This document shows, one piece after another, positions 1-64,000 of a stretch of DNA of 64,000 bases. The notes beneath the pieces are model-generated. The model was not told the DNA's origin. It was given only the letters and a program-made list of their open reading frames with translations, and did no database searches. The stretch covers positions 250,604 to 314,603 of the forward strand of contig NZ_JABEKT010000003.1 in the NCBI RefSeq assembly GCF_013283195.1. Direction: 5' to 3'. Source of the stretch: Ensifer adhaerens. Lineage in GTDB: Bacteria > Pseudomonadota > Alphaproteobacteria > Rhizobiales > Rhizobiaceae. The number at the start of each line of letters is the position of its first letter. The stretch's first letter is position 1. The position numbers and the translations under genes are program-made.

Positions 1-44
1 ATACGCCGCGAGAGTAGGGAGAGAATTGATCCCAACCGATCAAG

Positions 45-525
45 TCAGAAAGGCCTTCGTCGCCAGTCTTCGCAGTGCCCAAGCAATGAAGAACCAGACG
101 CTCAGCACGATGAAGCCGCAAGATTGAACGTATCGAGACCCATCCCGAAGTGGCAACCGGGCTGCAGCAGCACATTTCGGAAACGGGGGTTCAGAGCCGG
201 CGGCTCGAAGATGTGCTTGCCACCCTGAACGAACACCTTTCCCAAATGAAGGATATTGCTCTCTCGTTCACTGGGGTGATGGCCGCCTTCTCACACGGTT
301 CCAGACGACAAAATGCTGAAAAACTTATTCGCCAACTTTGCCTTCGAGACTTCGAAATCGCCGCCTACCGGTTTCGGCTGACGATCGCCGAAGCCGGCGG
401 CTACACCGCAGGGGTGTTGGTGCTCCAGACCAATCTCGCTGAGGAGCCGGCGATGGCGGGCTGGCTTGAAGATAATCTCATCGGCGTGGCGACTAGCATT
501 TTATCCCTCCGCGAAGTCGGTGGAA
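45..525 (+). pseudogene. Decayed DUF892 (YciE/YciF ferritin-like) gene
   Basis: Family hallmarks are spread over several reading frames. One frame gives FVASLRSAQAMKNQ at about 56-97. After a frame change, ERIETHPEV and the segments QQH, SRRLEDVLATLNE and ALSF follow at about 134-280. A third frame gives DDKMLKNLFANFAFE at about 307-350, and the earlier frame then resumes with FEIAAYR and TIAEAGGY. Intact members are ferritin-like four-helix stress proteins of about 160 residues. At least three frameshifts mean this copy cannot make the protein. The family call rests on recognised sequence; the timing of decay is inference. Confidence 0.7.
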
Positions 526-872
526 AGCAAAGGTGTTACGATCGAGCCGTTCCCATAAGAAGACGAGTTTCATGCCGCCTCGGATTTAATGATGTGTCTG
601 AAGGAAGTTGGTGCGCGTTTGCTGTGACCGGTTTCGCATTTGAAGCATGCGATGGAGATTTCCTGTAGTCTGGCAGATCTTCCCCCAATACAGGCCTTGC
701 CCTTCTTCGAAAACCCATCGACAAGGAAGCCTCGATCGCGCCGTCAGCGACACTGACCCGCTAGGTCCAGGAACAGAGCTTCGACATAAACCCACACCGG
801 AACGGAATCCCGACCCCTGCCACCTCGATCGATCGTAGAGGTGGGGAGGCATTGGCGGCGCCAACAGTTTAG
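526..872. other. Unassigned interval between decayed genes
   Basis: No reading frame here resembles a known protein with conviction. A short stretch near 660-720 (LPPIQALP followed by RKPIDKEA) faintly recalls the end of a response-regulator receiver domain, too weakly to call. Confidence 0.4.
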
Positions 873-1139
873 CTATCCCATTGACCGAACGGACCGCGCC
901 CGGACAGCAGTTAATATGGCCGCAAGTTCGTGGCTGAGTGCGTTTTGAACCGCAAAGGCAGAGCTTGGGACCACACCTGGATCCTCCTCATGGTCCTGCA
1001 CGACCAAGTCGTCTTCCATGCCAGAAACAAGGTCGTCCCAATCCTGAGGCCGGGTGCGACGTAAAATGCATAGAATGGCGATTAAAAGCTCCCTGTGCGC
1101 CGAGATCTGAAATTCCATTCTTTCCATGGGGCGCTCCAT
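873..1139 (-). CDS. Small hypothetical acidic protein
   Basis: An 88-residue frame with ordinary protein composition and no low-complexity bias: QISAHRELLIAILCILRR, then an acidic stretch with DWDDLVSGMEDDLVVQD, ending SHELAAILTAVRAR. I do not recognise a family. Three in-frame ATGs lie within the first 8 codons (1139, 1127, 1118); the last has a purine-rich GGAAAG just upstream, so the start is uncertain. It sits alone between decayed genes, so it may itself be a survivor or a fragment. It could be a helical cytoplasmic protein; no function can be assigned. Confidence 0.4.
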   Translation of the reverse strand: MERPMERMEFQISAHRELLIAILCILRRTRPQDWDDLVSGMEDDLVVQDHEEDPGVVPSSAFAVQNALSHELAAILTAVRARSVRSMG

Positions 1140-1442
1140 CCGTGATAAATGCTTCAGTAGAACTCCCTTGAAACGGCCTGGTTCCCCTAAGACGACCGGC
1201 GACCGGATGGGTCGCGATCATCCAGCCAGCGCTATTCTGGGAGAGTTCTTTCAAATGTCTGTCGCATGGACAGGACGACCTGGTGCGATTTCGCCACGAG
1301 GAGAAATCACAACCCGCTAAGGGCATCCCGGCACATCAGTTCGGATGAAGGGTTATGAAAGAACAGCGCCGCAGCGCCGCCGATTAGGCCGCGAGATGGC
1401 AATGCAGGACGTTCGATAGGTTCTGATGCATGACGAAACATC

Positions 1443-1677
1443 GACGTCCTCATGTCCGAGGAACTGACGCTGCGCGAGTAAAGCCGCATCAAGACCGCCC
1501 TGCGAATGGGCAGGCCTGCAACGATCAAGGCCCTGGCCGGCTCCGACTTTACATTCCAACCCTCGCTCGACCGAGATCGCATCTTCACTCTGGCGCAGCT
1601 TGGCTTCGTCGACCGCCACGAAGCAGTTCATTTCCTCGGTCCGCCGGGAACGGGAAAGAGCGTGGGCTTGCCGTGAC
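1443..1677 (+). mobile_element. istB: IS21-family IstB helper ATPase, N-terminal remnant
   Basis: The frame from 1443 reads DVLMSEELTLRE, meets an in-frame TAA at 1479-1481, then continues RIKTALRM, FQPSLDRDRIF and the Walker A segment HFLGPPGTGKS, and ends at a TGA near 1675. This is the characteristic N-terminal part of IstB, the ATPase that assists the IS21 transposase IstA. The rest of IstB, all of IstA and the element ends are absent. It is a dead scrap that marks past IS activity. Confidence 0.75.
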
Positions 1678-1820
1678 GGGTAACGGCTGAGATCTTCTCG
1701 GTGACGCGCATGCGGACGGAGTCAGGCCCTTCTTGGTCGTCGTTCGCGGATGCTGCATATGGAGTGCCTTCGGAACTTTACCGGCGCCAACAGGTTCACC
1801 TTCACGTGGAAAGGAGACAG

Positions 1821-2123
1821 ATGATGAGCGACCCGAAGGACGAGAAAACCACAGATCCGATTCTGGAACCGATCTCGCAGCCCCGCCCACCCGAAATGGA
1901 TCTCGAACCAATTCCACTGCCAGACCTATCCGGGGCTGCCACTGACGAGGTGGATGAACTTCCCGCCGAAACTGGACGCGTGCCACCGGTTCCGAGCCGC
2001 GATGAGGCCAACATTGGCCCGGATGACGTGTTGCCGGAAGACAGCGAGGAGAAGCTCCTGGAGGACGACCCGGCGCGCGAAAGGACCCGCTTCGATGAAG
2101 AGCTTCCGAAAAGCAGCCGCTAA
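1821..2123 (+). CDS. Hypothetical proline- and acid-rich small protein
   Basis: The frame is open from further upstream, but an AAGGAG site at 1811-1816 fixes the start at ATG 1821 or 1824 (MMSDPKDEK), giving about 100 residues. The product is rich in Asp, Glu and Pro (ILEPISQPRPPEMDLEP, then DEVDELPAE), has no membrane segment or signal peptide, and looks intrinsically disordered. No family was recognised. It is probably expressed, given the good ribosome-binding site. Confidence 0.5.
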   Translation: MMSDPKDEKTTDPILEPISQPRPPEMDLEPIPLPDLSGAATDEVDELPAETGRVPPVPSRDEANIGPDDVLPEDSEEKLLEDDPARERTRFDEELPKSSR

Positions 2124-2224
2124 GGCTTGCCCGTACAAAGCGTGACGGGCGGTGAAAGGGATGACCCCCACCCTCACCTGCCCGGTCGCGCAGGTTGAAT
2201 CGAAATGCACAGCGGACTTTGAGG

Positions 2225-2685
2225 CCGATCTACTCCGCGATTTCCACCGACAAAGCCGGCTCGCAAAACACAGCGTTCTTCCGCTTCAAGGCGATCGTCG
2301 GCAGGCTGGCAACTGTTGGCAAAGCTCGCGTCCAACGTAGACCACCTCGCCAGCGCGCCTGGCGGCCATCAAATAGTCCCGCCGCGCTGCCATTTTCGTC
2401 GACGGTAGCCCGCGATAACAAAGCTGACGCTCTGGGTGCATTTCAGTTTCAGCCAGTAGCCCACCTGTTCGGATAAATAAGGTGTTTGCCAGTTCCGGGC
2501 AATGATCCGTCCAGATTGAACTTGCATGCCTGCGCGAGAATGCCGGTGGTCTTCGATCTCTACCGAGACGCGAATGACAGACCCTCTCTCTGATCATCTT
2601 CTCAAGGGAACCGGCCGCTCTCGCTGATCCATGTCGCGCAGGTCGTGACCGTCAAAATCGAGAAGATCGTACGTGTAAAATGGTG
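2225..2685 (-). pseudogene. Remnant of a LigD-type ATP-dependent DNA ligase
   Basis: Read on the minus strand, three frames together give the C-terminal half of the ligase domain of LigD, the ligase of bacterial non-homologous end joining. The order is PFYTYDLLDFDGHDLRD (near 2685-2635), ILAQACKFNLDGS (about 2530), YWLKLKCTQSVSFVIAGY (about 2460-2410, the conserved KCxQ segment), LMAARRAGEVVYVG (about 2370-2330) and LPTIALKRKNAVFCEP (about 2300). The order matches intact ligases, but at least three frameshifts and missing ends make it non-functional. Confidence 0.7.
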
Positions 2686-2690
2686 TCCTT

Positions 2691-3097
2691 TGTCGCCGCA
2701 TTGCGGTCTGCCGCATGCACGGTCGACCAGCAGAATCCTAATACATTAGCAATGGAACAATATCAGTCCCGGCGCATTATGTGTTGTACGTTGGCGTTGG
2801 CTTATTGTGGAGGCAGTGCTAACGCTGACCCAGACGGTCTAGTTCGCCCCGGGCCGTCTGGACCTACCCTCAATTCCTCCCCGCATCGCCCGGACCTGTT
2901 GCGAGCCCAGTTGCCGCCGGCTGGCCTGACAAACGAGATCTCCGGCCTGCCTTCGCGCGCACCGAGGCCAAGGCCGCACCGGATTTACTTACCGCGACAT
3001 CCTGCTGGGGCGGCTGGAGGCGGGGCCGGACATTACCGAACGCTTTGTAAAACAGCGAAAGCGGCACGGTTCATTCCCGAACCGAGAGGCGTCCTGG
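2691..3097. other. Unassigned interval upstream of a BA14K gene
   Basis: A 193-codon plus-strand frame crosses this stretch and continues over the antisense of the BA14K gene, but its composition is arginine/proline-rich and family-free, as expected of a shadow frame. Nothing convincing is seen. Confidence 0.4.
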
Positions 3098-3568
3098 TCA
3101 ATAATACGGCGACACACATTCCTGGCGTGGCCCATAATAGGGCTGGAAGGTGTTGTCGTAGGCTCTGTATGACCGATACCGGTCAAAGCACCATTCGACA
3201 TGCGCTGATGGTGCGCTGGAATAGACCCTGCGGGGTGGTGAGGCGATCGCACCACCAATAACCACTCCAGCTCCGAAGGCAGCGAGAGGGTACCACCACC
3301 CGTCGCTGTGTCGACGATAACCGTCCCGACGGTAGCGGTAGCCCTGATGGCCATTGTAATAGCCGTATCGCGGGCCCGCATCGTAACGATAGCCATTGTA
3401 CCCCCGTGAGCGCGGCGGGCCACCGTAGTGACCTGGCTTGTGGTGGACAAACTCGACGGACCGAGAGAGAGACTGGCCGCTCGCAACGGGAGACATGGGC
3501 ACGGCCTGAGCCGAGACCGCCGACAATGCAGCAGCGGCTGCTACGAATATTGTACCTATTGTTTTCAT
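3098..3568 (-). CDS. BA14K-family exported protein
   Basis: The product is 156 residues when started at ATG 3568 ([20 protein letters not shown]), a clear signal peptide with cleavage after AQA. The middle is Tyr/Gly/Arg-rich. A hydrophobic segment ([13 protein letters not shown]) precedes the C-terminal BA14K motif, in which [19 protein letters not shown] and YYGPRQEC are visible. BA14K proteins were first described as Brucella immunoreactive, lectin-like antigens and are widespread in rhizobia as cell-envelope proteins. A GGGTGA lies a few bases before the ATG. A second, tandem BA14K reading frame lies at 37923-38297. Confidence 0.8.
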
Positions 3569-4144
3569 GACTTCACCCAAAAGTTCCTTGCCAAGACATA
3601 TCTGTGACTAGTCGCGCCACTAAAGGGCTGCGCGTCGAATTCGGGCTGACTTCCGATGGTGAACAAAGCGAACCCGCTTGCCCAATCACTTAGCGCCAAG
3701 AATATCGCGTACCATAGGACCTCAGTCCTATGGCCGTCCCGCAAAGGTCCTATATGCCGCTCAAGCCGGTGGGCTCTGGACACTTAGGTCCCCCAATAAC
3801 CCGACCCATCGACGATGATCGCTGACGGTGAAGCGGCGGTGCCCGTAGATGGCGGCAGCAGTTGTTGCAGGCGGAGCTCGGCGGCCAGGACTGCAAGCTA
3901 TCAGCGATGAGCCGCTGCTGAACTTTGGAGTTAACGAAGCTTCGCCGGACCATCCTTGATGGGATTGCCGTCCGCGTTTGACGGTTTCGGCGAACATAGC
4001 AAGCGCGTCTCCCCGACCGCATTCGATTGGAACCGCTACAGCGTGCCTGCAACTAAAGGCTCCTGTCTGAACCGCAGAAACGGCGGGAGTTTCGTGTGGG
4101 ACTTCTGAGCCGACTCTACCGTTCCGACTGGAAAGGACAATGAG
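3569..4144. other. Long interval without a recognisable gene
   Basis: Promoter-side DNA of the BA14K gene followed by about 400 bases whose frames on either strand give no family. Minus-strand frames between 3750 and 4050 are Arg/Ser-rich and look non-coding or badly decayed. Confidence 0.4.
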
Positions 4145-4380
4145 ATGCCAACCTCACAAGAACGCGTTCATCCAAAGACGATCGAGCGACCCGTCAAAAT
4201 TATTCCCTCAGTCCGCAGGAAGCGGAGCGGCTCGTCAATCAATTCGGTGAGGGCCGGAAGAAACTCGACCTCTTGCTCGGTCACAAAGGCGCCGCAAATA
4301 GCGTATCTGCAAATACCTCGGATGCAGGTGGCCGATATCCTCGCTCTCGTTCTTCATCTCGACGAGCAGGTCGTCCTCCG
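4145..4380 (+). pseudogene. Possible decayed small DUF3606-like protein
   Basis: An ATG at 4145 behind GGAAAGGA opens MPTSQERVHPKTIERPVKI. A one-base shift near 4197 then reads NYSLSPQEAERLVNQFGEGR and KKLDLLLGHKGA, which resembles the helix-turn-helix-like core of short DUF3606 proteins. The two halves sit in different frames, so as written the gene is broken. The family match is short and tentative. Confidence 0.3.
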
Positions 4381-4536
4381 GGCTGAGGAACTGGCCCTGG
4401 AACGCGGAACAGAAATTGGCGCGGGCGTGGTCCTGATCGCACCGAAGTACCATTGACCATTCCGCTAAAAGAGGGTGTTGACTCTCGCCCTCAATGAGAA
4501 CATTTGTAGAACGTACCCATTGAGAAGGCCTGCAAC

Positions 4537-4710
4537 ATGAGTGACGAAACCGGCGCGATCAAGAAGACGGAGAGCGGCCCATTCGTGCATTTGTGCGAGG
4601 AGCCGGGCTGCAAGGCATGGGGCGGCTTCGGCTTTGCTAACGGCAGCGCTGCGCCCAATTGGTATTGCTTCGCACACAGGATCGAATGGCCACCGGCCAA
4701 GAGATCCTAA
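4537..4710 (+). CDS. 57-residue cysteine/histidine small protein
   Basis: ATG 4537 follows GAGAAGG at suitable spacing and opens a 57-codon frame: MSDETGAIKKTESG, then HLCEEPGCKAWGGFGF, NWYCFAHR and a basic tail. Two Cys pairs or Cys-His ligands (CEEPGC and CFAH, with a preceding His) are arranged like a small zinc-binding fold. It is the first of three small genes leading to the SRAP gene at 5382, and two of the three are Cys-rich. Function is unknown; a zinc ribbon is inferred from spacing only. Confidence 0.55.
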   Translation: MSDETGAIKKTESGPFVHLCEEPGCKAWGGFGFANGSAAPNWYCFAHRIEWPPAKRS

Positions 4711-4788
4711 TTTCACCGGCGATGCGGCCGCCAACCTAAAACCTGCAAGACGAATGCTCCGGGAGGGCACCCCGGACGAGGAGAAACC

Positions 4789-5037
4789 ATGTCCGCCGCT
4801 CAGAAAACTATAGGGAATGACGAGATCGATCAGGCCCAAGACGATTTCACCGCCGCTCTCGCCTGGCACGATGGCGATGCCGAGGCCACTATCCGGACTT
4901 TGCTCGCCAACTGCAAACATTTGCGCCAGCAGCTCGTATTGGCCGAGATTTCGTTGAGCCTTGGCTTTACTCGTGGATGGCGCCCATGCCGCGAGCCGGC
5001 CGCCGCGGCTGTGGAAGGCGCAATCGTTTCAGGCTGA
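4789..5037 (+). CDS. Small hypothetical protein, rhizobial type
   Basis: The product is 82 residues starting MSAAQKTIGNDEIDQAQ, with GAGGAG just upstream of the ATG. The central part (DDFTAALAWHDGDAEATI, then RTLLANCKHLRQQL and SLGFTRGWRP) is amphipathic and helical. The last 15 residues are Ala-rich and may be a run-on from a lost stop. It lies between two small Cys-rich genes and upstream of SRAP, in the same direction. I know of no function; it is cytoplasmic by composition. Confidence 0.55.
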   Translation: MSAAQKTIGNDEIDQAQDDFTAALAWHDGDAEATIRTLLANCKHLRQQLVLAEISLSLGFTRGWRPCREPAAAAVEGAIVSG

Positions 5038-5042
5038 CCAAC

Positions 5043-5366
5043 ATGCCCGAACAAAACGGTTTAACGCGTCGCCAGCGCATGCACACCCTGAGCAAGGCCG
5101 AGGGAACCCGCCAGATTGTCAAGATCGAATGCATGTACTGCCGGATCACGCATCGGTACCGTTGTCGCGATCTGCTGCAACTCTGCGGCGACGTACCGAT
5201 CGACGAGATATCGCCGCAATTTTACTGCGAGAAATGCAAAAAAAAGGAATACTTGCGGGCAGAGTTCGAGTTGCCATGGCCCGCCGACACTGGAAAGCTC
5301 CGCATCCGAAAGCTGGTAAGGATCAAGACAGTTCTAAAGCCAGTGTGGAAAGACGACTTCTATTGA
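5043..5366 (+). CDS. Small zinc-ribbon-like hypothetical protein
   Basis: The start is chosen at ATG 5043 (MPEQNGLTRRQRM) because the earlier in-frame ATGs lie inside the preceding gene; this gives 107 residues. Two CxxC pairs, IECMYC and FYCEKC, separated by about 35 residues form a likely zinc ribbon around a short helical insert (RCRDLLQLCGDV). The basic C-terminus (KLRIRKLVRIKTVLKP) suggests nucleic-acid contact. It ends 15 bases before the SRAP gene, so co-transcription is likely. The link to DNA repair is inference from position. Confidence 0.55.
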   Translation: MPEQNGLTRRQRMHTLSKAEGTRQIVKIECMYCRITHRYRCRDLLQLCGDVPIDEISPQFYCEKCKKKEYLRAEFELPWPADTGKLRIRKLVRIKTVLKPVWKDDFY

Positions 5367-5381
5367 AGGTGAGCAAGAGCG

Positions 5382-6113
5382 ATGTGCAATCTCTACAATC
5401 TGACGACGAACCAGCAAGCCATCCGCGACTTCGTTTCGGTCACCCATGATCTGGTGGGTAACCTAGAGCAATCCATCGACGTCTACCCCGATCGCTTCGC
5501 GCCGATCATTCGCAACAACGAGGATCGTCGCGAACTCGCAATGGCTCGCTGGGGCATGCCTTCATCGAGTAAGGCGCAATTGGACGCAGCCACGAAGCGC
5601 GCGGATAAGCTTCGCGCCAAGGGCAAGGAAGTGGACTTTGCCGAACTCCTGAAGATGGAGCCGGACGGAGGCACAACCAACGTCCGAAACACTTCCAGCA
5701 AACACTGGAAGCGTTGGCTGGGAGTAGAAAACCGCTGCGTTGTTCCCCTAACCCGCTTCGCCGAACCGGACCCGGCAAGCAAGGTCGAAGGCGGCCGCAC
5801 TCCAAATGCATGGTTCGCCAGCACAAGTGACGAACCGTTGATGTTCTTTGCCGGCATTTGGGTGAAGGATTGGACCAGCGTTCGCAAAGTCAAAGAAGGG
5901 CTGATCACGATCGACATCTTCGCCTTCCTAACGACAGAGCCCAACGGCATCGTTGCGCCGATCCATCAAAAAGCGATGCCGGTCGTCCTGACCTCAAGGG
6001 AAGAGGTCCAGGCGTGGCTGACTGCACCCTGGACGGAGGCCCAGCAGCTGCAGCGTCCCCTGCCCGACGGCGAACTCAAGGTCGTTCAGGTGGCGGACAA
6101 TCCAGCGGCCTAA
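5382..6113 (+). CDS. SRAP / YedK-type DNA-protein crosslink peptidase
   Basis: SRAP proteins (YedK in E. coli, HMCES in animals) use Cys2 to form a stable thiazolidine crosslink with abasic sites in single-stranded DNA. Here the chain begins MCNLYNLT, exposing Cys2 after Met removal. The other conserved elements are visible: the MARWGMP block (about 58-64), the Asn of NVRNTSS in place of the usual NARAE, CVVPLTRFAEP carrying the conserved Glu, and PIHQKAMPVVLT carrying the conserved His. Length (243) fits the longer rhizobial subfamily. The gene is the last of a same-direction set with three small genes at 4537-5366. Confidence 0.85.
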   Translation: MCNLYNLTTNQQAIRDFVSVTHDLVGNLEQSIDVYPDRFAPIIRNNEDRRELAMARWGMPSSSKAQLDAATKRADKLRAKGKEVDFAELLKMEPDGGTTNVRNTSSKHWKRWLGVENRCVVPLTRFAEPDPASKVEGGRTPNAWFASTSDEPLMFFAGIWVKDWTSVRKVKEGLITIDIFAFLTTEPNGIVAPIHQKAMPVVLTSREEVQAWLTAPWTEAQQLQRPLPDGELKVVQVADNPAA

Positions 6114-6122
6114 CGCGAACCG

Positions 6123-6545
6123 TTAGTGGGGTGTCTCGTCACGGCGGCCCGATCGCTCCCTGATTAGAGCCGCCAGCGCAGCACGGCGCCACTCAGGCAA
6201 CTTCAATATAAAGGTGCCCACGTCCCGTCCGAAGTTCGTCCAGGCCTTGTCACCGGCCTGCCCTGCATCAATCACGCCGGCGGCCTCAAAGTCGGACCGG
6301 TCCATGTTTACGCGAGCGAGGGAAATCTGAAGCAAATCTGCCCCGGTGATCATCGCGCTACCCCTGCTGGCGAAGATTAGCGTCCCGTGGCTGGTCTGTC
6401 GCGGCACATCAGGCGGCTCGGCCGCTTCCTCTTCGGCGACGAGTTTTTGGTAACACGCGTCGATGTCCTGGGCGATGCCTTCGGCATCATAGAGGTAACC
6501 ATCCGTGCCGCCGTCGGTTTCTATGATCTCCGCAAGGGAGTTCAT
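6123..6545 (-). CDS. Hypothetical protein, converging on SRAP
   Basis: The product is 140 residues and acidic at its N-terminus (MNSLAEIIETDGGTDGYL, then CYQKLVAEEEAAEPPD), followed by a more regular C-terminal half with ISLARVNMDRSDFEAAGVI and ILKLPEWRRAALAALIRER. No signal peptide or membrane segment. I do not recognise the family. Its stop lies 9 bases from the SRAP stop on the opposite strand. Smooth composition over the full length argues for a real gene. Confidence 0.5.
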   Translation of the reverse strand: MNSLAEIIETDGGTDGYLYDAEGIAQDIDACYQKLVAEEEAAEPPDVPRQTSHGTLIFASRGSAMITGADLLQISLARVNMDRSDFEAAGVIDAGQAGDKAWTNFGRDVGTFILKLPEWRRAALAALIRERSGRRDETPH

Positions 6546-6657
6546 TACCGCGCGGCCGAGCCGCTGGGCGAAACTGTTTCGGTATAGAGGGCAACGCCAT
6601 TGCCAGTTGCAGAGCTGCGGGACGCCGTTTACTGACTTGCGGTTATCCTACGGAGCG

Positions 6658-6951
6658 TTAAAGTGAGTCTCCAATCCAATCTTCGTGCGCGTGGCGGATG
6701 CGGATCACGAAAATTCTTCCATCGTCGTTGATCCGATAGACTACTAGGTGGACCTTGAAGGGATGGATCCTAACAGGCGGGGAAATCTCATGGCGTTCAC
6801 GTGCCATTCGAGGGTTCGCGGATATAAGCTCAAGCAGAACAAAAAGCTCATGGTGATACCGTTCGGCGACCGGGGATCCATAATCGCGGACGCCTTGTTC
6901 GGCGATTGAGACGATATCCTCTTCCGCTTCGACAGAGAGGCTGAATGGCAT
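6658..6951 (-). CDS. parE: ParE-type toxin (RelE/ParE superfamily)
   Basis: The product is 97 residues: MPFSLSVEAEEDIVSIAEQG, then YHHELFVLLELISANP, VRIHPFKVHLVVYRI and VIRIRHAHEDW. This is the ParE/RelE fold pattern, with the basic beta strand and RIRHxxEDW near the end. ParE toxins poison DNA gyrase; that target is family knowledge. Its ATG overlaps the stop of the upstream antitoxin gene (TAATG), giving translational coupling. Confidence 0.85.
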   Translation of the reverse strand: MPFSLSVEAEEDIVSIAEQGVRDYGSPVAERYHHELFVLLELISANPRMARERHEISPPVRIHPFKVHLVVYRINDDGRIFVIRIRHAHEDWIGDSL

Positions 6952-7205
6952 TAATCGCGCCCGCGGGTGATCTCGGCTCGCGCGATTGCTGCTGCGAACA
7001 ACTCGTCCTTCGAACGAGTTCCAACGCCACTTTTAAGTCCGTCATCGACGAAACGTTGCATTTCGGCAATTTTATCAGTACGGGCTTGGTCTCTGCGGAT
7101 AAGGTCCCTAACGTAATCACTCGCGTTCGAGTATCGACCGGTCTTGGCTTGCGCTTCAACCCACTCTTTCATCGGGTCCGGCAGGGACACATTCATCGTC
7201 GCCAT
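6951..7205 (-). CDS. parD: ParD-type antitoxin
   Basis: The product is 84 residues: MATMNVSLPDPMKEWVEAQ, then GRYSNASDYVRDLIRRDQ, the ribbon-helix-helix DNA-binding domain typical of ParD, followed by a C-terminal toxin-binding tail (ELFAAAIARAEI). ParD neutralises ParE and represses its own operon. It lies directly upstream of parE with a one-base overlap. The palindrome at 7219-7232, 14 bases upstream, is a plausible operator. Confidence 0.85.
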   Translation of the reverse strand: MATMNVSLPDPMKEWVEAQAKTGRYSNASDYVRDLIRRDQARTDKIAEMQRFVDDGLKSGVGTRSKDELFAAAIARAEITRGRD

Positions 7206-7218
7206 TCGAGTCTCCTTG

Positions 7219-7232
7219 GTATCTCAAAATAC
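7219..7232. promoter_or_regulatory. Short palindrome upstream of parDE
   Basis: GTAT-CTCAAA-ATAC is an inverted repeat just upstream of the parD start, where autoregulating ParD proteins bind. No experimental support. Confidence 0.3.
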
Positions 7233-7284
7233 TCCGTGATGGCAAAGTTTGTCAAATCACAGAAGACTGCGGAGGACGTTGTCG

Positions 7285-7611
7285 AACCGATTGACCGCAG
7301 GTTCGAGTCCTGCCGGAAACGCCATGTTCGTGCCCCTCCTCCCAACGAAGTCATGAATTGTCTCGGAGAATGGGAGAGCTTCGTTCATTCGGATACACCC
7401 GAGGTTCCCCCGCTGATCAAGGCGGGGCTCATTCACGTTCAGTTTGAAACCATCCACCCTTTCCTGGACGGCAATGGTCGTCTCGGCCGCCTCCTGATCA
7501 CGCTATTTCTTTGCGCCACCGGCGTACTTCGGGAACCCTTGCTTTATCTCAGCCTCTATTTCAAATCGCGAAGGGCTAATTACTACCGGCTGCTGCAGGA
7601 AGTCCGAGAAT
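7285..7611 (+). pseudogene. Fic-domain protein, core fragment
   Basis: The fragment carries the Fic catalytic motif HPFLDGNGRLGR (about 7455-7490), preceded by LIKAGLIHVQFETI and followed by LREPLLYLSLYFKSRR and NYYRLLQEVRE. Upstream, TAGSSPAGNAMFVP is in a different frame from PPPNEVMNCLGEW, showing a frameshift near 7330. Fic enzymes AMPylate target proteins. The N-terminal part and everything after LLQEVRE are missing, and sequence of a LacI gene in opposite orientation begins at about 7612. A different Fic fragment occurs at 44556-44994. Confidence 0.8.
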
Positions 7612-7838
7612 ACAACAACCGAGCCCTTTGGGCGGGTCATTCGAGCAATAAGATGAGTCGCAGTCCGTCCCGCAGCGTAGCTGTCAATGCCGACGAACTC
7701 CCCTTTCGTCCCAGAGGCACGCGTTACAACATGGACGACCGGGAGACCCCGCTCCACAACTGCTTCTACTGCCGCACTGACCGTTGGACTGCTGGGAACA
7801 GCCAAGATCAGGCCTGCGCGCGACACCTCGGCAGACAT
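7612..7838 (-). pseudogene. LacI-family regulator, effector-domain fragment
   Basis: The minus-strand frame reads GLILAVPSSPTVSAAVEAVV, then LPVVHVVTRASGT, FVGIDSYAAGRTATHLI and GSVVVF. These are typical strands of the periplasmic-binding-protein-like domain of LacI regulators (GIDSYAAGRTATHL corresponds to the NYxAGxxAxxHL motif). The helix-turn-helix N-terminus and the C-terminal half are gone; the break with the Fic fragment is at about 7612. It sits just downstream of an oxidoreductase remnant and may once have regulated the rpiB/TRAP neighbourhood. Confidence 0.65.
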
Positions 7839-7847
7839 GATGCGCCG

Positions 7848-8480
7848 TCAGAACTGCACCCCAAGCCGCAGGGCATCCAGCATGGCCGCATTAGCCGATC
7901 GCCTGCTGACCGCGTCGCCAATCTTGTGCAGTTCGAAGCCAGAGGGGGGCCGGGCACGCAGAGGCGTTGAACCGACTAGTCTTTCGATCTCCGTGACGCC
8001 AGCATTCACCGAGAGCGGCCGCAATTCGTCGAAGACGTCGTTCACTGGCATCGTCCCATGTTCGACAATGACCTGCGCGTTGGGTTCGCGTAATTCCCAG
8101 TCGGTCAGCAAATCACGCAACACCACCTCATGCCGCCCTCGTGCGCGCGCAACGAACGTCACTGCCTTGCCAGCCGCCGCGATTTCCGCGGCAACCGAGG
8201 GCGCTGGGTGGCGTCCGCTCGCATCATAGATCATCATCGGCAACCTGCTTGGGATTTCCAAGCGCACCGACCACGCTGAGGCATACTTCGCTCCCGACGA
8301 CCGGACCGAAAATCCGGTATGCCGCCGGTCACGATGAAGACGAGGTCGGGCTCTTCGGCAAGTCCCGCCGCCGCCTTGGCATAGACATTGAGCCTGATAT
8401 CCATGCTGCGCTGTTCGAGCTCGGCAATGCGCCAGTCGACGCGACAACTTCGGAGGTCAAGGTTCGCCTCTCTGCTTCGG
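7848..8480 (-). pseudogene. Remnant of a TMADH-like NADH:flavin oxidoreductase
   Basis: Two minus-strand frames join to give the C-terminal FAD/NAD-binding part of a trimethylamine-dehydrogenase-like (old-yellow-enzyme fused) oxidoreductase: VDWRIAELEQRSMDIRLN, PDLVFIVTGGIPDF (8450-8300), then MIYDASGRHPAPSVAAEI, VVLRDLLTD, QVIVEHGTMPVNDV and GFELHKIGDAVSRRSANAA, ending at a stop at 7848. The N-terminal barrel is missing and the middle carries a frameshift and a deletion. It lies downstream of rpiB in the same orientation. Confidence 0.65.
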
Positions 8481-8780
8481 CGTTATGGTCAAGCGCTGAA
8501 GATCCGATGTGCGTCCTTTATTTGGATCAGGCGACATGCTCTCGTTCGCGTTGCCTCCGGGCCTCAACCCTCTGAGGCTCAGGGTGCCAGCTCTTTGTGA
8601 ACTCGAGAGATGCGACCGGCACGGACATAGGCCATCCCGGTCAGTGGACGAGGGTTCGCAATTGTGACCAGTTAAGGCGACGCGACCATCGCGGCGGCAC
8701 GTTCCGCGTGGCCGCCGGCGACGGGTCTATACACGTCGCCGCCAGCACCCATGATCGACTGTCCAAAGCCGCGGCGAAGC
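8481..8780. other. Spacer between oxidoreductase remnant and rpiB
   Basis: No coding sequence recognised on either strand. Probably the scar of a larger deletion at the end of the rpiB operon. Confidence 0.35.
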
Positions 8781-9227
8781 CTAGCGTTGGTCGTCCATGT
8801 CGGCGAGCTTGCGCACCCGGCGGCGGAAGTCCTCATCCGTCGAGAATTCGGCCTTGAGGTACGCATCGACCAGGTCCGTGGCGAGCCATGCGCCGACGAT
8901 CTGTGCGCCGATGCACATGACGTTCACATCGTCGTGCTCCACCGACTGGTGCGCGGAGTGGACATCGTGGCAAACTGCCGCGCGGATGCCCTTGACCTTG
9001 TTCGCCGCAATCGAGGCCCCGACACCGGTACCGCAGACGAGCAGGCCGCGTTCGGCCGTTCCGGCAATGATGGAAGCAGTCACGTTCTTCGCGACATCCG
9101 GGAAGTCGACGGGATTCGGATCATAGGAGCCGACATCCACGACCTCGTGGCCGAGGGACTTAATGTGCTCCACGATGGTGGACTTGAGCGGAAAGCCGGC
9201 GTGGTCCGAGCCGATGACGATGCGCAT
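8781..9227 (-). CDS. rpiB: RpiB/LacAB-type sugar-phosphate isomerase
   Basis: The product is 148 residues beginning MRIVIGSDHAGFPLKSTI, the RpiB signature in which the conserved Asp and His of SDHAG contact substrate. The catalytic-Cys segment LLVCGTGVGASIAANK is present, followed by GIRAAVCHDVHSAHQSVEH with the second conserved His region, and the NVMCIGAQIVG block. RpiB enzymes interconvert aldose- and ketose-phosphates (ribose-5-P; in rhizobia and Brucella also tetrose or erythritol intermediates). It is the last gene of the TRAP operon, 15 bases after dctM, so it probably acts on a phosphorylated form of the imported compound; the substrate is not deducible. Confidence 0.85.
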   Translation of the reverse strand: MRIVIGSDHAGFPLKSTIVEHIKSLGHEVVDVGSYDPNPVDFPDVAKNVTASIIAGTAERGLLVCGTGVGASIAANKVKGIRAAVCHDVHSAHQSVEHDDVNVMCIGAQIVGAWLATDLVDAYLKAEFSTDEDFRRRVRKLADMDDQR

Positions 9228-9242
9228 TTTTGGTTCTCCAGG

Positions 9243-10520
9243 TTATTGAGCAATCAGGCGGGGCAGCCACAGCGTGAAATCCTTCGCGAAGGTCAGGATC
9301 ATCAGTGTGGACAGGAGCGGGATATAGAAGGGCAGCAGGGCGCGCAGGAGCTGTCTCACCGACACCTTGGCAATGTCCGAAACAAGAAACAGCGACAAAC
9401 CCATGGGTGGTGTCAACAGGCCCAGCATCAGGTTGAAGATCGTCACGATGCCGAGCTGGACAGGGTCGACGCCGGCCAGCACCAGCGGTGGTGCGATGAT
9501 CGGAACCAGAAGCAGCGTCGCCGTGGTGGAATCGAGGAACATGCCGGCAACGAAGAAGATGAGGTTGGCTATGATCAGCAGCATCAGCGGATCATTCGAT
9601 AGCCCCAGAAGTGCTGCCGCGAAGGTCTGAGGAACCTGCTCAACCGCCAGGATCCAGCCGAACAGCGCCGCAGACGCCACGATGATGAGAATGGCGCTGG
9701 AACTGCGGGCCGTCAGCACGGCCGAATTCCACAGGTGCGCGAAGGTCAGTTCGCGATAGAACACGGCGCTGATGAATATGACGTAGACTGCCGTGATCGC
9801 TGCGGCCTCGGTAGGCGTGAAGGCGCCGGCGATCATTCCACCGACCATCAGCACAGGCGCGACGATGGCGGGCAGAGCGGGCAGCAGCGTCTGCAAGATT
9901 TCGCCGGGGGTAGACCAGCGCTCTGCGCGCGGATGCTTGTGGCGCAGGGCCACGACCAGGACGGTCAGCATGAGAAGGATCGTACAGACGATGGCCGGCA
10001 TGATACCGGCGACCAGCAACTGGACGATGGAGACGCTGGTGACCGAGCCATAGACGATCAGCGGGATTGAGGGCGGGAAGATCGGTCCGAGCGTGGCGGA
10101 CGCTGCGGTCACCGCGCCGGCGAAGGCCGGGTTGAAGCCGCGTTTTCTCATGGCGTCGATCTCGATGCGGCCGAGGCCGCCGATATCGGCAAGCGCGGCG
10201 CCCGACATGCCGGAAAACACCAGGCTGCCGAAGACATTCACCTGCGCCAGGCCGCCGGGGATCCGACCGACCAGGGTATAGGCGAACCGGAAAATGCGGT
10301 CTGTGATACCGGAAAGGTTCATGAGGTTGCCGACAAAAATGAAAAGCGGCACTGCGACGAGCGGGAAGGAATCCAGCGCATAGGTTATTCGCTGCGCCAG
10401 CAGCCCAAACGGCAGCCCCTCGATGAGCACGTAGGCGATGGACGGCAACAGGATGGCATAAACGACCGGAAAGCCGAGAATGAAGAGGCCCAAAAAGGCG
10501 ACGACGACCAGAAAACCCAT
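9243..10520 (-). CDS. dctM: TRAP transporter large permease (DctM)
   Basis: The product is 425 residues and almost entirely hydrophobic, with about 12 membrane helices. Family landmarks are GFPVVYAILLPS, QRITYALDSFPLVAVPLFIF, SGMSGAALADIGGLG, ASATLGPIFPPSIPLIVYG and LGLLTPPMGLSLFLV. DctM is the ion-coupled translocation subunit that takes substrate from the DctP-bound state across the inner membrane. A GAGGAGC site precedes ATG 10520. It lies 10 bases after dctQ and 15 bases before rpiB, clearly one transcription unit. Confidence 0.9.
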   Translation of the reverse strand: MGFLVVVAFLGLFILGFPVVYAILLPSIAYVLIEGLPFGLLAQRITYALDSFPLVAVPLFIFVGNLMNLSGITDRIFRFAYTLVGRIPGGLAQVNVFGSLVFSGMSGAALADIGGLGRIEIDAMRKRGFNPAFAGAVTAASATLGPIFPPSIPLIVYGSVTSVSIVQLLVAGIMPAIVCTILLMLTVLVVALRHKHPRAERWSTPGEILQTLLPALPAIVAPVLMVGGMIAGAFTPTEAAAITAVYVIFISAVFYRELTFAHLWNSAVLTARSSSAILIIVASAALFGWILAVEQVPQTFAAALLGLSNDPLMLLIIANLIFFVAGMFLDSTTATLLLVPIIAPPLVLAGVDPVQLGIVTIFNLMLGLLTPPMGLSLFLVSDIAKVSVRQLLRALLPFYIPLLSTLMILTFAKDFTLWLPRLIAQ

Positions 10521-10530
10521 GGGACGCTCC

Positions 10531-10998
10531 TCAGACTGCGATATTCTTGTCCGCCTGCGGCGGCTTGCGCAGGTGGATCAGATGGACCAGCGCTGCGCCG
10601 GCGAAGCCGAAGAGCGTGGCTCCTAGGAAAATCCAGAACGGGATGCCCAACGTCGGCGTGGCATTCGCGAGGTTCTTCGAGATGTTCGTGGCCGTGACCC
10701 AGGCCAGAAATCCGGTGATTGCAATTGCGCTGACGGAAATGCTGACATTGACGATCGCGCGCAGTTTTGCGGGCAGGCTGGCCTTGATCTCCCCCATGAC
10801 GATGTTCTCGCCGTTCTCCACGACAAGCGGATAAGCGCAGAAGACGAGGCAGATCAAAAGGAAGCGCGTCAGTTCCTCCGCCCCGATGAAGGGCAGGGTG
10901 AAGACGTTGCGCATGACGACCTGCGCGGTCGGCACCAGTACCAGGCCCGCGACGAGCACGGCGACGATCGCGGTCAGGACGCGTTCGGGCAAGCGCAT
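10531..10998 (-). CDS. dctQ: TRAP transporter small permease (DctQ)
   Basis: The start at ATG 10998 (MRLPERVLTAIVAVL) follows GGAGT and gives 155 residues; an earlier in-frame ATG at 11079 would lie inside dctP. Four hydrophobic helices are visible, with the family segment VVENGENIVMGEIKASLP between helices 2 and 3 and NATPTLGIPFWIFLGATL near the end. DctQ pairs with DctM in the inner membrane. Gene order dctP-dctQ-dctM is canonical. Confidence 0.9.
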   Translation of the reverse strand: MRLPERVLTAIVAVLVAGLVLVPTAQVVMRNVFTLPFIGAEELTRFLLICLVFCAYPLVVENGENIVMGEIKASLPAKLRAIVNVSISVSAIAITGFLAWVTATNISKNLANATPTLGIPFWIFLGATLFGFAGAALVHLIHLRKPPQADKNIAV

Positions 10999-11071
10999 CT
11001 TGCTAACTCCTATGCGGAATATGGGAATTTGTCGCAGGGGCGTCGCATGTCCGCCCCTGCGCTGCCGATGG

Positions 11072-12064
11072 TTACTCAACGGCCTCGATCTGGGCGATTA
11101 GCGGCTCGAAGTTCGGAAAGTCCTGCTTGATCTGAGCGCTCACCTTCTCGCGGAAGGTCGCAACGTCCAGCCCGTCGGCTTCAGTGATCACCGTCATGCC
11201 CCGGCCCTTGAGGTCCTCGACCAGTTTGGCTTCAGCTTGTGTTGCCATCTGCAAGGACTTCTCCGCCTCATCGTCCAACACCTTGGTGATCGCGGCACGC
11301 TGCTCCTCGCTCATGCCCTGCCAGACTTCCTCGTTGATGAAGACAGCCAGCACGGCCCGCATGTGGCCGGTCATCGAAAGATGCGACTGGACCTCGTTGA
11401 GGTTGTTGGATGCTATCATCGTCAACGGGTTCTCCTGTCCGACGACGACCCCGGTCATTAGGGCGGTCGGAAGCTCGGCGACCTCGACCGGCGTGGGAAT
11501 GGCGCCGAAGCCCTTTACCATGGAGACCCAAAGTTCGAGCGGCACTGCGCGGAATGGCTTGCCGGCGAGATCGGCCGGTGTCTTGACCGGAAAGTTTGAT
11601 GATATATGCCGGTCGCCGCGATAAATGCGGCCGATGATGCGTACACCCTGGGCAATCAGCTTTTCATTGACCGCTTGCAGGGCCGGCGAAGTGTCCGGAT
11701 CGGTTGCCGCCAGCGCATGGGCGCCGTCACGATAGATGAAAGGCGCGTTGAACACCGCGACTTCCGGCACGAGACGGGCAAGCGAAGCGAAGTCGTGATG
11801 GCCCATGGAGATGGACCCCATGCGCACGCCATCGACCATCTCGGCAACGCCGCCAAGCTGACTGGCCGGATAGACCGTGACCGTGACGTCGCCATTGGTC
11901 GCGGCCTTGATCGCTTCTGCAGCCTGAGCCGCGTAGACCGTCTGAATGTCTCCTTCGGCGCCGACATGCGCATATCGCAGTTCGGCGGCCATCGCGGTGA
12001 CGGCGGCGAGTGATGTTCCCAGGGCCACCGCTGTTATGGCGCCCAGTTTCAGTATGTTCAGCAT
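11072..12064 (-). CDS. dctP: TRAP transporter substrate-binding protein (DctP)
   Basis: The start at ATG 12064 has a strong AAGGAGGAGG site; the open frame extends further upstream only as an antisense shadow of the regulator gene. The product is 330 residues with signal peptide (MLNILKLGAITAVALG, cleaved after AMA) and mature LRYAHVGAEGD. DctP landmarks follow: GDVTVTVYPASQLGGVAEM, FRAVPLELWVSMVKGFGA and PTPVEVAELPTALMTGVV, with the conserved Arg/Pro region lining the site. It delivers an unidentified carboxylate or sugar-acid-like ligand to DctQM. Confidence 0.9.
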   Translation of the reverse strand: MLNILKLGAITAVALGTSLAAVTAMAAELRYAHVGAEGDIQTVYAAQAAEAIKAATNGDVTVTVYPASQLGGVAEMVDGVRMGSISMGHHDFASLARLVPEVAVFNAPFIYRDGAHALAATDPDTSPALQAVNEKLIAQGVRIIGRIYRGDRHISSNFPVKTPADLAGKPFRAVPLELWVSMVKGFGAIPTPVEVAELPTALMTGVVVGQENPLTMIASNNLNEVQSHLSMTGHMRAVLAVFINEEVWQGMSEEQRAAITKVLDDEAEKSLQMATQAEAKLVEDLKGRGMTVITEADGLDVATFREKVSAQIKQDFPNFEPLIAQIEAVE

Positions 12065-12099
12065 TTTTTCCTCCTCCTTGGATAAAAGACTGATCTGCC

Positions 12100-12852
12100 T
12101 CACTCCTCTTTCGGCAGATCCTTCTTGGTGAATGCGGCGATGTAGCCCTTGCGTCGGAGCTCGTCGCCAATCGCAAAATGTTGTCTCAGCTTGTGTTCTG
12201 CCTCGTTCGGCTCGCGCGAAAGCAGGCAGAGATAGATCTCGCGATGGGCCTCGACGAGGTAGTCGCGGATACCGCCGATTTCGTGCGTCTCCACGCGCCG
12301 ATTGACGTGGCTGCGCCTCAGCAAGGTCGCGATGGACTGGTAGATCGTGATGAGCGCCGGGCTTCGGCTGGCTTCGACCAGCGCGTGATGGAATGCGAAG
12401 TCGGCCGCACCGCCATCCTCGGCGTCGTCCAGTGTCTCCATCAGGCGGGCTAGCAGTCCACCGATCCGGGAAAGGTCGCCGTCTGTCGCGCGAAGGCATG
12501 CAAGACGGATGGCCTGGCACTCGATAGCGATGCGCGCCTGCATGATATCATCCATCATGTCGGGCTGCTGGGCCAGGCAAAAGGTCAGAAAGTCGCCGAG
12601 CACGGCCATGTCCGCCCTGCGGACGAATGCCCCCTTGCCGTGGCGTATGTCGAGAAAGCCGAGGTTCGCCAGCGATCGCAGCGCCTCCCGCAAAACGGGC
12701 CGGGAGACACCAAGGGTCAGCGACAGTTCCCGTTCGCCCAGCAGGCGATCCCCCTCTTTCAGCGCTCCGGACAGCAGTTGCTCCCGGAAGAAGGTGAGAA
12801 CCTTCTCCGTCCCTGCAATGTCCGCTGCCTCCTCCGCAACGACTGTATTCAT
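12100..12852 (-). CDS. GntR-family (FadR subfamily) regulator of the TRAP operon
   Basis: The product is 250 residues. The N-terminal winged helix-turn-helix includes LKEGDRLLGERELSLTLGVS and RPVLREALRSLANLGFLDI. The C-terminal all-helical FCD domain includes ARIAIECQAIRLACLRA, FHFALVEA-like FAFHHALVEASRSP and EAHREIYLCLL, with the His/Asp positions that bind a metal and a carboxylate ligand. It is the first gene of the TRAP operon, 35 bases before dctP. The palindrome at 12866-12876 fits autoregulation. Confidence 0.9.
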   Translation of the reverse strand: MNTVVAEEAADIAGTEKVLTFFREQLLSGALKEGDRLLGERELSLTLGVSRPVLREALRSLANLGFLDIRHGKGAFVRRADMAVLGDFLTFCLAQQPDMMDDIMQARIAIECQAIRLACLRATDGDLSRIGGLLARLMETLDDAEDGGAADFAFHHALVEASRSPALITIYQSIATLLRRSHVNRRVETHEIGGIRDYLVEAHREIYLCLLSREPNEAEHKLRQHFAIGDELRRKGYIAAFTKKDLPKEE

Positions 12853-12865
12853 AACTGGCCTCCAC

Positions 12866-12876
12866 TGGTATGACCA
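12866..12876. promoter_or_regulatory. FadR-type GntR operator candidate
   Basis: TGGTATGACCA is a palindrome with a 3-base centre, matching the family consensus TnGTnnnACnA. It lies 14 bases upstream of the GntR start codon, next to the GGAGG ribosome-binding site. Binding by the neighbouring regulator would repress the whole TRAP-rpiB operon. Confidence 0.5.
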
Positions 12877-12976
12877 CTAATACACCAGTTGTATATGACG
12901 TCAAGGCGGCTGCCACCGACGGGGAAAATTTCAAGTCGGGTTGGTGATTAGGGACCACTGGTGGAAACGGTCCGAA

Positions 12977-13381
12977 ATGTTCGACCTGGCTTTCGGCCAC
13001 CGGTTTCCGTTGGGGCCGGAACTCGGCGCCTGGGCGTCTGCGGGCCGCCAGAACCTGGTTCGCGACCGCAGTTAGAAGGACGCCGAGCCTCATGTGCACG
13101 ACGTGCTCAACCTCTTCATGTGCACCGGCTTCACCCGCAACACCGGGCAGTATTTCATGAAAGCCAGCCCCGTGCGTCCGGGCGATTATCTCGAGTTCTT
13201 CGCCGAAATCGACTTGCTCGGCAATATGTCGGCCTGCCCCGGCGGCGATTGCTCCTCAGAACACTCCTCCGACACTGCCCCTTGCTATCCGTTGACTGTC
13301 GAGATCTACAAGCCGCAGGGCTTGCCCAAGGGTTGGCAGGCGCCGCAGGTAAATGGCTACGATCGCTCGCACGGACTTTAA
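12977..13381 (+). pseudogene. Truncated DUF1989 (urea-carboxylase-associated) gene
   Basis: The frame reads MFDLAFGHRFPLGPEL, WASAGRQNLVRDRS, an in-frame TAG at about 13072, then KDAEPHVHDVLNLFMCTGF, FMKASPVRPGDYLEFFAEI, LSACPGGDC-like MSACPGGDCSSEHSSD and YPLTVEIYKP, stopping at 13381. DUF1989 proteins accompany urea amidolyase and aminomethyl-transfer systems; the Cys/His-rich CPGGDCSSEH motif is diagnostic. The N-terminal half is absent and the stop codon is internal. Confidence 0.7.
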
Positions 13382-13716
13382 AAGGCCGCGCCACGTTTTT
13401 GGACTACCACCGCCATATCGGAACTATACGCTGCCTCCTATTTGGGACGCCAGCGGCCAAACCGCTTAGCTAGTAGGCAGGCTTCTGTTAGATTAAATTG
13501 AAGCTCGAACGAGCGAGCCGCGCTTCTCAAACTGATGCCGACGATGCCTTTTCAAGGACGTGGGGCGGTGGACTCCCTCGACAAGGGCTTCGTTCGTTTC
13601 TCATCCAATAGTGGTTTTGTTCGTATACGACCCGGGGAATATGATATCCTGATCGACGAACACGTTGAACTTGTAGTCGGGCCTGATCTCTGTAAGCATC
13701 CGGTGAAGGCCGCAGG
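13382..13716. other. Interval beside the IS66 remnant
   Basis: No gene recognised. It may include non-coding IS66 end sequence, but no terminal inverted repeat could be identified by eye. Confidence 0.35.
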
Positions 13717-13966
13717 TCAGGCCCCTTGAGCGTTGATGGTCGGGGGCGTCCAATTCCACGGAAGCAGTTGCTCCAACCTGGTAATCGGAGTGTCCGCGAT
13801 GCGGGTAAGAACCTCGGCAAGCCACGCCTGCGGATCGATGTCGTTGAGCTTGGCACTCATGATCAGCGTGGCCATGAAAGCGGCAGGGTCAGCTCCCCGA
13901 TCTGATCCGGCGAAGAGCCACGATTTTCTGCCGAGTGCGAAGCCTCGCAGAGCTGGCTCGGCAGCA
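13717..13966 (-). mobile_element. IS66-family transposase, C-terminal remnant
   Basis: The minus-strand frame reads ALRGFALGRKSWLFAGSDRG, then ADPAAFMATLIMSAKLNDID, PQAWLAEVLTRIADTP and LLPWNWTPP, stopping at 13717-13719. ALGRKxWLFxGSDRGG and LNDxDPQAWLADVLxRI are hallmark C-terminal motifs of IS66 TnpC. Only about 80 residues survive. Its upstream edge runs directly into the cysteine synthase fragment, so this is a deletion junction rather than an intact insertion. Confidence 0.85.
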
Positions 13967-14342
13967 CGACCTTGGCACCCAGGATGCCCATCAGCCGGCG
14001 GCGCTCGGCGGAGAGACTATCGGCCATGGTAACGACGAGCGGATAGCCATTTTGCGCGCAGACCATCGCAAGCCCGATGCCGGTGTTGCCGCTGGTTGCC
14101 TCGACCACGGTCTGACCGGGCTTCAGCTTGCCGCAGCGCTCGGCTTCCTCGATTATCGCTATGGCGAGCCTGTCCTTGACAGACGAAGCCAGATTGAAGA
14201 ACTCCGCCTTGACATAGATCGTCGCATTGCCGGCCCGGAGATTGTTGACGCGGATCGCCGGCGTGTCCCCGATCGTCTCAAGCACACTGTCGAAAAGCCG
14301 CCCGCGGCCGCTCGTGGTTCCTTGTCCTGAATTGATGGGCAT
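13964..14342 (-). pseudogene. Cysteine synthase, N-terminal fragment cut at an IS66 junction
   Basis: The frame starts at ATG 14342 (MPINSGQGTTSGRG) and shows SVLETIGDTPAIRVNNL, NLASSVKDRLAIAIIEEAER carrying the PLP-binding Lys, TVVEATSGNTGIGLAMVCA (PLP-phosphate loop) and LGAKVV at about residue 125. Cysteine synthases make cysteine from O-acetylserine and sulfide and are about 320 residues long. Homology stops at about 13964, where IS66 sequence begins, so the C-terminal 60% is lost. Confidence 0.85.
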
Positions 14343-14410
14343 GGAAACCTCTCACACTTCCGGATTCTTGGTTGCGCCAGGGATGCTAAACTGTCCGCGT
14401 GGGAGTGCGC

Positions 14411-14806
14411 ATGCAAACGGATGGCCCAAGCGTGGTTTTTTCGGCGCAGGAGCTGGAACTCCGGCTCCTCGGACCGATGACGCTCATGCGGCACGGCGTG
14501 GCCGTGACCTTGCCCGACATTCTCGCGGGCGCACGCGGGTCTCTCCTTCACCCACTGGCAAAGGGCACTCCAGCTCTGGGGCGACCGCGACGCCGAGGCT
14601 AAGGAGGCGCTGAAGCGGCCGGGCAGAGCCTGTTGGTCGATGGGTCGCGCCCCTTGGCTGACGGGCGACCACGACCAGGCGGTGCGCGAATTGGAGCACT
14701 CCATCCATCTGAGCCCCAACTTTGCCCACGGTCACTATGCGCTCGCCTTCGTACACCCGCAGTCCGGAGATCCCCAGGCGGCGACCGCCGCATCCGATCA
14801 ATCACC
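14411..14806 (+). pseudogene. SARP/TPR-type regulator, internally deleted fragment
   Basis: ATG 14411 opens MQTDGPSVVFSAQELELRLL, GPMTLMRHGVAVTLP, the N-terminal DNA-binding start of SARP-like regulators found in rhizobia. Homology then jumps, with frame changes, to TPR sequence: GLSFTHWQRALQLWGDRDAE, WLTGDHDQAVRELEHSIHL and NFAHGHYALAFVHPQSGDP. Several hundred codons between these parts are missing. At about 14806 the sequence breaks; the natural continuation is found inverted at 14909-15240. Confidence 0.6.
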
Positions 14807-14908
14807 GTGCCGAGCATGCAGGCGCACTGGATGCGAATTATCTGAACAATTCCGGGCGCCGACACTCAGCCATCCCTTCACCCACTTTGACCCATTCTGT
14901 TCGATGGC

Positions 14909-15240
14909 TCAGGTCGCCAGTACGATCACGACCGCCGCTTCGCGATATCGGGCGATGACGTCGGGCGTGAAAGGGACCGCGTCGAGGAAGTTATCCGTTC
15001 GGTAATCCGGGTTCTGGAGACGGATGGGGGCAGCATAGTTGCGGGCTTCACCGATACGCCCGGAGAGTGCGAGACAATGGGCGGCAGTCGCCAGGATGTG
15101 GACATGCGCATTCGGGCGGGCCGCCGCCTTGACCGCCGATTCTGCGGCTTCCTCGAATTCGTCCAGGCGGATGAGTGCGATTGACCGGGTGCCAAGCATG
15201 CCGAAAAGCAGGGGATCGTAAGGGCTCAAGAGCCGTCTCT
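14909..15240 (-). pseudogene. Inverted C-terminal TPR segment of the same regulator
   Basis: The minus-strand frame reads RRLLSPYDPLLFGMLGTRS, IALIRLDEFEEAAESAVKAA, ARPNAHVHILATAAHCLALS and VPFTPDVIARYREAA. This is the usual C-terminus of adenylate-cyclase/SARP-like TPR proteins and continues the plus-strand fragment ending at about 14806 (DQS joined to LSPYDP). Orientation is opposite, so the segment appears to have been flipped after or during decay. Confidence 0.6.
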
Positions 15241-15349
15241 AAGTAACGCACCACCAGAGGTCGCGCCCCCTGCTTATCGCGCGAACTCTTTCTTAACGGG
15301 CTTTTCCTCTGGCCTACATTTGTGCATTGTGCGCCACCGAGAGGAGGAC

Positions 15350-15460
15350 ATGATGACCTACGATTGGGAAGGTGCCCGCAGGAGGCGGTTCAAGCCCGCT
15401 AGAGTGTGGCTGTTGCTGGCACTGGGTGCATGGCTAACGGCTATAGTTTTAGCATCGTGA
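15350..15460 (+). CDS. 36-residue single-span membrane miniprotein
   Basis: A strong GAGAGGAGG site precedes tandem ATGs at 15350 and 15353. The frame encodes MMTYDWEGARRRRFKPARVW followed by one hydrophobic helix (LLLALGAWLTAIVLAS) and a TGA at 15458-15460. The basic N-terminal side predicts Nin orientation. No family is known to me. The good Shine-Dalgarno site and the clean basic-then-hydrophobic layout support a real small membrane protein. Confidence 0.45.
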   Translation: MMTYDWEGARRRRFKPARVWLLLALGAWLTAIVLAS

Positions 15461-15571
15461 ACCGATGAAAAAGCGGTCGAGTTCAGGGCTTGTACGGCAC
15501 GCGGGTCGATCAAGCGGTAACGGTGCGACATTTGCAGCCATGCGCGCCCGCCACCCGGTGTGGTGAGTGCA

Positions 15572-16699
15572 CTATCGCTCGAGCGGGTGTGCCTCCAGGA
15601 CTCGCCCGGCGATAGAACTACCTTCTGCATCAAAAATGTGGATGTCAGGCGCTTGGGCCGTGAACCGTATGGTGTCCATGCTTGCGTATGCTCTGTCGTC
15701 CGCCGCCTTGATCAGGTATTTTTGCGCAGAACCGGCCACATCGACGTAAAGAATCTGAACTTCGCCCAGATGCTCGACAAAATCGACCGTGCCGGTAATC
15801 ACCGGTCCACTTTCCCTTGATGCCATGAGGTGCGTGTTCTCAGGGCGAATGCCGATGCTGATCCTTTCGCCCACTGACAGCGCCCCGCGATCGTCAGACA
15901 CCTCTAGCGCCGCGCCGCATTGAAGCATGAGGTGCGCGACGCCCTCCGACTTCCCGACGACCGTGCCTTCGAGAATGTTCATCGCGGGCGAGCCGATGAA
16001 CTGGGCGACGAAAAGGTTGGCCGGTCGCTTATATAGTTCCAGGGGCGTTCCAACCTGCTCGATGTTCCCGTCCTTGAATACGACGATGCGGTCGGCCAAG
16101 GTCATTGCCTCTACCTGGTCATGGGTCACATAGATCATGGTCACATCCGGCATGTTTCGCTTCAATTTGGCGATTTCGATCCGTGTCGCCACCCGCAACG
16201 CCGCGTCGAGGTTGGAAAGCGGTTCGTCGAAGAGGAAGACCCGCGGATTGCGGACGATGGCGCGGCCGATGGCAACCCGTTGCCGCTGTCCGCCCGAAAG
16301 CGCTTTCGGCAACCTCTGCAGATACTTGCCGAGTTGCAGGATCTCTCCCGCCTTGTGAACCCGCCCGTCGATCTCGGTCTTCGACACGCCGGCAATGCGC
16401 AGTCCGAAAGCCATGTTTTCATAGACGGTCATATGCGGATAGAGGGCATAGGACTGGAACACCATGGAAATGCCGCGCTTGGAAGGCGCCACCGTGTTCA
16501 TCCGCTCCCCTTCGATGACGAGGTCGCCCGATGTTATCGTCTCGAGACCCGCGATCGTACGCAGCAGTGTCGACTTTCCGCAGCCGGAGGGCCCGACAAA
16601 GACGATGAATTCTCCCGACTTGATATCGAGGTCGATCCCGTGCAGCACCTCAAAATCGGCATAAGCCTTGCGTATGTTTCTCAGCGTCAGATCAGCCAT
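15572..16699 (-). CDS. ABC transporter ATPase, MalK/UgpC type
   Basis: The product is 375 residues. Walker A is GPSGCGKSTLLRTIAGLE, the Q-loop is VFQSYALYPHM, the signature LSGGQRQRVAIGRAI, Walker B VFLFDEPLSNLDA and the H-loop YVTHDQVEAMTLADRI. The C-terminal TOBE/OB domain (SIGIRPENTHL) marks the MalK/UgpC group that powers sugar importers. It is the last gene of the minus-strand operon that also carries the matching binding protein (21578-22903) and permeases, so it almost certainly energises that importer. Confidence 0.92.
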   Translation of the reverse strand: MADLTLRNIRKAYADFEVLHGIDLDIKSGEFIVFVGPSGCGKSTLLRTIAGLETITSGDLVIEGERMNTVAPSKRGISMVFQSYALYPHMTVYENMAFGLRIAGVSKTEIDGRVHKAGEILQLGKYLQRLPKALSGGQRQRVAIGRAIVRNPRVFLFDEPLSNLDAALRVATRIEIAKLKRNMPDVTMIYVTHDQVEAMTLADRIVVFKDGNIEQVGTPLELYKRPANLFVAQFIGSPAMNILEGTVVGKSEGVAHLMLQCGAALEVSDDRGALSVGERISIGIRPENTHLMASRESGPVITGTVDFVEHLGEVQILYVDVAGSAQKYLIKAADDRAYASMDTIRFTAQAPDIHIFDAEGSSIAGRVLEAHPLER

Positions 16700-16745
16700 C
16701 GTTCCCGCTCCATTTCCTTGATTTCACCCGCGAAGACACCGCCCG

Positions 16746-18149
16746 TCAGGGCGCGAGCCCGGCCAGGAACCGCGTTATCCGATCCGGCTTCCGGTTTTGG
16801 ATTTCGAGGTCATTCTTCCGGCGAATGGCCCCACGGACTACCCTGGCCCCCGCGTAGCGCAGGGGTTCTGGCGGCAGCCGCGTCCGTCTGGCGATGCCGA
16901 CCAGCCCGCACCGGCTCCACACATCGTCGCGGCCCAGCACAAGGCTTGCCATGATCTTCCCGGCGACTGGCGCTTGCGCGATGCCCGTGCCGTTGAAACC
17001 CATGGCATAGAAGATGTTCGGGTGATCTCTCAGACGATCAAAAACCGGGAGGTGCTGCGCCGTGCAGTCGATGGGCCCGGTCCAATCGTAGAGAACTGGC
17101 ACGCCTTTGAGTTGCGGATAGACCCGATGCATTTCGCGGATATTGTCCGCCCCGGCATCGCCGCTGCGGTTGAATCGATGGTCGATCCGGTCACCAAAGG
17201 CAATGCCGCCCGTGCCACGCCCGAAGATGACTTCGCCGCCTGGCGTTCGCTGATAATAGAGCACGTGATGCTGCGCATCGCAGATCGAGGCGCCACCGGT
17301 CCAGCCGATTTCATCCAGAACGTCAGGTACAGGTGCGGTGGCGATGACCTGGCTGCTGACGACGTAGAGATAGGGGTGCAGTTCCGGAATTGCCGACAGC
17401 CAGGCGTTTGCGGCAAGGATCACCTTGCCGGCAGACAGCACGCCTTTTGCTGTTCGCAACTGCGGTCTGTCGCCTGGCACGATTTCGAGAACCGGACTGT
17501 GCTCGCGAATAACGACGCCCCTGGAAAGGGCGAGCCGGCGCAGGCCGAGGGCGAGCTTTGCGGGGTGGACAGTCCCTGCCCTCTCCTCCACGATGCCGAC
17601 ATAGGAGGCTACGGAGCCCGTGCGCAGCAGGATTTCTGTACGCTTGAGCGGTCGGAAGCGGTCTTCGCCCATCGTACGGCACACGTTGCAAGCTTGCGCC
17701 CAGGCGCCTTCCTGAGCGGTCGAGCTTGCCGTCCACAGCCAGCCGTCGAGCCGCAGATCCATGTCGATGGTGCCTGCGGCCTGCAAGCTGCTCAGTTCTT
17801 CGATGGCATCAGTGGTCGCGCGGCACAGCATGAGTGCTTCATCTGCACCCACAAGCGCCCGCAGCATATCGATTTCGGCAAACCAGCTGTGAACCTGACC
17901 GCCATTGCGGCCAGAAGCGCCCGACCCGCAGAAGTCAGCCTCAAGAACGGTCACGCGCGTCTGCGGGGCTTCCTCCTTTATCCGAAGAGCCGACCAGAGA
18001 CCGGCATATCCGCCGCCGACGATCGCCACGTCGCAGTCCTCACTGCCATGCAAAGGAGCGGTGACGGCGTCCGCATCGATGCTCTGCAGCCAGTAGGAAC
18101 GGTCACCCTTTGCTGCAGCCACAGGCGGCCTCATCTTGATGATGTTCAT
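16746..18149 (-). CDS. FAD-dependent amine/amino-acid oxidase (DadA/PuuB-like)
   Basis: The product is 467 residues from ATG 18149 (MNIIKMRPPVAAAKGDRSYW). The dinucleotide-binding motif CDVAIVGGGYAGLWSALRI lies at about residues 39-57, then VLEADFCGSGASGRNGGQ, the flavin-contact motif of the DAO fold. The C-terminal YAMGFNGTGIAQAPVAGKI completes the FAD site. Relatives oxidise secondary or N-alkylated amines and D-amino acids to imines with H2O2 release. It starts 2 bases after the PfkB kinase stop, so it is operonic. Context suggests oxidative deglycation of a sugar-amine, which is inference. Confidence 0.85.
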   Translation of the reverse strand: MNIIKMRPPVAAAKGDRSYWLQSIDADAVTAPLHGSEDCDVAIVGGGYAGLWSALRIKEEAPQTRVTVLEADFCGSGASGRNGGQVHSWFAEIDMLRALVGADEALMLCRATTDAIEELSSLQAAGTIDMDLRLDGWLWTASSTAQEGAWAQACNVCRTMGEDRFRPLKRTEILLRTGSVASYVGIVEERAGTVHPAKLALGLRRLALSRGVVIREHSPVLEIVPGDRPQLRTAKGVLSAGKVILAANAWLSAIPELHPYLYVVSSQVIATAPVPDVLDEIGWTGGASICDAQHHVLYYQRTPGGEVIFGRGTGGIAFGDRIDHRFNRSGDAGADNIREMHRVYPQLKGVPVLYDWTGPIDCTAQHLPVFDRLRDHPNIFYAMGFNGTGIAQAPVAGKIMASLVLGRDDVWSRCGLVGIARRTRLPPEPLRYAGARVVRGAIRRKNDLEIQNRKPDRITRFLAGLAP

Positions 18150-18151
18150 GC

Positions 18152-19015
18152 TCAAGCCCTTTGTGTCGTGCGGATAACGCTGTCGTACTTGTCCAGCAAC
18201 CATTGGGGAATTGCCTGGATCGGCTGGGGAAACCCACCGAGATGTGTGCAGGTTTCCGCTGCCCTCCCGGCAGAACGGTCAAGAGCCGCCTCCCCGGAAA
18301 GCATCTCGAAGAAGCGCGATACGAGGAAAGTCGCAATGAAACTGTCCCCCGCGCCGCAGGTATCGACCACGGCCACCGGCACCGAGCCGGCCTCAAACAG
18401 CGTGCCGCCATCGTCATGGAAGGAACCGCGCCTGCCGCAGGTGATCACAACCTGGCGCGCGCCCGCCGCCTTGAACCGCGCGATCAGCGGCTCGACCGGC
18501 TCGGTAGGGTCTTCAGGGCCGGAAGCGAACACCAGTGGCACCCCTTCGAGCGGGAGGTCGAAATGCCGTGTGGAGACATCGATGCTGAATGCCACGGCAT
18601 CGGCGACGAGGCGGCGGACCAGCCGCTCGCTCGAATTTGTACCGAGATGCACCCAGTTGGCCTGCAACAGCGCTGTGTAACGTTCAGCGTTAGGGACATA
18701 GTCCTCGCCGACGCCGAGGGACTCTAAGAGAAAGCGCCGCTCGCCGGCGTCGTCGCTCAGGAGCGTCACAGCCGAAGCGCCCGGACGTATTTCGATATCG
18801 GCCCGGGCGAGGCCTGCATCCTCAATGGCGCCAACCATGATCTCCGCTTCCTCGTCCGGCCCGAGCGCGCCGAAATAACGGGCATTCAAGCCCTGCCGGC
18901 GCCACTGGACGGCGACATTGAGGGCATTGCCGCCCACGGTGAGGAAGCCCTTGCTGAGATAGGCGTCGAGGCAATTGTCGCCGACGGCGATCAGGGTAGG
19001 ATTGGCGTTCTTCAT
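18152..19015 (-). CDS. PfkB-family sugar kinase (FrlD-like)
   Basis: The product is 287 residues from ATG 19015 (MKNANPTLIAVGDNCLDAYL). PfkB signature 1 is visible as FLTVGGNALNVAVQWRRQG and signature 2 as VAVVDTCGAGDSFIATFLVS, with the catalytic Asp in GAGD. The short chain and early GDNCLD resemble fructoselysine 6-kinase FrlD, which phosphorylates Amadori compounds at C6. Its ATG overlaps the stop of the FrlC-like epimerase (ATGA). Assignment to Amadori substrates depends on the neighbouring SIS and epimerase genes. Confidence 0.85.
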   Translation of the reverse strand: MKNANPTLIAVGDNCLDAYLSKGFLTVGGNALNVAVQWRRQGLNARYFGALGPDEEAEIMVGAIEDAGLARADIEIRPGASAVTLLSDDAGERRFLLESLGVGEDYVPNAERYTALLQANWVHLGTNSSERLVRRLVADAVAFSIDVSTRHFDLPLEGVPLVFASGPEDPTEPVEPLIARFKAAGARQVVITCGRRGSFHDDGGTLFEAGSVPVAVVDTCGAGDSFIATFLVSRFFEMLSGEAALDRSAGRAAETCTHLGGFPQPIQAIPQWLLDKYDSVIRTTQRA

Positions 19016-19731
19016 GCTTGTTCCACTTGATTGAAATGAGGGGCAACCGCCTCGAGGCACCGCCGCCAGGTGAAAGGGGGATCGAGGGCATAGCTTCCGT
19101 TGCCGAAGGGCTCGAACGTCAGCGTGCCGGTAAAACCATACATGCCGAGTTCGGCGAGATAGTCGCTGAGCGGCAGGTTGCCGTCACCCCAGGCCAGATG
19201 CCCAGCCGGCGTGCCGTCGACGACATGGACGTGGGCGATGCACTTTGCGAACCGCTCGAAATAGCCCAAGACGCTGTCGCCCGCCGTCGCCATGGCGACA
19301 AGGTCAAGAACCACGTCGATATGGTCGTCGTCGAGCGAACGCCTCAGGGCATAAAGCTCATCCGCATTTGTTAGGATATTGCTTTCGACGGGCTGGAGCG
19401 GCTCCAGCAGGCAGGACACGCCAATGTCTCTGGCATGCGCCGCAATCCGGGTGATGGATGCGACCGAATGCGCAAAGGCGATGTCCCGGCTTTCGCACTC
19501 GAAGCCACGGCCCGGCGTTAGGAAGAGGTAAGTCGCGCCAAGCTCGGCGCAGATGTCGGCGGCGTGCAGGAAACGTTGCGCGCAGCTGTCGTGGAAGAGG
19601 TCGAGATGGGGGGCGATCCCCCACAGTTCCATCCGGTCGAACCCCATGGCGCACAGGTGCTCGGCAGTCCAGCGGAACGGATGGTGCTGAAAGGAGAAGT
19701 TCGCACCGATGAGCTGTTTGCGGTTCAACAT
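19012..19731 (-). CDS. Sugar-phosphate isomerase/epimerase, FrlC-like TIM barrel
   Basis: The product is 239 residues from ATG 19731 (MLNRKQLIGANFSFQHHPFR). TIM-barrel metal-site elements are ATYLFLTPGRGFECES, VSCLLEPLQPVES with the metal-binding Glu, DVVLDLVAMATAGDS, IAHVHVVDGTPAGHLAWGDG with the conserved HVxD/H motif, and TLTFEPFGNG with the last Glu. FrlC in E. coli epimerises fructoselysine at C3. Length, the HPFRW-like N-terminus and the position next to a PfkB kinase support this type; the substrate is inferred. Confidence 0.8.
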   Translation of the reverse strand: MLNRKQLIGANFSFQHHPFRWTAEHLCAMGFDRMELWGIAPHLDLFHDSCAQRFLHAADICAELGATYLFLTPGRGFECESRDIAFAHSVASITRIAAHARDIGVSCLLEPLQPVESNILTNADELYALRRSLDDDHIDVVLDLVAMATAGDSVLGYFERFAKCIAHVHVVDGTPAGHLAWGDGNLPLSDYLAELGMYGFTGTLTFEPFGNGSYALDPPFTWRRCLEAVAPHFNQVEQA

Positions 19732-19741
19732 ATGCCCTGCC

Positions 19742-20602
19742 CTATTTGCCGATGCCCTCGGCAAGCCCGCGGATGAAGAAGCGCTGAGCCGCGAAGAAGG
19801 TGACGACGATGGGAAACGCCGAGAGCGTCATCGCCGCGAAGACGACGGCGTAGTTCGTTCCGTGCTTCGACATGATGGAGGTGAGGCCGACGGGCAGTGT
19901 CTGGAGGTCCGCGCCGCTGGTGAAGATCATGGCGAAGAGATATTCGTTCCAAGCGAAGAGGACATGCAGGATCACGCATGAGACCAGGATCGGTTTGCAG
20001 AGCGGCAGCGTCACCCGCCAGAAGATCTGGCCTTCGCTCGCCCCGTCCATGATGGCCGCCTCGTCCAGGTCACGCGGCAGGCCGAGCATATAGGCGCGGA
20101 TGAGGAAGGTCGTGAAGGGAATGCGGAAGGCGATATAGAGGATGATCAGCGCCCAGTAGGTATTGTAGAGGCCGAGCTCCTGCATCATGCGCACGAGCGG
20201 GATGACCGCGACCGTCGGGCTCAGCATGAGCCCGCCGAGCACGATGCCGACGAAGAAGGGCTTTCCCGGCAGTTTCGAGCGGGTGAGGCCGTAGGCGGTA
20301 CAGGCGCTGACCAGCACCGTACAGATGGCCGAGCCCAAGGTGACGATGATGCTCGTCGCGATATAGTTGCGGATGCCCTGGTTCCAGGCCGAGATGTAGT
20401 TCGCGATGCTGAAACCGCCCGGTAAGGCGAACGGATTGCCGAAGATCTCAGCATTGGTTTTGAAGCCGTTCAGCGCCATCCACAACAGCGGATAGAGCAC
20501 GATGACGCCGAGGCTGACGAGGAAGGTGACGAGGCAGACCTTCGCTAATCCGGCGATGAAATCGGTGCGCCGAGCTTCCGGGAGTTGAGAGGACGTGCTC
20601 AC
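19742..20602 (-). CDS. Sugar ABC transporter permease (MalG type)
   Basis: The product is 286 residues from a GTG at 20602 that overlaps the stop of the other permease gene; this is the only start that avoids reading through it. Six membrane helices are visible, and the EAA loop DEAAIMDGASEGQIFWRVTLP is typical of MalG-like subunits that contact the MalK ATPase. The C-terminus (AQRFFIRGLAEGIGK) carries the family ending FxxGLxxGAxK. It forms the heterodimeric channel with the 20599-21564 product. Confidence 0.9.
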   Translation of the reverse strand: MSTSSQLPEARRTDFIAGLAKVCLVTFLVSLGVIVLYPLLWMALNGFKTNAEIFGNPFALPGGFSIANYISAWNQGIRNYIATSIIVTLGSAICTVLVSACTAYGLTRSKLPGKPFFVGIVLGGLMLSPTVAVIPLVRMMQELGLYNTYWALIILYIAFRIPFTTFLIRAYMLGLPRDLDEAAIMDGASEGQIFWRVTLPLCKPILVSCVILHVLFAWNEYLFAMIFTSGADLQTLPVGLTSIMSKHGTNYAVVFAAMTLSAFPIVVTFFAAQRFFIRGLAEGIGK

Positions 20603-21564
20603 AGATCGACCCTCCGTCGCTTGGTGTACCAGAGCTGCGCGAAGCCGGTGATGAGCGTGATGACGAAGATGACCGATGCGATGGCCGCGCCGTAGCCGAA
20701 GTCGTTTTCGATGAAGCCCTGCTGGTAGAGCCATGTGCCCAGCACCTGGCTGCTGTTGTTCGGCCCTCCACCGGTCATCACCATGACCTCGTTGAAGACC
20801 TGGAACGCGCCGGTGATCGTGACGATCACCATGAGGCCAGTCATTTCGCGGGTCAGCGGAAAGGTGATGTTCCACAGGCGCCGCCAGGTTCCCGCACCGT
20901 CCATGATCGCTGCGTCGTAGAGTTCGCGCGGGATCTTCTGGATCGCGATGGCAAACAGCAGCGTGGAATATCCAAAGCCCTGCCACTGGCTCATGGCGAT
21001 GATGGCATAGATCGCGGTTCCCTCCTCGCCGAGCCAGGCGCGGGACCAATGCGCAAACCCGATTTGCGTCAACGCCGAATCCAGTAGGCCGATATCGGGC
21101 TGGTAAATGAAATAGAACAGGAGGCCGGTGACGGTGATCGAGATGGCCGAGGGTATGAAATAGACGGCGCGCCAAAACCGGCGCCATCTCTCCTCGCTCA
21201 GCCCCTCGATGAGCGCGGCGAGCACGAACGCGCCGAAAACCTGGAAAATGACGGAGATGACCGCATAGAGCGTGTTGTTGACGATCGCCGTCCATACGAC
21301 CGGATCGTCCTGCAGGCGCCGGTAATTGTCGAGCCCGACGAAGTCGGTCTGGCCCGTGAAGATGTCCTGGTTCCGCGTGCTGACGAAGAAGTTGTCAATG
21401 ATCGGGTAATAGACAAACCAGAGGATCAGGACGAAGGCGATAAGGACCCAGCGGAAGGACAGGATCCCGGCGAACGGACCGAGCCGGTCTTTTTCAGGCC
21501 GGCCCGGCCCGGCGAAGCCGATTTTGACGGCTCCACCCTTATAGTCTTGCTTTATGACAGTCAT
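20599..21564 (-). CDS. Sugar ABC transporter permease (MalF type)
   Basis: The product is 321 residues with six helices (first WVLIAFVLILWFVYYPII) and the EAA loop YDAAIMDGAGTWRRLWNITF. The FVGLDNYRRLQDDP segment after helix 1 is characteristic of MalF/UgpA-type subunits. The gene begins 13 bases after the binding-protein stop and overlaps the next permease start, showing tight co-translation. Confidence 0.9.
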   Translation of the reverse strand: MTVIKQDYKGGAVKIGFAGPGRPEKDRLGPFAGILSFRWVLIAFVLILWFVYYPIIDNFFVSTRNQDIFTGQTDFVGLDNYRRLQDDPVVWTAIVNNTLYAVISVIFQVFGAFVLAALIEGLSEERWRRFWRAVYFIPSAISITVTGLLFYFIYQPDIGLLDSALTQIGFAHWSRAWLGEEGTAIYAIIAMSQWQGFGYSTLLFAIAIQKIPRELYDAAIMDGAGTWRRLWNITFPLTREMTGLMVIVTITGAFQVFNEVMVMTGGGPNNSSQVLGTWLYQQGFIENDFGYGAAIASVIFVITLITGFAQLWYTKRRRVDL

Positions 21565-21577
21565 CGTCGGCCTGTTC

Positions 21578-22903
21578 CTACTTGGACGAAGCCGCCGCTT
21601 CCCTGACCCGTCCCATGACCTCTTCAGGGGTCATGGTGTTGCCGATCAGCGCCTGGAGGCCCGAAAGCCAGGCGGCCGCCACGCGCGGCGGATTGGCCGT
21701 GTCGAGCCAGGGCATGAGATAGGAGGAATCGGCGATCACCTTCAGGCCGTCCACGACCGCGGGGTTCATGGCATCGGCGGAATAGCCGCCGACCGTCGCG
21801 CTCGGCTGGCCGTAGGGCGGCGCCGAAAGCACCTTGCCGTTGTCGGCTGAGGTGACGAACCGCATGAAGTCGATCGCCAGCGGAATGTTCTTCGAGGCGG
21901 TGCTGATCATGTATCCCTCGGGCGCGCCCTCGATGGACTTGACGTCGCCCTTGGCGTCGGCGGGCGCCGGCAGCTTGAAGAAGCCGAAGTCCTCGCGCTT
22001 CAGCGCACCGTCGGCCGTCGCTTGGTCGAACTCGATGATCTCCTGGTAGTACATGGCGGACTGGCCGTTGCTGAACTGCTGCAGGGCCGTGGCATAGGAG
22101 GAGCCGTTGGTGCCCGATCCGTCGGAGCATTCGTCGATCAGCTTTTTGAATTGCGTTAGGCTGGCGACGTAGCCGGGATCTGCAAATTCCGCCGTAGCCG
22201 GGACGAAGTCCTTTTCGAGCGTCGCCTGCGGCACGTTGTAGGCGAGCAGTTGCCCGGCATAGTGCACGCCCGGCCAGCCCTCCTTATTGCCGAAAGAAAC
22301 CGGCGTGACGCCCGACTTGCGCAGTGCAGCGCAAGCAGCCAGGAGCTCGTCGAAGGTCTGGGGCACGGAAACGCCCGCCTTTTCGAACAGGCTCTTGTTG
22401 TAGCCCATGAACTTGGCGTCAAGATAAAGCGGAATGCCGTAAAGCTTACCGTTGTACTGGAAGGCGGAGACGGCGGCGGCGGCGAGCGTCTTTCCCCATT
22501 CGGTTTCCGGGCCGATGACCGGCGTCAGATCGACGGCTCGGTTGCCGCGCACGAAATTCTCGCCCCAGCTTCCCGTCCAGGTGAAATAGACATCTGGCAG
22601 CGAATTGGAAGCCACCAGCGCCTTCGTCTTGCCCTTCACGCTGTCGTCGCTCTCCTGGATGAGCTCCACTTTCACGTCGGGATGCAGCTTTTCGTATGCC
22701 TGGGCCGCATTGACGAAGAAGGGGGAGAGCTGCTGCAAGCCGAATTTCGTCAGCACGCTGACCGTGCCGGAATATTCGACCGCGGCATTGGGATCGGCAA
22801 CGACGGGATCGGCCGCGCTCGCGCCGCTGACGCCGCCGATGACGAATGCGGCCGCGACAGTCGACCCGAGCCTTGTCGTGCTCAAGAACGTGTTGGTCTT
22901 CAT
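21578..22903 (-). CDS. Sugar ABC transporter binding protein (family 1)
   Basis: The product is 441 residues from ATG 22903 (MKTNTFLSTTRLGSTVAA), with a signal peptide ending ASA. The mature protein shows VSVLTKFGLQQLSPFFVNAA, YEKLHPDVKVELIQESDDS, LPDVYFTWTGSWGENFVRG and KLYGIPLYLDAKFMGYNKSL, the usual MalE/UgpB-like landmarks. It captures an oligosaccharide, polyol or glycosylated amine in the periplasm. The ribosome-binding site AGAGGAA is good. A 12-bp hairpin (22952-22979) lies just upstream, between this gene and the SIS gene. Confidence 0.9.
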   Translation of the reverse strand: MKTNTFLSTTRLGSTVAAAFVIGGVSGASAADPVVADPNAAVEYSGTVSVLTKFGLQQLSPFFVNAAQAYEKLHPDVKVELIQESDDSVKGKTKALVASNSLPDVYFTWTGSWGENFVRGNRAVDLTPVIGPETEWGKTLAAAAVSAFQYNGKLYGIPLYLDAKFMGYNKSLFEKAGVSVPQTFDELLAACAALRKSGVTPVSFGNKEGWPGVHYAGQLLAYNVPQATLEKDFVPATAEFADPGYVASLTQFKKLIDECSDGSGTNGSSYATALQQFSNGQSAMYYQEIIEFDQATADGALKREDFGFFKLPAPADAKGDVKSIEGAPEGYMISTASKNIPLAIDFMRFVTSADNGKVLSAPPYGQPSATVGGYSADAMNPAVVDGLKVIADSSYLMPWLDTANPPRVAAAWLSGLQALIGNTMTPEEVMGRVREAAASSK

Positions 22904-22951
22904 TTCGCAGTTCCTCTCTTTTTTTGTTTCCTGGGGCATGCATGACGGCAT

Positions 22952-22979
22952 CCCGGTCCGGCGCGTTCGCCGGACCGGG
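22952..22979. terminator. Intercistronic 12-bp hairpin
   Basis: CCCGGTCCGGCG, a 4-base CGTT loop, then the exact complement. It lies 7 bases after the SIS gene stop and 49 bases before the binding-protein start. With no clear T run it may be a partial terminator or an mRNA processing/stability element that sets binding-protein levels apart from the deglycase. Confidence 0.55.
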
Positions 22980-22985
22980 CGAACC

Positions 22986-23999
22986 TCAATATTCGACGCG
23001 CTTGTAGTAGCGGCGCGTCGTCAGCGGATGATCGCGCAGGACTTCCAGATGGGCGCTCAGGCGCTCCAGCATGGTCGCGAGGAGGACCGGGGAGATGACG
23101 CTGCGAGTCTTGCCGGAAACGCCCGGCAGGCTGGCGGACGCGGCATCGAGGACACGCACCTTGTCGGTGTAGCGTCGGGCAAAATTCTCGACACGCTCCG
23201 TGAGCGGCCGGCAAGCATCCTCACCCTTGAAGATGAACAGGCTGACGCCCGGCTCCAGCAGCTCGAGCGTACCGTGGAAGAAGTCCGACGCATGAACCGG
23301 ACGAGTGCGGATCCACTGCATCTCTTCGAGGATGCACATGCCGTAATAGTGGGCTTCCGGCCACGCGGCGCCCGCGCCCGTGAAGATATGGTAAGTCTCG
23401 TCCTTGATGTCCCTGGCGAGGGCCGCGGCATCAGCCTCATAGCCTTCTTTAACCGAAACCAGCAGCTCCGGCAGCAGCTTGAGTTCGGCCACCGTCGCAT
23501 CGAAATCGGGATATTCGCCGCGCTCGGCCAGAAGCGCGAGGACGATGATCAGGGTCTGCAGGTAGAAGGATTCCGAGGAGGTATCGTCCTCTGCAAAATT
23601 GGTGAAGTTGTGGTCGGCGTCACGGCCGAGCGGCGTGTCCTTGTGGCCGGTGAGCGACAGCGTCCTGACGCCACGCTCCTTGAGGAAGGACAGGAGCTGC
23701 ACGCTTTCCTTCGTGGTGCCGGACAGCGAGGGCAGGACGACCAACGCCTTCTCGTTCAGGCCGGCCGGGGGCTCCAGCACGACTTGCGCCGAATAGGCCG
23801 CCGAAACCGGGAAAACCGTCGAAGCGCGCGCAAGCTCGATGGCCGGCTGGGTGAGGAACTGCACGCCGCCGGTCCCCATGAAGAAAATGCGTTCCAGACC
23901 GTCGTCGAGCAGACCGCGCATCAGGGCGCGCATGTCGTCGGCGATTGCGACTGCACCGCTTTGTATTTTCACAAAGCGATCTCTATCGAAGTTGAGCAT
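22986..23999 (-). CDS. SIS-domain sugar isomerase, FrlB-like deglycase candidate
   Basis: The product is 337 residues from ATG 23999 (MLNFDRDRFVKIQSGAVAIA). The first SIS domain contains RIFFMGTGGVQFLTQPAIEL and LVVLPSLSGTTKESVQLLSF, in which the Ser/Thr cluster SLSGTTKES binds sugar phosphate. The second contains HIFTGAGAAWPEAHYYGMCI, PVHASDFFHGTLELL and SLFIFKGEDACR. The HASDFFHGTLE block resembles FrlB and the GlmS isomerase domain. FrlB splits fructoselysine-6-P into glucose-6-P and lysine. With an FrlC-like epimerase and PfkB kinase downstream, a deglycase role is the best reading. Confidence 0.8.
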   Translation of the reverse strand: MLNFDRDRFVKIQSGAVAIADDMRALMRGLLDDGLERIFFMGTGGVQFLTQPAIELARASTVFPVSAAYSAQVVLEPPAGLNEKALVVLPSLSGTTKESVQLLSFLKERGVRTLSLTGHKDTPLGRDADHNFTNFAEDDTSSESFYLQTLIIVLALLAERGEYPDFDATVAELKLLPELLVSVKEGYEADAAALARDIKDETYHIFTGAGAAWPEAHYYGMCILEEMQWIRTRPVHASDFFHGTLELLEPGVSLFIFKGEDACRPLTERVENFARRYTDKVRVLDAASASLPGVSGKTRSVISPVLLATMLERLSAHLEVLRDHPLTTRRYYKRVEY

Positions 24000-24077
24000 T
24001 TGTACCTTCCCGTTTTGCGCTGCGCGAAATCGCCTCCGAGGCGACGTGGCGTCCTTGCGCGAATAATCTCTGAGACG

Positions 24078-24097
24078 ATGTGAGATCGATCTCACAT
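24078..24097. promoter_or_regulatory. Perfect 20-bp palindrome, LacI-type operator
   Basis: ATGTGAGATCGATCTCACAT is identical to its reverse complement and has the central CG step typical of LacI-family operators. It lies 79 bases upstream of the SIS gene start, between that gene and the lacI-type gene, so it probably controls the whole transport/catabolism operon. Confidence 0.7.
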
Positions 24098-24169
24098 ATA
24101 TTTAGTGCACAAGACTTTCGCGCTGGCAAGTGGGCGTCTCGAATATTTTGAGGCGGGGGTTTGCTACGC

Positions 24170-25192
24170 TCAGACGCCGCTGCGACGACTGACGGAGCCG
24201 CGAACTATCAGCTTGGTTTCAAACCGGATTTCCTGCGGCGCGTCGTCCTTGCCGGCGAGCCGTTCGAATAAAATCCGGGCGGCCGCGCGGCCGATTTCTG
24301 GGACGGGCTGCGAAACGACCGTAATCTGCGGATCGGTGAACGTCGCCAGATTGAAGTCGTCGAAACCGATGAGCGAGACGTCGTGCGGGATGGAAACGCC
24401 CATGGAACGGAAGGCCAGCAGTGCGCCCTGGGTCATCAGGCTGTCGACGGTGAAAAGCGCCGTCGGCGGGGACTTCTGGCTGAAGAGCCGTATGGTCGCA
24501 TCGACCGCGTGTTCCACCGTGGATTGCGACACGGCGACCATACGGTCGTCGGCCGCGATCGCAGCGGCGGCGAGCGCCGACCTATAACCGCTCCTGCGCT
24601 CGCGGGAGGTGAAGATACGCATGTCGTCCTGCAACAGACCGATGCGGGTATGGCCCATGCCGATCAGGTATTCGACGGCCTTGCGGGCGCCGCCCTCGTT
24701 GTCGACGACGACGCTGTCGCAATCGACGCCCTCGGCGACACGGTCGATCAGCACCAGCGGCACGTCCTCGTCGATCAGACCCTGCAGGTGGGCGTTGTTG
24801 CCCTGCGAGGTTGGCGCGACAATGAAGCCGCGTATGCTGAGCGACCGCAGGCTCGCCAGAAGGGAAATTTCCTGCGCCAACTCCTCCTCGCTGCTGCCGA
24901 TGACGAGATTGTGCCCGCGCTCGCGCGCGAGCACCTCGACATCGTGCGCGATACGGGCGAAGAACGGGTTCTGGATATCGCCGACGATGCAGCCGACGAT
25001 CGGCAATTGACCGCTGCGCAGCGCCTGCGCGAGGCGGTTGCCGCGATAGCCGAGCTTTTCTGCGGCCGCCTGGACCTTCTGGGCGGTTTCGTCGCCGACA
25101 TATCCGTAACTGTTGAGAGCCCGCGCGGCCGTTGCGCGCGATACATTGGCCAGCGCCGCCACATCCTTCAAAGTCGCCGGTTTACGGACCAT
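24170..25192 (-). CDS. LacI-family transcriptional regulator
   Basis: The product is 340 residues from ATG 25192 behind GGAGGTGAC. The helix-turn-helix is ATLKDVAALANVSRATAARA and the hinge helix NRLAQALRSGQ. The effector domain runs from PIVGCIVGDIQNPFFARIAH to DVSLIGFDDFNLATFTDPQI and TVVSQPVPEIGRAAARILFE, the classic LacI C-terminal pattern. It lies immediately upstream of the SIS/ABC operon, which bears a perfect palindrome in its leader, so it is the likely repressor, presumably released by a sugar or sugar-amine. Confidence 0.9.
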   Translation of the reverse strand: MVRKPATLKDVAALANVSRATAARALNSYGYVGDETAQKVQAAAEKLGYRGNRLAQALRSGQLPIVGCIVGDIQNPFFARIAHDVEVLARERGHNLVIGSSEEELAQEISLLASLRSLSIRGFIVAPTSQGNNAHLQGLIDEDVPLVLIDRVAEGVDCDSVVVDNEGGARKAVEYLIGMGHTRIGLLQDDMRIFTSRERRSGYRSALAAAAIAADDRMVAVSQSTVEHAVDATIRLFSQKSPPTALFTVDSLMTQGALLAFRSMGVSIPHDVSLIGFDDFNLATFTDPQITVVSQPVPEIGRAAARILFERLAGKDDAPQEIRFETKLIVRGSVSRRSGV

Positions 25193-25300
25193 GTCACCTC
25201 CAATCTTACAAGCAGGACGCTTCGCGATCCCTTGTAGCTTCGGGCAGCAGGTTCGCCTAGTCATGCGGGTGACGGACGACTTCCTGCCCCTAAAGCGGCG

Positions 25301-26032
25301 TCATTTACGAACGAGGCTGAAGGAGAAATGGCTGCCGCGATGGTAGTCGATGGCGTAGTTAACCGGCGCGCCGGCAGCGTTGAAACAGGTTTCCGTGATG
25401 AGAAGCGCCGGACCGAAGTCCTTTAGGCCATGGCGCTCGACCACGTCGTCCGGCAGCATGACGGCGGAAACGCTGGCCGCCGACATGCGCGGACGGTTCC
25501 CGTATTCCTCCATGAGCTGCATCAGCGAGCCACTCCAGTCGATGTCGTAGAGGCGCTCTTCGATGAGGCTGCGCGGCATGTAATCGATGCAGTAGAGGAT
25601 CGGCTCATCCTCGTGCAGGCGGATGCGCTCGATACGGATCACGCGTTCCGCCGGGCCAAGCCTTAGGCTCTCGGCGACGCACGCGTCCGGCGCCTCCTCG
25701 GAGATCGAAAGCACCTTGTTGACCGTCCGGTAGCCGTAGTGCCGCGCCATGTCCGTGACGCTCTCGAAGACGGTGATCGGTCGATCGACCTGCACGGCCG
25801 AGAGCGCCGAGACGAACCGGCCGCGGCCGTGCTCGACATTAATCACATCGTCTTGTTCGAGCAATTTCAGCGCCTCGCGCAGCGCCGGCCGGGAAATCTT
25901 AAAACGCTGCGTCAGCTGTGCTTCGGTCGGCAACCTGTCGCCCGGCTTCAGCCCTTTATCCTTAATAAGATCGGCGATCCGGTCCCGGAGCTGGACAGCG
26001 AGGGTGCGTGAATCGCGAAGGGGTTCCTCCAC
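25301..26032 (-). CDS. GntR-family regulator with UTRA domain (HutC type)
   Basis: The product is 243 residues. The winged helix includes DKGLKPGDRLPTEAQLTQRF and ISRPALREALKLLEQDDVIN. The C-terminal UTRA ligand domain includes RLGPAERVIRIERIRLHEDE, PILYCIDYMPRSLIEERL and YAIDYHRGSHFSFSLVRK. In E. coli the frl operon is controlled by FrlR, a member of this same family. The gene lies between the LacI-controlled block and the amino-acid block. The palindrome TTGTCTGACAA lies 37 bases upstream and recurs before the binding-protein gene at 30430. Confidence 0.88.
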   Translation of the reverse strand: MEEPLRDSRTLAVQLRDRIADLIKDKGLKPGDRLPTEAQLTQRFKISRPALREALKLLEQDDVINVEHGRGRFVSALSAVQVDRPITVFESVTDMARHYGYRTVNKVLSISEEAPDACVAESLRLGPAERVIRIERIRLHEDEPILYCIDYMPRSLIEERLYDIDWSGSLMQLMEEYGNRPRMSAASVSAVMLPDDVVERHGLKDFGPALLITETCFNAAGAPVNYAIDYHRGSHFSFSLVRK

Positions 26033-26068
26033 CGGCGTGCCTCGTCATTCATTGTCGTTGCAACTTCC

Positions 26069-26079
26069 TTGTCTGACAA
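26069..26079. promoter_or_regulatory. GntR operator candidate, site 1
   Basis: TTGTCTGACAA is a palindrome around one central base and fits TnGTnnnACnA. It sits 37 bases upstream of the UTRA-type GntR gene, suggesting autoregulation. Confidence 0.55.
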
Positions 26080-26189
26080 ATCCGGGATGGTCAAGTGCAT
26101 GGCGCATGCAGGAATCGTGCGCGAGATGGTGCGCTACCAGCCGCTGGATCTCCAAGCGTCACCTTGACAGGCCATATCCACAATGTCCG

Positions 26190-26200
26190 TTGTCTTACAA
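26190..26200. promoter_or_regulatory. GntR operator candidate, site 2
   Basis: TTGTCTTACAA differs from site 1 by one base and lies 110 bases further upstream in the same gene-free interval (26033-26383). Two copies in one leader would suit cooperative repression. Confidence 0.4.
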
Positions 26201-26383
26201 CTTTGGAATCTGTGACAATGAAGACAGGCCATGCTGAACTTCGACGAACAGCCATTCCTGCGCACCCAGTCGGGCGTCTCGGCTCGCCGAACCGGATCGA
26301 AACGGTGATCGTATCCTGTCTTCGGCCGGCACAGAAATCATCTTCTTGCCAGCACCGCCGCCAGAAACCCACTGCCCTCGAGG

Positions 26384-27271
26384 CTATTTCAGGACAAGCC
26401 AGCCGGACAGAATGATGATTGCCGCGCCCAGCAGCGTGTAAACCTCTAACGGCGTTGCGAAGAGGAACATGCCGTATAGGCAGCCCCAGATGATCTGACT
26501 GTACTGGAACGGTGCAACGACCGAAGCCTCGCCAACACGGAAAGCGCGCACCAGCAACGCATGTCCACCCAGCATCAAGGCACCGCCTGCGACTGAGAAG
26601 CCAAGATCGGAAAGATCGGGCGGCGCTGGCTCGCCCGAAACAGCCGCAACCGCGAAGGCGACAGGCGTCATGACGACGAGCAGGCTGGCGACCAGCGCTT
26701 CATCCGTTTCCGCCACCTTCGCCCGGCGCAGGAGGATTAACGAAAGTGCAAAAAGCACGGCGGAACCAAAGGCGGCGAGATGGCCGAAATTGAGCGGCGC
26801 GACGCCCGGTTTCAGCGCCACGACGACGCCGGCAAACCCGATCAATACACCGGCCCAGCCAATACGCGACAGCCGTTCCCCGAGGAAGACGAAGCTCAGC
26901 ATCGCCACCAGGATCGGCGTCATGAAGGCGATAAGATAGGCTTCCGCAAGTGGCAACTTGGCGAAGGCATAGTGTATCAGCAGCGTATCGAGGGCCAGCA
27001 GCAGCGCTCGCCAGAAGGCGAGCGACGGTTCGCGCGGGATGAGGCGGCGAAGACGGCCGGTCACGAGCGCATGGACCAGGAGCAGAAGGAGAGCTGCAAT
27101 GGTGACGAAAAAGGTCACCTGCGGCGCCGGCATCTTTCCTGCCATGATCTTGACGATCGCATCGGTTGCAGAGAACACAAAGAAGGCGGCGAGCACGAGC
27201 AGCGCGCCCCGACCGTTGGACGGCACGACCGGCGTGCCGTCCCCGTCTGCCACGGATGCCTCAGCGGACAT
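26384..27271 (-). CDS. EamA/DMT-superfamily exporter
   Basis: The product is 295 residues from ATG 27271 (MSAEASVADGDGTPVV), which overlaps the end of the ABC permease gene by 11 bases. Ten membrane helices form two EamA repeats; FVFSATDAIVKIMAGKMP opens the first and AEAYLIAFMTPILVAMLSFV lies in the pore region. DMT proteins export amino acids or other metabolites. As the last gene of an amino-acid-uptake/oxidase operon it may export a by-product or an excess amino acid. Confidence 0.85.
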   Translation of the reverse strand: MSAEASVADGDGTPVVPSNGRGALLVLAAFFVFSATDAIVKIMAGKMPAPQVTFFVTIAALLLLLVHALVTGRLRRLIPREPSLAFWRALLLALDTLLIHYAFAKLPLAEAYLIAFMTPILVAMLSFVFLGERLSRIGWAGVLIGFAGVVVALKPGVAPLNFGHLAAFGSAVLFALSLILLRRAKVAETDEALVASLLVVMTPVAFAVAAVSGEPAPPDLSDLGFSVAGGALMLGGHALLVRAFRVGEASVVAPFQYSQIIWGCLYGMFLFATPLEVYTLLGAAIIILSGWLVLK

Positions 27272-28232
27272 TGAAGCGGCCAAACCTTTCCTCGATGCGG
27301 GACTGGGCATATTCCAGGCAAATCGAAAGGGCCCAGTAGATCATCGAGGCGGTGATCAGCATCTCGATATGTCTGAATTCCGTCTGGCCCTGAGTGCGGG
27401 CGAGATACATGATTTCCCAGACGCCGACGACGGAGACCAGCGAGGAATCCTTCAGCATTGCGATGAACTGGTTGCCGGTTGGCGGGATGATAACGCGCAT
27501 GGCCTGCGGCAAGATGACCAGCATCATCGTCTGCGCCGGGCTAAGACCGAGCGCGGTGGCGCCCTCCGTCTGTCCTCGATTGATGCTCTGGATACCGGCG
27601 CGAAAAATTTCCGTCATGTAGGCGCCGTAGCAGAGCGAGAGCGCAAGAATGCCGGCCGGTACGGCGCCGATCACGTAACCCACCTGCGGCAGGCCGAGAT
27701 AGATGATGTAGATTTGCATGAGCAGCGGCAGTCCGCGGAAAAGCGACGTATAGAACGTTGCAAGCCCGTAGATCACGCCATTGTTGGAGAGTTTCGCGAT
27801 GGCGCCAGCCAGCGCGATGATGGTGGCGATGACGATCGAAATCGCCGAAATGAAGAGCGTCGTCGTCACGCCCTGCGTGATGAGGAAGCCGATCTTCTTG
27901 GCGATGAAGGCGAAGGAAAGATCGAAGGAGTAGAAGAACAGCATCAGGAGCGCGAAAAGCTCAAGCCAGACAGCGATGATCTGCTGGCGGCGTGACAGCT
28001 GGCGCAGCGCCTTCCAATTGGCGGCAACGATGAGCGCGATCAGCACCGACGAGGCTACGCGGCTGATCGCAGGGTTCTCCTTTAGCCAGTCTGTCGAGGA
28101 CGGCAGAACATGGCCGATCCAGGCGGAACTGACCCCGAGGGCGTAAAGGAGCACCACGACGATCGCAAGGATTAGCAAGCCGCCGGCCCTGCGCGACGCT
28201 TCGGGATAGGTGAGTATCAGTCGACCAATCAT
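27261..28232 (-). CDS. Polar-amino-acid ABC permease (HisM type)
   Basis: The product is 323 residues, about 100 longer at the N-terminus than simple HisM/GlnP subunits because of extra helices (LLILAIVVVLLYALGVSSA and VWLELFALLMLFFYSFD). The core holds TLFISAISIVIATIIALAG, LFRGLPLLMQIYIIYLGLP, the EAA-like loop GATALGLSPAQTMMLVILPQ and IPPTGNQFIAMLKDSSLVSV. It presumably homodimerises. No ATPase of this type is encoded in the block, so an unlinked ATPase would be needed. Confidence 0.88.
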   Translation of the reverse strand: MIGRLILTYPEASRRAGGLLILAIVVVLLYALGVSSAWIGHVLPSSTDWLKENPAISRVASSVLIALIVAANWKALRQLSRRQQIIAVWLELFALLMLFFYSFDLSFAFIAKKIGFLITQGVTTTLFISAISIVIATIIALAGAIAKLSNNGVIYGLATFYTSLFRGLPLLMQIYIIYLGLPQVGYVIGAVPAGILALSLCYGAYMTEIFRAGIQSINRGQTEGATALGLSPAQTMMLVILPQAMRVIIPPTGNQFIAMLKDSSLVSVVGVWEIMYLARTQGQTEFRHIEMLITASMIYWALSICLEYAQSRIEERFGRFNVR

Positions 28233-28262
28233 ATTCCGCCCCCTTTTTAATGTAGAAGCTGC

Positions 28263-29543
28263 TTAAGCCGCACGCTCGCGCCACCAGTCCTGCGCCTGGA
28301 GTTTCCAGTAGGTGAGCTGTGCCACCGCAAGCCCGGCAAGGCCGCCGGCCCAGACGAGACCGAATGGCTCGTAAAGCTTGTAACGTTCGCTTGTCCCCAA
28401 AATGCCCTCGGCAATGACCTTGCCGCCGATCGCCGTGGTGTTGAGGCCGTGACCGCCGAAAGCGGTGCAGTACCAGATGCCTGGGCTCATACGCCCGATC
28501 TGAGGCATCAGGTGACGGGCATAGGACATGAGGCCTGACCAGGCGAGCTCCGTCTTGAGTCCGGCGAGTTGCGGATAGGTATCGACCATTTCGGCCCGCA
28601 GTTCCTTGACGAGGCCAGCGGTCGAGGCAGCGTGCGTGGTGATACGCCCGCCCCAGAGGATCCGGCGGCCGCCGTCGACGAGGCGGTAGTAGTCACCCGC
28701 CCGGCGGTTGTCGCCGATTGCGTTCTTCGTGGCGATCGCTGTGGCGATCAGCTCCGGCGCCTCCTCGCTGACCATCACATACGTGGCAATCGGCAGATAG
28801 GAACGCTTCAGCCTGGCATTTAGCGAACCGGTATACCCACCCGTCGTGAAGACGACGTCACGGGCCTTAACCTCGCCCCGTGCGGTTTTTACACGTTTTT
28901 CAGAATGGGAAGAATCCACTGAAGTCGCCGGCGACTGCTCACAGATGCGCCCACCAAGCCGCTCGATCTCCGCCGCGATGGCACGCAGATAGTTAAGCGG
29001 GTGCATATGGAAGGCATTCGGATTACGCAATGCCTGGAAGTAGCGCTCGGATTTCAGCACGGCACGCACGGCGTCCTGGTCCATGTATTCGAGTTCGTAG
29101 CCGTATTCGCGGCTCACATCCTCGGCATAGGCCTTTAGGCTCGCGCTATCGTCGTATCGCAGAACGCTCATGATCCCCCGCTCTGGCTTCGCATCATCGA
29201 TGCCGAGCGCCTTGATGTTCTCGCGGACGAATTCCATGCCTTCGACGGAGAGGAGGTGCAGCTTGCGCGCCGCATCTTTGCCGGTGACGCGGGCTATGTC
29301 GTCGCCGCCGGTTGCATAACCGGGGCTGACGAACCCGCCATTTCGGCCGGACGCACCGAAGCCGACGCTCTCGGCCTCCAGCACCGTGACGCTCTTACCG
29401 GCGCGCGCAAGCTGCAGCGCCGTCGAAAGGCCGGCAAGGCCGCCGCCGATGATGACCGCGTCACATTCGACCGTACCCGAAAGGGCTGGTCGCCCCGTTC
29501 GGTCTGCCATCGTTCGTCTATAGTAGGTGTCTGGATAAGTCAT
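28263..29543 (-). CDS. FAD-dependent amine oxidase (PuuB/DadA-like)
   Basis: The product is 426 residues from ATG 29543 (MTYPDTYYRRTMADRTG) behind GGAGGGGGAG. FAD-binding elements are CDAVIIGGGLAGLSTALQLA, VLEAESVGFGASGRNGGFV and the C-terminal CTAFGGHGLNTTAIGGKVIA. This is the gamma-glutamylputrescine-oxidase/glycine-oxidase group. It is related to, but clearly different from, the oxidase at 16746-18149. Being coupled to an amino-acid-type importer, it probably oxidises an imported N-substituted amino acid; opine or Amadori substrates are reasonable guesses. Confidence 0.85.
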   Translation of the reverse strand: MTYPDTYYRRTMADRTGRPALSGTVECDAVIIGGGLAGLSTALQLARAGKSVTVLEAESVGFGASGRNGGFVSPGYATGGDDIARVTGKDAARKLHLLSVEGMEFVRENIKALGIDDAKPERGIMSVLRYDDSASLKAYAEDVSREYGYELEYMDQDAVRAVLKSERYFQALRNPNAFHMHPLNYLRAIAAEIERLGGRICEQSPATSVDSSHSEKRVKTARGEVKARDVVFTTGGYTGSLNARLKRSYLPIATYVMVSEEAPELIATAIATKNAIGDNRRAGDYYRLVDGGRRILWGGRITTHAASTAGLVKELRAEMVDTYPQLAGLKTELAWSGLMSYARHLMPQIGRMSPGIWYCTAFGGHGLNTTAIGGKVIAEGILGTSERYKLYEPFGLVWAGGLAGLAVAQLTYWKLQAQDWWRERAA

Positions 29544-29571
29544 CGGCACGCTCCCCCTCCAATGAAAGGTT

Positions 29572-29591
29572 GCGGGCGAAAGGACGCCCGC
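29572..29591. terminator. Intercistronic hairpin after binding-protein gene
   Basis: GCGGGCG, loop AAAGGA, CGCCCGC, located 12 bases after the binding-protein stop. Such hairpins often stabilise the upstream mRNA or partly terminate, keeping binding protein in excess over downstream enzymes. Confidence 0.5.
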
Positions 29592-29602
29592 ACCGGTGTT
29601 TA

Positions 29603-30430
29603 TCAGTCGGCGCTGTAGTCTTTGCCATACCACTTGGTGGTGAGCTGGCCGAGCGTGCCGTCACTCTTCATCTCTTCGACGATTCCACCGACCTTGGCCG
29701 TCCACTCCGGGTCGACCTTCTCGGCGATAACGACGAGTGGCTCACGGAAGGCATATTCGCCATCGAGAACCTTGACCGGATAGCCATTCTTAATGGCATT
29801 CATAGCGGTCTGTTCGGGTGCGATCACCGCATCGAGGCGAACGCCAGCGCCGAGGCGCAGGTCGTCGAAGGGCAGCATGGAATCGGCGAAGGTGCGGACC
29901 TCACCCGGCTCGAGCTTGTATTCGATCGGCGGCAGGCCCGGGGCGTCGATTTCCAGCTTGCGGTTGATGAAGTCTTCCGAGGTCGTCGCCGTTTCGACGC
30001 CGACCACTTTGCCGTTGAGGTCGGTGACGGTCTTGGCGTCGCTGTCCTTGTGCACGACGTACACATAGGGGCTGTAGTAGTAGATACCGACGAAATCGAT
30101 CACTTGGGCGCGTGCCTTAGTGGGCGTGACCGAACCGACACCGAGGTCGTAACGGCCCTGCCATCGCCCACCCGTGAGGGTCGCCCAGTCCGGCGTCTCG
30201 AAGCTCACCTCGACCCCGAGGCGCTTGGCGATCTCGCGCGACACGTCGATGTCGAAGCCAACCATCTCGTTGCTGTCGTCGAGATAACTCTGGGGTGGCC
30301 AGCCGCTGTTGGTGGCGACGACCATCGCCTTCTTTTCCATGACGCGATCCAACGTCTCGCCAGCATGGGCCGATACGGCGGCAGCGACAAAGGCAACACC
30401 TACGGTCAGTCGCATGAAGAGCTTTTTCAT
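29603..30430 (-). CDS. Polar-amino-acid ABC binding protein (family 3)
   Basis: The product is 275 residues from ATG 30430 (MKKLFMRLTVGVAFVAAAV) with a GGAGGACC site and a signal peptide ending AHA. The family 3 signature is VGFDIDVSREIAKRLGVEVS, followed by GRYDLGVGSVTPTKARAQVI and the C-terminal GGIVEEMKSDGTLGQLTTKW. It captures an amino-acid-like ligand. It is the first gene of the 30430-26384 operon, with the GntR-like palindrome 49 bases upstream of its start. Confidence 0.9.
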   Translation of the reverse strand: MKKLFMRLTVGVAFVAAAVSAHAGETLDRVMEKKAMVVATNSGWPPQSYLDDSNEMVGFDIDVSREIAKRLGVEVSFETPDWATLTGGRWQGRYDLGVGSVTPTKARAQVIDFVGIYYYSPYVYVVHKDSDAKTVTDLNGKVVGVETATTSEDFINRKLEIDAPGLPPIEYKLEPGEVRTFADSMLPFDDLRLGAGVRLDAVIAPEQTAMNAIKNGYPVKVLDGEYAFREPLVVIAEKVDPEWTAKVGGIVEEMKSDGTLGQLTTKWYGKDYSAD

Positions 30431-30478
30431 GTGGTCCTCCTTGTGATCCGTCAGTTTGGATCCCCGTTTATGTAAGAT

Positions 30479-30489
30479 GTCTGACAACC
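30479..30489. promoter_or_regulatory. GntR operator candidate, site 3
   Basis: ATGTCTGACAA matches site 1 in 10 of 11 bases, and TGTAAGA, part of the reversed site 2, overlaps it on the left. Its position before the binding-protein gene links the second catabolic block to the UTRA-type GntR regulator. Confidence 0.5.
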
Positions 30490-30880
30490 CAAGTGTCTCA
30501 ACACCCGCTGTCGCGAGTCAAGGGGCCACTCTTTCCGATTCATGAAAGAACGAGATCAATACATGTCTTATAGATATGAAGCTGGCTGGTCGACAGATCG
30601 GCCACTCCAGATCAAACCATTTGCTTCGATCGAGAAGAAGACTAGGGGGACACGCATTCCTGATAACCGTCGCGCCTCATCACGACAAAAGGCGCACCCT
30701 GGCAGGGGTCAAATTTGTATAGCGGTTTCGTGGTTATGACCTGAACCGATCCGGCCGCAAGGCAGCCAGCATGGGATGCTCAGCACGGGTTGCGAGGCCT
30801 TAAGCCAGTAGGACCAGCATCCAGAAGGCCTATGGCCGTCCCTACCGACCATTCGGGCCCCTCCACGGGATACTCCACGA
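30490..30880. other. Gene-free interval at the edge of the catabolic island
   Basis: Upstream region of the amino-acid block. No protein family recognised; it probably marks the boundary of the metabolic segment. Confidence 0.35.
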
Positions 30881-31211
30881 ACAGCGCGCTACGCTCGGTC
30901 GAAGCCCTTGCTCGTCCCGGCTGGGTCATTGCGCTTGTCTATCGGCCAGCGAGGCCGTTCGCGAGATCGTCGCCGACGGCGGTCGCTGTGCAACCTTCAA
31001 CCAAGCCGGAACCTTTATCGGTACCGTAATGATCCGTCTTGAGGCTGCCCCCGATCCGGTCTTCGACGCCTTCTTCAATGCGCACGAATGCTGTGCGGGC
31101 GCCCAACCGTGGAATGCCGGTCAGCCCCATCTGCCGTTCCATCCGATGCCCGATCGCGTCTCCTCGCTGGGAACCGGCGCCATGAATGCTCGTTATCTTG
31201 CTGAAGCCTAG
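30881..31211 (+). pseudogene. Unassigned degenerate reading frame, possibly a dehydrogenase remnant
   Basis: One frame gives ALRSVEALARPGWVIALVY at about 30885-30942; a shifted frame continues SEAVREIVADGGRCATFNQA, then VMIRLEAAPDPVFDAFF and ends SSLGTGAMNARYLAEA at a stop at 31209. The first part recalls the opening of a short-chain dehydrogenase after the Gly motif; the second part I cannot place. No start codon fits. Treat as decayed coding sequence of uncertain origin. Confidence 0.3.
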
Positions 31212-31222
31212 AGGAGCCTACC

Positions 31223-31465
31223 ATGCCCGATTCAACAGACTTGTCTCTTCTTGCAGATGACCTTGAGGCCGGGCTCGCGGCCTACATGACCGATCCGGAC
31301 CTTTCGCCACGGCCCGCTGGTCGAGCCGCCGCGATTGAGAATATATTGCGCGACTGGCTTGTCGCACGCCGGTACATGGCCGACGTGTCGGGGCCTGCTC
31401 CGGTTCGGTTGGATTCCAAGGGAGTGAACAAGGAAGAAGTACAGTATCCGGGATTTATCAAGTAA
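31223..31465 (+). CDS. Small hypothetical protein
   Basis: The product is 80 residues, with GAGGAG before the ATG. MPDSTDLSLLADDLEAGLAA and RAAAIENILRDWLVARRYM form two likely helices; the tail is hydrophilic. There is a slight resemblance to ribbon-helix-helix antitoxins, not enough to call. No toxin gene lies beside it. Confidence 0.4.
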   Translation: MPDSTDLSLLADDLEAGLAAYMTDPDLSPRPAGRAAAIENILRDWLVARRYMADVSGPAPVRLDSKGVNKEEVQYPGFIK

Positions 31466-31682
31466 CTCCCTGCAGGCAAGTCCGGCTCCTGTTGGGTAAA
31501 GGTCGGGGCGCACGGCGAACTTAACCTCGCCGAAGGACAGCATATGATCACGGCCGAGTTGTTGCCCCAAATCCCAGGGGATCGTGGCACAACTTATCGA
31601 TGAGCCGAGCCCTGACGCCAAACTAGCGCTGCTGTTCAATTCTCGGCCAAAAACAGTCGCTGGCAATGGCTGCAGGTCAGCG

Positions 31683-32018
31683 TCAATCCCGCTCGGAGAG
31701 TATTTTCTGTACCCGTGCGAGTTTGCCCTCTGCCTTCTCAAGCCGCTGAAGCAGGACGTTAGGTCTCTCTGCTCCGTCATCCTCCGGAAAGTCCCCGATG
31801 ATTTCCATGGGGTGCGCCTTCAACACTTCACAGATCTGAATCAGTGTTGGCACGGAGATCCGGTTCGTCCCACGCTCATATTTCTGCACCTGCTGAAACG
31901 TGATGCCAAGAGCTGTCGCGACCTTTTCCTGGGAGAGCCCGCGCGTTTGGCGTATGGCTCTGAGACGCTCGCCAATCTGCACGGAAGTTTCCATCGCTGT
32001 TTCCGTCATCTTGCCCAT
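31683..32018 (-). CDS. XRE-family helix-turn-helix regulator
   Basis: About 111 residues; ATG 32018 (MGKMTETAMETS) is preferred because AGGA is correctly spaced, though 32024 and 31994 are possible. The HTH_3 domain is plain: IGERLRAIRQTRGLSQEKVA, ALGITFQQVQKYERGTNRI and SVPTLIQICEVLKAHPMEII. The C-terminal tail (LLQRLEKAEGKLARVQKIL) is coiled-coil-like. Similar short XRE proteins are common in rhizobia. Its targets are unknown; it stands alone. Confidence 0.8.
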   Translation of the reverse strand: MGKMTETAMETSVQIGERLRAIRQTRGLSQEKVATALGITFQQVQKYERGTNRISVPTLIQICEVLKAHPMEIIGDFPEDDGAERPNVLLQRLEKAEGKLARVQKILSERD

Positions 32019-32159
32019 ATGCATTCCTGTCGTTTGAACTCGGACGCTATATGTTCACCATCCCGCGCTCGGCAACTCTCAGATGTTGGGGGGCGGCAGC
32101 TGTGTCTAAGGCTATTTACGCAACGTTGCATTCGTGTCAGGGTTACGGGACAGATGCAA

Positions 32160-32417
32160 TCAGGCCGCGCCCAGGATGCCCGCAGCATCTGCACACTCGC
32201 ATCCGACTTCATGGCAATGGCTGCTCTTGATCGACCGGGTGTCTTCGACTTCGCCAATACGCCCTTCAATGAGCCGCTGGTACGGGAATTGGCCACCGGC
32301 ACCTTCGTCGCTGTCAATCGGCACCCAAGACTGACTACATAAGCCGTTCTGATCATCACCGACCAGCGCCATGCAATAGCGCGACAGGGCGTCGATAACG
32401 ATAGCTTGTGGGGATGA
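32160..32417 (-). pseudogene. Unidentified open fragment
   Basis: The minus strand reads PQAIVIDALSRYCMALVGDD, WVPIDSDEGAGGQFPYQR and LIEGRIGEVEDTRSIKSSHC without a stop over about 85 codons, with coding-like composition but no proper start (a stop precedes it at about 32418). I do not recognise the family. It is likely the truncated end of a lost gene. Confidence 0.3.
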
Positions 32418-32840
32418 TTAATTGCGGACACGCCTCAGAGCGTCTTGCGCAAGCACAAGGCTGGCAGGCGGCGGCACGCTGTCGTCTCCTTGTACCAACG
32501 CCGAGATGTAGGCTAGCGCGTTCGCCATGCCGTTTATCGTATAAGGCTTCTCGATTGCCCCGATGGCGCCTGCGAAGTCGTCCGGAAGTTTCTTGATGTT
32601 GCCGCTGACGAAGACGTAGGGAATGCGCTTCTCGGCGAGCATACGTCCCACGTTAATTCCCGTTGGCCCGTCTTGCAGTTGGATATCGACGAAAGCAAAC
32701 TCCGGCGGCGCGTCGCGGACGATGTCGGCTGCCTGCCCACTGCTTGCCGCAACCCCGACGACCGAATGGCCCGCCGCCTGCACTTCGCTCTCCAGTTCCA
32801 TGGCGAGCAGCATCTCGTCCTCGACGATCATGACTTTCAA
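32418..32840 (-). CDS. Single-domain response regulator
   Basis: The product is 140 residues: MKVMIVEDEMLLAMELESEV with the acidic pocket Glu/Asp, phospho-acceptor Asp52 in FVDIQLQDGPTG, the Thr/Ser-equivalent YVFVSGN and Lys in AIEKPY. No output domain follows. Single receivers like this, paired with HisKA_2/HWE kinases, act as phosphate relays or sinks in rhizobial stress and light signalling. Its ATG overlaps the stop of the LOV kinase gene by 4 bases, so the two form a cognate pair. Confidence 0.85.
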   Translation of the reverse strand: MKVMIVEDEMLLAMELESEVQAAGHSVVGVAASSGQAADIVRDAPPEFAFVDIQLQDGPTGINVGRMLAEKRIPYVFVSGNIKKLPDDFAGAIGAIEKPYTINGMANALAYISALVQGDDSVPPPASLVLAQDALRRVRN

Positions 32841-33964
32841 CAGGGTACATCCTTTTCGCTTTCCACAAGCAGCGTAACATCAACAATCGTTCGCCTGCCC
32901 GCCTGGGTTCGCTCGATGGTGGCCTCAACCTGGCGTGCCGAAGCCTCAAGCAGCATCCGACCCAACTCGGCGCTGGTTTCATCGGGTTCGACGGGTTCGG
33001 AGGTGTCTTCGACCCGAATGAGGAAATGACCGTTGAGCCGCTTGACGAGGATATGGATCTCCCCTCCACCGTCGCTGAGGCCCCGGCGTACGGCATCGCC
33101 GACGAGTTCGTTGACGATCAATGATAGTGGAGAAGCCTTTACCGCAGGGACGTAGACCGGGGTGAGATCAAGGGTAAGGTGGATGTCGTCACGCTTTATG
33201 GCTCCCACAAGGTCGGTCGCCAGCTCCCGAGCGAAGTCGGCAATGTCGAACCGGGCGACGTCGTCGGTCGTAAACAACTTTCGCTGGACGGTGCTGATCG
33301 CCTCAATGCGGTTGAGAACCGACATCAACGCAGACCGTTGCCCCTCGTCCTTTGTCAATCGCGCCTGCATCTTCACGATCGACGCCATCGTCAGAAGATT
33401 GTTCTTAACGCGATGATCGACTTCATGCACGAGCAGCGTGCGCGTGGCGAGCGCGGCTCGCAGGTTCCCCGTTGCCTCGGCCACGGCCTCCTCAGCCTGG
33501 TGACGGGCAGCGGCAAGTTCTGCCTCTCTACTTTTGACGTTGGTGAAATCGAGCTGCGAGGCGAAGAAATAGACGATCTTGTCATTGTCGTCGCGAACCG
33601 GCGACAGGAACAGCGCGTTCCAAAACGACTGGCCGTTTTTCCTGTAGTTGAGGATGTCGACTGCGATATCTGATCCGGCGTCAATTGCCGAGCGGATCCG
33701 CGCTACGGTTCCCGGATTGGTATCCGCGCCTTGTAGAAAGCGACAGTTGCGCCCCACAACTTCGACGCTTGAATAGCCGGTGAGCTTCTCGAAGGCAGTG
33801 TTGCAGAAGATAATGGGATTGTCAGGTTGGGTCGGATCGGTGACAATCATCGGCATCCGCGTCGCCTTGAAGGCGGCCGCAAAGGGGTCCTCGCGCACCT
33901 GTCGCGCAACAAGGCGCTGTCCGGCGTCTCGCGCGTCTGCACGTCTCTGATCATATTCCTGCAT
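32837..33964 (-). CDS. LOV-domain histidine kinase (blue-light sensor)
   Basis: The product is 375 residues. Residues 35-145 form a PAS/LOV domain containing GRNCRFLQG at 71-79; Cys74 would form the flavin-cysteinyl adduct on blue light, and the downstream ILNYRKNGQSFWNALFLSPV matches the LOV strands with flavin contacts. The kinase part begins VHEVDHRVKNNLLTMASIV with phospho-acceptor His184 (HisKA_2 type), followed by a degenerate HATPase region with LSLIVNELVGDAVRRGLSDG. It is cytoplasmic, with no membrane helix. Coupled to the response regulator downstream. Confidence 0.88.
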   Translation of the reverse strand: MQEYDQRRADARDAGQRLVARQVREDPFAAAFKATRMPMIVTDPTQPDNPIIFCNTAFEKLTGYSSVEVVGRNCRFLQGADTNPGTVARIRSAIDAGSDIAVDILNYRKNGQSFWNALFLSPVRDDNDKIVYFFASQLDFTNVKSREAELAAARHQAEEAVAEATGNLRAALATRTLLVHEVDHRVKNNLLTMASIVKMQARLTKDEGQRSALMSVLNRIEAISTVQRKLFTTDDVARFDIADFARELATDLVGAIKRDDIHLTLDLTPVYVPAVKASPLSLIVNELVGDAVRRGLSDGGGEIHILVKRLNGHFLIRVEDTSEPVEPDETSAELGRMLLEASARQVEATIERTQAGRRTIVDVTLLVESEKDVPC

Positions 33965-34214
33965 GGCGGCCTGGTTGTTTGATCATCAGACTTAATGCGG
34001 CGTGTGCCGTCTAGCTCCATTGCCCAGAATGCGGCTCGTCTCTTTGTATCCCCCAACCATGAGAGATGTCAGGAGAGGCAATTAGGCCGAAGAATTTCGA
34101 ATTCAAGGAATCAAATTATCGGAAGCAAAAGCCTGCCAAGAAGTGCACATTGAGCTGGCGGTGGACCTCGGGGCGAGCATCGGTCGTCGCCATTCAACCG
34201 AACTGTTTCCTGGC

Positions 34215-36071
34215 TCACGCATCTATGTCGAGCACCGCGTCGATTTCGCACACGACCCCTGTAGGATCGTAGCTGATGGTCGACCGGCCGTTCAGCTCGG
34301 CCGCGAGAAGCCTCTCAACCAGACGCGAACCGAAGCCCTTCTTTGTTGGCGGCTTCACGGTGGGACCACCTTGTTCAGCCCACCTGAAGTGTAACCTGGC
34401 ATTCGCTCCCTCATGCCCCTCCCCAAGGCGCCAGGAGATCCGGACCTTGCCCTGAGCGGCAGACAATGCGCCATATTTTGCGGCGTTCGTCGCCAACTCG
34501 TGGATAGCCAAAGAGAACGAGACAACTGCCTTTTGCGGTAGAAGCACGGGAGGTCCCTCAATCTTGAAACGTTCTGGGGGATAGGGCTCGAGCACTTGCC
34601 TGACCAGTGCCAAAAGATCGGCGCGCTGCCAGTCCCGATGCGTGAGCAGATCATGCGCCTTCGCCATCGACGTGAGCCGTTCCTGGAAGGCCCCCACTTC
34701 GTCCTGCCCCGTCCCCTCCCGCCCCAGGGTCTGTTTCGCGATGGCGAGGACCGTGGCAAAGACGTTCTTGACGCGATGATTGAGTTCACCGGTCAAAACC
34801 GTCTGCAGACGTTCAGCCTCCTTTCTCGCCGTGATGTCCTGGGATATCTTCGAGGCGCCGATCGTCTTTCCGCCGCTGTCATATATAGGAGAAACGCTGA
34901 GTTGGACGTCGACAAGACGACCATCCTTTCTTCGACGCTGCGTTTCGTAGGGCTCTACGACATTCCCGGCGCTGACCTGTCGCAGGATTTCCGGCTCCTC
35001 GTCGTGCCGCTCCTCCGGCACAAGCATCAAAACGGACTTTCCGACCGCCTCGTCTCGCGAATATCCGTAGAGCTTTTCGGCGGCGGCGTTCCAGTTTGTG
35101 ATCGTCATGCCGAGATCGATACCGAGGATCGCATCGTTCGAGGACTCGATGATCGCAGCCAGGTGGCGTTCCGCCTCTTGCGCATCCTTGCTCGCCGAAA
35201 TGTCGATGGCAATGAATCCAACCTGCCGGATCCGGCCATCGTCACCCCTGAGCGCCGAAACCGATATCGCCGTCCATACGAGGGACCCGTCCTTTCTGAC
35301 GCACCTCTTCTCCATGTCAAAGGATTCGCCGAAGTTGACGAGGCGCTCGAACCGTCGCTCGGCTTCCGCGAGGTCGTCTGGATGCGTGATGTCCTGAAAC
35401 CGAACGCCGACCAGGTCGTCTCTTCGATAGCCGAGCATCTCGCAGAAGCGCTGGTTGACGAGGACCATCCGGCCTGAAAGATCAATCTGTCCGATACCTG
35501 CAGCGGACTGGGAAAAAAGCACCCGCAGACGTTCCTCGCTTTCCTTGAGGGCCTGCTGCGAGCGCACCCTTTCCGTCGTCTCGCTGACGATGCAGAAGAC
35601 GCCGCGGATTTTGCCGTTCTCGTCTTTGATCGGCGAATAGGAGATGTCGAAGTAGACTTGTTCCGGATGCCCGTGACGCTCGATGTAGAATTGGCGATCC
35701 TTCGCAGACACCGTCTCGCCACCGTGAAGGACCCGATCAAGCAACGGCTTGAGGTCTTCCCAGAGCTCGCTCCAGTTCTCCTTTGCCGGGCGCCCGAACG
35801 CCTGAGGATGCCTGAGGCCGATGGACGGAGCGTAAGCGTCGTTGTAGAGGGCGACGTACTGCTCGCCCCAAAACATCACGATCTGGGCGTGCGATGGAAG
35901 CATGAGGTCGACGGCAGACTTCAAGCAGGCCGGCCATGCCGAGGGCGGCCCCAGGATAGACTCGTCCCAATTCCCGTCTTCAATCATGCGCGCGATCTCA
36001 GCGGAAGCCCGATCGCGGTGTTGTCCAAGTGAAGTCACAGAAAACCAGCCCCAAGCTCTGTCGTCGCACAC
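34215..36071 (-). CDS. Triple-PAS HWE-type sensor histidine kinase
   Basis: The product is 618 residues. PAS 1 spans about 35-165 (MFWGEQYVALYNDAYAPSIG), PAS 2 about 180-292 (QIDLSGRMVLVNQRFCEMLG) and PAS 3 about 303-415 (IDLGMTITNWNAAAEKLYGY). The kinase domain from 425 carries LTGELNHRVKNVFATVLAI with His432 and the N box LAIHELATNAAKYGALS, the HWE/HisKA_2 form frequent in rhizobia. There is no membrane helix. The first codons may be over-extended; a GTG at residue 12 (VTSLGQHRD) is an alternative. No receiver gene is adjacent. Confidence 0.85.
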   Translation of the reverse strand: MCDDRAWGWFSVTSLGQHRDRASAEIARMIEDGNWDESILGPPSAWPACLKSAVDLMLPSHAQIVMFWGEQYVALYNDAYAPSIGLRHPQAFGRPAKENWSELWEDLKPLLDRVLHGGETVSAKDRQFYIERHGHPEQVYFDISYSPIKDENGKIRGVFCIVSETTERVRSQQALKESEERLRVLFSQSAAGIGQIDLSGRMVLVNQRFCEMLGYRRDDLVGVRFQDITHPDDLAEAERRFERLVNFGESFDMEKRCVRKDGSLVWTAISVSALRGDDGRIRQVGFIAIDISASKDAQEAERHLAAIIESSNDAILGIDLGMTITNWNAAAEKLYGYSRDEAVGKSVLMLVPEERHDEEPEILRQVSAGNVVEPYETQRRRKDGRLVDVQLSVSPIYDSGGKTIGASKISQDITARKEAERLQTVLTGELNHRVKNVFATVLAIAKQTLGREGTGQDEVGAFQERLTSMAKAHDLLTHRDWQRADLLALVRQVLEPYPPERFKIEGPPVLLPQKAVVSFSLAIHELATNAAKYGALSAAQGKVRISWRLGEGHEGANARLHFRWAEQGGPTVKPPTKKGFGSRLVERLLAAELNGRSTISYDPTGVVCEIDAVLDIDA

Positions 36072-36276
36072 GGAAATTTCCGAGCCAAGTTAGTCGTTCT
36101 TCCAGCGATATCAAGGGCATTGAAAGCTGCAGTCGAGTCCTGCGATTGGGTAGAGGGATCGACGAGTTTCACCAATCGCGCAACAGATACCTCAGTCAGC
36201 GATCCGGCCGGTTGGAGCCGATCATACTTGCTTGTCGGATCGAAACCGCGGCTTGTCCGCTGCGGATGAAGGCAAC

Positions 36277-36735
36277 TCAATCCGGTTTGGTCTCTGGGCC
36301 GTCCGGTTTGAGATTGACGTTGAGACGAAGGGTAAGGAACGTCATGACTGCGAGGACGATTGCTACGTCGTAAGCGCCGAGACCGACGGAAGTGCCGATC
36401 GCGCCCGTCGCCCAAAGGCTCGCTGCTGTAGCAGTTCCACGCACGCTTGCTTTGACAACAAGGATAGCTCCGCCTCCGATAAACCCCATGCCAGTGATCA
36501 GCCCTTCGACGATCCGGGCTGTGGCTTCCGGGTTTCCGGTGGTCAGGCTTTCGGTGGCCTGTATAAATCCGCAACTGGCTATGGCGACGAGTGGGAATGT
36601 GCGCAACCCCGCGCTTCTCTCGCCTTTTTCCCGATCCCATCCGATAGGAAGCGCCAGTAAATATGCCCCCACGAGCGCGCCAAGATGTGGAATGACATCG
36701 AATGTTACTCCTATTGCGGCAAGCTGATCGATCAA
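36277..36735 (-). CDS. MgtC/SapB-family inner-membrane protein
   Basis: A TTG at 36735 directly after GGGAGGATGGAA is the likely start (LIDQLAAIGVTFDVIPHLGA); the longer frame from 36810 has no matching upstream signal. This gives about 152 residues with four or five helices. The family core is LPIGWDREKGERSAGLRTF and GLITGMGFIGGGAILVVKAS, then GTATAASLWATGAIGTSVGL. MgtC proteins help growth at low Mg2+ and inhibit F-type ATP synthase in some pathogens. Divergent from the 36822 gene. Confidence 0.85.
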   Translation of the reverse strand: MIDQLAAIGVTFDVIPHLGALVGAYLLALPIGWDREKGERSAGLRTFPLVAIASCGFIQATESLTTGNPEATARIVEGLITGMGFIGGGAILVVKASVRGTATAASLWATGAIGTSVGLGAYDVAIVLAVMTFLTLRLNVNLKPDGPETKPD

Positions 36736-36821
36736 ATTCCATCCTCCCTCGTTCTTGTCGACAGCACATAGCGGCGCAGACAAACACATCAAGCGGATGG
36801 CGCGTGGCAACGTAGGATCGG

Positions 36822-37148
36822 ATGACGAGAACTAATGATCGACAAAACTACCCCGACACCCCCGACGGTAGATACTTCGTCGTTCGTGGCCGCCTTTGGC
36901 GCAAAAGCGATCCAGCTCTCCCGGCAGACGAGCGCGACCGACTAGTCAGGGAGCTCATGTCCGCCAGACGGGCAGTTCGCGATGCCAAGGGCGATAGCAT
37001 AGCGACGATCGTCGCAAGGAGCCGGGTCGACAATGCCAAGATCGCCCTTGGGGAGAGAGGTCCCGTCTGGTGGGACGACGGTAAGCCGGACTTCAACAGG
37101 CATTTGGTGGAAAACACGCCGTATGCGGATTGGTTCGCATCCTTGTAG
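36822..37148 (+). CDS. Conserved hypothetical rhizobial protein
   Basis: The product is 108 residues: TPDGRYFVVRGRLWRKSDPA, LPADERDRLVRELMSARRAV and GPVWWDDGKPDFNRHLVENT. It is strongly charged, without signal or membrane segment. The PDGRYFVVRGRLWR block and the WWDDGxPDxNR end look like a conserved small family in rhizobia, but I know no function. Start ATG 36822 has no strong ribosome site. Confidence 0.6.
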   Translation: MTRTNDRQNYPDTPDGRYFVVRGRLWRKSDPALPADERDRLVRELMSARRAVRDAKGDSIATIVARSRVDNAKIALGERGPVWWDDGKPDFNRHLVENTPYADWFASL

Positions 37149-37240
37149 CCAATGCGGCGCAGCCGTCTGATAACGTCATTTCGGGGAAAAGGACCGTTTT
37201 GCTGCGTTGAACTTGTCGGGCGAGAACCCATCTAAGTGCC

Positions 37241-37870
37241 ATGCCGAAACAACAGAAGAATGATATCGAGCTCCTCAGGACTTGGACCCTGCCGCCAGCT
37301 GCTACACTTGGGTCATCCGTGCGGGCTCACGGCATCCTGTTAGAAATGCGTTCGCGGCTTCCCATATCTTCAAAGAAATCGCTCGTTCTGGAGGCGGGTG
37401 AACTCATGCTGTCGATGCCCGCGGATGACAAGACGCAGTTCGACGCCGCAGCGACCATCGTTTCCTCCGCAATGAAGGACATCGAAGACCTCCCGGTGAT
37501 TCCCCGCGAGATACAGGACATCCTGACAATCAAGCCGGGCGAGAGGCATCGTTGGCTCGCCGACGGTCGTCTCCTCAGCGCTGGGACGCGGACGGTGCGG
37601 CTCGCAGGACGGGCAAGGCAGATCACCTTCCACGTCTTTGATCCGCGGGTCGTCGAAGACCTTCTTGACCGCGGGCTGGTTGATCAGTGGCGGGACGAAG
37701 ATGTAGAGGCTGCAGCCGAAAACCGACGGAGGGCCGCTTACAAAGCGAAGTTGACGCGGTCGTTGAAGAACGCCCCGAAGTCAGCGACGAGCGCAAATCC
37801 GGCTTCCGACGAGGCCGACGTGAGTTTGGCGGGTTGGGAAGAATTCGGACGGGAAGGCTTTCTGCGTTGA
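37241..37870 (+). CDS. Hypothetical 209-residue protein
   Basis: The N-terminal two-thirds is regular (LVLEAGELMLSMPADDKTQF, IVSSAMKDIEDLPVIPREIQ). The middle GERHRWLADGRLLSAGTRTV and RQITFHVFDPRVVEDLLDRG suggest a nucleic-acid or partner-binding fold; the C-terminus is basic then acidic and probably flexible. No family recognised. It follows the 36822 gene in the same direction with a 92-base gap. Confidence 0.5.
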   Translation: MPKQQKNDIELLRTWTLPPAATLGSSVRAHGILLEMRSRLPISSKKSLVLEAGELMLSMPADDKTQFDAAATIVSSAMKDIEDLPVIPREIQDILTIKPGERHRWLADGRLLSAGTRTVRLAGRARQITFHVFDPRVVEDLLDRGLVDQWRDEDVEAAAENRRRAAYKAKLTRSLKNAPKSATSANPASDEADVSLAGWEEFGREGFLR

Positions 37871-37922
37871 TCCACCTTCGCGGAAACATCGGGTCTGCGG
37901 CCTTTGGGGCTGAACTGGAACC

Positions 37923-38297
37923 CTAGAATTGGATCACCGAAGAACCAACAGCAGTCCGATCTGAATTACTGGCCGACTGGGACCGCGGCCCCGGGCACGG
38001 CTTCCTTCCCCCCGAAAACGGCTGGTAGGTGTTGTCCTTGACCCGATACGAACTGTACCGCTCCCTGCACCACCGCGCGTTCGCGTCAGGCTCGTTCGCG
38101 CTGCCGATGTCTGCGACTTGGCGACCAGGAGCCATCGGCATCTCGATGGGGGTTGCGCATGTACGCCTCGGCCCTCCACCGTAGGGCTGGTAGCTATTGT
38201 CGTCAGGATCGTAAGATCGATACCGCGTGCTGCACCATTCCCGCGTCTTTGCGGCTTGCAGATCGGCGAGGATGTCTGGCTCAGCGTTCGGTCCAAG
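37923..38297 (-). CDS. Tandem BA14K-motif protein, N-terminus lost
   Basis: One continuous minus-strand frame contains two successive BA14K motifs: REWCSTRYRSYDPDDNSYQ with GGGPRRTC (38150-38250), then ARWCRERYSSYRVKDNTYQ with GGRKPC (37990-38070), linked by IEMPMAPGRQVADIG. No signal peptide precedes them; upstream the frame runs into sequence that in another frame encodes a GntR regulator. It is therefore probably a truncated C-terminal part of an exported protein, fused to unrelated DNA at about 38300. Confidence 0.6.
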   Translation of the reverse strand, partial: LGPNAEPDILADLQAAKTREWCSTRYRSYDPDDNSYQPYGGGPRRTCATPIEMPMAPGRQVADIGSANEPDANARWCRERYSSYRVKDNTYQPFSGGRKPCPGPRSQSASNSDRTAVGSSVIQF

Positions 38298-38299
38298 CC

Positions 38300-38560
38300 A
38301 AGCAGCCGCGCCTCGTGGTGACGAATGCCTTCCTTGAGGGTCTCGAGCTCGTCCGCCGTGACCTTGATCGCCGCCTCCCGAGCCGCAAGTGGTTCCATCA
38401 TTTCGTCATCGCTGAACAGAGGATTAAGGCGTCCAGGCGTGGCCTGGATGACCTGAGCGCGCTGATTTGCAATACGCGTGATCAGATGACGCTCCTGACG
38501 CCGATGAAATGCTTCCCGCAACGGTCCCCGGCTGACCCCATTATCACCGGCGGACGACAA
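38300..38560 (-). pseudogene. GntR-family regulator fragment
   Basis: The minus strand reads NGVSRGPLREAFHRRQERHL, ITRIANQRAQVIQATPGRL, MEPLAAREAAIKVTADELET and LKEGIRHHEARL: the second helix of the winged domain and the start of the FCD domain of a FadR-type regulator. Both ends are missing. Confidence 0.6.
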
Positions 38561-38616
38561 TCGCAGAGGGTGGATGAAGGCATTCTATCCATCCCGGATC
38601 TGCTAGAGACTCACGC

Positions 38617-38945
38617 ATGACTACACCCATCTCTTCGTCTGACGGCGACAGCTACGCTTCTCTCCTTTCCCAAGGAGCGAATCCGATCAGCGCGCCTCAA
38701 GACAGCCATTGCTGTCAACCGAGAACTCATTCTGCTCTATTCGGGCATCGGCCGCGAGATCCTCGCACGTCAGAACGTTGAGGGATGGCGCCGCCGCGTC
38801 ATCGATCAACTGGCCTCGGACCTTCGGCGCGATTTCCCGAGGTGACGGGCCTTTCGCCACGAAACCACAAATACCTGCGCGCCTTTGCTGAGGCGTCCTC
38901 GACGAGCAAATCGTGCAACAGCTTGTTGCACAATTGCGTCGCCAC
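38617..38945 (+). pseudogene. Decayed DUF1016 (YhcG-type PDDEXK nuclease) gene
   Basis: ATG 38617 opens MTTPISSSDGDSYASLLSQ. After a shift the frame reads RLKTAIAVNRELILLYSGIG, REILARQNVEGWRRRVIDQL and ASDLRRDFPR, and another frame gives FPEVTGLSPRNHKYLRAFAE and DEQIVQQLVAQL. This is the N-terminal DUF1016 domain; the C-terminal nuclease is gone. Such genes often sit near restriction or toxin loci. Confidence 0.75.
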
Positions 38946-39132
38946 TCGCGCGGCAACCGAAGATCAACCTTTAGTTTTCCATCCATCAGCATCTACTATT
39001 GCGAGCAATGCGACTGCATGTGGTTCAACTCGCATAACCGACGTGATTGATGTTTCGGGAAAGACAAATATAACGTCTATGCGCCTTTCCAGGGATGATG
39101 CGCGCCATCGATTTGAGTAGCGAAGGACGAAC

Positions 39133-40576
39133 ATGCCAAAACGGAAAAAGCCCACCATTGTCAGCACGGGAATTACCGGGCTCGACGAAATCCTGCGCGG
39201 CGGCCTGCCAGCATCGAACCTCTACATGCTTCAAGGAGCGCCGGGATCGGGCAAGACGACCGCCGCGCTCCAGTTCCTGCGCGCCGGTGTCGAGGCGGGG
39301 GAACGCTGTATCTATCTTACGCTTTCGCAGACGGCCGCCGAACTCGAGGCGATAGCTGCTTCGCATGGCTGGACGCTGGACGGCATCCGCGTTGAAGAGC
39401 TGTCGACGTCGGGCACAGTCCAATGAGGCTGATGACCAGAGCATATTCATGACCGCTGATCTCCGGCTGGACGAGACCAGGAAAGCCATCGAAGCGGCAA
39501 TCGAGGAACACAAGCCTCGCCGCCTCGTATACGATTCACTCCTTGATATCCGCCTGATCACCGGCGATTCACCTCGTTTTCGGCGCGAGCTGATCGGCTT
39601 CAAGTCCTTCCTTGCGAGACAGGATGTCGTAGCGCTGCTGCTGGACACGCAGACCACCGGCCATGACCGAAGCGGAGAAGAGGTAGAGGGGCTAGCCCAT
39701 GGTGTCATCCGATTTGACAAATCGCTGGAGGAGTATGGTGGAGTGCGCCGCCGGATCGAGGTTTCGAAGATGCGGAGCGTGCCGGTTGCCGATGGCTATC
39801 ACGACATGGCTATTCGTGAGGGCAAAGGGGTTGTCGTCTTCCCCCGCATCATGCCAAATACCGCATCTGAGAGCTCCAAGCCGCAGTTGATCAAGTCCGG
39901 CGTCGCAGAGCTTGACGAGATGTTCGGTGGCGGCCAGGAGGCGGGAACCACGACACTCGTCATCGGCCAATCGGGGACCGGCAAATCGACCATGTCCTCC
40001 CTCTATGCGGCCGCGGCTCTGAAACGCGGCGAGAATGTCGCATTGTTTCTGTTCGAAGAACGGTTGGAAACCTTCTTCCGCCGCTCCGAAGGCCTGGGCA
40101 TGGAACTGCGCCAGTTCCATAAGGATGGCAAACTGATCCTGCGCGATTTCAACCCGAACGAGATCTCGCCCGGAGAATTCGGCCAGATCGTTCAGGAGGC
40201 GGTGACGCAGAATAAAGCGCGCGTCGTGGTGATCGATAGCCTGACCGGGTATCTGAATTCCCTCCCCCACCGTGAGAAAGCGGTTCGTGACATTCAGTCA
40301 CTGCTCAAATATCTTGCGAGATCCGGTGTCCTGACCATGCTGATCGTCGCTCAGCATGGTTTGATTGGCCAGAATGTGGGGATTGATGTCGATGTCAGTT
40401 TTCTTGGCGACACCGTTCTCCTACTGCGGATAATGGAGCACGAAGGGCGCTTGCGACGGAATATCACCGTGGTGAAAAAACGTCACGGACCGCATGACCT
40501 CAATATCCAGGAACTGCTGATTGAAAGCGGCAGCGTCAGCGTTGTTGCCTTTAATCCCCTGCCTGATCCGAAATGA
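39133..40576 (+). pseudogene. KaiC-family double ATPase, split by a one-base frameshift
   Basis: The first frame (39133-39426) encodes MPKRKKPTIVSTGITGLDEI, Walker A GAPGSGKTTAALQFL and ends ELSTSGTVQ at TGA 39424-39426. The +1-shifted frame continues EADDQSIFMTADLRLDETRK and runs without defect to 40576, with a second P-loop VIGQSGTGKSTMSSLYAA and Walker B-like ARVVVIDSLTGYLN. Removing one base at about 39424 restores a normal tandem-RecA KaiC homologue of about 480 residues. Its stop overlaps the histidine kinase ATG. KaiC-like ATPases coupled to kinases are proposed timing or stress switches outside cyanobacteria. Confidence 0.8.
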
Positions 40577-41616
40577 ATCCAACTCACCCCACCGACGAAC
40601 TTGACTGGGTGCTCGTCCTTGCTCCCTTTCGCAAGGACGCGGACTACATCTCCGCCTTCCTTCAGGAACAGAAGGTTGAGGTCAGGGCCGTCAGGACTGG
40701 CGACAACTTAATCCAGTATCTCCAACTGTTTCCGGGCGTCATCGTCATGACGCATGAGGCGCTCAACCCTGAAGTGGTCGCCAGGATAACCGAGCATCTC
40801 GCGGAACAGCCCGACTGGTCTGAAGTGCCGATCATAATCCTATTGGAGCGCGGAGCGCCGATAGCAAGGATCCGCAGTCAGTTGCAGGCCTCATGGCCAG
40901 GCTCGCGTCTGTTGTTCCACACAAGACCCATCGCCCAGCTGGAACTCGTCAACGCGATCCAGTCAAATTTGTTGGTGCGACTGCGTCAGCGCCAGGTCCG
41001 CGATTCCATTGAGCGCGAAAGGGAGCTGCGTCTGGAGCTCAATCACCGGGTGAAGAACATCTTGGCGACCGTCACCTCAATCTTTCAGATGACGAGACGT
41101 GGCACCGCGACCGTCGAGGACTTGGCAGAGGATTTCAGAGCTCGCCTTCAGGCGCTTTCCGACGTCCATGCCGCAGTCTTCGAGGCGGGTGGAGAGGAGG
41201 TCTCGCTTAGCACCGTCGTGGAACGCACCGTATCTCCCTACAACAGCGACGGCATAAGCCGTGTTGATGCCAAAGGCCCCGACATTGTCGTCACCCGGGA
41301 CGCGGGAACGACAGTCGCACTGTGCCTGCACGAACTCATAACAAACGCCATCAAATACGGAGCATTGTCTCGTCCCGATGGAAAGGTCGACGTGGTTTGG
41401 GAACTCTCGACATCGGATAACCCCGTCTTTTCCCTGAACTGGGTCGAAGTGGGAGGTCCTCCAGTGCGTGAACCCTCGCGGCAAGGATACGGAACTCGGT
41501 ATGTGCGTTCAGCTTTGGGCGCGCTGTTCGGATCGTCACCTGCCATCACCTTTGCCCCCGGTGGCTTTCGGTGCGACGTGAGCGGTCCGCTTTCACGGAT
41601 CTCTCCGAACAACTAG
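40573..41616 (+). CDS. Histidine kinase partnered with KaiC-like ATPase
   Basis: The product is 347 residues. Residues 1-130 resemble a receiver-like domain (LDWVLVLAPFRKDADYISAF, GVIVMTHEALNPEVVARI and VPIIILLERGAPI) without a clear phospho-acceptor Asp. The kinase half has LRLELNHRVKNILATVTSIF with the HisKA_2 His and the N box LCLHELITNAIKYGALSRPD. Start ATG 40573 overlaps the KaiC stop (ATGA), so the two proteins are made together; a KaiC-to-kinase signalling pair is the natural reading. Confidence 0.85.
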   Translation: MNPTHPTDELDWVLVLAPFRKDADYISAFLQEQKVEVRAVRTGDNLIQYLQLFPGVIVMTHEALNPEVVARITEHLAEQPDWSEVPIIILLERGAPIARIRSQLQASWPGSRLLFHTRPIAQLELVNAIQSNLLVRLRQRQVRDSIERERELRLELNHRVKNILATVTSIFQMTRRGTATVEDLAEDFRARLQALSDVHAAVFEAGGEEVSLSTVVERTVSPYNSDGISRVDAKGPDIVVTRDAGTTVALCLHELITNAIKYGALSRPDGKVDVVWELSTSDNPVFSLNWVEVGGPPVREPSRQGYGTRYVRSALGALFGSSPAITFAPGGFRCDVSGPLSRISPNN

Positions 41617-41793
41617 AAACCGTAGGATCGATTTTTCGCCAATTGCTCGATCGCAAAGGCGTCGACCCCTTCCTAATGCCCTGAAAAATAGTCGTTCCCA
41701 GTTGGATCGTGCCTGTCTTGCACGCGTTACCTCAGTTCTTCCGACTTTAAGAAAAAAGTAAATTTACAGCGCGAAAGACGGAGATGGTCAGGC

Positions 41794-42005
41794 ATGGCGC
41801 ACACGGGGATCACGGTTCTTGTCGTAGAGGACGAGATACTTGTTGGATGGATATCGCAATGTCGCTCGAGCATGAGGGGTTTACTGTTTTCGAGGCGTCG
41901 AATGCGGATGATGTGATCCAAATCTTTAACGCGCGTTCCGACATCCGGCTGATGTTCACGGACATCGATATGCCCGGTAGCATCGAAGGAGCAGATCCGC
42001 TGCGA
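41794..42005 (+). pseudogene. Response-regulator receiver remnant
   Basis: ATG 41794 gives MAHTGITVLVVEDEILVG. One base short, a second frame continues MDIAMSLEHEGFTVFEASNA and DIRLMFTDIDMPGSIEG with the phospho-acceptor Asp, then homology stops. The order and spacing are those of rhizobial receivers. It may once have partnered the kinase at 40573. Confidence 0.7.
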
Positions 42006-42119
42006 GATGGTCAAAAAGTCAGTTTGGACATCGGCCAAGACTGAAAGACAGCGAAGTCGAGAGCCGAAAACGTCAGGTCGGCCTGAACCACATACCCCTC
42101 AATACTCACGCCGACACGG

Positions 42120-42296
42120 TCAGGGGGCGAGGCACTCCTCACATATGCCGCAACCATCGACGTCCATTCGCGAGGCCAGACGCTTCTTTTGACAACACAA
42201 ACAGGTTGCAGTGTTTTGCGCGTTCCGTTTGTCACGCGTGGGCGGAATGACTTCGATCTCGTGATCGGAAAATACTTTCGTTGCCACCTGATCCAT
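42120..42296 (-). CDS. Small Cys-rich protein
   Basis: About 58 residues from ATG 42296: MDQVATKVFSDHEIEVIPP, TATCLCCQKKRLASRMDV and DGCGICEECLAP. Two CxxC pairs suggest a small zinc ribbon. A GGAG lies about 8 bases before the ATG. No family known to me. Confidence 0.45.
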   Translation of the reverse strand: MDQVATKVFSDHEIEVIPPTRDKRNAQNTATCLCCQKKRLASRMDVDGCGICEECLAP

Positions 42297-42497
42297 CTCG
42301 AGGCTCCATGTCGAGGATGCCATCTGAGATAGGAAGCGTCACGGCGAGTACAAGATGCCTACTAGCGGACAGGTATTCCCTCGCAGCGCAGCATCAAGCG
42401 TTCTGGCAATCTGAATCATTTGGCTTGGAGAAGCGCACACCTACGCCGCCACCGTTTTCCGGAATGAACTCTACGCCAGCTTTTTCAAAAGGAGTCC

Positions 42498-42683
42498 GGA
42501 TGTTCTCTATGGTTAACCCGCGCACGCCCATGTCTACGGACGGTGAAGCCCGCATCAACATTCTCGACCTCACCGTGTTATCGAACCGGGGGATGAAAAA
42601 TGCGAGATTTGAGCGTGGCGCTCACTATTGTCCAGGCAAACCAGCGCTTGTTCATCGAGAAATGGGAAAGCATTCAAGGGTGA
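42498..42683 (+). pseudogene. DUF4160 (toxin-like) remnant
   Basis: Frames together give MFSMVNP, the shifted HAHVYG, then DGEARINILDLTVLSNRGMK and MRDLSVALTIVQANQRLFIE followed by KWESIQG at a stop 42681-42683. DUF4160 proteins are short, partner DUF2442 proteins and are suspected toxin-antitoxin members. At least two frameshifts. Confidence 0.6.
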
Positions 42684-42890
42684 AGTCATCTTTGAAAATC
42701 GTCACTGCCGAGAAGCCACCTTGAAGGTGTACGCGCTCCGATCCCATCGTCGGTCCGTTTCGATGAACGTTCCGGCCGCATTGTCGTGGATTTTCCAAAT
42801 GGCGCAGCTTTCATGGTCCCTGCCCGATCGATACAAGGCCTGGAGAATGCAACGCCTGCCCAGTTGGCGGAAGTCGAGTTTTTGGGCGAA
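42680..42890 (+). pseudogene. DUF2442 remnant fused to RidA
   Basis: GTG 42680 overlaps the DUF4160 stop and opens VKSSLKIVTAEKPP. After a stop and shift the frame reads VRFDERSGRIVVDFPNGAAF, MVPARSIQGLENATPAQLAE and VEFLGE, typical DUF2442, and is cut at about 42890 where RidA sequence begins. Confidence 0.65.
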
Positions 42891-42895
42891 ACCCA

Positions 42896-43281
42896 CTCCC
42901 GTTTTTCCTGAAAACCGTCACGCGCTTTACGAGGCCCACGGCTATTCGGCCGCCATTGCCTCGGGAGATCTCTTGTTCGTTTCCGGTCAGGTGGGGAGCC
43001 GCGAAGACGGGTCACCCGAGCCGGATTTTGCCGAGCAGGTCCGACTGGCCTTCGCCAATCTCAAGGCTACCCTAGCGGCGGGCGGTTGCAGCCTCGACGA
43101 CATCGTTGACGTGACAAGTTTCCATACCGATCCCGAGAACCAGTTCGCGACGATCATGGCGGTGAAGAACGAAGTTTTCCCAAACCCGCCCTACCCGAAC
43201 TGGACGGCGATCGGCGTTAACTGGCTCGCCGGTTTCGATTTTGAGATCAAGGTGATCGCTCGAATTCCAGCCGGGGGTTGA
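42896..43281 (+). pseudogene. RidA-family protein, N-terminally truncated
   Basis: FPENRHALYEAHGYSAAIAS, DLLFVSGQVGSREDGSPEPD, FANLKATLAAGGCSLDDIVD and WTAIGVNWLAGFDFEIKVIA make up nearly a whole RidA/YjgF fold, the reactive enamine/imine deaminase family. The first few residues are replaced by DUF2442-derived sequence and the open frame runs back out of register to 42628. It might still be translated from a secondary start, but no good one is visible. Confidence 0.7.
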
Positions 43282-43614
43282 TTCCCATCTCACCCCATCC
43301 CATTCGACGCATCATGCGATCTTCTGTAACGAAACGCTGATGATCCTTCGCACAGCGCACCAAGCGCGGGCGGCTTTGCTGCCAGAGCCCGTTCCCGCGC
43401 GGTTTGGTCGATTGAAAGCCTCGTCTCGGAGGATCAGCATGGCGACGGCCAACGGCCGGGATCCGGGAAGATTAGGCCCGGCAAGTTGCTCCTCTTCCCC
43501 AGCGTTCGGCCTGAAGAGCGCGAGTTCCGCAATATTTTTCCGCCGGCTCAAGGTCTTGTTGCTACTTTCGTTTTGGTGGAGGACAATCTGGTCCGAGGGA
43601 GTGAGGAGCGGGCG
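43282..43614. other. Interval without recognised gene
   Basis: Both strands carry open frames of arginine-rich composition, none with a recognisable family. Confidence 0.35.
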
Positions 43615-43872
43615 ATGGATTTCGAAAAGGTGGGGCGGGCCCGCCTGAAGATGCGGCTGCCGAGGCACCGGGAGCAGATCTCTGATGCGTACTTCTTGGC
43701 GTTTACCGACTTGCTGGAAGCTTACGGCCTGGCCGCAATAAAGCGCGACGAGTTACGTGAGCAAGCGACGCCAGACCGTTCGATCTTGGCCGAGTATGAG
43801 GATCTCTGTCAGACGCTGGAAGAAGACGTCATCAAGATGCTCGCCTGCGTGAGCCCCCGTATGATCCGCTAG
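43615..43872 (+). CDS. Hypothetical 85-residue helical protein
   Basis: The start is chosen at ATG 43615 (MDFEKVGRARLKMRLPRHRE) behind GAGGAGCGG; the frame is open further upstream but loses coding character. LAFTDLLEAYGLAAIKRDEL and YEDLCQTLEEDVIKMLACV are strongly helical. No family known. Confidence 0.4.
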   Translation: MDFEKVGRARLKMRLPRHREQISDAYFLAFTDLLEAYGLAAIKRDELREQATPDRSILAEYEDLCQTLEEDVIKMLACVSPRMIR

Positions 43873-44039
43873 GTCACCACTCCCATGAATGCCCTGATCA
43901 TCTAGCAGGCGGGAAGGCGCTTCCAATTCGCAAACTTCACGTAATGAGGAAACAGCACGTTCTCGTTACACGGTACGTAGCTCAGACGAGTTATGACTGG
44001 AACGGTGCCTGCTACATTCCCTGGACAAGAAGCAGATGC

Positions 44040-44476
44040 TCACCTTCCCGCCCTGACCAGCGACCGCGCGATATCAATGATGTCGTCGCGGGCAGCTATC
44101 GGGTCATCCTTGGACCAAGCAACCCCAAGCCCGATCCTGAAGTCGATACCCCTCACCTTCCTTAGCTCGAAATTGCGATTGGGCAGAGCCAGCGTCCATT
44201 CCGCCCCAAAGCCGATGCCGAGACCGGCCGACAACAGCGACATCAGCGAGAAGGTGTCGTCGCAGGTATAGGCGACACTCTCCGGATACAGCGATCGCAG
44301 TAGACCTTCCCGGCACTTGTCAGTTCCACTCGTCGCGTCGAGCGCTCCAACGGACGGACGCCGAGTTCTTTTTCTAGTGACTGGATCTGACAGCTCAATG
44401 CCGGCTGGGCGATACACACCCGGGCGGCAGCCCGACCGAAATGCAGTCGGATCGTCCTTGGACCAGGCAACCCCAA
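44040..44476 (-). pseudogene. LysR-family regulator, internally deleted
   Basis: One minus frame has the LysR helix-turn-helix (LHFGRAAARVCIAQPALSCQ, IQSLEKELGVRPLERSTRRV). A second frame has the effector-domain end (VAYTCDDTFSLMSLLSAGLG, LPNRNFELRKVRGIDFRIGL and DDIIDIARSLVRAGR). About 150 residues between them are missing. Its 3' end is the first of three copies of a repeated LysR tail (44052-44206, 44446-44556, 46983-47137). Confidence 0.7.
44052..44206 (-). repeat. LysR-tail repeat, copy A
   Basis: About 155 bases coding for NRNFELRKVRGIDFRIGLGV and the C-terminal DDIIDIARSLVR. Near-identical in sense to copies B and C, with scattered substitutions. Confidence 0.7.
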
Positions 44477-44556
44477 GCCCGACCCTGAAGTCGATACCCC
44501 TCACCTTCCTAAGCTCGAAATGCGATTGGCAGGTCCAGCGTCCATTCCGGCGCAAA
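44446..44556 (-). repeat. LysR-tail repeat, copy B
   Basis: Shorter copy (HFELRKVRGIDFRVGLGVAW, SKDDPTA) lacking the last 15 codons and carrying small deletions. It abuts the Fic fragment at 44556. Confidence 0.7.
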
Positions 44557-44994
44557 CTCCTGCTCTACGTGAGCTTCTATTTCAAATCACGCAGGTCCGA
44601 TTACTACCGCCTGCTGCAGGAAGTCCAAGAACACGGCACCTGGGAAGCTTGGCTCGAGTTTCTTTCTCGATGGGATCGCCGAAACTGCGGAACAAGCATT
44701 TGAGACTGCCAGTCAAATTGCACGGCTATTCGACGGCGACCGCGACCGGATCATCAGAGAGTCTGAACGTACGGGATCGGTCCTCCAGATCCACGAAGCC
44801 ATGCGCACAAGTCCCTGTTTGACAGCGACTGCAGCAATGAAGCGAAGCGGACTGACAATGCCGACCGTCAACGCAGCTCAGACCAACTCCAAAGACTTGG
44901 GATCGTTGAAGAAGTAACGGGCCGACGGCGGGGCCGGGTGTTCGTCTATCGCGCCTACATGGAAATGGTCAGCGACGGAGCAAGCGGCCACTGA
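44556..44994 (+). pseudogene. Fic-family protein, C-terminal fragment
   Basis: Starts LLLYVSFYFKSRRSDYYRLL, then GTWEAWLEF, DGIAETAEQAFETASQIARL, a linker and the C-terminal winged helix (MKRSGLTMPTVNAAQTNS, LGIVEEVTGRRRGRVFVYRA) to TGA 44992-44994. Two or more frame changes. The catalytic HPFxDGNG part is absent. It is a different paralogue from the 7285-7611 fragment, because the shared LLQEV region differs at many bases. Confidence 0.75.
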
Positions 44995-45004
44995 GTTCCC
45001 ACTG

Positions 45005-45018
45005 ATACCCTATGGTAT
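45005..45018. promoter_or_regulatory. Palindrome upstream of hipA, site 1
   Basis: ATACC-CTAT-GGTAT, about 80 bases before the hipA start; a candidate site for the HipB-like repressor. Confidence 0.35.
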
Positions 45019-45033
45019 AAACAGTCTTTATTG

Positions 45034-45048
45034 ACCCACTTTATGGGT
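45034..45048. promoter_or_regulatory. Palindrome upstream of hipA, site 2
   Basis: ACCCA-CTTTA-TGGGT, 49 bases before the hipA start. With site 1 it forms a paired-operator arrangement. Confidence 0.35.
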
Positions 45049-45096
45049 TGATTATTTCGCGCTTTCTCTCTAAATGATCCTCAAAGGGGTCGTTTA

Positions 45097-46434
45097 ATGA
45101 GATTGACGCTGGAAATTCACTTCGAAGGCAAATGGCACGAAGCCGCGACAGTTGCCCTCCAGGATGATGAGGCCGGCTACCAGGGCAGCTCTATAGTCGA
45201 CTACGACCTTGATTACTTCATCGCGACAGCAGCACGGGATTTCGCGGTCGGAAATGCCGTCGGCGATCATCGTGCGCTCTCAGTTCGCTTTCCCGTCGAC
45301 CTTGAAAACCGCCACGGCAGCCGCTGGCCGCCCTTCCTTCTCGACCTTATGCCACAAGGGCATGCGAGACGGAAACTTGCCGAACATCTTGGTCTCAACG
45401 AAGCGGCTCGCTCATCGGACCGTTCGCTGCTCCTGAGGGCAGCAACTGGCGGAATAGGCAACATACGCATAAAGGAGGCGGCCGAGGCGGAATCGCAGCG
45501 CCTGCGCGGATTGCAGCGCCAGGGCGTTACAGAAGGAGACATTCTCGAGCGTTCCGACCGTTTCATGGAGGTGGCGGATCGCTTTGCAATGCTCGCCTCG
45601 GGCTCAAGTGGGTTGCAGGGCGAATGGCCAAAAGTGTCCATGACCCAAGCGGCAGACGGTCTTTACTATGCCGACAGCATCGTGAGTGACGAGGAGGCCG
45701 TTCGACACGTCATCGTCAAGCTCGTTCGCAGCAATGAGCCTGTTGATCGCACGATACTTGAGGGCGAAGCTCTCTATTCCCGATTGGCGTTGGAACTTGG
45801 TTTGAACGTTAAGGAACCGTCTCTTTACGCTGAAGGCGTCCTGATCATTCCAAGGTTCGACCGACAGAAGGGCGCGAACGGAGAAACGGTCCGCCTTGGC
45901 CAGGAGAGCCTCGTTTCGGCCATCGGTGTTGCAGACTTCGGCCATATCGGCACGCATGAAGCCTATATAGACATTCTCAAGGCGTATTCGGCCGACCCAC
46001 TTGCAGATGTGACCGAATATCTGAAGCGCGACATCGTCAACCTGGCGCTCGGCAATCCTGACAATCACGGCCGAAATTCCGCGCTCAGCAAATATCCGGA
46101 CGGGACGATCCGGCTATCCCCACTTTTTGATTTCGCCCCGATGCGTTTGGCAAGGGAGGGCATTTTGCGGTCTACCCGATGGGCATCGATGCGCGATGCC
46201 GCCCGCGACCATCTTCCGGACTGGCGCCAGATCTGCGCGGATGTTTGGCCCGAACCGGACGGCCAGGCGAGGATCGGCAGCCAATTGCAGTCGCTTTCGG
46301 ACCGCCTGAGGCAGATACCCCAATACGCCAGGGACCTGGGCGCGACGGATCTAGTTGTCGATAGAGCCATGATGAGATGCGGTGAGATTGCCGATGGCGT
46401 TCGATCATCGTTCGCAGGGTCATCGAGGTCCTGA
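45097..46434 (+). CDS. hipA: HipA-type serine/threonine kinase toxin
   Basis: The product is 445 residues. N-terminal couple domain (RFPVDLENRHGSRWPPFLLD, LMPQGHARRKLAEHLGL). The kinase core includes HVIVKLVRSNEP, EGEALYSRLALELGLNV, catalytic loop LALGNPDNHGRNSALSK with Asp322, and LSPLFDFAP with the metal-binding Asp345. HipA toxins phosphorylate targets such as GltX and cause growth arrest. The XRE gene follows 3 bases later, the reverse of the classical hipB-hipA order. Upstream palindromes suggest autoregulation. Confidence 0.85.
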   Translation: MRLTLEIHFEGKWHEAATVALQDDEAGYQGSSIVDYDLDYFIATAARDFAVGNAVGDHRALSVRFPVDLENRHGSRWPPFLLDLMPQGHARRKLAEHLGLNEAARSSDRSLLLRAATGGIGNIRIKEAAEAESQRLRGLQRQGVTEGDILERSDRFMEVADRFAMLASGSSGLQGEWPKVSMTQAADGLYYADSIVSDEEAVRHVIVKLVRSNEPVDRTILEGEALYSRLALELGLNVKEPSLYAEGVLIIPRFDRQKGANGETVRLGQESLVSAIGVADFGHIGTHEAYIDILKAYSADPLADVTEYLKRDIVNLALGNPDNHGRNSALSKYPDGTIRLSPLFDFAPMRLAREGILRSTRWASMRDAARDHLPDWRQICADVWPEPDGQARIGSQLQSLSDRLRQIPQYARDLGATDLVVDRAMMRCGEIADGVRSSFAGSSRS

Positions 46435-46437
46435 CCA

Positions 46438-46716
46438 ATGGCGCGCTGGAAAAAACCGACAAAGGAGCAGATCCTGGCAATGCGTCAGGATTTGGCTGAG
46501 CGCGCCCGGCAGGGCTCCTTGCGAATCCCGGAAGCCGTGATCGATATCCGCAAGAGCATCGGCCTTTCGCAACAGGAGTTCGCCAGGACGCTAGGGCTAA
46601 CCCGTAGGCAGATCGCCGAAATAGAGGCGGGCAAGGCGAACCCGACCTTGGAAACTTTGGAAAAAATCGGAAGACTGTTCGGTTTCACCGTAGGGTTTTT
46701 ACCAAGCCCGCGATGA
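46438..46716 (+). CDS. hipB: HipB-like XRE antitoxin/regulator
   Basis: The product is 92 residues with a basic N-terminal helix (MARWKKPTKEQILAMRQDLA) and an HTH_3 domain: VIDIRKSIGLSQQEFARTLG, LTRRQIAEIEAGKANPTLET and LEKIGRLFGFTVGFL. It lies 3 bases after hipA and is presumably its antitoxin and operon repressor. The long N-terminal arm is unusual for HipB and may bind the kinase. Confidence 0.8.
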   Translation: MARWKKPTKEQILAMRQDLAERARQGSLRIPEAVIDIRKSIGLSQQEFARTLGLTRRQIAEIEAGKANPTLETLEKIGRLFGFTVGFLPSPR

Positions 46717-46780
46717 GGCCCTGAAACCTTTCTCCAGCGGAACACTCGGGCGCCTGAACACGGGCAAACATTCGGGGGAA

Positions 46781-46939
46781 ATGCCGGCACATGTTGATGA
46801 AGTCGCCATAGGCGACTGCTGCGCAACCTTGCTGCACGGCCTTTCGGTTCAAGCACGCGATGGAGTTGAACCGCACCGACTTCACGCCATGGTGGACGCT
46901 TTTCTGACCGGCTTCGATTCAATGATCAGCGCGAAATGA
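46781..46939 (+). pseudogene. TetR-family regulator, C-terminal fragment
   Basis: A 52-codon frame reads EVAIGDCCATLLHGLSVQAR, DGVEPHRLHAMVDAFLTGF. ATLLHGLSVQARDG is the common final-helix motif of TetR/AcrR regulators. No DNA-binding domain is present. Confidence 0.5.
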
Positions 46940-46982
46940 ACGTGTTGCGGTCGTCGCGGACCATAGCTCCTCACTCAACAGC

Positions 46983-47137
46983 CCGGACCAACGACCGCGC
47001 AATATCGATGATGTCATCGCGCGCGGCCGTCGGATCATCCTTCGACCACGCGGCACCAAGCCCGATCCTGAAGTCGACGCCCCTCACCTTCCTGAGCTCG
47101 AAATTGCGATTGGGCAGATCCAGCGTCCATCCCGGCG
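46983..47137 (-). repeat. LysR-tail repeat, copy C
   Basis: Full-length copy encoding LPNRNFELRKVRGVDFRIGL and DDIIDIARSLVRAVE, ending in sequence adjoining the DUF1254 gene 3' end. Confidence 0.7.
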
Positions 47138-47163
47138 TTCCACGCACAGTATAGGCGGGACAA

Positions 47164-48594
47164 TTACTGCGCCACGACGGCTGGCGGCTGCCAGGTGCCT
47201 TCGCCCGCCGGCAATATGGACGGCGCTTCTGTCTTCGGCCAGTAGAGGCGCATGACGAGATAAATCGTGTCATCCGGAGCAGGCAGCCAATTGGCTTCCT
47301 TGTCCGCGCCGGGGCTGTCCTTCTGGATGTAAAGGGTGAGCGAACCATCCTCGTTCTTCTTCATACCCGGAAGCATTGGCGAGTTGATGAGGTAACGATC
47401 GATCGGATTTTTGATCAAAAGCTGGCTCTTGCCGTCATACATCGTCACCGACCAGAAGGAGTTCACCGGTGGAAGTTGCCCTGCGGGAAAGGTGATCGTG
47501 TAGTTGTGCTTGCTGCCGTCGAGTGTCTGGCCCTTGCTATCGACGCGCGTGTAGGGATAGGTCGCTTCCTCCGGGTCATTTCCATAGATGCCGGCCTGAG
47601 CGGCGATGGCGCGTTTCAACCAGTCGCCTTTGTAGTGGGCGCTGTCTCCTGGAAGACCGCTGACCCGCCAGCCATTGATCGCCTTGCCGGCATTGGCGAC
47701 GGCCTCGTCGACCTTCCGCTGGCCCGCCTTCATGCCGAGGCCAATCTCCAGCTTGTGCTCCAGTGGCAGGTCCTTGAAGTCGAAGGACTTACCCGGCCCG
47801 ATGCCGATGCGCGCCAGCTTGGCCCTTATCTCCTTCTCGTTGCCTTGCGCCGGGCCGAATTGCAGAGCGAAGTCGAGATAGTCGAAGAAGTTGGTCTTCA
47901 CGAGATCCTTGTCGATCTCGGGGAAATCGATGGTTGGCGCGGCCGGCGGCGTCGTCTGCTTCAGATACGCCGACAGCATCTGCACCTTATAGCCATCCTG
48001 CACTTTCTTGACGTTATCGAGATCATCCGGGCCAAAAAGCTGGGTGCGATAGCCCGCGAGGGAAAACTGCGTGCTCGACCGAAACACTTGTTTGATGCCC
48101 GCCGGGGTTTCACCCTCCCAGTCGGGGCCGACCACCATATAGTCGCCGGCATCGCTTCCTGTGGCGCGTGTGCCGATATAACCGAAATTGTAGGTGTTGC
48201 CGTCACAGAGCATGACCGAGTAGTAGCGCTTCGGGTCGATCGCCGGCACCGAGAGCACCACCGGCTCCGCCCGCAAATCCAGCCAGACGAAGGAATAGGG
48301 CGTATCGCTGTTGGGTGTGACGATCGCCGTGTCCTTGTAAGTATAAACGTTGGGCTCGTTCTTAATCTGGTTGAACGGCGCCTTGAACTGCCCTGAATTG
48401 CGATCTACCGCGTATTCGTACATGATGGCATAGTTCATAACGAGCGGCAGACCATAGATGAAGCCCTCCTCGGCGATCTCCTTGGCCTCGATTATGCCTG
48501 GGTAGTTCTGCGCCATCACCAGGCTTGGCCTCGCAATCGCGGCGCCAGCGACGATCATTGTGGCGGAGCGAAGTAGATCTCGCTTTGTCAGCAT
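47164..48594 (-). CDS. DUF1254/DUF1214 exported protein
   Basis: The product is 476 residues from ATG 48594 (MLTKRDLLRSATMIVAGAAI) behind AAGGGAG, with a signal peptide ending VMA. The DUF1254 half has EEGFIYGLPLVMNYAIMYEY, TPNSDTPYSFVWLDLRAEPV and YYSVMLCDGNTYNFGYIGTR. The DUF1214 half has YGNDPEEATYPYTRVDSKGQ, FWSVTMYDGKSQLLIKNPID and NWLPAPDDTIYLVMRLYWPK. The family is periplasmic, of unknown activity, and in rhizobia often keeps company with sulfatases; two sulfatases lie 12 kb away. The divergent AraC gene is the likely regulator. Confidence 0.88.
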   Translation of the reverse strand: MLTKRDLLRSATMIVAGAAIARPSLVMAQNYPGIIEAKEIAEEGFIYGLPLVMNYAIMYEYAVDRNSGQFKAPFNQIKNEPNVYTYKDTAIVTPNSDTPYSFVWLDLRAEPVVLSVPAIDPKRYYSVMLCDGNTYNFGYIGTRATGSDAGDYMVVGPDWEGETPAGIKQVFRSSTQFSLAGYRTQLFGPDDLDNVKKVQDGYKVQMLSAYLKQTTPPAAPTIDFPEIDKDLVKTNFFDYLDFALQFGPAQGNEKEIRAKLARIGIGPGKSFDFKDLPLEHKLEIGLGMKAGQRKVDEAVANAGKAINGWRVSGLPGDSAHYKGDWLKRAIAAQAGIYGNDPEEATYPYTRVDSKGQTLDGSKHNYTITFPAGQLPPVNSFWSVTMYDGKSQLLIKNPIDRYLINSPMLPGMKKNEDGSLTLYIQKDSPGADKEANWLPAPDDTIYLVMRLYWPKTEAPSILPAGEGTWQPPAVVAQ

Positions 48595-48711
48595 TTGCCT
48601 TACTCCCTTGTGGCTTCCTGCCCCCGGTTTATCTGCCGAACTAGACACTATTCGTAATTCGAAACCACTCATTTTACGCCAAGGTTGTATTATTTCTGGA
48701 GCGCGGCATGC

Positions 48712-49800
48712 ATGGCTGAGATCCCGGTTATCTCCAACCGCATATTGCATGGCATGCCGGCCTTCATCCGCGGTGAAATCGGGCAAAAGGCGCTGCTGCA
48801 GGCCAATCGAGCCATCGGCTTCGACCTCGAACTGACCGAGGGAGAAAACTGCTTCATCCCGCACGCGGCGGTCATCCGCTTCGTCGAGGCGGCCGCTCGG
48901 GCCGCCGGCGATGCCAACTTCGGGGTACTGATGGCTCCGATGATGAACGTCGCCAACTATGGTAGCTACGGACGCTATGTGCTTGGAGCCGGCACCCTGG
49001 GCCAAGCCATCGGACGCGCGATTTCCAGTCTTTGTTTTCATAGTACGGATGACAGAATGTCGGTCTCGGTCGTCGGCGACGAGGTACGATACAGCTATGT
49101 CTTTGCGCTGGCAGGCTATGCCGGATATGCAAATGTCGGCTTTGCGGCGGCGGGCGTCCTGCTCAGTCTCTTCAGGGCCTATTTGCCCCGGGATTGGCGA
49201 CCGCTGCGCATCGAGCTCGACACCGACAGGCCGCGTCAAGCCGTTCTTTTGGAAGACATCTTCCAGTGTCCGGTCCACTTCAACGCCCCCGCGGTGACCG
49301 TTGTGATGGAACGCCGTCATCTGTCGGCTGGTCCAAGGCACGTCGCATGGCCGATCGTCACCATCGAGGATGTCGCGCGAGACCGGCGTGGCGGCGCGCC
49401 TCGCGATTTGCTCGACGTCATCATGGAGCAGATCCGGGCGCAGGTTCTCACGGGCAGCGTGTCGATCGACGGTGCCGCGCAAGTGACTGACACCAGCGTC
49501 CGAACACTGCAACGAGAGCTGAACCGCGCAGGCACGGACTTTCGCAGCCTGGCGACCGCAGTTAGGGTTCAGCGCGCCACTGAACTGCTCCGGGACAGGA
49601 ATGTCTCGATTACCCGCGTTGCGGCCGAATTAGGGTATTCCTCGCCAGCCAACTTTGCTCGCGCTTTCCGAAAGGCGACCGGCAACGGGCCGAAGGAATT
49701 TCGCTCCGCGTTCACCGTCCAGACGCCGCGCTCAACTCGGTGTGACCCTCAATCATTTGCGGAATTCAGTTGCGGCCTCCACGCCGCGTTCCCTCGCTAA
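48712..49800 (+). CDS. AraC-family regulator (OruR/ArgR-like)
   Basis: About 362 residues from ATG 48712 (MAEIPVISNRILHGMPAFIR). The N-terminal Arabinose_bd-type domain includes FIPHAAVIRFVEAAARAAGD and YGSYGRYVLGAGTLGQAIGR. Two C-terminal helix-turn-helices are GAAQVTDTSVRTLQRELNRA and ITRVAAELGYSSPANFARAF, then FRKATGNGPKEFR. The last 22 residues after QTPRSTR read out of frame through a glycosyltransferase remnant, so the natural end was lost. Transcribed away from the DUF1254 gene. Confidence 0.85.
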   Translation: MAEIPVISNRILHGMPAFIRGEIGQKALLQANRAIGFDLELTEGENCFIPHAAVIRFVEAAARAAGDANFGVLMAPMMNVANYGSYGRYVLGAGTLGQAIGRAISSLCFHSTDDRMSVSVVGDEVRYSYVFALAGYAGYANVGFAAAGVLLSLFRAYLPRDWRPLRIELDTDRPRQAVLLEDIFQCPVHFNAPAVTVVMERRHLSAGPRHVAWPIVTIEDVARDRRGGAPRDLLDVIMEQIRAQVLTGSVSIDGAAQVTDTSVRTLQRELNRAGTDFRSLATAVRVQRATELLRDRNVSITRVAAELGYSSPANFARAFRKATGNGPKEFRSAFTVQTPRSTRCDPQSFAEFSCGLHAAFPR

Positions 49801-50000
49801 GGCCGTGCGCAGTTCTGCCGCGCGAGGCCAGATGGCGGCCGTGTCCATCGCTTCCAACGCTTTTGCCAGCCCGGCAGCGCGGGGGCAAGTGGGACGGACC
49901 AGCGTCCATCGTCGCTTCCCGCCTGCCCCATAGGGTGGTCACCGAAGAAATGGGCGATCTGCATGCGCAGCCCTGCACGAAGGCTGGCCGCGACGCCCAT
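49753..50000 (-). pseudogene. UGT-like glycosyltransferase, C-terminal remnant
   Basis: The minus strand gives VAASLRAGLRMQIAHFFGDH PMGQAG, then after a shift LAKALEAMDTAAIWPRAAEL and RTALARERGVEAATEFRK to a stop at 49753. The pattern (AGxxxQIxxFFGDQPxW followed by LAxAL and a final RAAxLGxxL) is that of UDP-glycosyltransferase-like enzymes. Only the last 80 residues are represented. Confidence 0.45.
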
Positions 50001-50135
50001 CGAGCCTCAGTGCACTATGCCACCGTAGCGAATGTCCGTTCGTTACGATGCTGGCCCTAAACAAGCCGGTCGGCAATCGGCTCCTTGCGGAAATGATCTC
50101 CGTTTTGCGCGCCATTTCGGCTGTGAAGCGGGACA

Positions 50136-51032
50136 CTAGTAAGCCAGTTGCTCGCGTAGGCTTGGGATGATCCAGTCGAGGAAGCACCGCACCTTCAGCG
50201 GCAGCGGACCGGCTGGTCCATGGATAACGTTCACAGGTAGCGGTTCCGGTGCAAAGTCTGTCAGCAATTCGTGCAGAGCACCGGAGCGCAACTGATCGGA
50301 AATCTGGTAAGACAGCACGCGGATAATGCCGATACCGGCTATTGCAGCCTGAATGGCAGCCTCCGTCGTATTGACCGCGAATCTGGGACGCGGCTCGATA
50401 GTAAAGGCCGCGCCGTCCCGGCGGTAGCGCCATTCCGGCGCGGTCGCAAAGCCCTGAAAGCTTATGCCGTCATGCTGGCTGAGGTCCTCCGGGTGACGCG
50501 GAACGCCTCGGCGGGCAAGATAGTCTGGGCTCGCGCAGATTACTCGTCGGACTACGCCGACGCGCGTTGCGATAAGTGCGCTGTCAGCCAGGTGTCCGAT
50601 CCGCAGGGCCACGTCGACATGCTCATCTTCCAGACTTAGCTGCCGATCGGCAAGGGTGAGGCGCAGGTCGATATCGGGTTGCTGCTTCAGGAACTCCAGA
50701 GCTGTTGGCAACAGATGGCGCTCGCCGAAGGCAATCGGTGCGGTCACGTGCAGCCCTCCACGCAGCGCGCCATCGTCGCCGCTGGCCTGCCGCTCTGCCG
50801 CGTCCAGTTCCTCCAGAATACGACGTGACGCGGCGACGAAGCTGCGCCCCTCGTCCGTCAAGGTGACGCCGCGGCGGGTGCGCAGGACCAGGCGCACGCC
50901 AAGGTGCTTTTCAAGATCCGCGACCTTGCGGCTGACCGTGGCGAGGGGCGCATGCAATCGCCGCGAACCAGCCGAGAGGCTGCCGGCGTCCACCACCGCC
51001 AGCAGCACCGACATCGCTTCAAACCGATCCAT
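50136..51032 (-). CDS. LysR-family regulator, divergent to hydrolase
   Basis: The product is 298 residues from ATG 51032 (MDRFEAMSVLLAVVDAGSLS). The helix-turn-helix includes SRRLHAPLATVSRKVADLEK and HLGVRLVLRTRRGVTLTDEG. The effector domain has GLHVTAPIAFGERHLLPTAL, VDVALRIGHLADSALIATRV and AIAGIGIIRVLSYQISDQLR, as in CrgA-type LysR proteins. The 137-base divergent region to the metallo-hydrolase gene is the expected target. Confidence 0.9.
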   Translation of the reverse strand: MDRFEAMSVLLAVVDAGSLSAGSRRLHAPLATVSRKVADLEKHLGVRLVLRTRRGVTLTDEGRSFVAASRRILEELDAAERQASGDDGALRGGLHVTAPIAFGERHLLPTALEFLKQQPDIDLRLTLADRQLSLEDEHVDVALRIGHLADSALIATRVGVVRRVICASPDYLARRGVPRHPEDLSQHDGISFQGFATAPEWRYRRDGAAFTIEPRPRFAVNTTEAAIQAAIAGIGIIRVLSYQISDQLRSGALHELLTDFAPEPLPVNVIHGPAGPLPLKVRCFLDWIIPSLREQLAY

Positions 51033-51169
51033 CGTGTCCTTCCGGAAATTGGGAGGAAAGTTCCTGAAATGGCAGGATACCCTATTGGTTTCGGATATCC
51101 TAGCTTTCACGTCGTTCCAGGGGGCGCCGGCCGGCCCTCCGTATTGCCACTGATCAGGAGAAAGACGTC

Positions 51170-52141
51170 ATGCCTCAACTTTCGCGTCGTGCTTTTGTCA
51201 GCGCTCTTCCTCTCGGCCTCCTCGGTGGAGGACTGATCAGTGGCGCACCGCCCCTTGCCGCAGCGCAGAATACCGCCAAAACGCCGGCCAACATTCCGCC
51301 GCTGTCGCAGATCCGCATCGGTCGCTTCACGGTGACGGCGCTGACAGACGGGTATGCCGATATGCCCTTCGATTATTTTCCGGGGCGCACCCCGGCGGAG
51401 GTGCAGCAGGCGGCAGTCGCTCAGTTCACCGCCCGGCCGAGTGGGGTGCGGTTCCTCATTAACCAGTATCTCATCGATGATGGCGAGCGCCGCGTCCTGA
51501 TCGATGCGGGTGCAGCGGGCTCGATCGGGCAGACCGGCAAACTGCCGCAGGCGCTCGGTGCGCTTGGGCTGCAGCTTGACCAGATCGACGCGGTGATCGT
51601 AACGCATATGCATCAGGACCACATGGGCGGTCTGATCGCCGGAGGCAGGAACAACTACCCAAAGGCGCAGCTTTACATCGATCGTCGTGACGTCACCCAT
51701 TGGACCGACCCGGCCAAGCGCAGCGGCGCACCCGATTATCTGCAGACCAGCTTTAAGATGGCGGAGGAGGTGGTGCGCCTCTACCCGAAACTCCAGGCGA
51801 TTGACGGAGAACGCGAAATTGTGCGCGGCATCTCAATTGTCGACCTGACCGGCCACACACCCGGCCATATCGGCGTGCGGGTCGAAGATGACGGCAAAAG
51901 CCTCATCATGGTCTCGGACATGATCTTTCCGGTCGTGCATCCGGGGGCGACCGACGTGTTCTTCCTGTTCGAGCAGGACCGTGCAGCGGCCAAGGCGATG
52001 CGCGACCGCTTTTTCCCTCGCGCCGCTTCGGAAGGCGCACTCATCGCCGCCACGCACATGCCCTTCCCAGGGCTCGGCCGTGTCGTCGCCGACCGTGGGC
52101 AGATGCGCTGGGAGGTGGCGGACTGGGCCTTGCAGGATTGA
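51170..52141 (+). CDS. Exported MBL-fold metallo-hydrolase
   Basis: The product is 323 residues. A Tat-like signal (SRRAFVSALPLGLLGGGLIS) precedes the metallo-beta-lactamase fold: VIVTHMHQDHMGGLIAGGRN carries HxHxDH, DLTGHTPGHIGVRV the third His, VSDMIFP the bridging Asp and AATHMPFPGLGRV the last His. Relatives include quorum-quenching lactonases and periplasmic hydrolases; the substrate is unknown. GGAGAAAG lies before ATG 51170. The divergent LysR gene probably controls it. Confidence 0.88.
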   Translation: MPQLSRRAFVSALPLGLLGGGLISGAPPLAAAQNTAKTPANIPPLSQIRIGRFTVTALTDGYADMPFDYFPGRTPAEVQQAAVAQFTARPSGVRFLINQYLIDDGERRVLIDAGAAGSIGQTGKLPQALGALGLQLDQIDAVIVTHMHQDHMGGLIAGGRNNYPKAQLYIDRRDVTHWTDPAKRSGAPDYLQTSFKMAEEVVRLYPKLQAIDGEREIVRGISIVDLTGHTPGHIGVRVEDDGKSLIMVSDMIFPVVHPGATDVFFLFEQDRAAAKAMRDRFFPRAASEGALIAATHMPFPGLGRVVADRGQMRWEVADWALQD

Positions 52142-52176
52142 AGTTAGCTCCGGCGGTCTAGAACGGTAGGAATCAA

Positions 52177-52557
52177 ATGAGCAGCAGATATCTCAGTATC
52201 GCCACGACGCCCTCCGTAGCAGCCGCACAGGAGCAGTATGGCAGCGCGGAGCAGTCCGCAGGGATCGGCGCGCTCGACGGTTTTTATCTTGCGTGCGTCT
52301 CGGCGACCGGTTGGCCCTACGTCCAGTACCGTGGTGGGCCTGCAGGATTTCTCGCCATGGTTGATGCATCGATGCTGGGCTTTGCAGATTTTCGCGGCAA
52401 CCGGCAATACATCACAACAGGCAACGTCAGCGCCAATGACCGCGTCTCACTGTTTCTGATGGACTACGCGCACCGGCGGCGCCTGAAAATCTATGGACAC
52501 ATGCTCGCCGGGCGCTGCCGCAAATGGCTGGTTATCACTGGCCTTCGCGGAACCTGA
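52177..52557 (+). pseudogene. PPOX-class FMN flavoprotein, C-terminally truncated
   Basis: The frame starts MSSRYLSIATTPSVAAAQEQ, then FYLACVSATGWPYVQYRGGP, SMLGFADFRGNRQYITTGNV and RVSLFLMDYAHRRRLKIYGH, the FMN-binding split-barrel of pyridoxamine-phosphate-oxidase-like proteins. After MLAG, at about 52508, homology ends and the frame stops at 52557. Intact relatives are about 200 residues. It follows the MBL gene by 35 bases in the same direction. Confidence 0.7.
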
Positions 52558-52589
52558 CGAATATCGGCGCGCTCCCGTTAGCCTTCTCT

Positions 52590-52820
52590 TCAGAAGGCAT
52601 CATACGCATCAAGCCTATGGAAAATGAAGCAGCCAGCCTAGACCATGAGTTTAAGACGATCGAGCACGATTATGGTGCCGATTACCTCAAACTCGTCTTG
52701 ACCACCGGATACCTCACGCGCCTGCTCAGCACCGCCCGCGGTGTGCGATATCTCGCGCAAAAGTTTCCAGACATCCTGGCTGACTTTCAGAAGATCACGG
52801 AACAGAGAAAGGCAGCCTGA
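52590..52820 (+). pseudogene. RepB/ParB-type partition protein, C-terminal fragment
   Basis: The frame reads MENEAASLDHEFKTIEHDYG, ADYLKLVLTTGYLTRLLSTA and RGVRYLAQKFPDILADFQKI to a stop at 52818. The layout (RDYGxDxLxLVxxxGYLxRLL, then VxRYLxxxxPExLxEFxxI) is that of the C-terminal domain of plasmid RepB/ParB-like proteins. The nuclease/DNA-binding part is missing; the upstream junction is inside the PPOX gene. Confidence 0.5.
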
Positions 52821-53214
52821 TCGCAAGGCCGCGACTTTTCGCTCCGAGTTGGCAACGAAAGAAGAAAACTTCAATTCTCTTTCGCCTTAATGGTATTCGA
52901 ACCAGATTCCATTGGCACGGCCGTTAATTAAGCAAGGGCATTAATTAACGAAAATGCTATTTCGTTTATTAACGCGCGATGCCATTTAACTTCCGCACCT
53001 CACTGATCCATTAGGTGATCCCAGACGCACATCGGAAACAAACACAGCACAATGCTCGTGGGGCCTCACCCTATGGCGTCGCCCACCGCTAGATGTGTGG
53101 AGCAACGTCCCGCGCGAACTCCCCGAGCCAGCCAGCGTTTCTCGTTGGCGTCAACGCGCGAGTGAAACCGTTCGATTTGCGGCCCCATGTCGGTTGTTGA
53201 GGCGATCACTCTGT
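52821..53214. other. AT-rich interval with repeated TTAATTAA
   Basis: Between about 52920 and 52985 the base content falls well below the neighbourhood, with TTAATTAA-type palindromes twice and further runs of TTAAC/GTTAA. No gene recognised. Downstream of a partition-protein fragment, this might be a relic of a replication or partition site; that is conjecture. Confidence 0.35.
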
Positions 53215-54054
53215 CTACGTATGTATTGGCTTCTCTGCGACGTAAAGAAATCTGGATAGTCTCCCCGTTACGGCCAATTCCGCGGTCGTCTTGAGAAAGG
53301 CCTGCCTGTTTTCGAACCAGCCCACGCCCTCCTCTTCCAACATCGCGCAACGGCGCGATTCGCGAGCGTGATAGAGGCGCAACGCCAGATTTGAGACAGC
53401 TTCGGTCGTGTCTCTGCAGAGCCTTAGCTCGAAACCGGCTCTCTCAAGCATGAGCTCATTGAAAGCCGCAGGGACGATATGAAACTTTCCCTGAGACGCT
53501 CGGATGTCCAATTCTTCCTTCGAGACAATTCCGGTTAGGACGCAAGCATCAGTAAGAATTAACCGACCGCCCGGCCTGAGTAGCCTGAACCAGTCTGCGA
53601 ACACCTCGCGACGGGACGCCAGGTGTATGATCGCGTCAATGCAGGAGACGACGTCGAATTCCTCCCTGTCGAATGGCAGTTGCTCGCTGCAATCGGCGAC
53701 AACGAACGTTGCACCGAGCGGCAGATGCGCGGCCGCGGCCAATGCCCTTGCGTGCTCGATAGCGGCCTCTTCAATATCGACTCCCGTCAGTCGACATCCC
53801 GTGGCGGCGGCAATCGCAATCGATGGACCGCCAGACCCGCAAGCGACATCTAGCAGTTTGCCTTGAGGGCTCTCTTGGACAAGACCGATTATTTCAACTT
53901 GTTCGTCAAGCGACCGCCATCCTTGTTGGCCGAGGTCCTCACCATAGGCCTCGAGTCTGACCTCGGCTGCAAGTCGACTGCCAAAGCGCGAATACTGAAC
54001 ACCGTAAAAAGTGAAGCTACCCGCCTTGCTGGATTGCTGCTTCATGACGGTCAT
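53215..54054 (-). CDS. Class I SAM-dependent methyltransferase
   Basis: The product is 279 residues; the start is ATG 54054 or 54045 (MKQQSSKAGSFTFYGVQYSR). Motif I is LLDVACGSGGPSIAIAAATG, motif II acidic VDIEEAAIEHARALA, then ADCSEQLPFDREEFDVVSCI and LRPGGRLILTDACVLTG. The fold is that of Methyltransf_11/25 enzymes acting on small molecules. There is no clear operon partner; the HicAB locus is divergent. Confidence 0.85.
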   Translation of the reverse strand: MTVMKQQSSKAGSFTFYGVQYSRFGSRLAAEVRLEAYGEDLGQQGWRSLDEQVEIIGLVQESPQGKLLDVACGSGGPSIAIAAATGCRLTGVDIEEAAIEHARALAAAAHLPLGATFVVADCSEQLPFDREEFDVVSCIDAIIHLASRREVFADWFRLLRPGGRLILTDACVLTGIVSKEELDIRASQGKFHIVPAAFNELMLERAGFELRLCRDTTEAVSNLALRLYHARESRRCAMLEEEGVGWFENRQAFLKTTAELAVTGRLSRFLYVAEKPIHT

Positions 54055-54269
54055 GGCCGAGGACCTCCCCCCAAATTATACACCGTTTCTGGGGTGGCAA
54101 GTATCTGGGCGACCAGGTGCGCATCGAACGCCTTGAAGGGACTTGAACTGGCGACCCGCATTTATTGCCTCCAGTAATTTGATCGCAAGAGCGGCGGCAG
54201 TTTTCTTCGCCAACCCGATACGTCCCTTGTTCAAAAGCGCACCATTATCTTATTCCACCGTCGGTTTTT

Positions 54270-54288
54270 GCTTGCATAATCAGCAAGC
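54270..54288. promoter_or_regulatory. Inverted repeat upstream of hicA
   Basis: GCTTGC-N7-GCAAGC, 19 bases before the hicA ATG, placed as a HicB operator would be. Confidence 0.4.
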
Positions 54289-54306
54289 GGTCCTATATTT
54301 GCTAGC

Positions 54307-54561
54307 ATGAACAGCAAGCAGAAAAAAACTCTCGCGGCCGTATTCAAGGATCCCGTTTCCGGAACCATTGAGTGGGCCGCTGTAGAGAATCTGCTAGTGG
54401 CTGCCGGAGCGAACGTAATCGAGGAAAGCGGTTCCCGCGTTAAGTTCGAAAAAGATGGCATTATTGCGAGCTTCCATCGACCTCATCTGGACAAGGAAGC
54501 AAAGCGCTATCAGGTGCGGGATGCTCGCGAGTTCCTGAGGCAGATTGGAGTATCGCCATGA
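54307..54561 (+). CDS. hicA: HicA-family mRNA interferase toxin
   Basis: The product is 84 residues with the double-stranded-RNA-binding-like HicA core: VSGTIEWAAVENLLVAAGAN, ESGSRVKFEKDGIIASFHRP carrying the catalytic His in the FHRPH segment, and YQVRDAREFLRQIG. HicA cleaves mRNA. The stop overlaps the hicB start (ATGA), the normal hicA-hicB arrangement. Confidence 0.88.
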   Translation: MNSKQKKTLAAVFKDPVSGTIEWAAVENLLVAAGANVIEESGSRVKFEKDGIIASFHRPHLDKEAKRYQVRDAREFLRQIGVSP

Positions 54562-54914
54562 ACACCATGACTTACAATGGATATCACGCTCGCATCGAAT
54601 TCGACGCTGAGGATGAAGTGTTTTTCGGCAGGATCGCAGGTATCTCCGATGTAATCGGCTTTCACGGTGACAGTGTCGCTGAACTTAAGAATGCCTTCCA
54701 TGAGGCAGTCGATGATTACCTCGAGACCTGCAGGAAAGTAGGCAAAGAGCCTCAGAAACCCTATTCCGGCAAGATGATGTTCCGTGTCGCTCCTGAAGTC
54801 CATCGCCGGGCAGCTCTTGCTGCCGAGCTTTCGGGGAAGAGTCTCAACCAGTGGGCAGAAGAAGCACTGGAAGAAGCGGCAGCAAACTTTGCCGAGGCGC
54901 GCCTATCGGCGTAA
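54558..54914 (+). CDS. hicB: HicB-family antitoxin
   Basis: The product is 118 residues. N-terminal HicB fold: YHARIEFDAEDEVFFGRIAG, GFHGDSVAELKNAFHEAVDD. C-terminal ribbon-helix-helix: FRVAPEVHRRAALAAELSGK, SLNQWAEEALEEAA, used for operator binding. It neutralises HicA and represses the operon. Confidence 0.9.
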   Translation: MNTMTYNGYHARIEFDAEDEVFFGRIAGISDVIGFHGDSVAELKNAFHEAVDDYLETCRKVGKEPQKPYSGKMMFRVAPEVHRRAALAAELSGKSLNQWAEEALEEAAANFAEARLSA

Positions 54915-55423
54915 TGCTCGTCACCGGACAACGTTTGCCCTGACGCGATACGCATGTGGATGGACGGCACTCCAGTACATTATGCGATCCCCGGGCGCAC
55001 AAATCGCGAACAAACACGGCACATTGTCGTCATGCGGCCCTGCCGCAACAGACCCCACAATCCGGCTGACTCCTCTAAAGCTTGCTGGTTGCCCTCGAAA
55101 ACTTGCACTTCGCGTCTGATTTGGTCTGGCAGTCATGGAAAACATCGACTGCGCTACAATTCCCGCTCGCGGCTCCGTACGGTGCGTTATGAGGTCATGG
55201 TGGCGCGGTCCCGCTAGCGAAAACGCCACCGGCCGGGTGGGACTAGACACTTCGTATTCCCCCGAAAACAGGACATCGGGCCGTCAGGCGCAGCGAAGGC
55301 GGAGGATATTCAAATAAGGTTGCGATGCGCACTGTCCTTTCCAACAGGAGACGTCGTCGTCGGCGCAACAATGGATCCGCCCTGGAAATCCGCACCCGCA
55401 GCGAGCAGTGCAAATCAAGGCTC
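54915..55423. other. Interval between hicAB and the cytochrome gene
   Basis: No gene recognised. One plus-strand stretch near 55075-55140 (VALENLHFASDLVWQSW) has coding character without a known family and without a start. Confidence 0.35.
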
Positions 55424-57721
55424 CTATCTGCCAAGTTGGATTGCTTCTTGTAGTTGTCGAACGAGCTCTGAGGCTCGTGGGTCGTTCGGCTGGAGACGGG
55501 CGAGCGCCTCCGCGAACTTGAGTGTCTCAGCATAGCGGCCAAGTTTGAGGCCCAGCGGAATTGCAGTGCCGAGTAGCTCGACATCAGTCGCAACACCCGA
55601 GACGGCCTGGCCCAAAAGCGCAAAGCCCTCATCTGTTCGGCCGACGGAATCGAGCGCGATTGCTGCCGTCGTCCTGTATCTGGAGTTGCTTGGATCCAGC
55701 CGCACGGCTGCCTCCAGTTCCCGGATCGCCTCCGGCATGGCCTTTTGGCGAACGAGCGACAAACCGTGTCCGTAGCGAAGGTCGGCCATGTCCGGATTGG
55801 CGGCGACCGCCTCTGCGTAGGCCCGTTCGGATTTCTCGTTGTCACCGCTGACGCGATAAAGCTCGGCGAGATTGATGCGCGCGCCGGAAAGCGTCGCATC
55901 AAGAGCAATCGCCTGGCGAAATGCCTTTTCCGCCTCGTCCGCACGCCTCTGTCCGAACAGGAAGGTTCCGTAGGTGCTCTGCGCCTCGGCGACGTCTGCG
56001 TTGGCCCGGACATAGGCGCGCAGATCGTTCACGGCGGCATCGAAGTCGCGCCGTTGATCGCCGAGGAAGTCCAGCGACGGAGTGGTGCCGAGAGCACTGG
56101 CGGCCGCTACTCGGACTGCTCGGGTTTCGTCAGCAAGCAGGTCGCCGATCGCCGCCAAGCGCAGCTCGGGCGGCAAATTCGCGGCCGCCTCCGCCGACCC
56201 CAACCTGACGATCGGATCGAAATCTTTCGCCGCCGTCCTGACGTCCGCGGCCGTGGCTGTTCCGTCGAGCCTCGTCATTTCGGCTATCGCGCTGCCTCGA
56301 ATGATGCCCGGCTGCTCGCGGTCGGCCAGGAACCTGCGCAGATCCTCGATCGCAGCAAGATCGTTGCGGGCCGCTCGCGCGAAGGCGTGGGCAATGGTCG
56401 GGCGTTCACGCCAGGACTTGCCGTACCACCTGTCCAGGTTCTCCGACGCCCAGGCGTTCGTCTTGCCCGCGTGACACGAGGTACAGGCATTCGGCGTACC
56501 GTAGACCTCGGAAAGATCTGGGCGGGGGATGACGAAGGAATGGTCGCGCCGGGGATCCACCTTCATGTAGGTCCGTTCCGGCATGTGGCAGTTGGCGCAA
56601 AGAGCGCCTGCTGAGTCTTTGGGGTGGTGCGTGTGCGCCGGAGTGTCGAACGCTCCGCTCGGGTCATTGTCTGCAAACCGTTCCGGCGCGGTTTCGGCGT
56701 GGCACTGCGTGCATAGTGCGTTTCCGATGGCTTTGACGATACCCTCGTGCGGCCGGTGGCAATCGAAACAGGTGACGCCGGCGTTTGCCATCTTGCTTTG
56801 CTGGAAGGAGCCGTACTCGAAAACCTCGTCCAAGATTTGCCCGTCCGGAAAGTAGAGGTCGCTGCGCAGCAGCGCAGGGGAAAAATGATCGAGGAAGGAT
56901 CCGCCTGGTCCATAGCCATCGACAAGTCTGATGCGCCGCGCGTGGCAGGCGAAGCAGGTGTTCGAGTCGATCTTCGACAGGCCTGGACCACCCATCGCTG
57001 CCGCGGAAGCATCTTCCGCCTTGGTCCTTGCCCATTCGATGTGCTTTGCCCCGCCGCCATGACAGGACTGGCATCCGATGCTGGTCGCGACATAGGACGA
57101 CTTGTACGCGCTCGTCTGCGTCTGGAAATTAGCCCGCGGATCGGTGGAATGGCAGTCGATGCAGGTGCGGTTCCAGCGGTAGAATGGGCCCGTCCAATGG
57201 AATGTGGCGCCCGGTCTTGCCGGACTGCCTTCGCCCAGCCAGAACCATTCCTGCTTTTGGGTGTCCCAGGCAATGTCGAAGGCCTGCAACCGCCCGTCGC
57301 CGATGTCGAGCAGATATTGCTGCAGGGGCTCGTAGGCGAAAGTATATTTTACCTCGAAATCCGCTTGCCTGCCTTCAGCTCCTTCCGTGCGGACGAAGAA
57401 GCGACCGTCTCGGCGAAAGAACTCCGCCGAGATGCCATCGCGCTCAAACCGGGTGTTGTTGAAATCGGCGCGCACGGTTTTATCATCGGTAAGGGACATT
57501 GCCTTTGCGTGGTGCGACTTGGCGAATGCGGCGGCCTCTTCGGCGTGGCAGGACGTACATGTCTTCTCGTCGACGAATCCTTCATGAAGTGCGACGAGCG
57601 GGTCTGCGGCGGCGGCAGACGGAGCCGTTTCGACGGCAAAAATCGGGGGGGCGAGCACAAGCAGGGCGCCAAACAATAGGGCTGCCCGAATAATTGCCGC
57701 TGAGTGGATAGATCCCGTCAA
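55424..57721 (-). CDS. Octaheme cytochrome c with HEAT/TPR C-terminus
   Basis: The product is 765 residues, probably from a TTG at 57721 preceded by GGAG. A signal peptide (AALLFGALLVLAPPIFA) exports it. Eight CxxCH heme sites start at residues 55, 187, 217, 256, 318, 337, 375 and 413. From about 430 the chain turns helical with HEAT-like (IRGSAIAEMTRL, VRLGSAEAAANL) and then TPR repeats (AEKAFRQAIALDATLSGARI, NPDMADLRYGHGLSLVRQKA). Such proteins carry electrons in the periplasm and dock partners by TPR. It is the last gene of the exported-protein set starting at 63822. Confidence 0.88.
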   Translation of the reverse strand: MTGSIHSAAIIRAALLFGALLVLAPPIFAVETAPSAAAADPLVALHEGFVDEKTCTSCHAEEAAAFAKSHHAKAMSLTDDKTVRADFNNTRFERDGISAEFFRRDGRFFVRTEGAEGRQADFEVKYTFAYEPLQQYLLDIGDGRLQAFDIAWDTQKQEWFWLGEGSPARPGATFHWTGPFYRWNRTCIDCHSTDPRANFQTQTSAYKSSYVATSIGCQSCHGGGAKHIEWARTKAEDASAAAMGGPGLSKIDSNTCFACHARRIRLVDGYGPGGSFLDHFSPALLRSDLYFPDGQILDEVFEYGSFQQSKMANAGVTCFDCHRPHEGIVKAIGNALCTQCHAETAPERFADNDPSGAFDTPAHTHHPKDSAGALCANCHMPERTYMKVDPRRDHSFVIPRPDLSEVYGTPNACTSCHAGKTNAWASENLDRWYGKSWRERPTIAHAFARAARNDLAAIEDLRRFLADREQPGIIRGSAIAEMTRLDGTATAADVRTAAKDFDPIVRLGSAEAAANLPPELRLAAIGDLLADETRAVRVAAASALGTTPSLDFLGDQRRDFDAAVNDLRAYVRANADVAEAQSTYGTFLFGQRRADEAEKAFRQAIALDATLSGARINLAELYRVSGDNEKSERAYAEAVAANPDMADLRYGHGLSLVRQKAMPEAIRELEAAVRLDPSNSRYRTTAAIALDSVGRTDEGFALLGQAVSGVATDVELLGTAIPLGLKLGRYAETLKFAEALARLQPNDPRASELVRQLQEAIQLGR

Positions 57722-57751
57722 TCAAACGCTCCGCATCATTGTGGAACCAAG

Positions 57752-57776
57752 GTCGCGCTGCACTCGGCAGCGCGAC
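57752..57776. terminator. 10-bp hairpin upstream of the cytochrome gene
   Basis: GTCGCGCTGC, loop ACTCG, GCAGCGCGAC. It lies in the 152-base gap between the glycine-rich gene and the cytochrome gene and could end the upstream transcript or moderate read-through. Confidence 0.5.
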
Positions 57777-57873
57777 AAGCGCGCAGTGGGCAGAAATCCA
57801 CTGAGAGAAGCCCGAGCTTTTCACCCTCTGTCGGGAATGGTTGCATTCGTGCCGATTAGACCAACCAACCAAC

Positions 57874-58683
57874 TTAGTAGCAAGGCGGGTACGGATAGTA
57901 GCCGCATTGCGGGGGGCGGTAGTACGGATTGGCTACCGCAGACCCGACGGCGGCTCCAGCCACCACTCCCGCGGCAACCGCACCACCGCGATACCAGGCG
58001 CCGTTGTAGACGGGGGCGTGCCAATAGTTGCCTCCATGGGCAACGTTGACGTTGACATCGTTGATATGCGCGTAGTTTCCATGAAATCCAGCCACGTCGC
58101 CGCCTCGCAAGCCACCCCCGGCAAAGTCTTCGCCGTGGAATCCACCTCCGCCAAATCCGCCACCGCCGCCAAAACTGCCGCCGAAATGATCGATGAAAAC
58201 AGCAGCGGGGCCGGTTGCTCCATCCAGATTCCCTTCCAGAACGGCGATGTCGAATGTGGGCGTAGTGCCTTCCAGCTTAGGCGATTTCAGTGTGACCACG
58301 ATGTCACTCACGTCCGACCCGCCGCCTCCCAGCACCGATACCGTCGCGTTTGGAGGATCGACTGCAAAGTTGTCCTTGCCTTCATCCCACTGCATGATGA
58401 ACTGTTCGGTGGTCACATGTCCGGCGGCGCGCACCGGTCGATCAGCAAAAACGATTGAATTTCCCGACACACCAGTCAAAACCAATTTTTCACCTTCGAT
58501 CTTGGCGCCATTCGAGTTGATGACTGCAAGTGACGGTACCGGAGCGGTGGGCGTGACCGCCCCGATCTTCTTGTCCAGTGGCACATGCTGCTTCTTCGTG
58601 GCATCCTGGGCGAATGCAGCAGTTGCTGCCAGTGCCAAGCCTCCAACAACGGCTATCAAGCCGGCGATGTGATTAGGTAGCAT
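57874..58683 (-). CDS. Exported glycine-rich protein
   Basis: The product is 269 residues from ATG 58683 (MLPNHIAGLIAVVGGLALAA), signal peptide ending AFA. The mature part has a beta-rich domain (KIEGEKLVLTGVSGNSIVFA, RPVRAAGHVTTEQFIMQWDE), then a Gly-rich stretch (GGSFGGGGGFGGGGF), a hydrophobic AGVVAGAAVGSAVA and a Tyr/Pro/Cys tail. No enzymatic family seen; perhaps an outer-layer or surface protein. It sits between the HAD and cytochrome genes, same strand. Confidence 0.65.
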   Translation of the reverse strand: MLPNHIAGLIAVVGGLALAATAAFAQDATKKQHVPLDKKIGAVTPTAPVPSLAVINSNGAKIEGEKLVLTGVSGNSIVFADRPVRAAGHVTTEQFIMQWDEGKDNFAVDPPNATVSVLGGGGSDVSDIVVTLKSPKLEGTTPTFDIAVLEGNLDGATGPAAVFIDHFGGSFGGGGGFGGGGFHGEDFAGGGLRGGDVAGFHGNYAHINDVNVNVAHGGNYWHAPVYNGAWYRGGAVAAGVVAGAAVGSAVANPYYRPPQCGYYPYPPCY

Positions 58684-58793
58684 CTTGGATGTCCTCCGAG
58701 CTAAAAGCGGCAAAACCGCGTGTGCTGATGGCCTCACGGAACGTGCATAAGCATTGGAACAACAGTGTCGCACGCGATGCAGGAACGCAGTTA

Positions 58794-59828
58794 TTACTTC
58801 TCCGGAAAGATCTCTTTCCAATCCGCCTTCATGTCGACCACCGTCCATTTGTTGATCGCCGCTGCATCAAGCGCCTCATCGAGGCGGCCGAATTCGGTGT
58901 CGCGGTCGTAGGCGTATTCGCGTTCAGCATCGGTGTGATGAACGAGCAAGCCGAAACGGACGCTCCCGCCCGTCATTGTCGTCCATTGCAGCATTTGCAA
59001 ATCGCCATCGGAATTGCCGAAGGCGGCGATCGGGCGGCGACCGATATGCGCGTTGATACCAACCGGCTTGCCGGCTTTGTCATCGATGAAGTTGACTTGC
59101 GGCAGGCGAAACAGCGTCGGCTCGCCGTCGCGCATCTCGAACTGTGTTTCGATCGAGGAGCCGACGACCTGCTCGGGCGGAACGCCGTAGACCTGCTCTG
59201 CCCACGGTCGCATGAATTCGATACCGCCACCCGACACGATGAAGGTCTTGAAGCCGTTGGCGCGCAGATAGTCGAGCAGTTCGAGCATTGGCTGGTAGAC
59301 AAGTTCGGTATAGGGTTTCTTGAACTTCGGGTCCCGTGTGGTGGCAAGCCAATCGGAAACGACCTTCTGGAACTCGTCATTGGTCATGTCCGCATGGGTC
59401 TCCATGATGAGCTGCACCAGGCCCTTTTCGCCCGCTGCCGCAAGCGCCTTCATGTCGCCCTCCAGAACCGCCTTGAACGGCTGCTTGTCCTTCCATTCCG
59501 GATGGGCAGCAGCCTCGTCCTTCACGCGGTCGAGCGCAAAGGCGAGCTGGGTATACATCGGATGCTCGACCCACAACGTGCCGTCATTGTCGAAGACGGC
59601 GATCCGCTCAGGCTCCGGGACGAAGTCGGGCGAGTTCTCCGTGGTTACCCTATCGACGAAAGCGACGATGGCCTTCTTCGGTGCGGTGTCATTCCACGAA
59701 GGCAGTGGGTCGGTGGTCTGGGCCTGTGAAGGATCACCGGAGCAGGCGACAGCGATCGGAACCAAGATTGCGGCGAGCGTTAGCAACACTCGACGACGGC
59801 CGAGCTCGAAATGATGGAACACTCCCAT
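58794..59828 (-). CDS. Exported HAD-superfamily phosphatase
   Basis: The product is 344 residues. The N-terminus (RRRVLLTLAAILVPIAVACS) is a signal, possibly a lipoprotein one with the Cys. HAD motif I is RIAVFDNDGTLWVEHP with Asp80 and Asp82, motif II FKTFIVSGGGIEFM, motif III/IV GRRPIAAFGNSDGDLQMLQ. The fold resembles phosphoserine phosphatases but is exported, suggesting hydrolysis of phosphate esters outside the cytoplasm. It lies 167 bases downstream of a sulfatase gene. Confidence 0.85.
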   Translation of the reverse strand: MGVFHHFELGRRRVLLTLAAILVPIAVACSGDPSQAQTTDPLPSWNDTAPKKAIVAFVDRVTTENSPDFVPEPERIAVFDNDGTLWVEHPMYTQLAFALDRVKDEAAAHPEWKDKQPFKAVLEGDMKALAAAGEKGLVQLIMETHADMTNDEFQKVVSDWLATTRDPKFKKPYTELVYQPMLELLDYLRANGFKTFIVSGGGIEFMRPWAEQVYGVPPEQVVGSSIETQFEMRDGEPTLFRLPQVNFIDDKAGKPVGINAHIGRRPIAAFGNSDGDLQMLQWTTMTGGSVRFGLLVHHTDAEREYAYDRDTEFGRLDEALDAAAINKWTVVDMKADWKEIFPEK

Positions 59829-59945
59829 GTCGTGTCTCCTTGTCGGTTATTGGCCGAGCAGTTGCTGCGGTAATGGTAAACGCCATGCGAGTCGTTCCGC
59901 TACCTTCCGGTGAAAAAGGCAGAGCGATCCGCAGCGCGTCCGGTT

Positions 59946-59973
59946 GGCAGGCGGCCCTCCTGGGCCGCCTGCC
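59946..59973. terminator. 11-bp hairpin after sulfatase gene 1
   Basis: GGCAGGCGGCC, six-base loop, GGCCGCCTGCC, 23 bases past the sulfatase stop. A strong stem lacking a long T run; probable terminator. Confidence 0.55.
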
Positions 59974-59995
59974 ATGTCGTACGCCCATTGGCGCG

Positions 59996-61708
59996 TCAGT
60001 CGTGCCCAGTCTTCATTTCCCGGACCTGCTGCATGACCTGCTCGAGATTGTAGCTCGCCGGATCCTGCATTGGCGGGAACTCGATGTAGCTCTGGAGGTG
60101 CCTCAGCCACAATTGCTGCCCGATGGGTAGCATGTTCCAATCATAGACGTAGGCGGTGGACGGTGACGCGATGGCTCCGCCTGTACCGAAGAGTGTCTTC
60201 AACTGTTGTCCGACCGAAGTCTCGAAAGGATCGCGCTTGATGTTGACGACCTGCGTCCAGGCGTAGGGGACCACACCCGTGATAAAGCCGGCCGGGTCGT
60301 CCGACACCATCGCGAAGTACATCTTCCAGTTCTTGTATCGCACTGCCGACGGCTCCTTACCGGAGTAGTACAAGAAGTGGTCGCGCGCGGACTTTTCCGA
60401 CTTGCCTTCCAGGTAATCGCGCTGGTTGACGCCGTCGAGCGTGGTCTTGGCGATTCCGGGATAGTCGCCCTTTTCAATCCGCGCCTTGAGTTCGTTAGCC
60501 TTTGGACCACCGGCGATGTCGACCAGCGTAGGCAGCCAGTCGAGAGCGGCGAACATCTCGTTCTTTACCGTTCCGGGCTCGATATGCCCGGGCCAGCGTA
60601 CGACCAGCGGCGCGCGCATGCCGCCTTCCCAGGTGGACAGCTTGCCGCCCTTGAAGGGAGTGGTGCCGCCGTCGGGGAAGGTGATCGTCTCGGCGCCGTT
60701 ATCGGTGGTGAAGGCGATGATCGTATTGTCGAGCTCGCCCATCTCCTCGAGCTTCTTCAGCACGTAGCCGATGTTGTCGTCCATCTGCTTCATGCCGGCT
60801 TCGTTGACGCCCCAGTCCTTGCCGCCAGGCTCGCCGACCATGTCCAGGTACTTGTCTGGGAGCACGGTCGTAATGTGCATGCGGGCCGGGTTGTACCAGA
60901 CAAAGAATGGCTTCTTCGTTTTCTCGGGATCGTTGCGGTCGAGGAAGTCGATAACCTTGGCCGAGATTTCCTCGTCCACGGTCTTCGATCGCTCTAACGT
61001 CAGCGGGCCCTGGTCCTTGCAGCTTTGGTTCGCCGCCGTCCCGTCGGAAGATGTGCACGCAAGCATTGGACGTGGTGGCGTCAGGCAGGTCGTTGTCTTG
61101 GGATCAACGGCTGCCGGATCGTCCGCAAGTCCTGGGATCGGCGTGTTCTTGCAAGGAGGCGCGAGTGTCTGCTCTGTCGGTGTCTTGTTGATATCGGGGA
61201 AGCTCACTCCCTGCATGGCGTCGAGGTGGTACAGATACCCCCAGAACTCTTGGAATCCGTGCGCGGTCGGCAGGGATTCGGTGTGATCTCCGAGATGGTT
61301 CTTGCCGAACTCGCCGGTGGTGTAGCCTAGATCGAATAGGAACTTGGCGAGTGAAGGCGTGCCGGTCCGCAAGTAGGACGGGCTTCCGGGAATTTCCGGT
61401 AGGACCATGCCGACGCGCACCGGTTGCATGCCGGTGAGGAACGCAGTGCGTCCGGCAGTGCAGCTCTGCTCGGCATAGTACGTCATGAACTTCGCACCCT
61501 CATTGCCGATGCGGTCGATGTTGGGCGTTTCTCCCACCGCAATGCCTTGATGATAGATGCTCGGCTGCATCCAGCCGATATCGTCGCCCATGATGAACAG
61601 GATATTCGGTTTTCTCGTTTCCTGAGTCTGCGCCGGGGCGTTCGCGCCCCAGAGAAAGGCCAGGGTCGTTAACGCACCGAGACTGTAACGAAGAGTTTTG
61701 TGCCTCAT
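59996..61708 (-). CDS. Type I sulfatase 1 (periplasmic arylsulfatase-like)
   Basis: The product is 570 residues from ATG 61708 behind GGAGGAAC. Signal peptide (YSLGALTTLAFLWGANAPAQ). The metal site begins KPNILFIMGDDIGWMQPSIY; the formylglycine motif is SCTAGRTAFLTG with Cys83 to be oxidised. Then FGKNHLGDHTE, FFVWYNPARMHITTVLP, IAFTTDNGAETITFPDGGTT and PFKGGKLSTWEGGMRAPLVV, the conserved C-terminal sulfatase block. Sulfate-ester substrates are unknown. Needs a formylglycine-generating enzyme, not in this window. Confidence 0.9.
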   Translation of the reverse strand: MRHKTLRYSLGALTTLAFLWGANAPAQTQETRKPNILFIMGDDIGWMQPSIYHQGIAVGETPNIDRIGNEGAKFMTYYAEQSCTAGRTAFLTGMQPVRVGMVLPEIPGSPSYLRTGTPSLAKFLFDLGYTTGEFGKNHLGDHTESLPTAHGFQEFWGYLYHLDAMQGVSFPDINKTPTEQTLAPPCKNTPIPGLADDPAAVDPKTTTCLTPPRPMLACTSSDGTAANQSCKDQGPLTLERSKTVDEEISAKVIDFLDRNDPEKTKKPFFVWYNPARMHITTVLPDKYLDMVGEPGGKDWGVNEAGMKQMDDNIGYVLKKLEEMGELDNTIIAFTTDNGAETITFPDGGTTPFKGGKLSTWEGGMRAPLVVRWPGHIEPGTVKNEMFAALDWLPTLVDIAGGPKANELKARIEKGDYPGIAKTTLDGVNQRDYLEGKSEKSARDHFLYYSGKEPSAVRYKNWKMYFAMVSDDPAGFITGVVPYAWTQVVNIKRDPFETSVGQQLKTLFGTGGAIASPSTAYVYDWNMLPIGQQLWLRHLQSYIEFPPMQDPASYNLEQVMQQVREMKTGHD

Positions 61709-62119
61709 TGTCAGTTCCTCCGATGAATACACACCTCCCGTTCGGAAGATGATCCGTTGCGGTGGCCTTCACCTGGAGCGCCGGGCGAGCACACAAGGGA
61801 CACCTGTGAACGCATGGACGATAAATTCCGCGACCGCGTGTAGTCTTGCATTGATGGCTGCGCCGGAAGCTCGCCGGAACATTTCCCGTCAGCCGTTGAA
61901 ACCGGCGCCCGATCCGGGTTAATCGCAACTTATGCGAAAGCCACTCATCGCACCGCAGCTTAGTCGGGGACGCGCCTCAGGGATATTGTCCTTTGGGGCA
62001 ACCTGCAGGATTTGGCGCGGCGCGCCCGACCAGGCATCGCATTCGCGGTCAAGGCAGGGCCAGGCCAGTAGGGGTTCGGCAGACTGGCCGGTCCCACAAT
62101 TTCGTTCTGGAACAAAGGA
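61709..62119. other. Interval between the two sulfatase genes
   Basis: Leader of sulfatase 1 and trailer of sulfatase 2. No protein-coding sequence recognised. The terminator-like hairpin at 62120-62145 suggests sulfatase 1 has its own promoter here. Confidence 0.4.
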
Positions 62120-62145
62120 GGCGACCCCGCTGCTCTGGGGTCGCC
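62120..62145. terminator. 9-bp hairpin after sulfatase gene 2
   Basis: GGCGACCCC, eight-base loop, GGGGTCGCC, 10 bases beyond the stop at 62155 on the minus strand, followed by a pyrimidine-rich CTCCTTTGTT. Likely Rho-independent terminator. Confidence 0.6.
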
Positions 62146-62154
62146 GCGGGGACG

Positions 62155-63822
62155 TCAGTTGCCGGTCGGGATCGGAATATTGACGCCCTCCTTTGCAAGT
62201 GAGTCCCGGACCCATTGGAAGCGCTCGTAATCCGAAAGAGTGATGGGACCATTGTAGGTTAGGCTCTGCGGCTTCCGCGGTGGATACTGCACGTATGTGG
62301 CCATGATCTTCTTCAATTCTTCGCCCATGACCACGCCCATCCAGGTCCGTTCCGTAAAGTTGTTCATGAAGATGTCGTAGCGTTCCTGCGGGTCCTGCCA
62401 CAGGTCAAACACTTGAGGTACTGTGGCGACATATTTCTCCGCGCCCTTCCAGCCGAGGTTCGAGTCGACGGCCAGCCCGCCGGTCGAGGCTCCGTCATCG
62501 CCACGGATATTGAAGGCAAACTTGTAGTTGTTGACGCGAATCGCTCCGGGGGAGAGCTCGTTCTCGGTAAAGTAGAACCATGATTTGCGCGCAGACTTAC
62601 CGTTGCCAAGAAGGATCGGCGACATGTCATAGCTGTCGAAGATGATTGGCTTGTCTTCTCGGTCCTTATCGGGCAGCGGCACCCCGCCAATTGCGGCGAA
62701 TGTCGCCATAAGATCGAGGCCGCCAACTATGTCGTGATTCTTTGCTCGTGGCTTGATTTTGCCAGGCCACACGGCGATCGCGGGAACGCGATTGCCGCCC
62801 TCGCGCAAGGTGCCCTTGCTGCCGCGGAACGGCGTATATCCGGCATCCGGATAAACGTCCTGCCAGGCTCCGTTGTCCGTCGTGTAGAAGACCAGGGTGT
62901 TCCTATCGAGACCGGTTTCACGGAGCTTGTCCATGATCCTGCCGATGTGCGTGTCGAGTTCCACGACCGAGTCCGCATATTTGCTCTTCGACAGGGACTT
63001 ATGTTGGAACTCGGGAGCAGGAAGGTTCGGCTGGTGCACCTTCATGAAGTTCACGTTGATGAAGAACGGTTGATCGGGCTTCTTGGCAGCCGTATCAAGG
63101 AATTCGAGTGCCGCCTTTTCGACATAACCGTCGAAATAGGGGATGCCGACAACGCCCTCCTTGCCGTCGATCACCGGCGTGTCGACGTACTGGCCGTTGA
63201 TCTTGAAGTCCTCGGTCACCGGCCCGCCGGCTTTGCCTGACAGCGCTCCTTTGGTCACCTTCTGGAACATGGCCCTAAGTTCGGGATCCATGTCCGGGAA
63301 CCAGGTCGGATCGGCATAGGTGTAGGCGTTGAGGTGGTAAAGACCGACATATTTCATTTCATCGTAGCCCTGTGCAGTGGGCATCGCATAGTCTGCCTCG
63401 CCGAGATGCCACTTGCCGGTAAAGTAGGTGTGGTATCCGCCGCGCTTCAGCACTGACGCCAGCGTCCATTCCGCTGCCGGAAGACCACCCCCCTGGCCCT
63501 GGAATGCCACGGTGGTCATACCGCTGCGGTTCGGAATCCGCCCGGTCTGCATGGCCGCGCGGCCAGGTGTGCAACTCGGCTGGGCATAGAAGGAAAAGAA
63601 CGTCATGCCTTCCTCGGCCAATCGGTCAATGTTAGGAGTTGGCATGCCGCGACCTTCGCCACCGCCGTAAGGGCCGAGATCGCCATAGCCGGTGTCGTCG
63701 GAGACGATGAACAGGATGTTGGGCCTTGGTTGCACTTCCTGGGCCTGCAGGGGGAATGCGGTACACCAGAGAACGGTTGAAGCAAACAATGCTCCAACGC
63801 CGCAGATGATCCTAGGATTCAT
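62155..63822 (-). CDS. Type I sulfatase 2 (arylsulfatase-like)
   Basis: The product is 555 residues from ATG 63822 (MNPRIICGVGALFASTVLWC), signal peptide ending LQA. Metal-site motif RPNILFIVSDDTGYGDLGPY; formylglycine motif PSCTPGRAAMQTG with Cys84; then YFTGKWHLGEADYAMPTAQG, the substrate-side His/Lys block, FINVNFMKVHQPNLPAPEF, VFYTTDNGAWQDVYPDAGYT and PFRGSKGTLREGGNRVPAIA. It shares architecture with sulfatase 1 but has the CxPxR rather than CxAxR variant, so the two probably have different substrates. Farthest upstream gene of the exported set. Confidence 0.9.
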   Translation of the reverse strand: MNPRIICGVGALFASTVLWCTAFPLQAQEVQPRPNILFIVSDDTGYGDLGPYGGGEGRGMPTPNIDRLAEEGMTFFSFYAQPSCTPGRAAMQTGRIPNRSGMTTVAFQGQGGGLPAAEWTLASVLKRGGYHTYFTGKWHLGEADYAMPTAQGYDEMKYVGLYHLNAYTYADPTWFPDMDPELRAMFQKVTKGALSGKAGGPVTEDFKINGQYVDTPVIDGKEGVVGIPYFDGYVEKAALEFLDTAAKKPDQPFFINVNFMKVHQPNLPAPEFQHKSLSKSKYADSVVELDTHIGRIMDKLRETGLDRNTLVFYTTDNGAWQDVYPDAGYTPFRGSKGTLREGGNRVPAIAVWPGKIKPRAKNHDIVGGLDLMATFAAIGGVPLPDKDREDKPIIFDSYDMSPILLGNGKSARKSWFYFTENELSPGAIRVNNYKFAFNIRGDDGASTGGLAVDSNLGWKGAEKYVATVPQVFDLWQDPQERYDIFMNNFTERTWMGVVMGEELKKIMATYVQYPPRKPQSLTYNGPITLSDYERFQWVRDSLAKEGVNIPIPTGN

Positions 63823-64000
63823 TTCGAGTCCTCCGTTGAGATCTCCGGTTGAACGGTGATTCACCGAGGCGCACGTAGACAAACGCCGCCGTGCGCTACT
63901 CACTAAGAAATCAATCCAAACAACTGGAGCAATATCGAGATTCGGACGCGTTTCGATCGGAACGACATAACCCGAGCCTCCGTCCGGGTTACGAACGACA

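Follow-up and report, generated by a model that had tools for sequence, protein, structure and literature searches.

A predicted Amadori-compound operon of Ensifer adhaerens laid out like Bacillus subtilis frlBONMD-frlP, with an importer-linked FAD oxidoreductase

The window analyzed here is a 64,000-nucleotide stretch of Ensifer adhaerens DNA (contig NZ_JABEKT010000003.1, positions 250,604 to 314,603), in which all genes of the operon of interest are minus-strand open reading frames located between positions 15572 and 25264. The operon is headed by a LacI-family regulator (24170..25192; Pfam LacI and Peripla_BP_3; likely start ATG 25192), followed by a 16-bp perfect palindrome, GTGAGATCGATCTCAC (24080..24095), a candidate LacI operator lying 81-96 bp upstream of the ATG of the next gene. 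The latter (22986..23999; ATG 23999) encodes a 337-aa SIS-domain protein of the FrlB/GfrF/FraB sugar-phosphate deglycase type. Next come the genes for a family-1 solute-binding protein (SBP) of a sugar-type ABC importer (21578..22903; SBP_bac_1; ATG 22903) and two permeases with BPD_transp_1 domains, the former UgpA/MalF-like (20599..21564) and the latter GlcU/UgpE/MalG-like with a GTG start (19742..20602). They are followed by a FrlC-like epimerase that has lost 42 codons through an internal in-frame deletion (19012..19731; AP_endonuc_2, a xylose-isomerase-like TIM barrel), a FrlD-like PfkB kinase with a DTCGAGD motif, which shares an ATGA overlap with the epimerase stop (18152..19015), a PuuB-like FAD oxidoreductase with a DAO domain, hereafter DAO1 (16746..18149), and an ATPase of the UgpC/MalK type (15572..16699; ABC_tran plus MalK OB/TOBE), whose score for the NCBIfam UgpC subfamily was above the cut-off. 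All the genes listed by a previous sequence-only reading of this DNA (SIS, FrlC-like, PfkB, FAD enzyme, ABC importer and LacI) were present, with the Pfam domains as it stated. The order is that of B. subtilis frlBONMD-frlP, with the epimerase and DAO1 in addition. Dozens of loci share this gene order, and the operon is therefore not a chance assembly.

Upstream of the operon, also on the minus strand, lies a neighbouring module composed of a GntR/UTRA regulator (25301..26032), an EamA/DMT transporter (26384..27310), an amino-acid-type ABC permease (27261..28232), a second PuuB-like FAD oxidoreductase, DAO2 (28263..29543; 35% identity to PuuB over 374 residues), and a family-3, amino-acid-type solute-binding protein (29603..30487; SBP_bac_3). 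A second copy of the operon was found on contig C1 of the same genome, with about 92-94% DNA identity, as the counterpart of positions 15479-30811 of the window. Since this copy also spans the GntR/EamA/amino-acid-ABC/DAO2 cluster, the natural unit is larger than the operon, and the membership of that cluster in the duplicated unit is reported here as new. At the edge of the duplicated block, a 3'-end scrap of socD (30734..30811, minus strand) was recognized by local alignment with the end of socD in locus L010; apart from these approximately 50-75 bp, neither SocA, SocB, SocC nor SocD was found in the window. Relatives of SocR, A, B, C and D, 80-95% identical to their pAtC58 counterparts, lie directly upstream of the second copy; in this genome, that copy is adjoined by a complete soc operon, which represents the oxidative Amadori route already known.

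We scanned the loci of the best 80 of 539 confirmed relatives, which is a sample of close relatives. Within it, a LacI match adjoined the SIS gene in 49 of 49 loci (L012-L060). In all of these LacI-type loci the palindrome was present 5' of SIS, exactly in 34 and with 1-3 mismatches in 15, and it was absent from the same place in the other 31 (0/31), bearing in mind that it was discovered and counted in one and the same set of loci. Its occurrence ahead of SIS throughout the LacI-type loci of this sample is likewise new. In the whole genome there were only two exact sites, one in each operon copy, and the LacI repressor probably acts there. Palindromes with three mismatches on Ti plasmids and in the vicinity of SocR were each close to chance expectation (0.43 expected in 64 kb). 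A pair of two-mismatch sites (C14:408267 and 408342) was left out of the regulon because it adjoins a different operon, which has a LacI-family gene and ABC genes of its own.

The SIS protein gave as its best NCBIfam match fructoselysine 6-phosphate deglycase, with 92 of 430 bits and thus under the curated cut-off. It matched PDB entries 2a3n and 3eua, which we take to be Salmonella GfrF and B. subtilis FrlB, with E values of 3.5e-60 and 1e-40, respectively, vs. only about 1e-6 for GlmS; an initial assignment of 2a3n as FraB was dropped, as the named FraB is only 26% identical. In a tree where the branches of AgaS, FrlB, 2a3n, FraB and GlmS were flagged as long, the 30 deglycase-type rows stood apart from AgaS and GlmS (100/97) and the window SIS grouped with 2a3n (100/99). 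The possibility that this protein is a GlmS/AgaS-type amino-sugar isomerase or deaminase, in an operon for ordinary amino sugars, draws on the SIS domain, the weak GlmS similarity and shared Glu/His columns: residues E226 and H242 align with E214 and H230 of FraB, presumably its catalytic residues, but this Glu/His pair is not deglycase-specific, given that both residues also occur there in E. coli GlmS, and the His in AgaS. However, both the tree and the long matches place the protein with the deglycases, and its partners are FrlD- and FrlC-like, so we regard this alternative as highly improbable. The clustering with GlmS/AgaS that the sequence-only reading had named as the outcome contrary to its proposal was not what we found.

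The best NCBIfam matches of the kinase and the epimerase were fructoselysine 6-kinase (FrlD; 117 of 247 bits) and fructoselysine 3-epimerase (FrlC; 81 of 305 bits), both having missed the cut-off. As SIS, kinase and epimerase all score far under the equivalog cut-offs, the substrate may not be fructoselysine itself. A kinase match was detected at most 10 kb from SIS in 77 of the 80 loci and in none of the remaining three (best 80 of 539). In the Cereibacter locus L007, an apparent absence of the kinase was rejected: a deletion has fused the rear parts of the kinase and DAO1 genes, and as this fusion represents joint decay of both genes, it is no evidence either way. According to the alignment, the window epimerase lacks 42 codons that are present both in the second copy and in a relative from Shinella, and different in-frame pieces are missing from the two E. 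adhaerens copies. Judging from the sequence, the window epimerase is probably inactive, and, being damaged in both copies of the genome, the FrlC-like epimerase looks dispensable.

Among the named enzymes compared, DAO1 is most similar to E. coli PuuB (31.6% identity over 392 residues, 151 bits). Its match to an AgaE-like Ti-plasmid protein was limited to 35% over 81 residues (49 bits), it gave no match to SocD by sequence comparison, and a Shinella relative of SocD aligned at 24% over 263 residues with an E value of 0.28. Further, the DAO1 relative of locus L053 scored 71 bits with the AgaE-like protein (about 25% over 420 residues) vs. 152 with PuuB. The nearest named family was TIGR03329, although its curated cut-off was missed (407 of 633 bits). 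SocD is not close kin of either DAO1 or DAO2, and a homology-based assignment of DAO1 as a SocD-like amadoriase was rejected. The AlphaFold model of DAO1 (pLDDT 89.9) has the overall fold of the sarcosine/glycine-oxidase group (sarcosine oxidase, glycine oxidase and proline dehydrogenase in the fold search); none of the 50 fold matches listed was named as a solved amadoriase, which excludes nothing.

DAO1 belongs to the proposed Amadori system. It was present in 52 of 54 loci with the SBP and in none of 26 without it (best 80 of 539), and in the two exceptions the contig stops 4982 and 762 bases past SIS, short of the expected DAO1 position. In 394 genomes of the family, for each of which the four or five best candidates were scored, 13/13 top-class DAO1 places were within 12 kb of SIS. 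This tracking of the sugar-type importer by DAO1, in both Alphaproteobacteria and Actinobacteria, is also new. One DAO1 gene (G145) carries an internal TAG. For top-class DAO2 relatives, 35 of 49 places were within 12 kb of an SIS gene and the other 14 were not near one, indicating that DAO2 can live alone; neither DAO1 nor DAO2 was found at 5 of 49 SIS places.

Based on the gene content, order, family placement and soc linkage observed, the substrate class and reactions are most likely those of Amadori metabolism, and we propose, with a probability of about 0.8, that this Gram-negative operon is related to frlBONMD-frlP and serves Amadori compounds, either fructosyl-amino acids or glycated amines related to them. 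In such a pathway, the LacI repressor would control the operon, probably through GTGAGATCGATCTCAC, and the SBP, both permeases and the UgpC-type ATPase would bring the compound into the cell. The PfkB kinase would then phosphorylate C6 of the sugar, giving a product that the SIS deglycase would cleave to hexose 6-phosphate and free amine, while the FrlC-like epimerase would serve the psicosyl form. In line with this, the Amadori substrate class suggested by the sequence-only reading is well supported by the grouping of SIS with deglycases, the sub-cut-off FrlD and FrlC matches, the frl order and the soc linkage, and the kinase/deglycase pathway with its own importer is sustained by the same grouping. 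Its suggestion that kinase/deglycase and oxidative routes are combined was borne out in part, by support of a kind it had not anticipated: a soc operon lies beside the second copy, and 12 of the 80 loci (best 80 of 539) have a SocD relative (at least 50% identity and at least 88% coverage) near SIS, namely 12/54 loci with the SBP vs. 0/26 without it. However, the FAD enzyme within the operon is PuuB-like and not, by homology, a soc-type oxidative deglycase, which leaves an oxidative route inside the operon unproven. That reading had not seen such an arrangement described, and no description of it was found in open-access PMC text.

Because DAO1 accompanies the importer rather than the kinase/deglycase pair, our guess, held at somewhat less than even odds, is that it may oxidize, at their C-N bond, those imported glycated amines on which the kinase works poorly. 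Somewhat more doubtful is the rival proposal that DAO1 is a true second amadoriase, so that the operon itself would hold both routes. The fold of the secondary-amine oxidase group, the DAO domain common to DAO1, SocD and the AgaE-like protein, and the tight linkage to Amadori genes are consistent with it, but there is no close kinship to SocD and the AgaE-like protein is distant; moreover, some loci, L012 and L030 among them, retain SocD together with DAO1, which therefore does not merely stand in for SocD. PuuB acts on gamma-glutamylputrescine, and DAO1 might similarly oxidize the amine or amino acid freed by the deglycase, leaving the sugar to kinase and deglycase only. The proximity to PuuB, the side-by-side position of the kinase and DAO1 genes in alphaproteobacterial loci and the lack of a SocC-type glucosone reductase in the window agree with such a role, which is nevertheless rather unlikely in view of the absence of DAO1 from the SIS loci without the SBP (0/26; best 80 of 539). 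We consider it less likely still that the substrate is another sugar-amine conjugate, for example an opine-like compound or a glycated polyamine. Compatible with this are the sub-threshold frl equivalog matches, the PuuB-like oxidases and the sugar-type SBP, whose AlphaFold model (pLDDT 85.5) found xylo- and chito-oligosaccharide binders as its closest folds, a likeness that does not by itself settle the ligand; against it stand the soc adjacency and, according to PMC12632257, the fact that the B. subtilis system of the same layout serves fructosevaline.

Returning to Amadori compounds as the substrate, we tentatively propose, again with the odds slightly against it, that rhizobial Amadori islands are modular, each importer having its own FAD oxidoreductase (SocAB-SocD, amino-acid-type importer-DAO2 and sugar-type importer-DAO1) and all feeding or sharing one kinase/deglycase pair. 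The second copy stacks all three of these pairs. If this holds, DAO1 and DAO2 would each represent a family of glycated-amine oxidases so far undescribed. The kinase/deglycase and oxidative routes, which are commonly treated as alternatives, would then be concurrent in one cell for one substrate class. A widespread island with both routes adjacent and importer-linked FAD families offers a clean test of whether they run together. These families may also be a source of new oxidases for glycated amines; diabetes assays make use of amadoriases. PMC12632257 places Amadori compounds in humic matter, in fruits and vegetables and in processed food, and describes microbial deglycation via either amadoriases or fructosamine kinases.

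With regard to known systems, the closest layout is that of B. subtilis, compared by its published order, with only 3eua compared by sequence: in PMC12632257, the order frlBONMD-frlP corresponds to deglycase, SBP, permease, permease, PfkB-type kinase and ATPase, and FrlONM-FrlP import fructosevaline. There, FrlR is convergent, whereas here a LacI gene and a palindromic candidate operator lie upstream and the FrlC-like epimerase and DAO1 are additional. E. coli frlABCD (NC_000913) shares the deglycase, epimerase and kinase families, although the window proteins miss the NCBIfam FrlB, FrlC and FrlD cut-offs; it has the FrlA transporter and no FAD enzyme, in contrast to the ABC importer and DAO1 found here. 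The Salmonella fra/gfr systems have deglycases of the same SIS family, with Glu and His at the two aligned positions, and include the nearest solved relative of the window SIS (2a3n), but transport differs, being of the PTS type in gfr, as given in PMC12675984, and of the dicarboxylate type in fra, where the named FraB is also distant. The asparaginase gene fraE, which adjoins fraB, has a parallel in the related loci L007 and L066, where an asparaginase adjoins as well. Agrobacterium pAtC58 socABCD, its gene names and function reportedly from Baek et al. 2003, shares the Amadori substrate class and adjoins the second copy, but uses the oxidative route with a SocD unrelated at close range to DAO1 or DAO2. 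Finally, the moc region of the octopine-type Ti plasmid shares LacI, SIS and FrlD-type (fructoselysine-6-) kinase genes, the latter two presumably being MocD and MocE, as well as a palindrome with three mismatches between LacI and SIS. It differs in that its SIS is about 31% identical and is accompanied by a polyamine-type ABC importer and a Xaa-Pro peptidase. A mocD mutant, as stated in PMC6341043, is unable to degrade deoxyfructosyl glutamine.

We analyzed the operon at window positions 15572–25264 on the minus strand, which encodes, in order of transcription, a LacI regulator, a predicted sugar-phosphate deglycase (SIS), a family-1 solute-binding protein (SBP), two permeases, a TIM-barrel epimerase, a PfkB kinase, an FAD oxidoreductase (DAO1) and a UgpC/MalK-type ATPase. 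All the genes listed in the sequence-only reading (SIS, epimerase, PfkB, FAD enzyme, a full ABC importer and LacI) are thus encoded in this interval. Packing is tight, with multiple stop/start pairs overlapping or almost in contact: the epimerase and kinase share an ATGA overlap at 19012–19015, and the kinase stop (18152) adjoins the DAO1 start (18149). Further upstream, on the same strand, lie GntR, EamA, an amino-acid-type permease, a second FAD oxidoreductase (DAO2) and a family-3 binding protein.

In phmmer searches, the window SIS matched 2a3n (3.5e-60) and 3eua (1e-40) far ahead of GlmS (~1e-6). In a tree of 32 rows, to be read with the tool's own warning about multiple long reference branches, 30 deglycase-type rows were separated from AgaS and GlmS (support 100/97) and the window SIS grouped with 2a3n (100/99). 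Clustering with GlmS/AgaS, the outcome that had been held to count against the deglycase assignment, was not observed; instead, the window SIS fell among the deglycase-type rows and is, as judged by sequence comparison, a deglycase relative. The Glu and His aligned with E214 and H230 of FraB, which we take to be catalytic, were kept in all 30 deglycase-type rows shown; since GlmS has both residues in these columns and AgaS the His only, the pair alone is no proof of a deglycase. Asparaginase genes adjoin the related SIS loci L066 and L007, as is also the case in the Salmonella fra operon. In a plasmid collection, 171 of the 425 records with a SIS match were from Enterococcus, with identities of ~22–37% among the matches listed.

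The distribution of neighboring genes was determined from a scan of GTDB genomes that took an alignment of six SIS sequences as its query and returned at least 539 relatives; the best 80 loci were kept and their neighbors scored by tblastn with window and reference proteins as queries. SBP was found beside SIS in 54 of these 80. DAO1 was present in 52 of the 54, the two misses being loci cut short by a contig end 4982 and 762 bases past SIS, while tblastn detected it in none of the 26 loci of this set that lack SBP. Six SBP loci are actinobacterial (L061, L062, L065, L067, L069 and L078; Arthrobacter, Microbacterium, Naasia and Leifsonia), five of them with GntR between kinase and DAO1. DAO2 was found in 17 of the 26 loci without SBP, where the usual pattern is GntR, SIS-kinase and then an amino-acid ABC/EamA/DAO2 cluster on the opposite strand; this cluster seems to have been joined to the LacI operon in the window and in Sinorhizobium sp. 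A49 (L012). In 394 family genomes, SIS (E ≤ 1e-60) occupied 49 places in 48 genomes. All 13 places (12 genomes) of the top DAO1 class (E below 1e-240) lay within 12 kb of SIS, whereas none of the seven places of the next class (E 1e-147 to 1e-109) had SIS nearby; in one further genome, G054, DAO1 is represented by two partial pieces, of which one sits near SIS where a contig ends and the other lies elsewhere. For DAO2, 35 of 49 places of the top class, and 0 of 20 of the lower class, were within 12 kb of SIS. In Cereibacter (L007, 3439–4887), a deletion fuses the kinase rear to the DAO1 rear, and the FAD-binding front is gone.

DAO1 aligned with E. coli PuuB at 151 bits (31.6% over 392 residues) and DAO2 at 213 bits (35% over 374 residues), so that both are PuuB-like by these scores. 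An AgaE-like Ti-plasmid protein gave 49 bits with the window DAO1 (71, vs. 152 for PuuB, with the DAO1 relative of L053), and pairwise comparison of the window DAO1 with SocD gave no match; the DAO domain is common to all these proteins. The AlphaFold model of DAO1 (pLDDT 89.9) had glycine oxidase, sarcosine oxidase and proline dehydrogenase as its best fold matches, which suggests FAD-dependent amine oxidation as the type of reaction rather than any particular substrate.

The best reading, to which we assign a probability of about 80%, is that an Amadori-type sugar–amine conjugate would be imported by the operon's ABC importer, its sugar phosphorylated at C6 and the phosphorylated conjugate then deglycated. 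DAO1 and DAO2 could act either on imported compounds or on a common product; their importer-linked distribution favors the former.

A perfect palindrome, GTGAGATCGATCTCAC, lies 81–96 bp upstream of the SIS ATG and is a candidate LacI operator. It emerged when the SIS upstream regions of 51 sequences were searched for CG-centered palindromes, and was then counted with up to three mismatches, being present upstream of SIS in 49 of 49 LacI-type loci (L012–L060; 34 exact) and in none of 31 other loci (L061–L091), two of which had 3-mismatch sites elsewhere. The window genome contains two exact sites, each before a SIS gene, and seven with up to two mismatches, vs. one for the reversed pattern. Near-copies 75 bp apart on contig C14 (408267 and 408342; L139 7267 and 7342) lie upstream of another ABC operon, which has a LacI-family gene of its own. 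Sites with three mismatches, each alone near chance level, were found between LacI and SIS on two Ti-plasmid loci, L126 and L009, and also in L022, where the site separates SocR from SocA. The Ti plasmids (L126 6087–7937, L008 9046–10896, L009 8890–10740) carry LacI, SIS, an FrlD-type kinase, an Xaa-Pro peptidase and a polyamine-type ABC importer.

On its contig C1, the window genome (7.07 Mb, 20 contigs) has another SIS gene, with 97% identity to the window SIS over 369 residues. Because both loci match across window 15479–30811 (DNA identity 91.7–94.5%), the unit is larger than the sequence-only reading had it, and duplicated. A short, truncated-looking PALP-family ORF (13863–14342; 106 of 295 profile positions) lies close to the block edge. 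The C1 block is preceded by relatives of SocR, SocA, SocB, SocC and SocD, 80–95% identical to the Agrobacterium pAtC58 region (gene names presumably after Baek et al. 2003). The window block ends within the socD 3′ end, of which ~50–75 bp remain, and is therefore a cut-down copy; the genome has a single SocD match at E ≤ 1e-90. SocD was present in 39 of the 394 family genomes and lay 1.4–11.2 kb from SIS in six of them (G000, the window genome, G270, G263, G054, G047 and G271), all of DAO1 type. In the set of 80 loci (the best of at least 539), 12 had SocD (≥50% identity, ≥88% coverage), all with SBP and DAO1, two being Arthrobacter; excerpts of PMC8262997 already place soc genes in Rhizobiaceae and Micrococcaceae. 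The proposal that two routes, kinase/deglycase and oxidative, occur together holds, through SocD, for the island in C1 and in relatives; inside the window operon it would depend on an FAD enzyme that is not amadoriase-like by sequence. In Shinella (L004, 13598–17335), the operon has three further neighbors: a SocD relative (83%), an additional gene of the epimerase family and one more FAD enzyme.

Both epimerase copies have in-frame losses: 42 codons in the window (19012–19731) and a different 26, including the HVH motif, on C1 (L010, 15047–15814), while the match at L012 is full-length. At the 53 loci with both flanking genes (best 80 of at least 539), 34 had a full epimerase and two a fragment; tblastn detected none in the other 17, 11 of them LacI-type. 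The epimerase may therefore be dispensable, with in-frame losses tolerated because the kinase start overlaps its stop.

All component families of the operon are known; we found no description of the arrangement, the importer-linked FAD enzymes or the operator in the open-access PMC papers searched. In B. subtilis, frlBONMD-frlP is laid out, according to an excerpt of PMC12632257, as deglycase, SBP, two permeases, kinase and ATPase. By this published layout, the order equals that of the window operon, except for two insertions in the latter: the epimerase, which follows the permeases and precedes the kinase, and DAO1, which separates the kinase from the ATPase.
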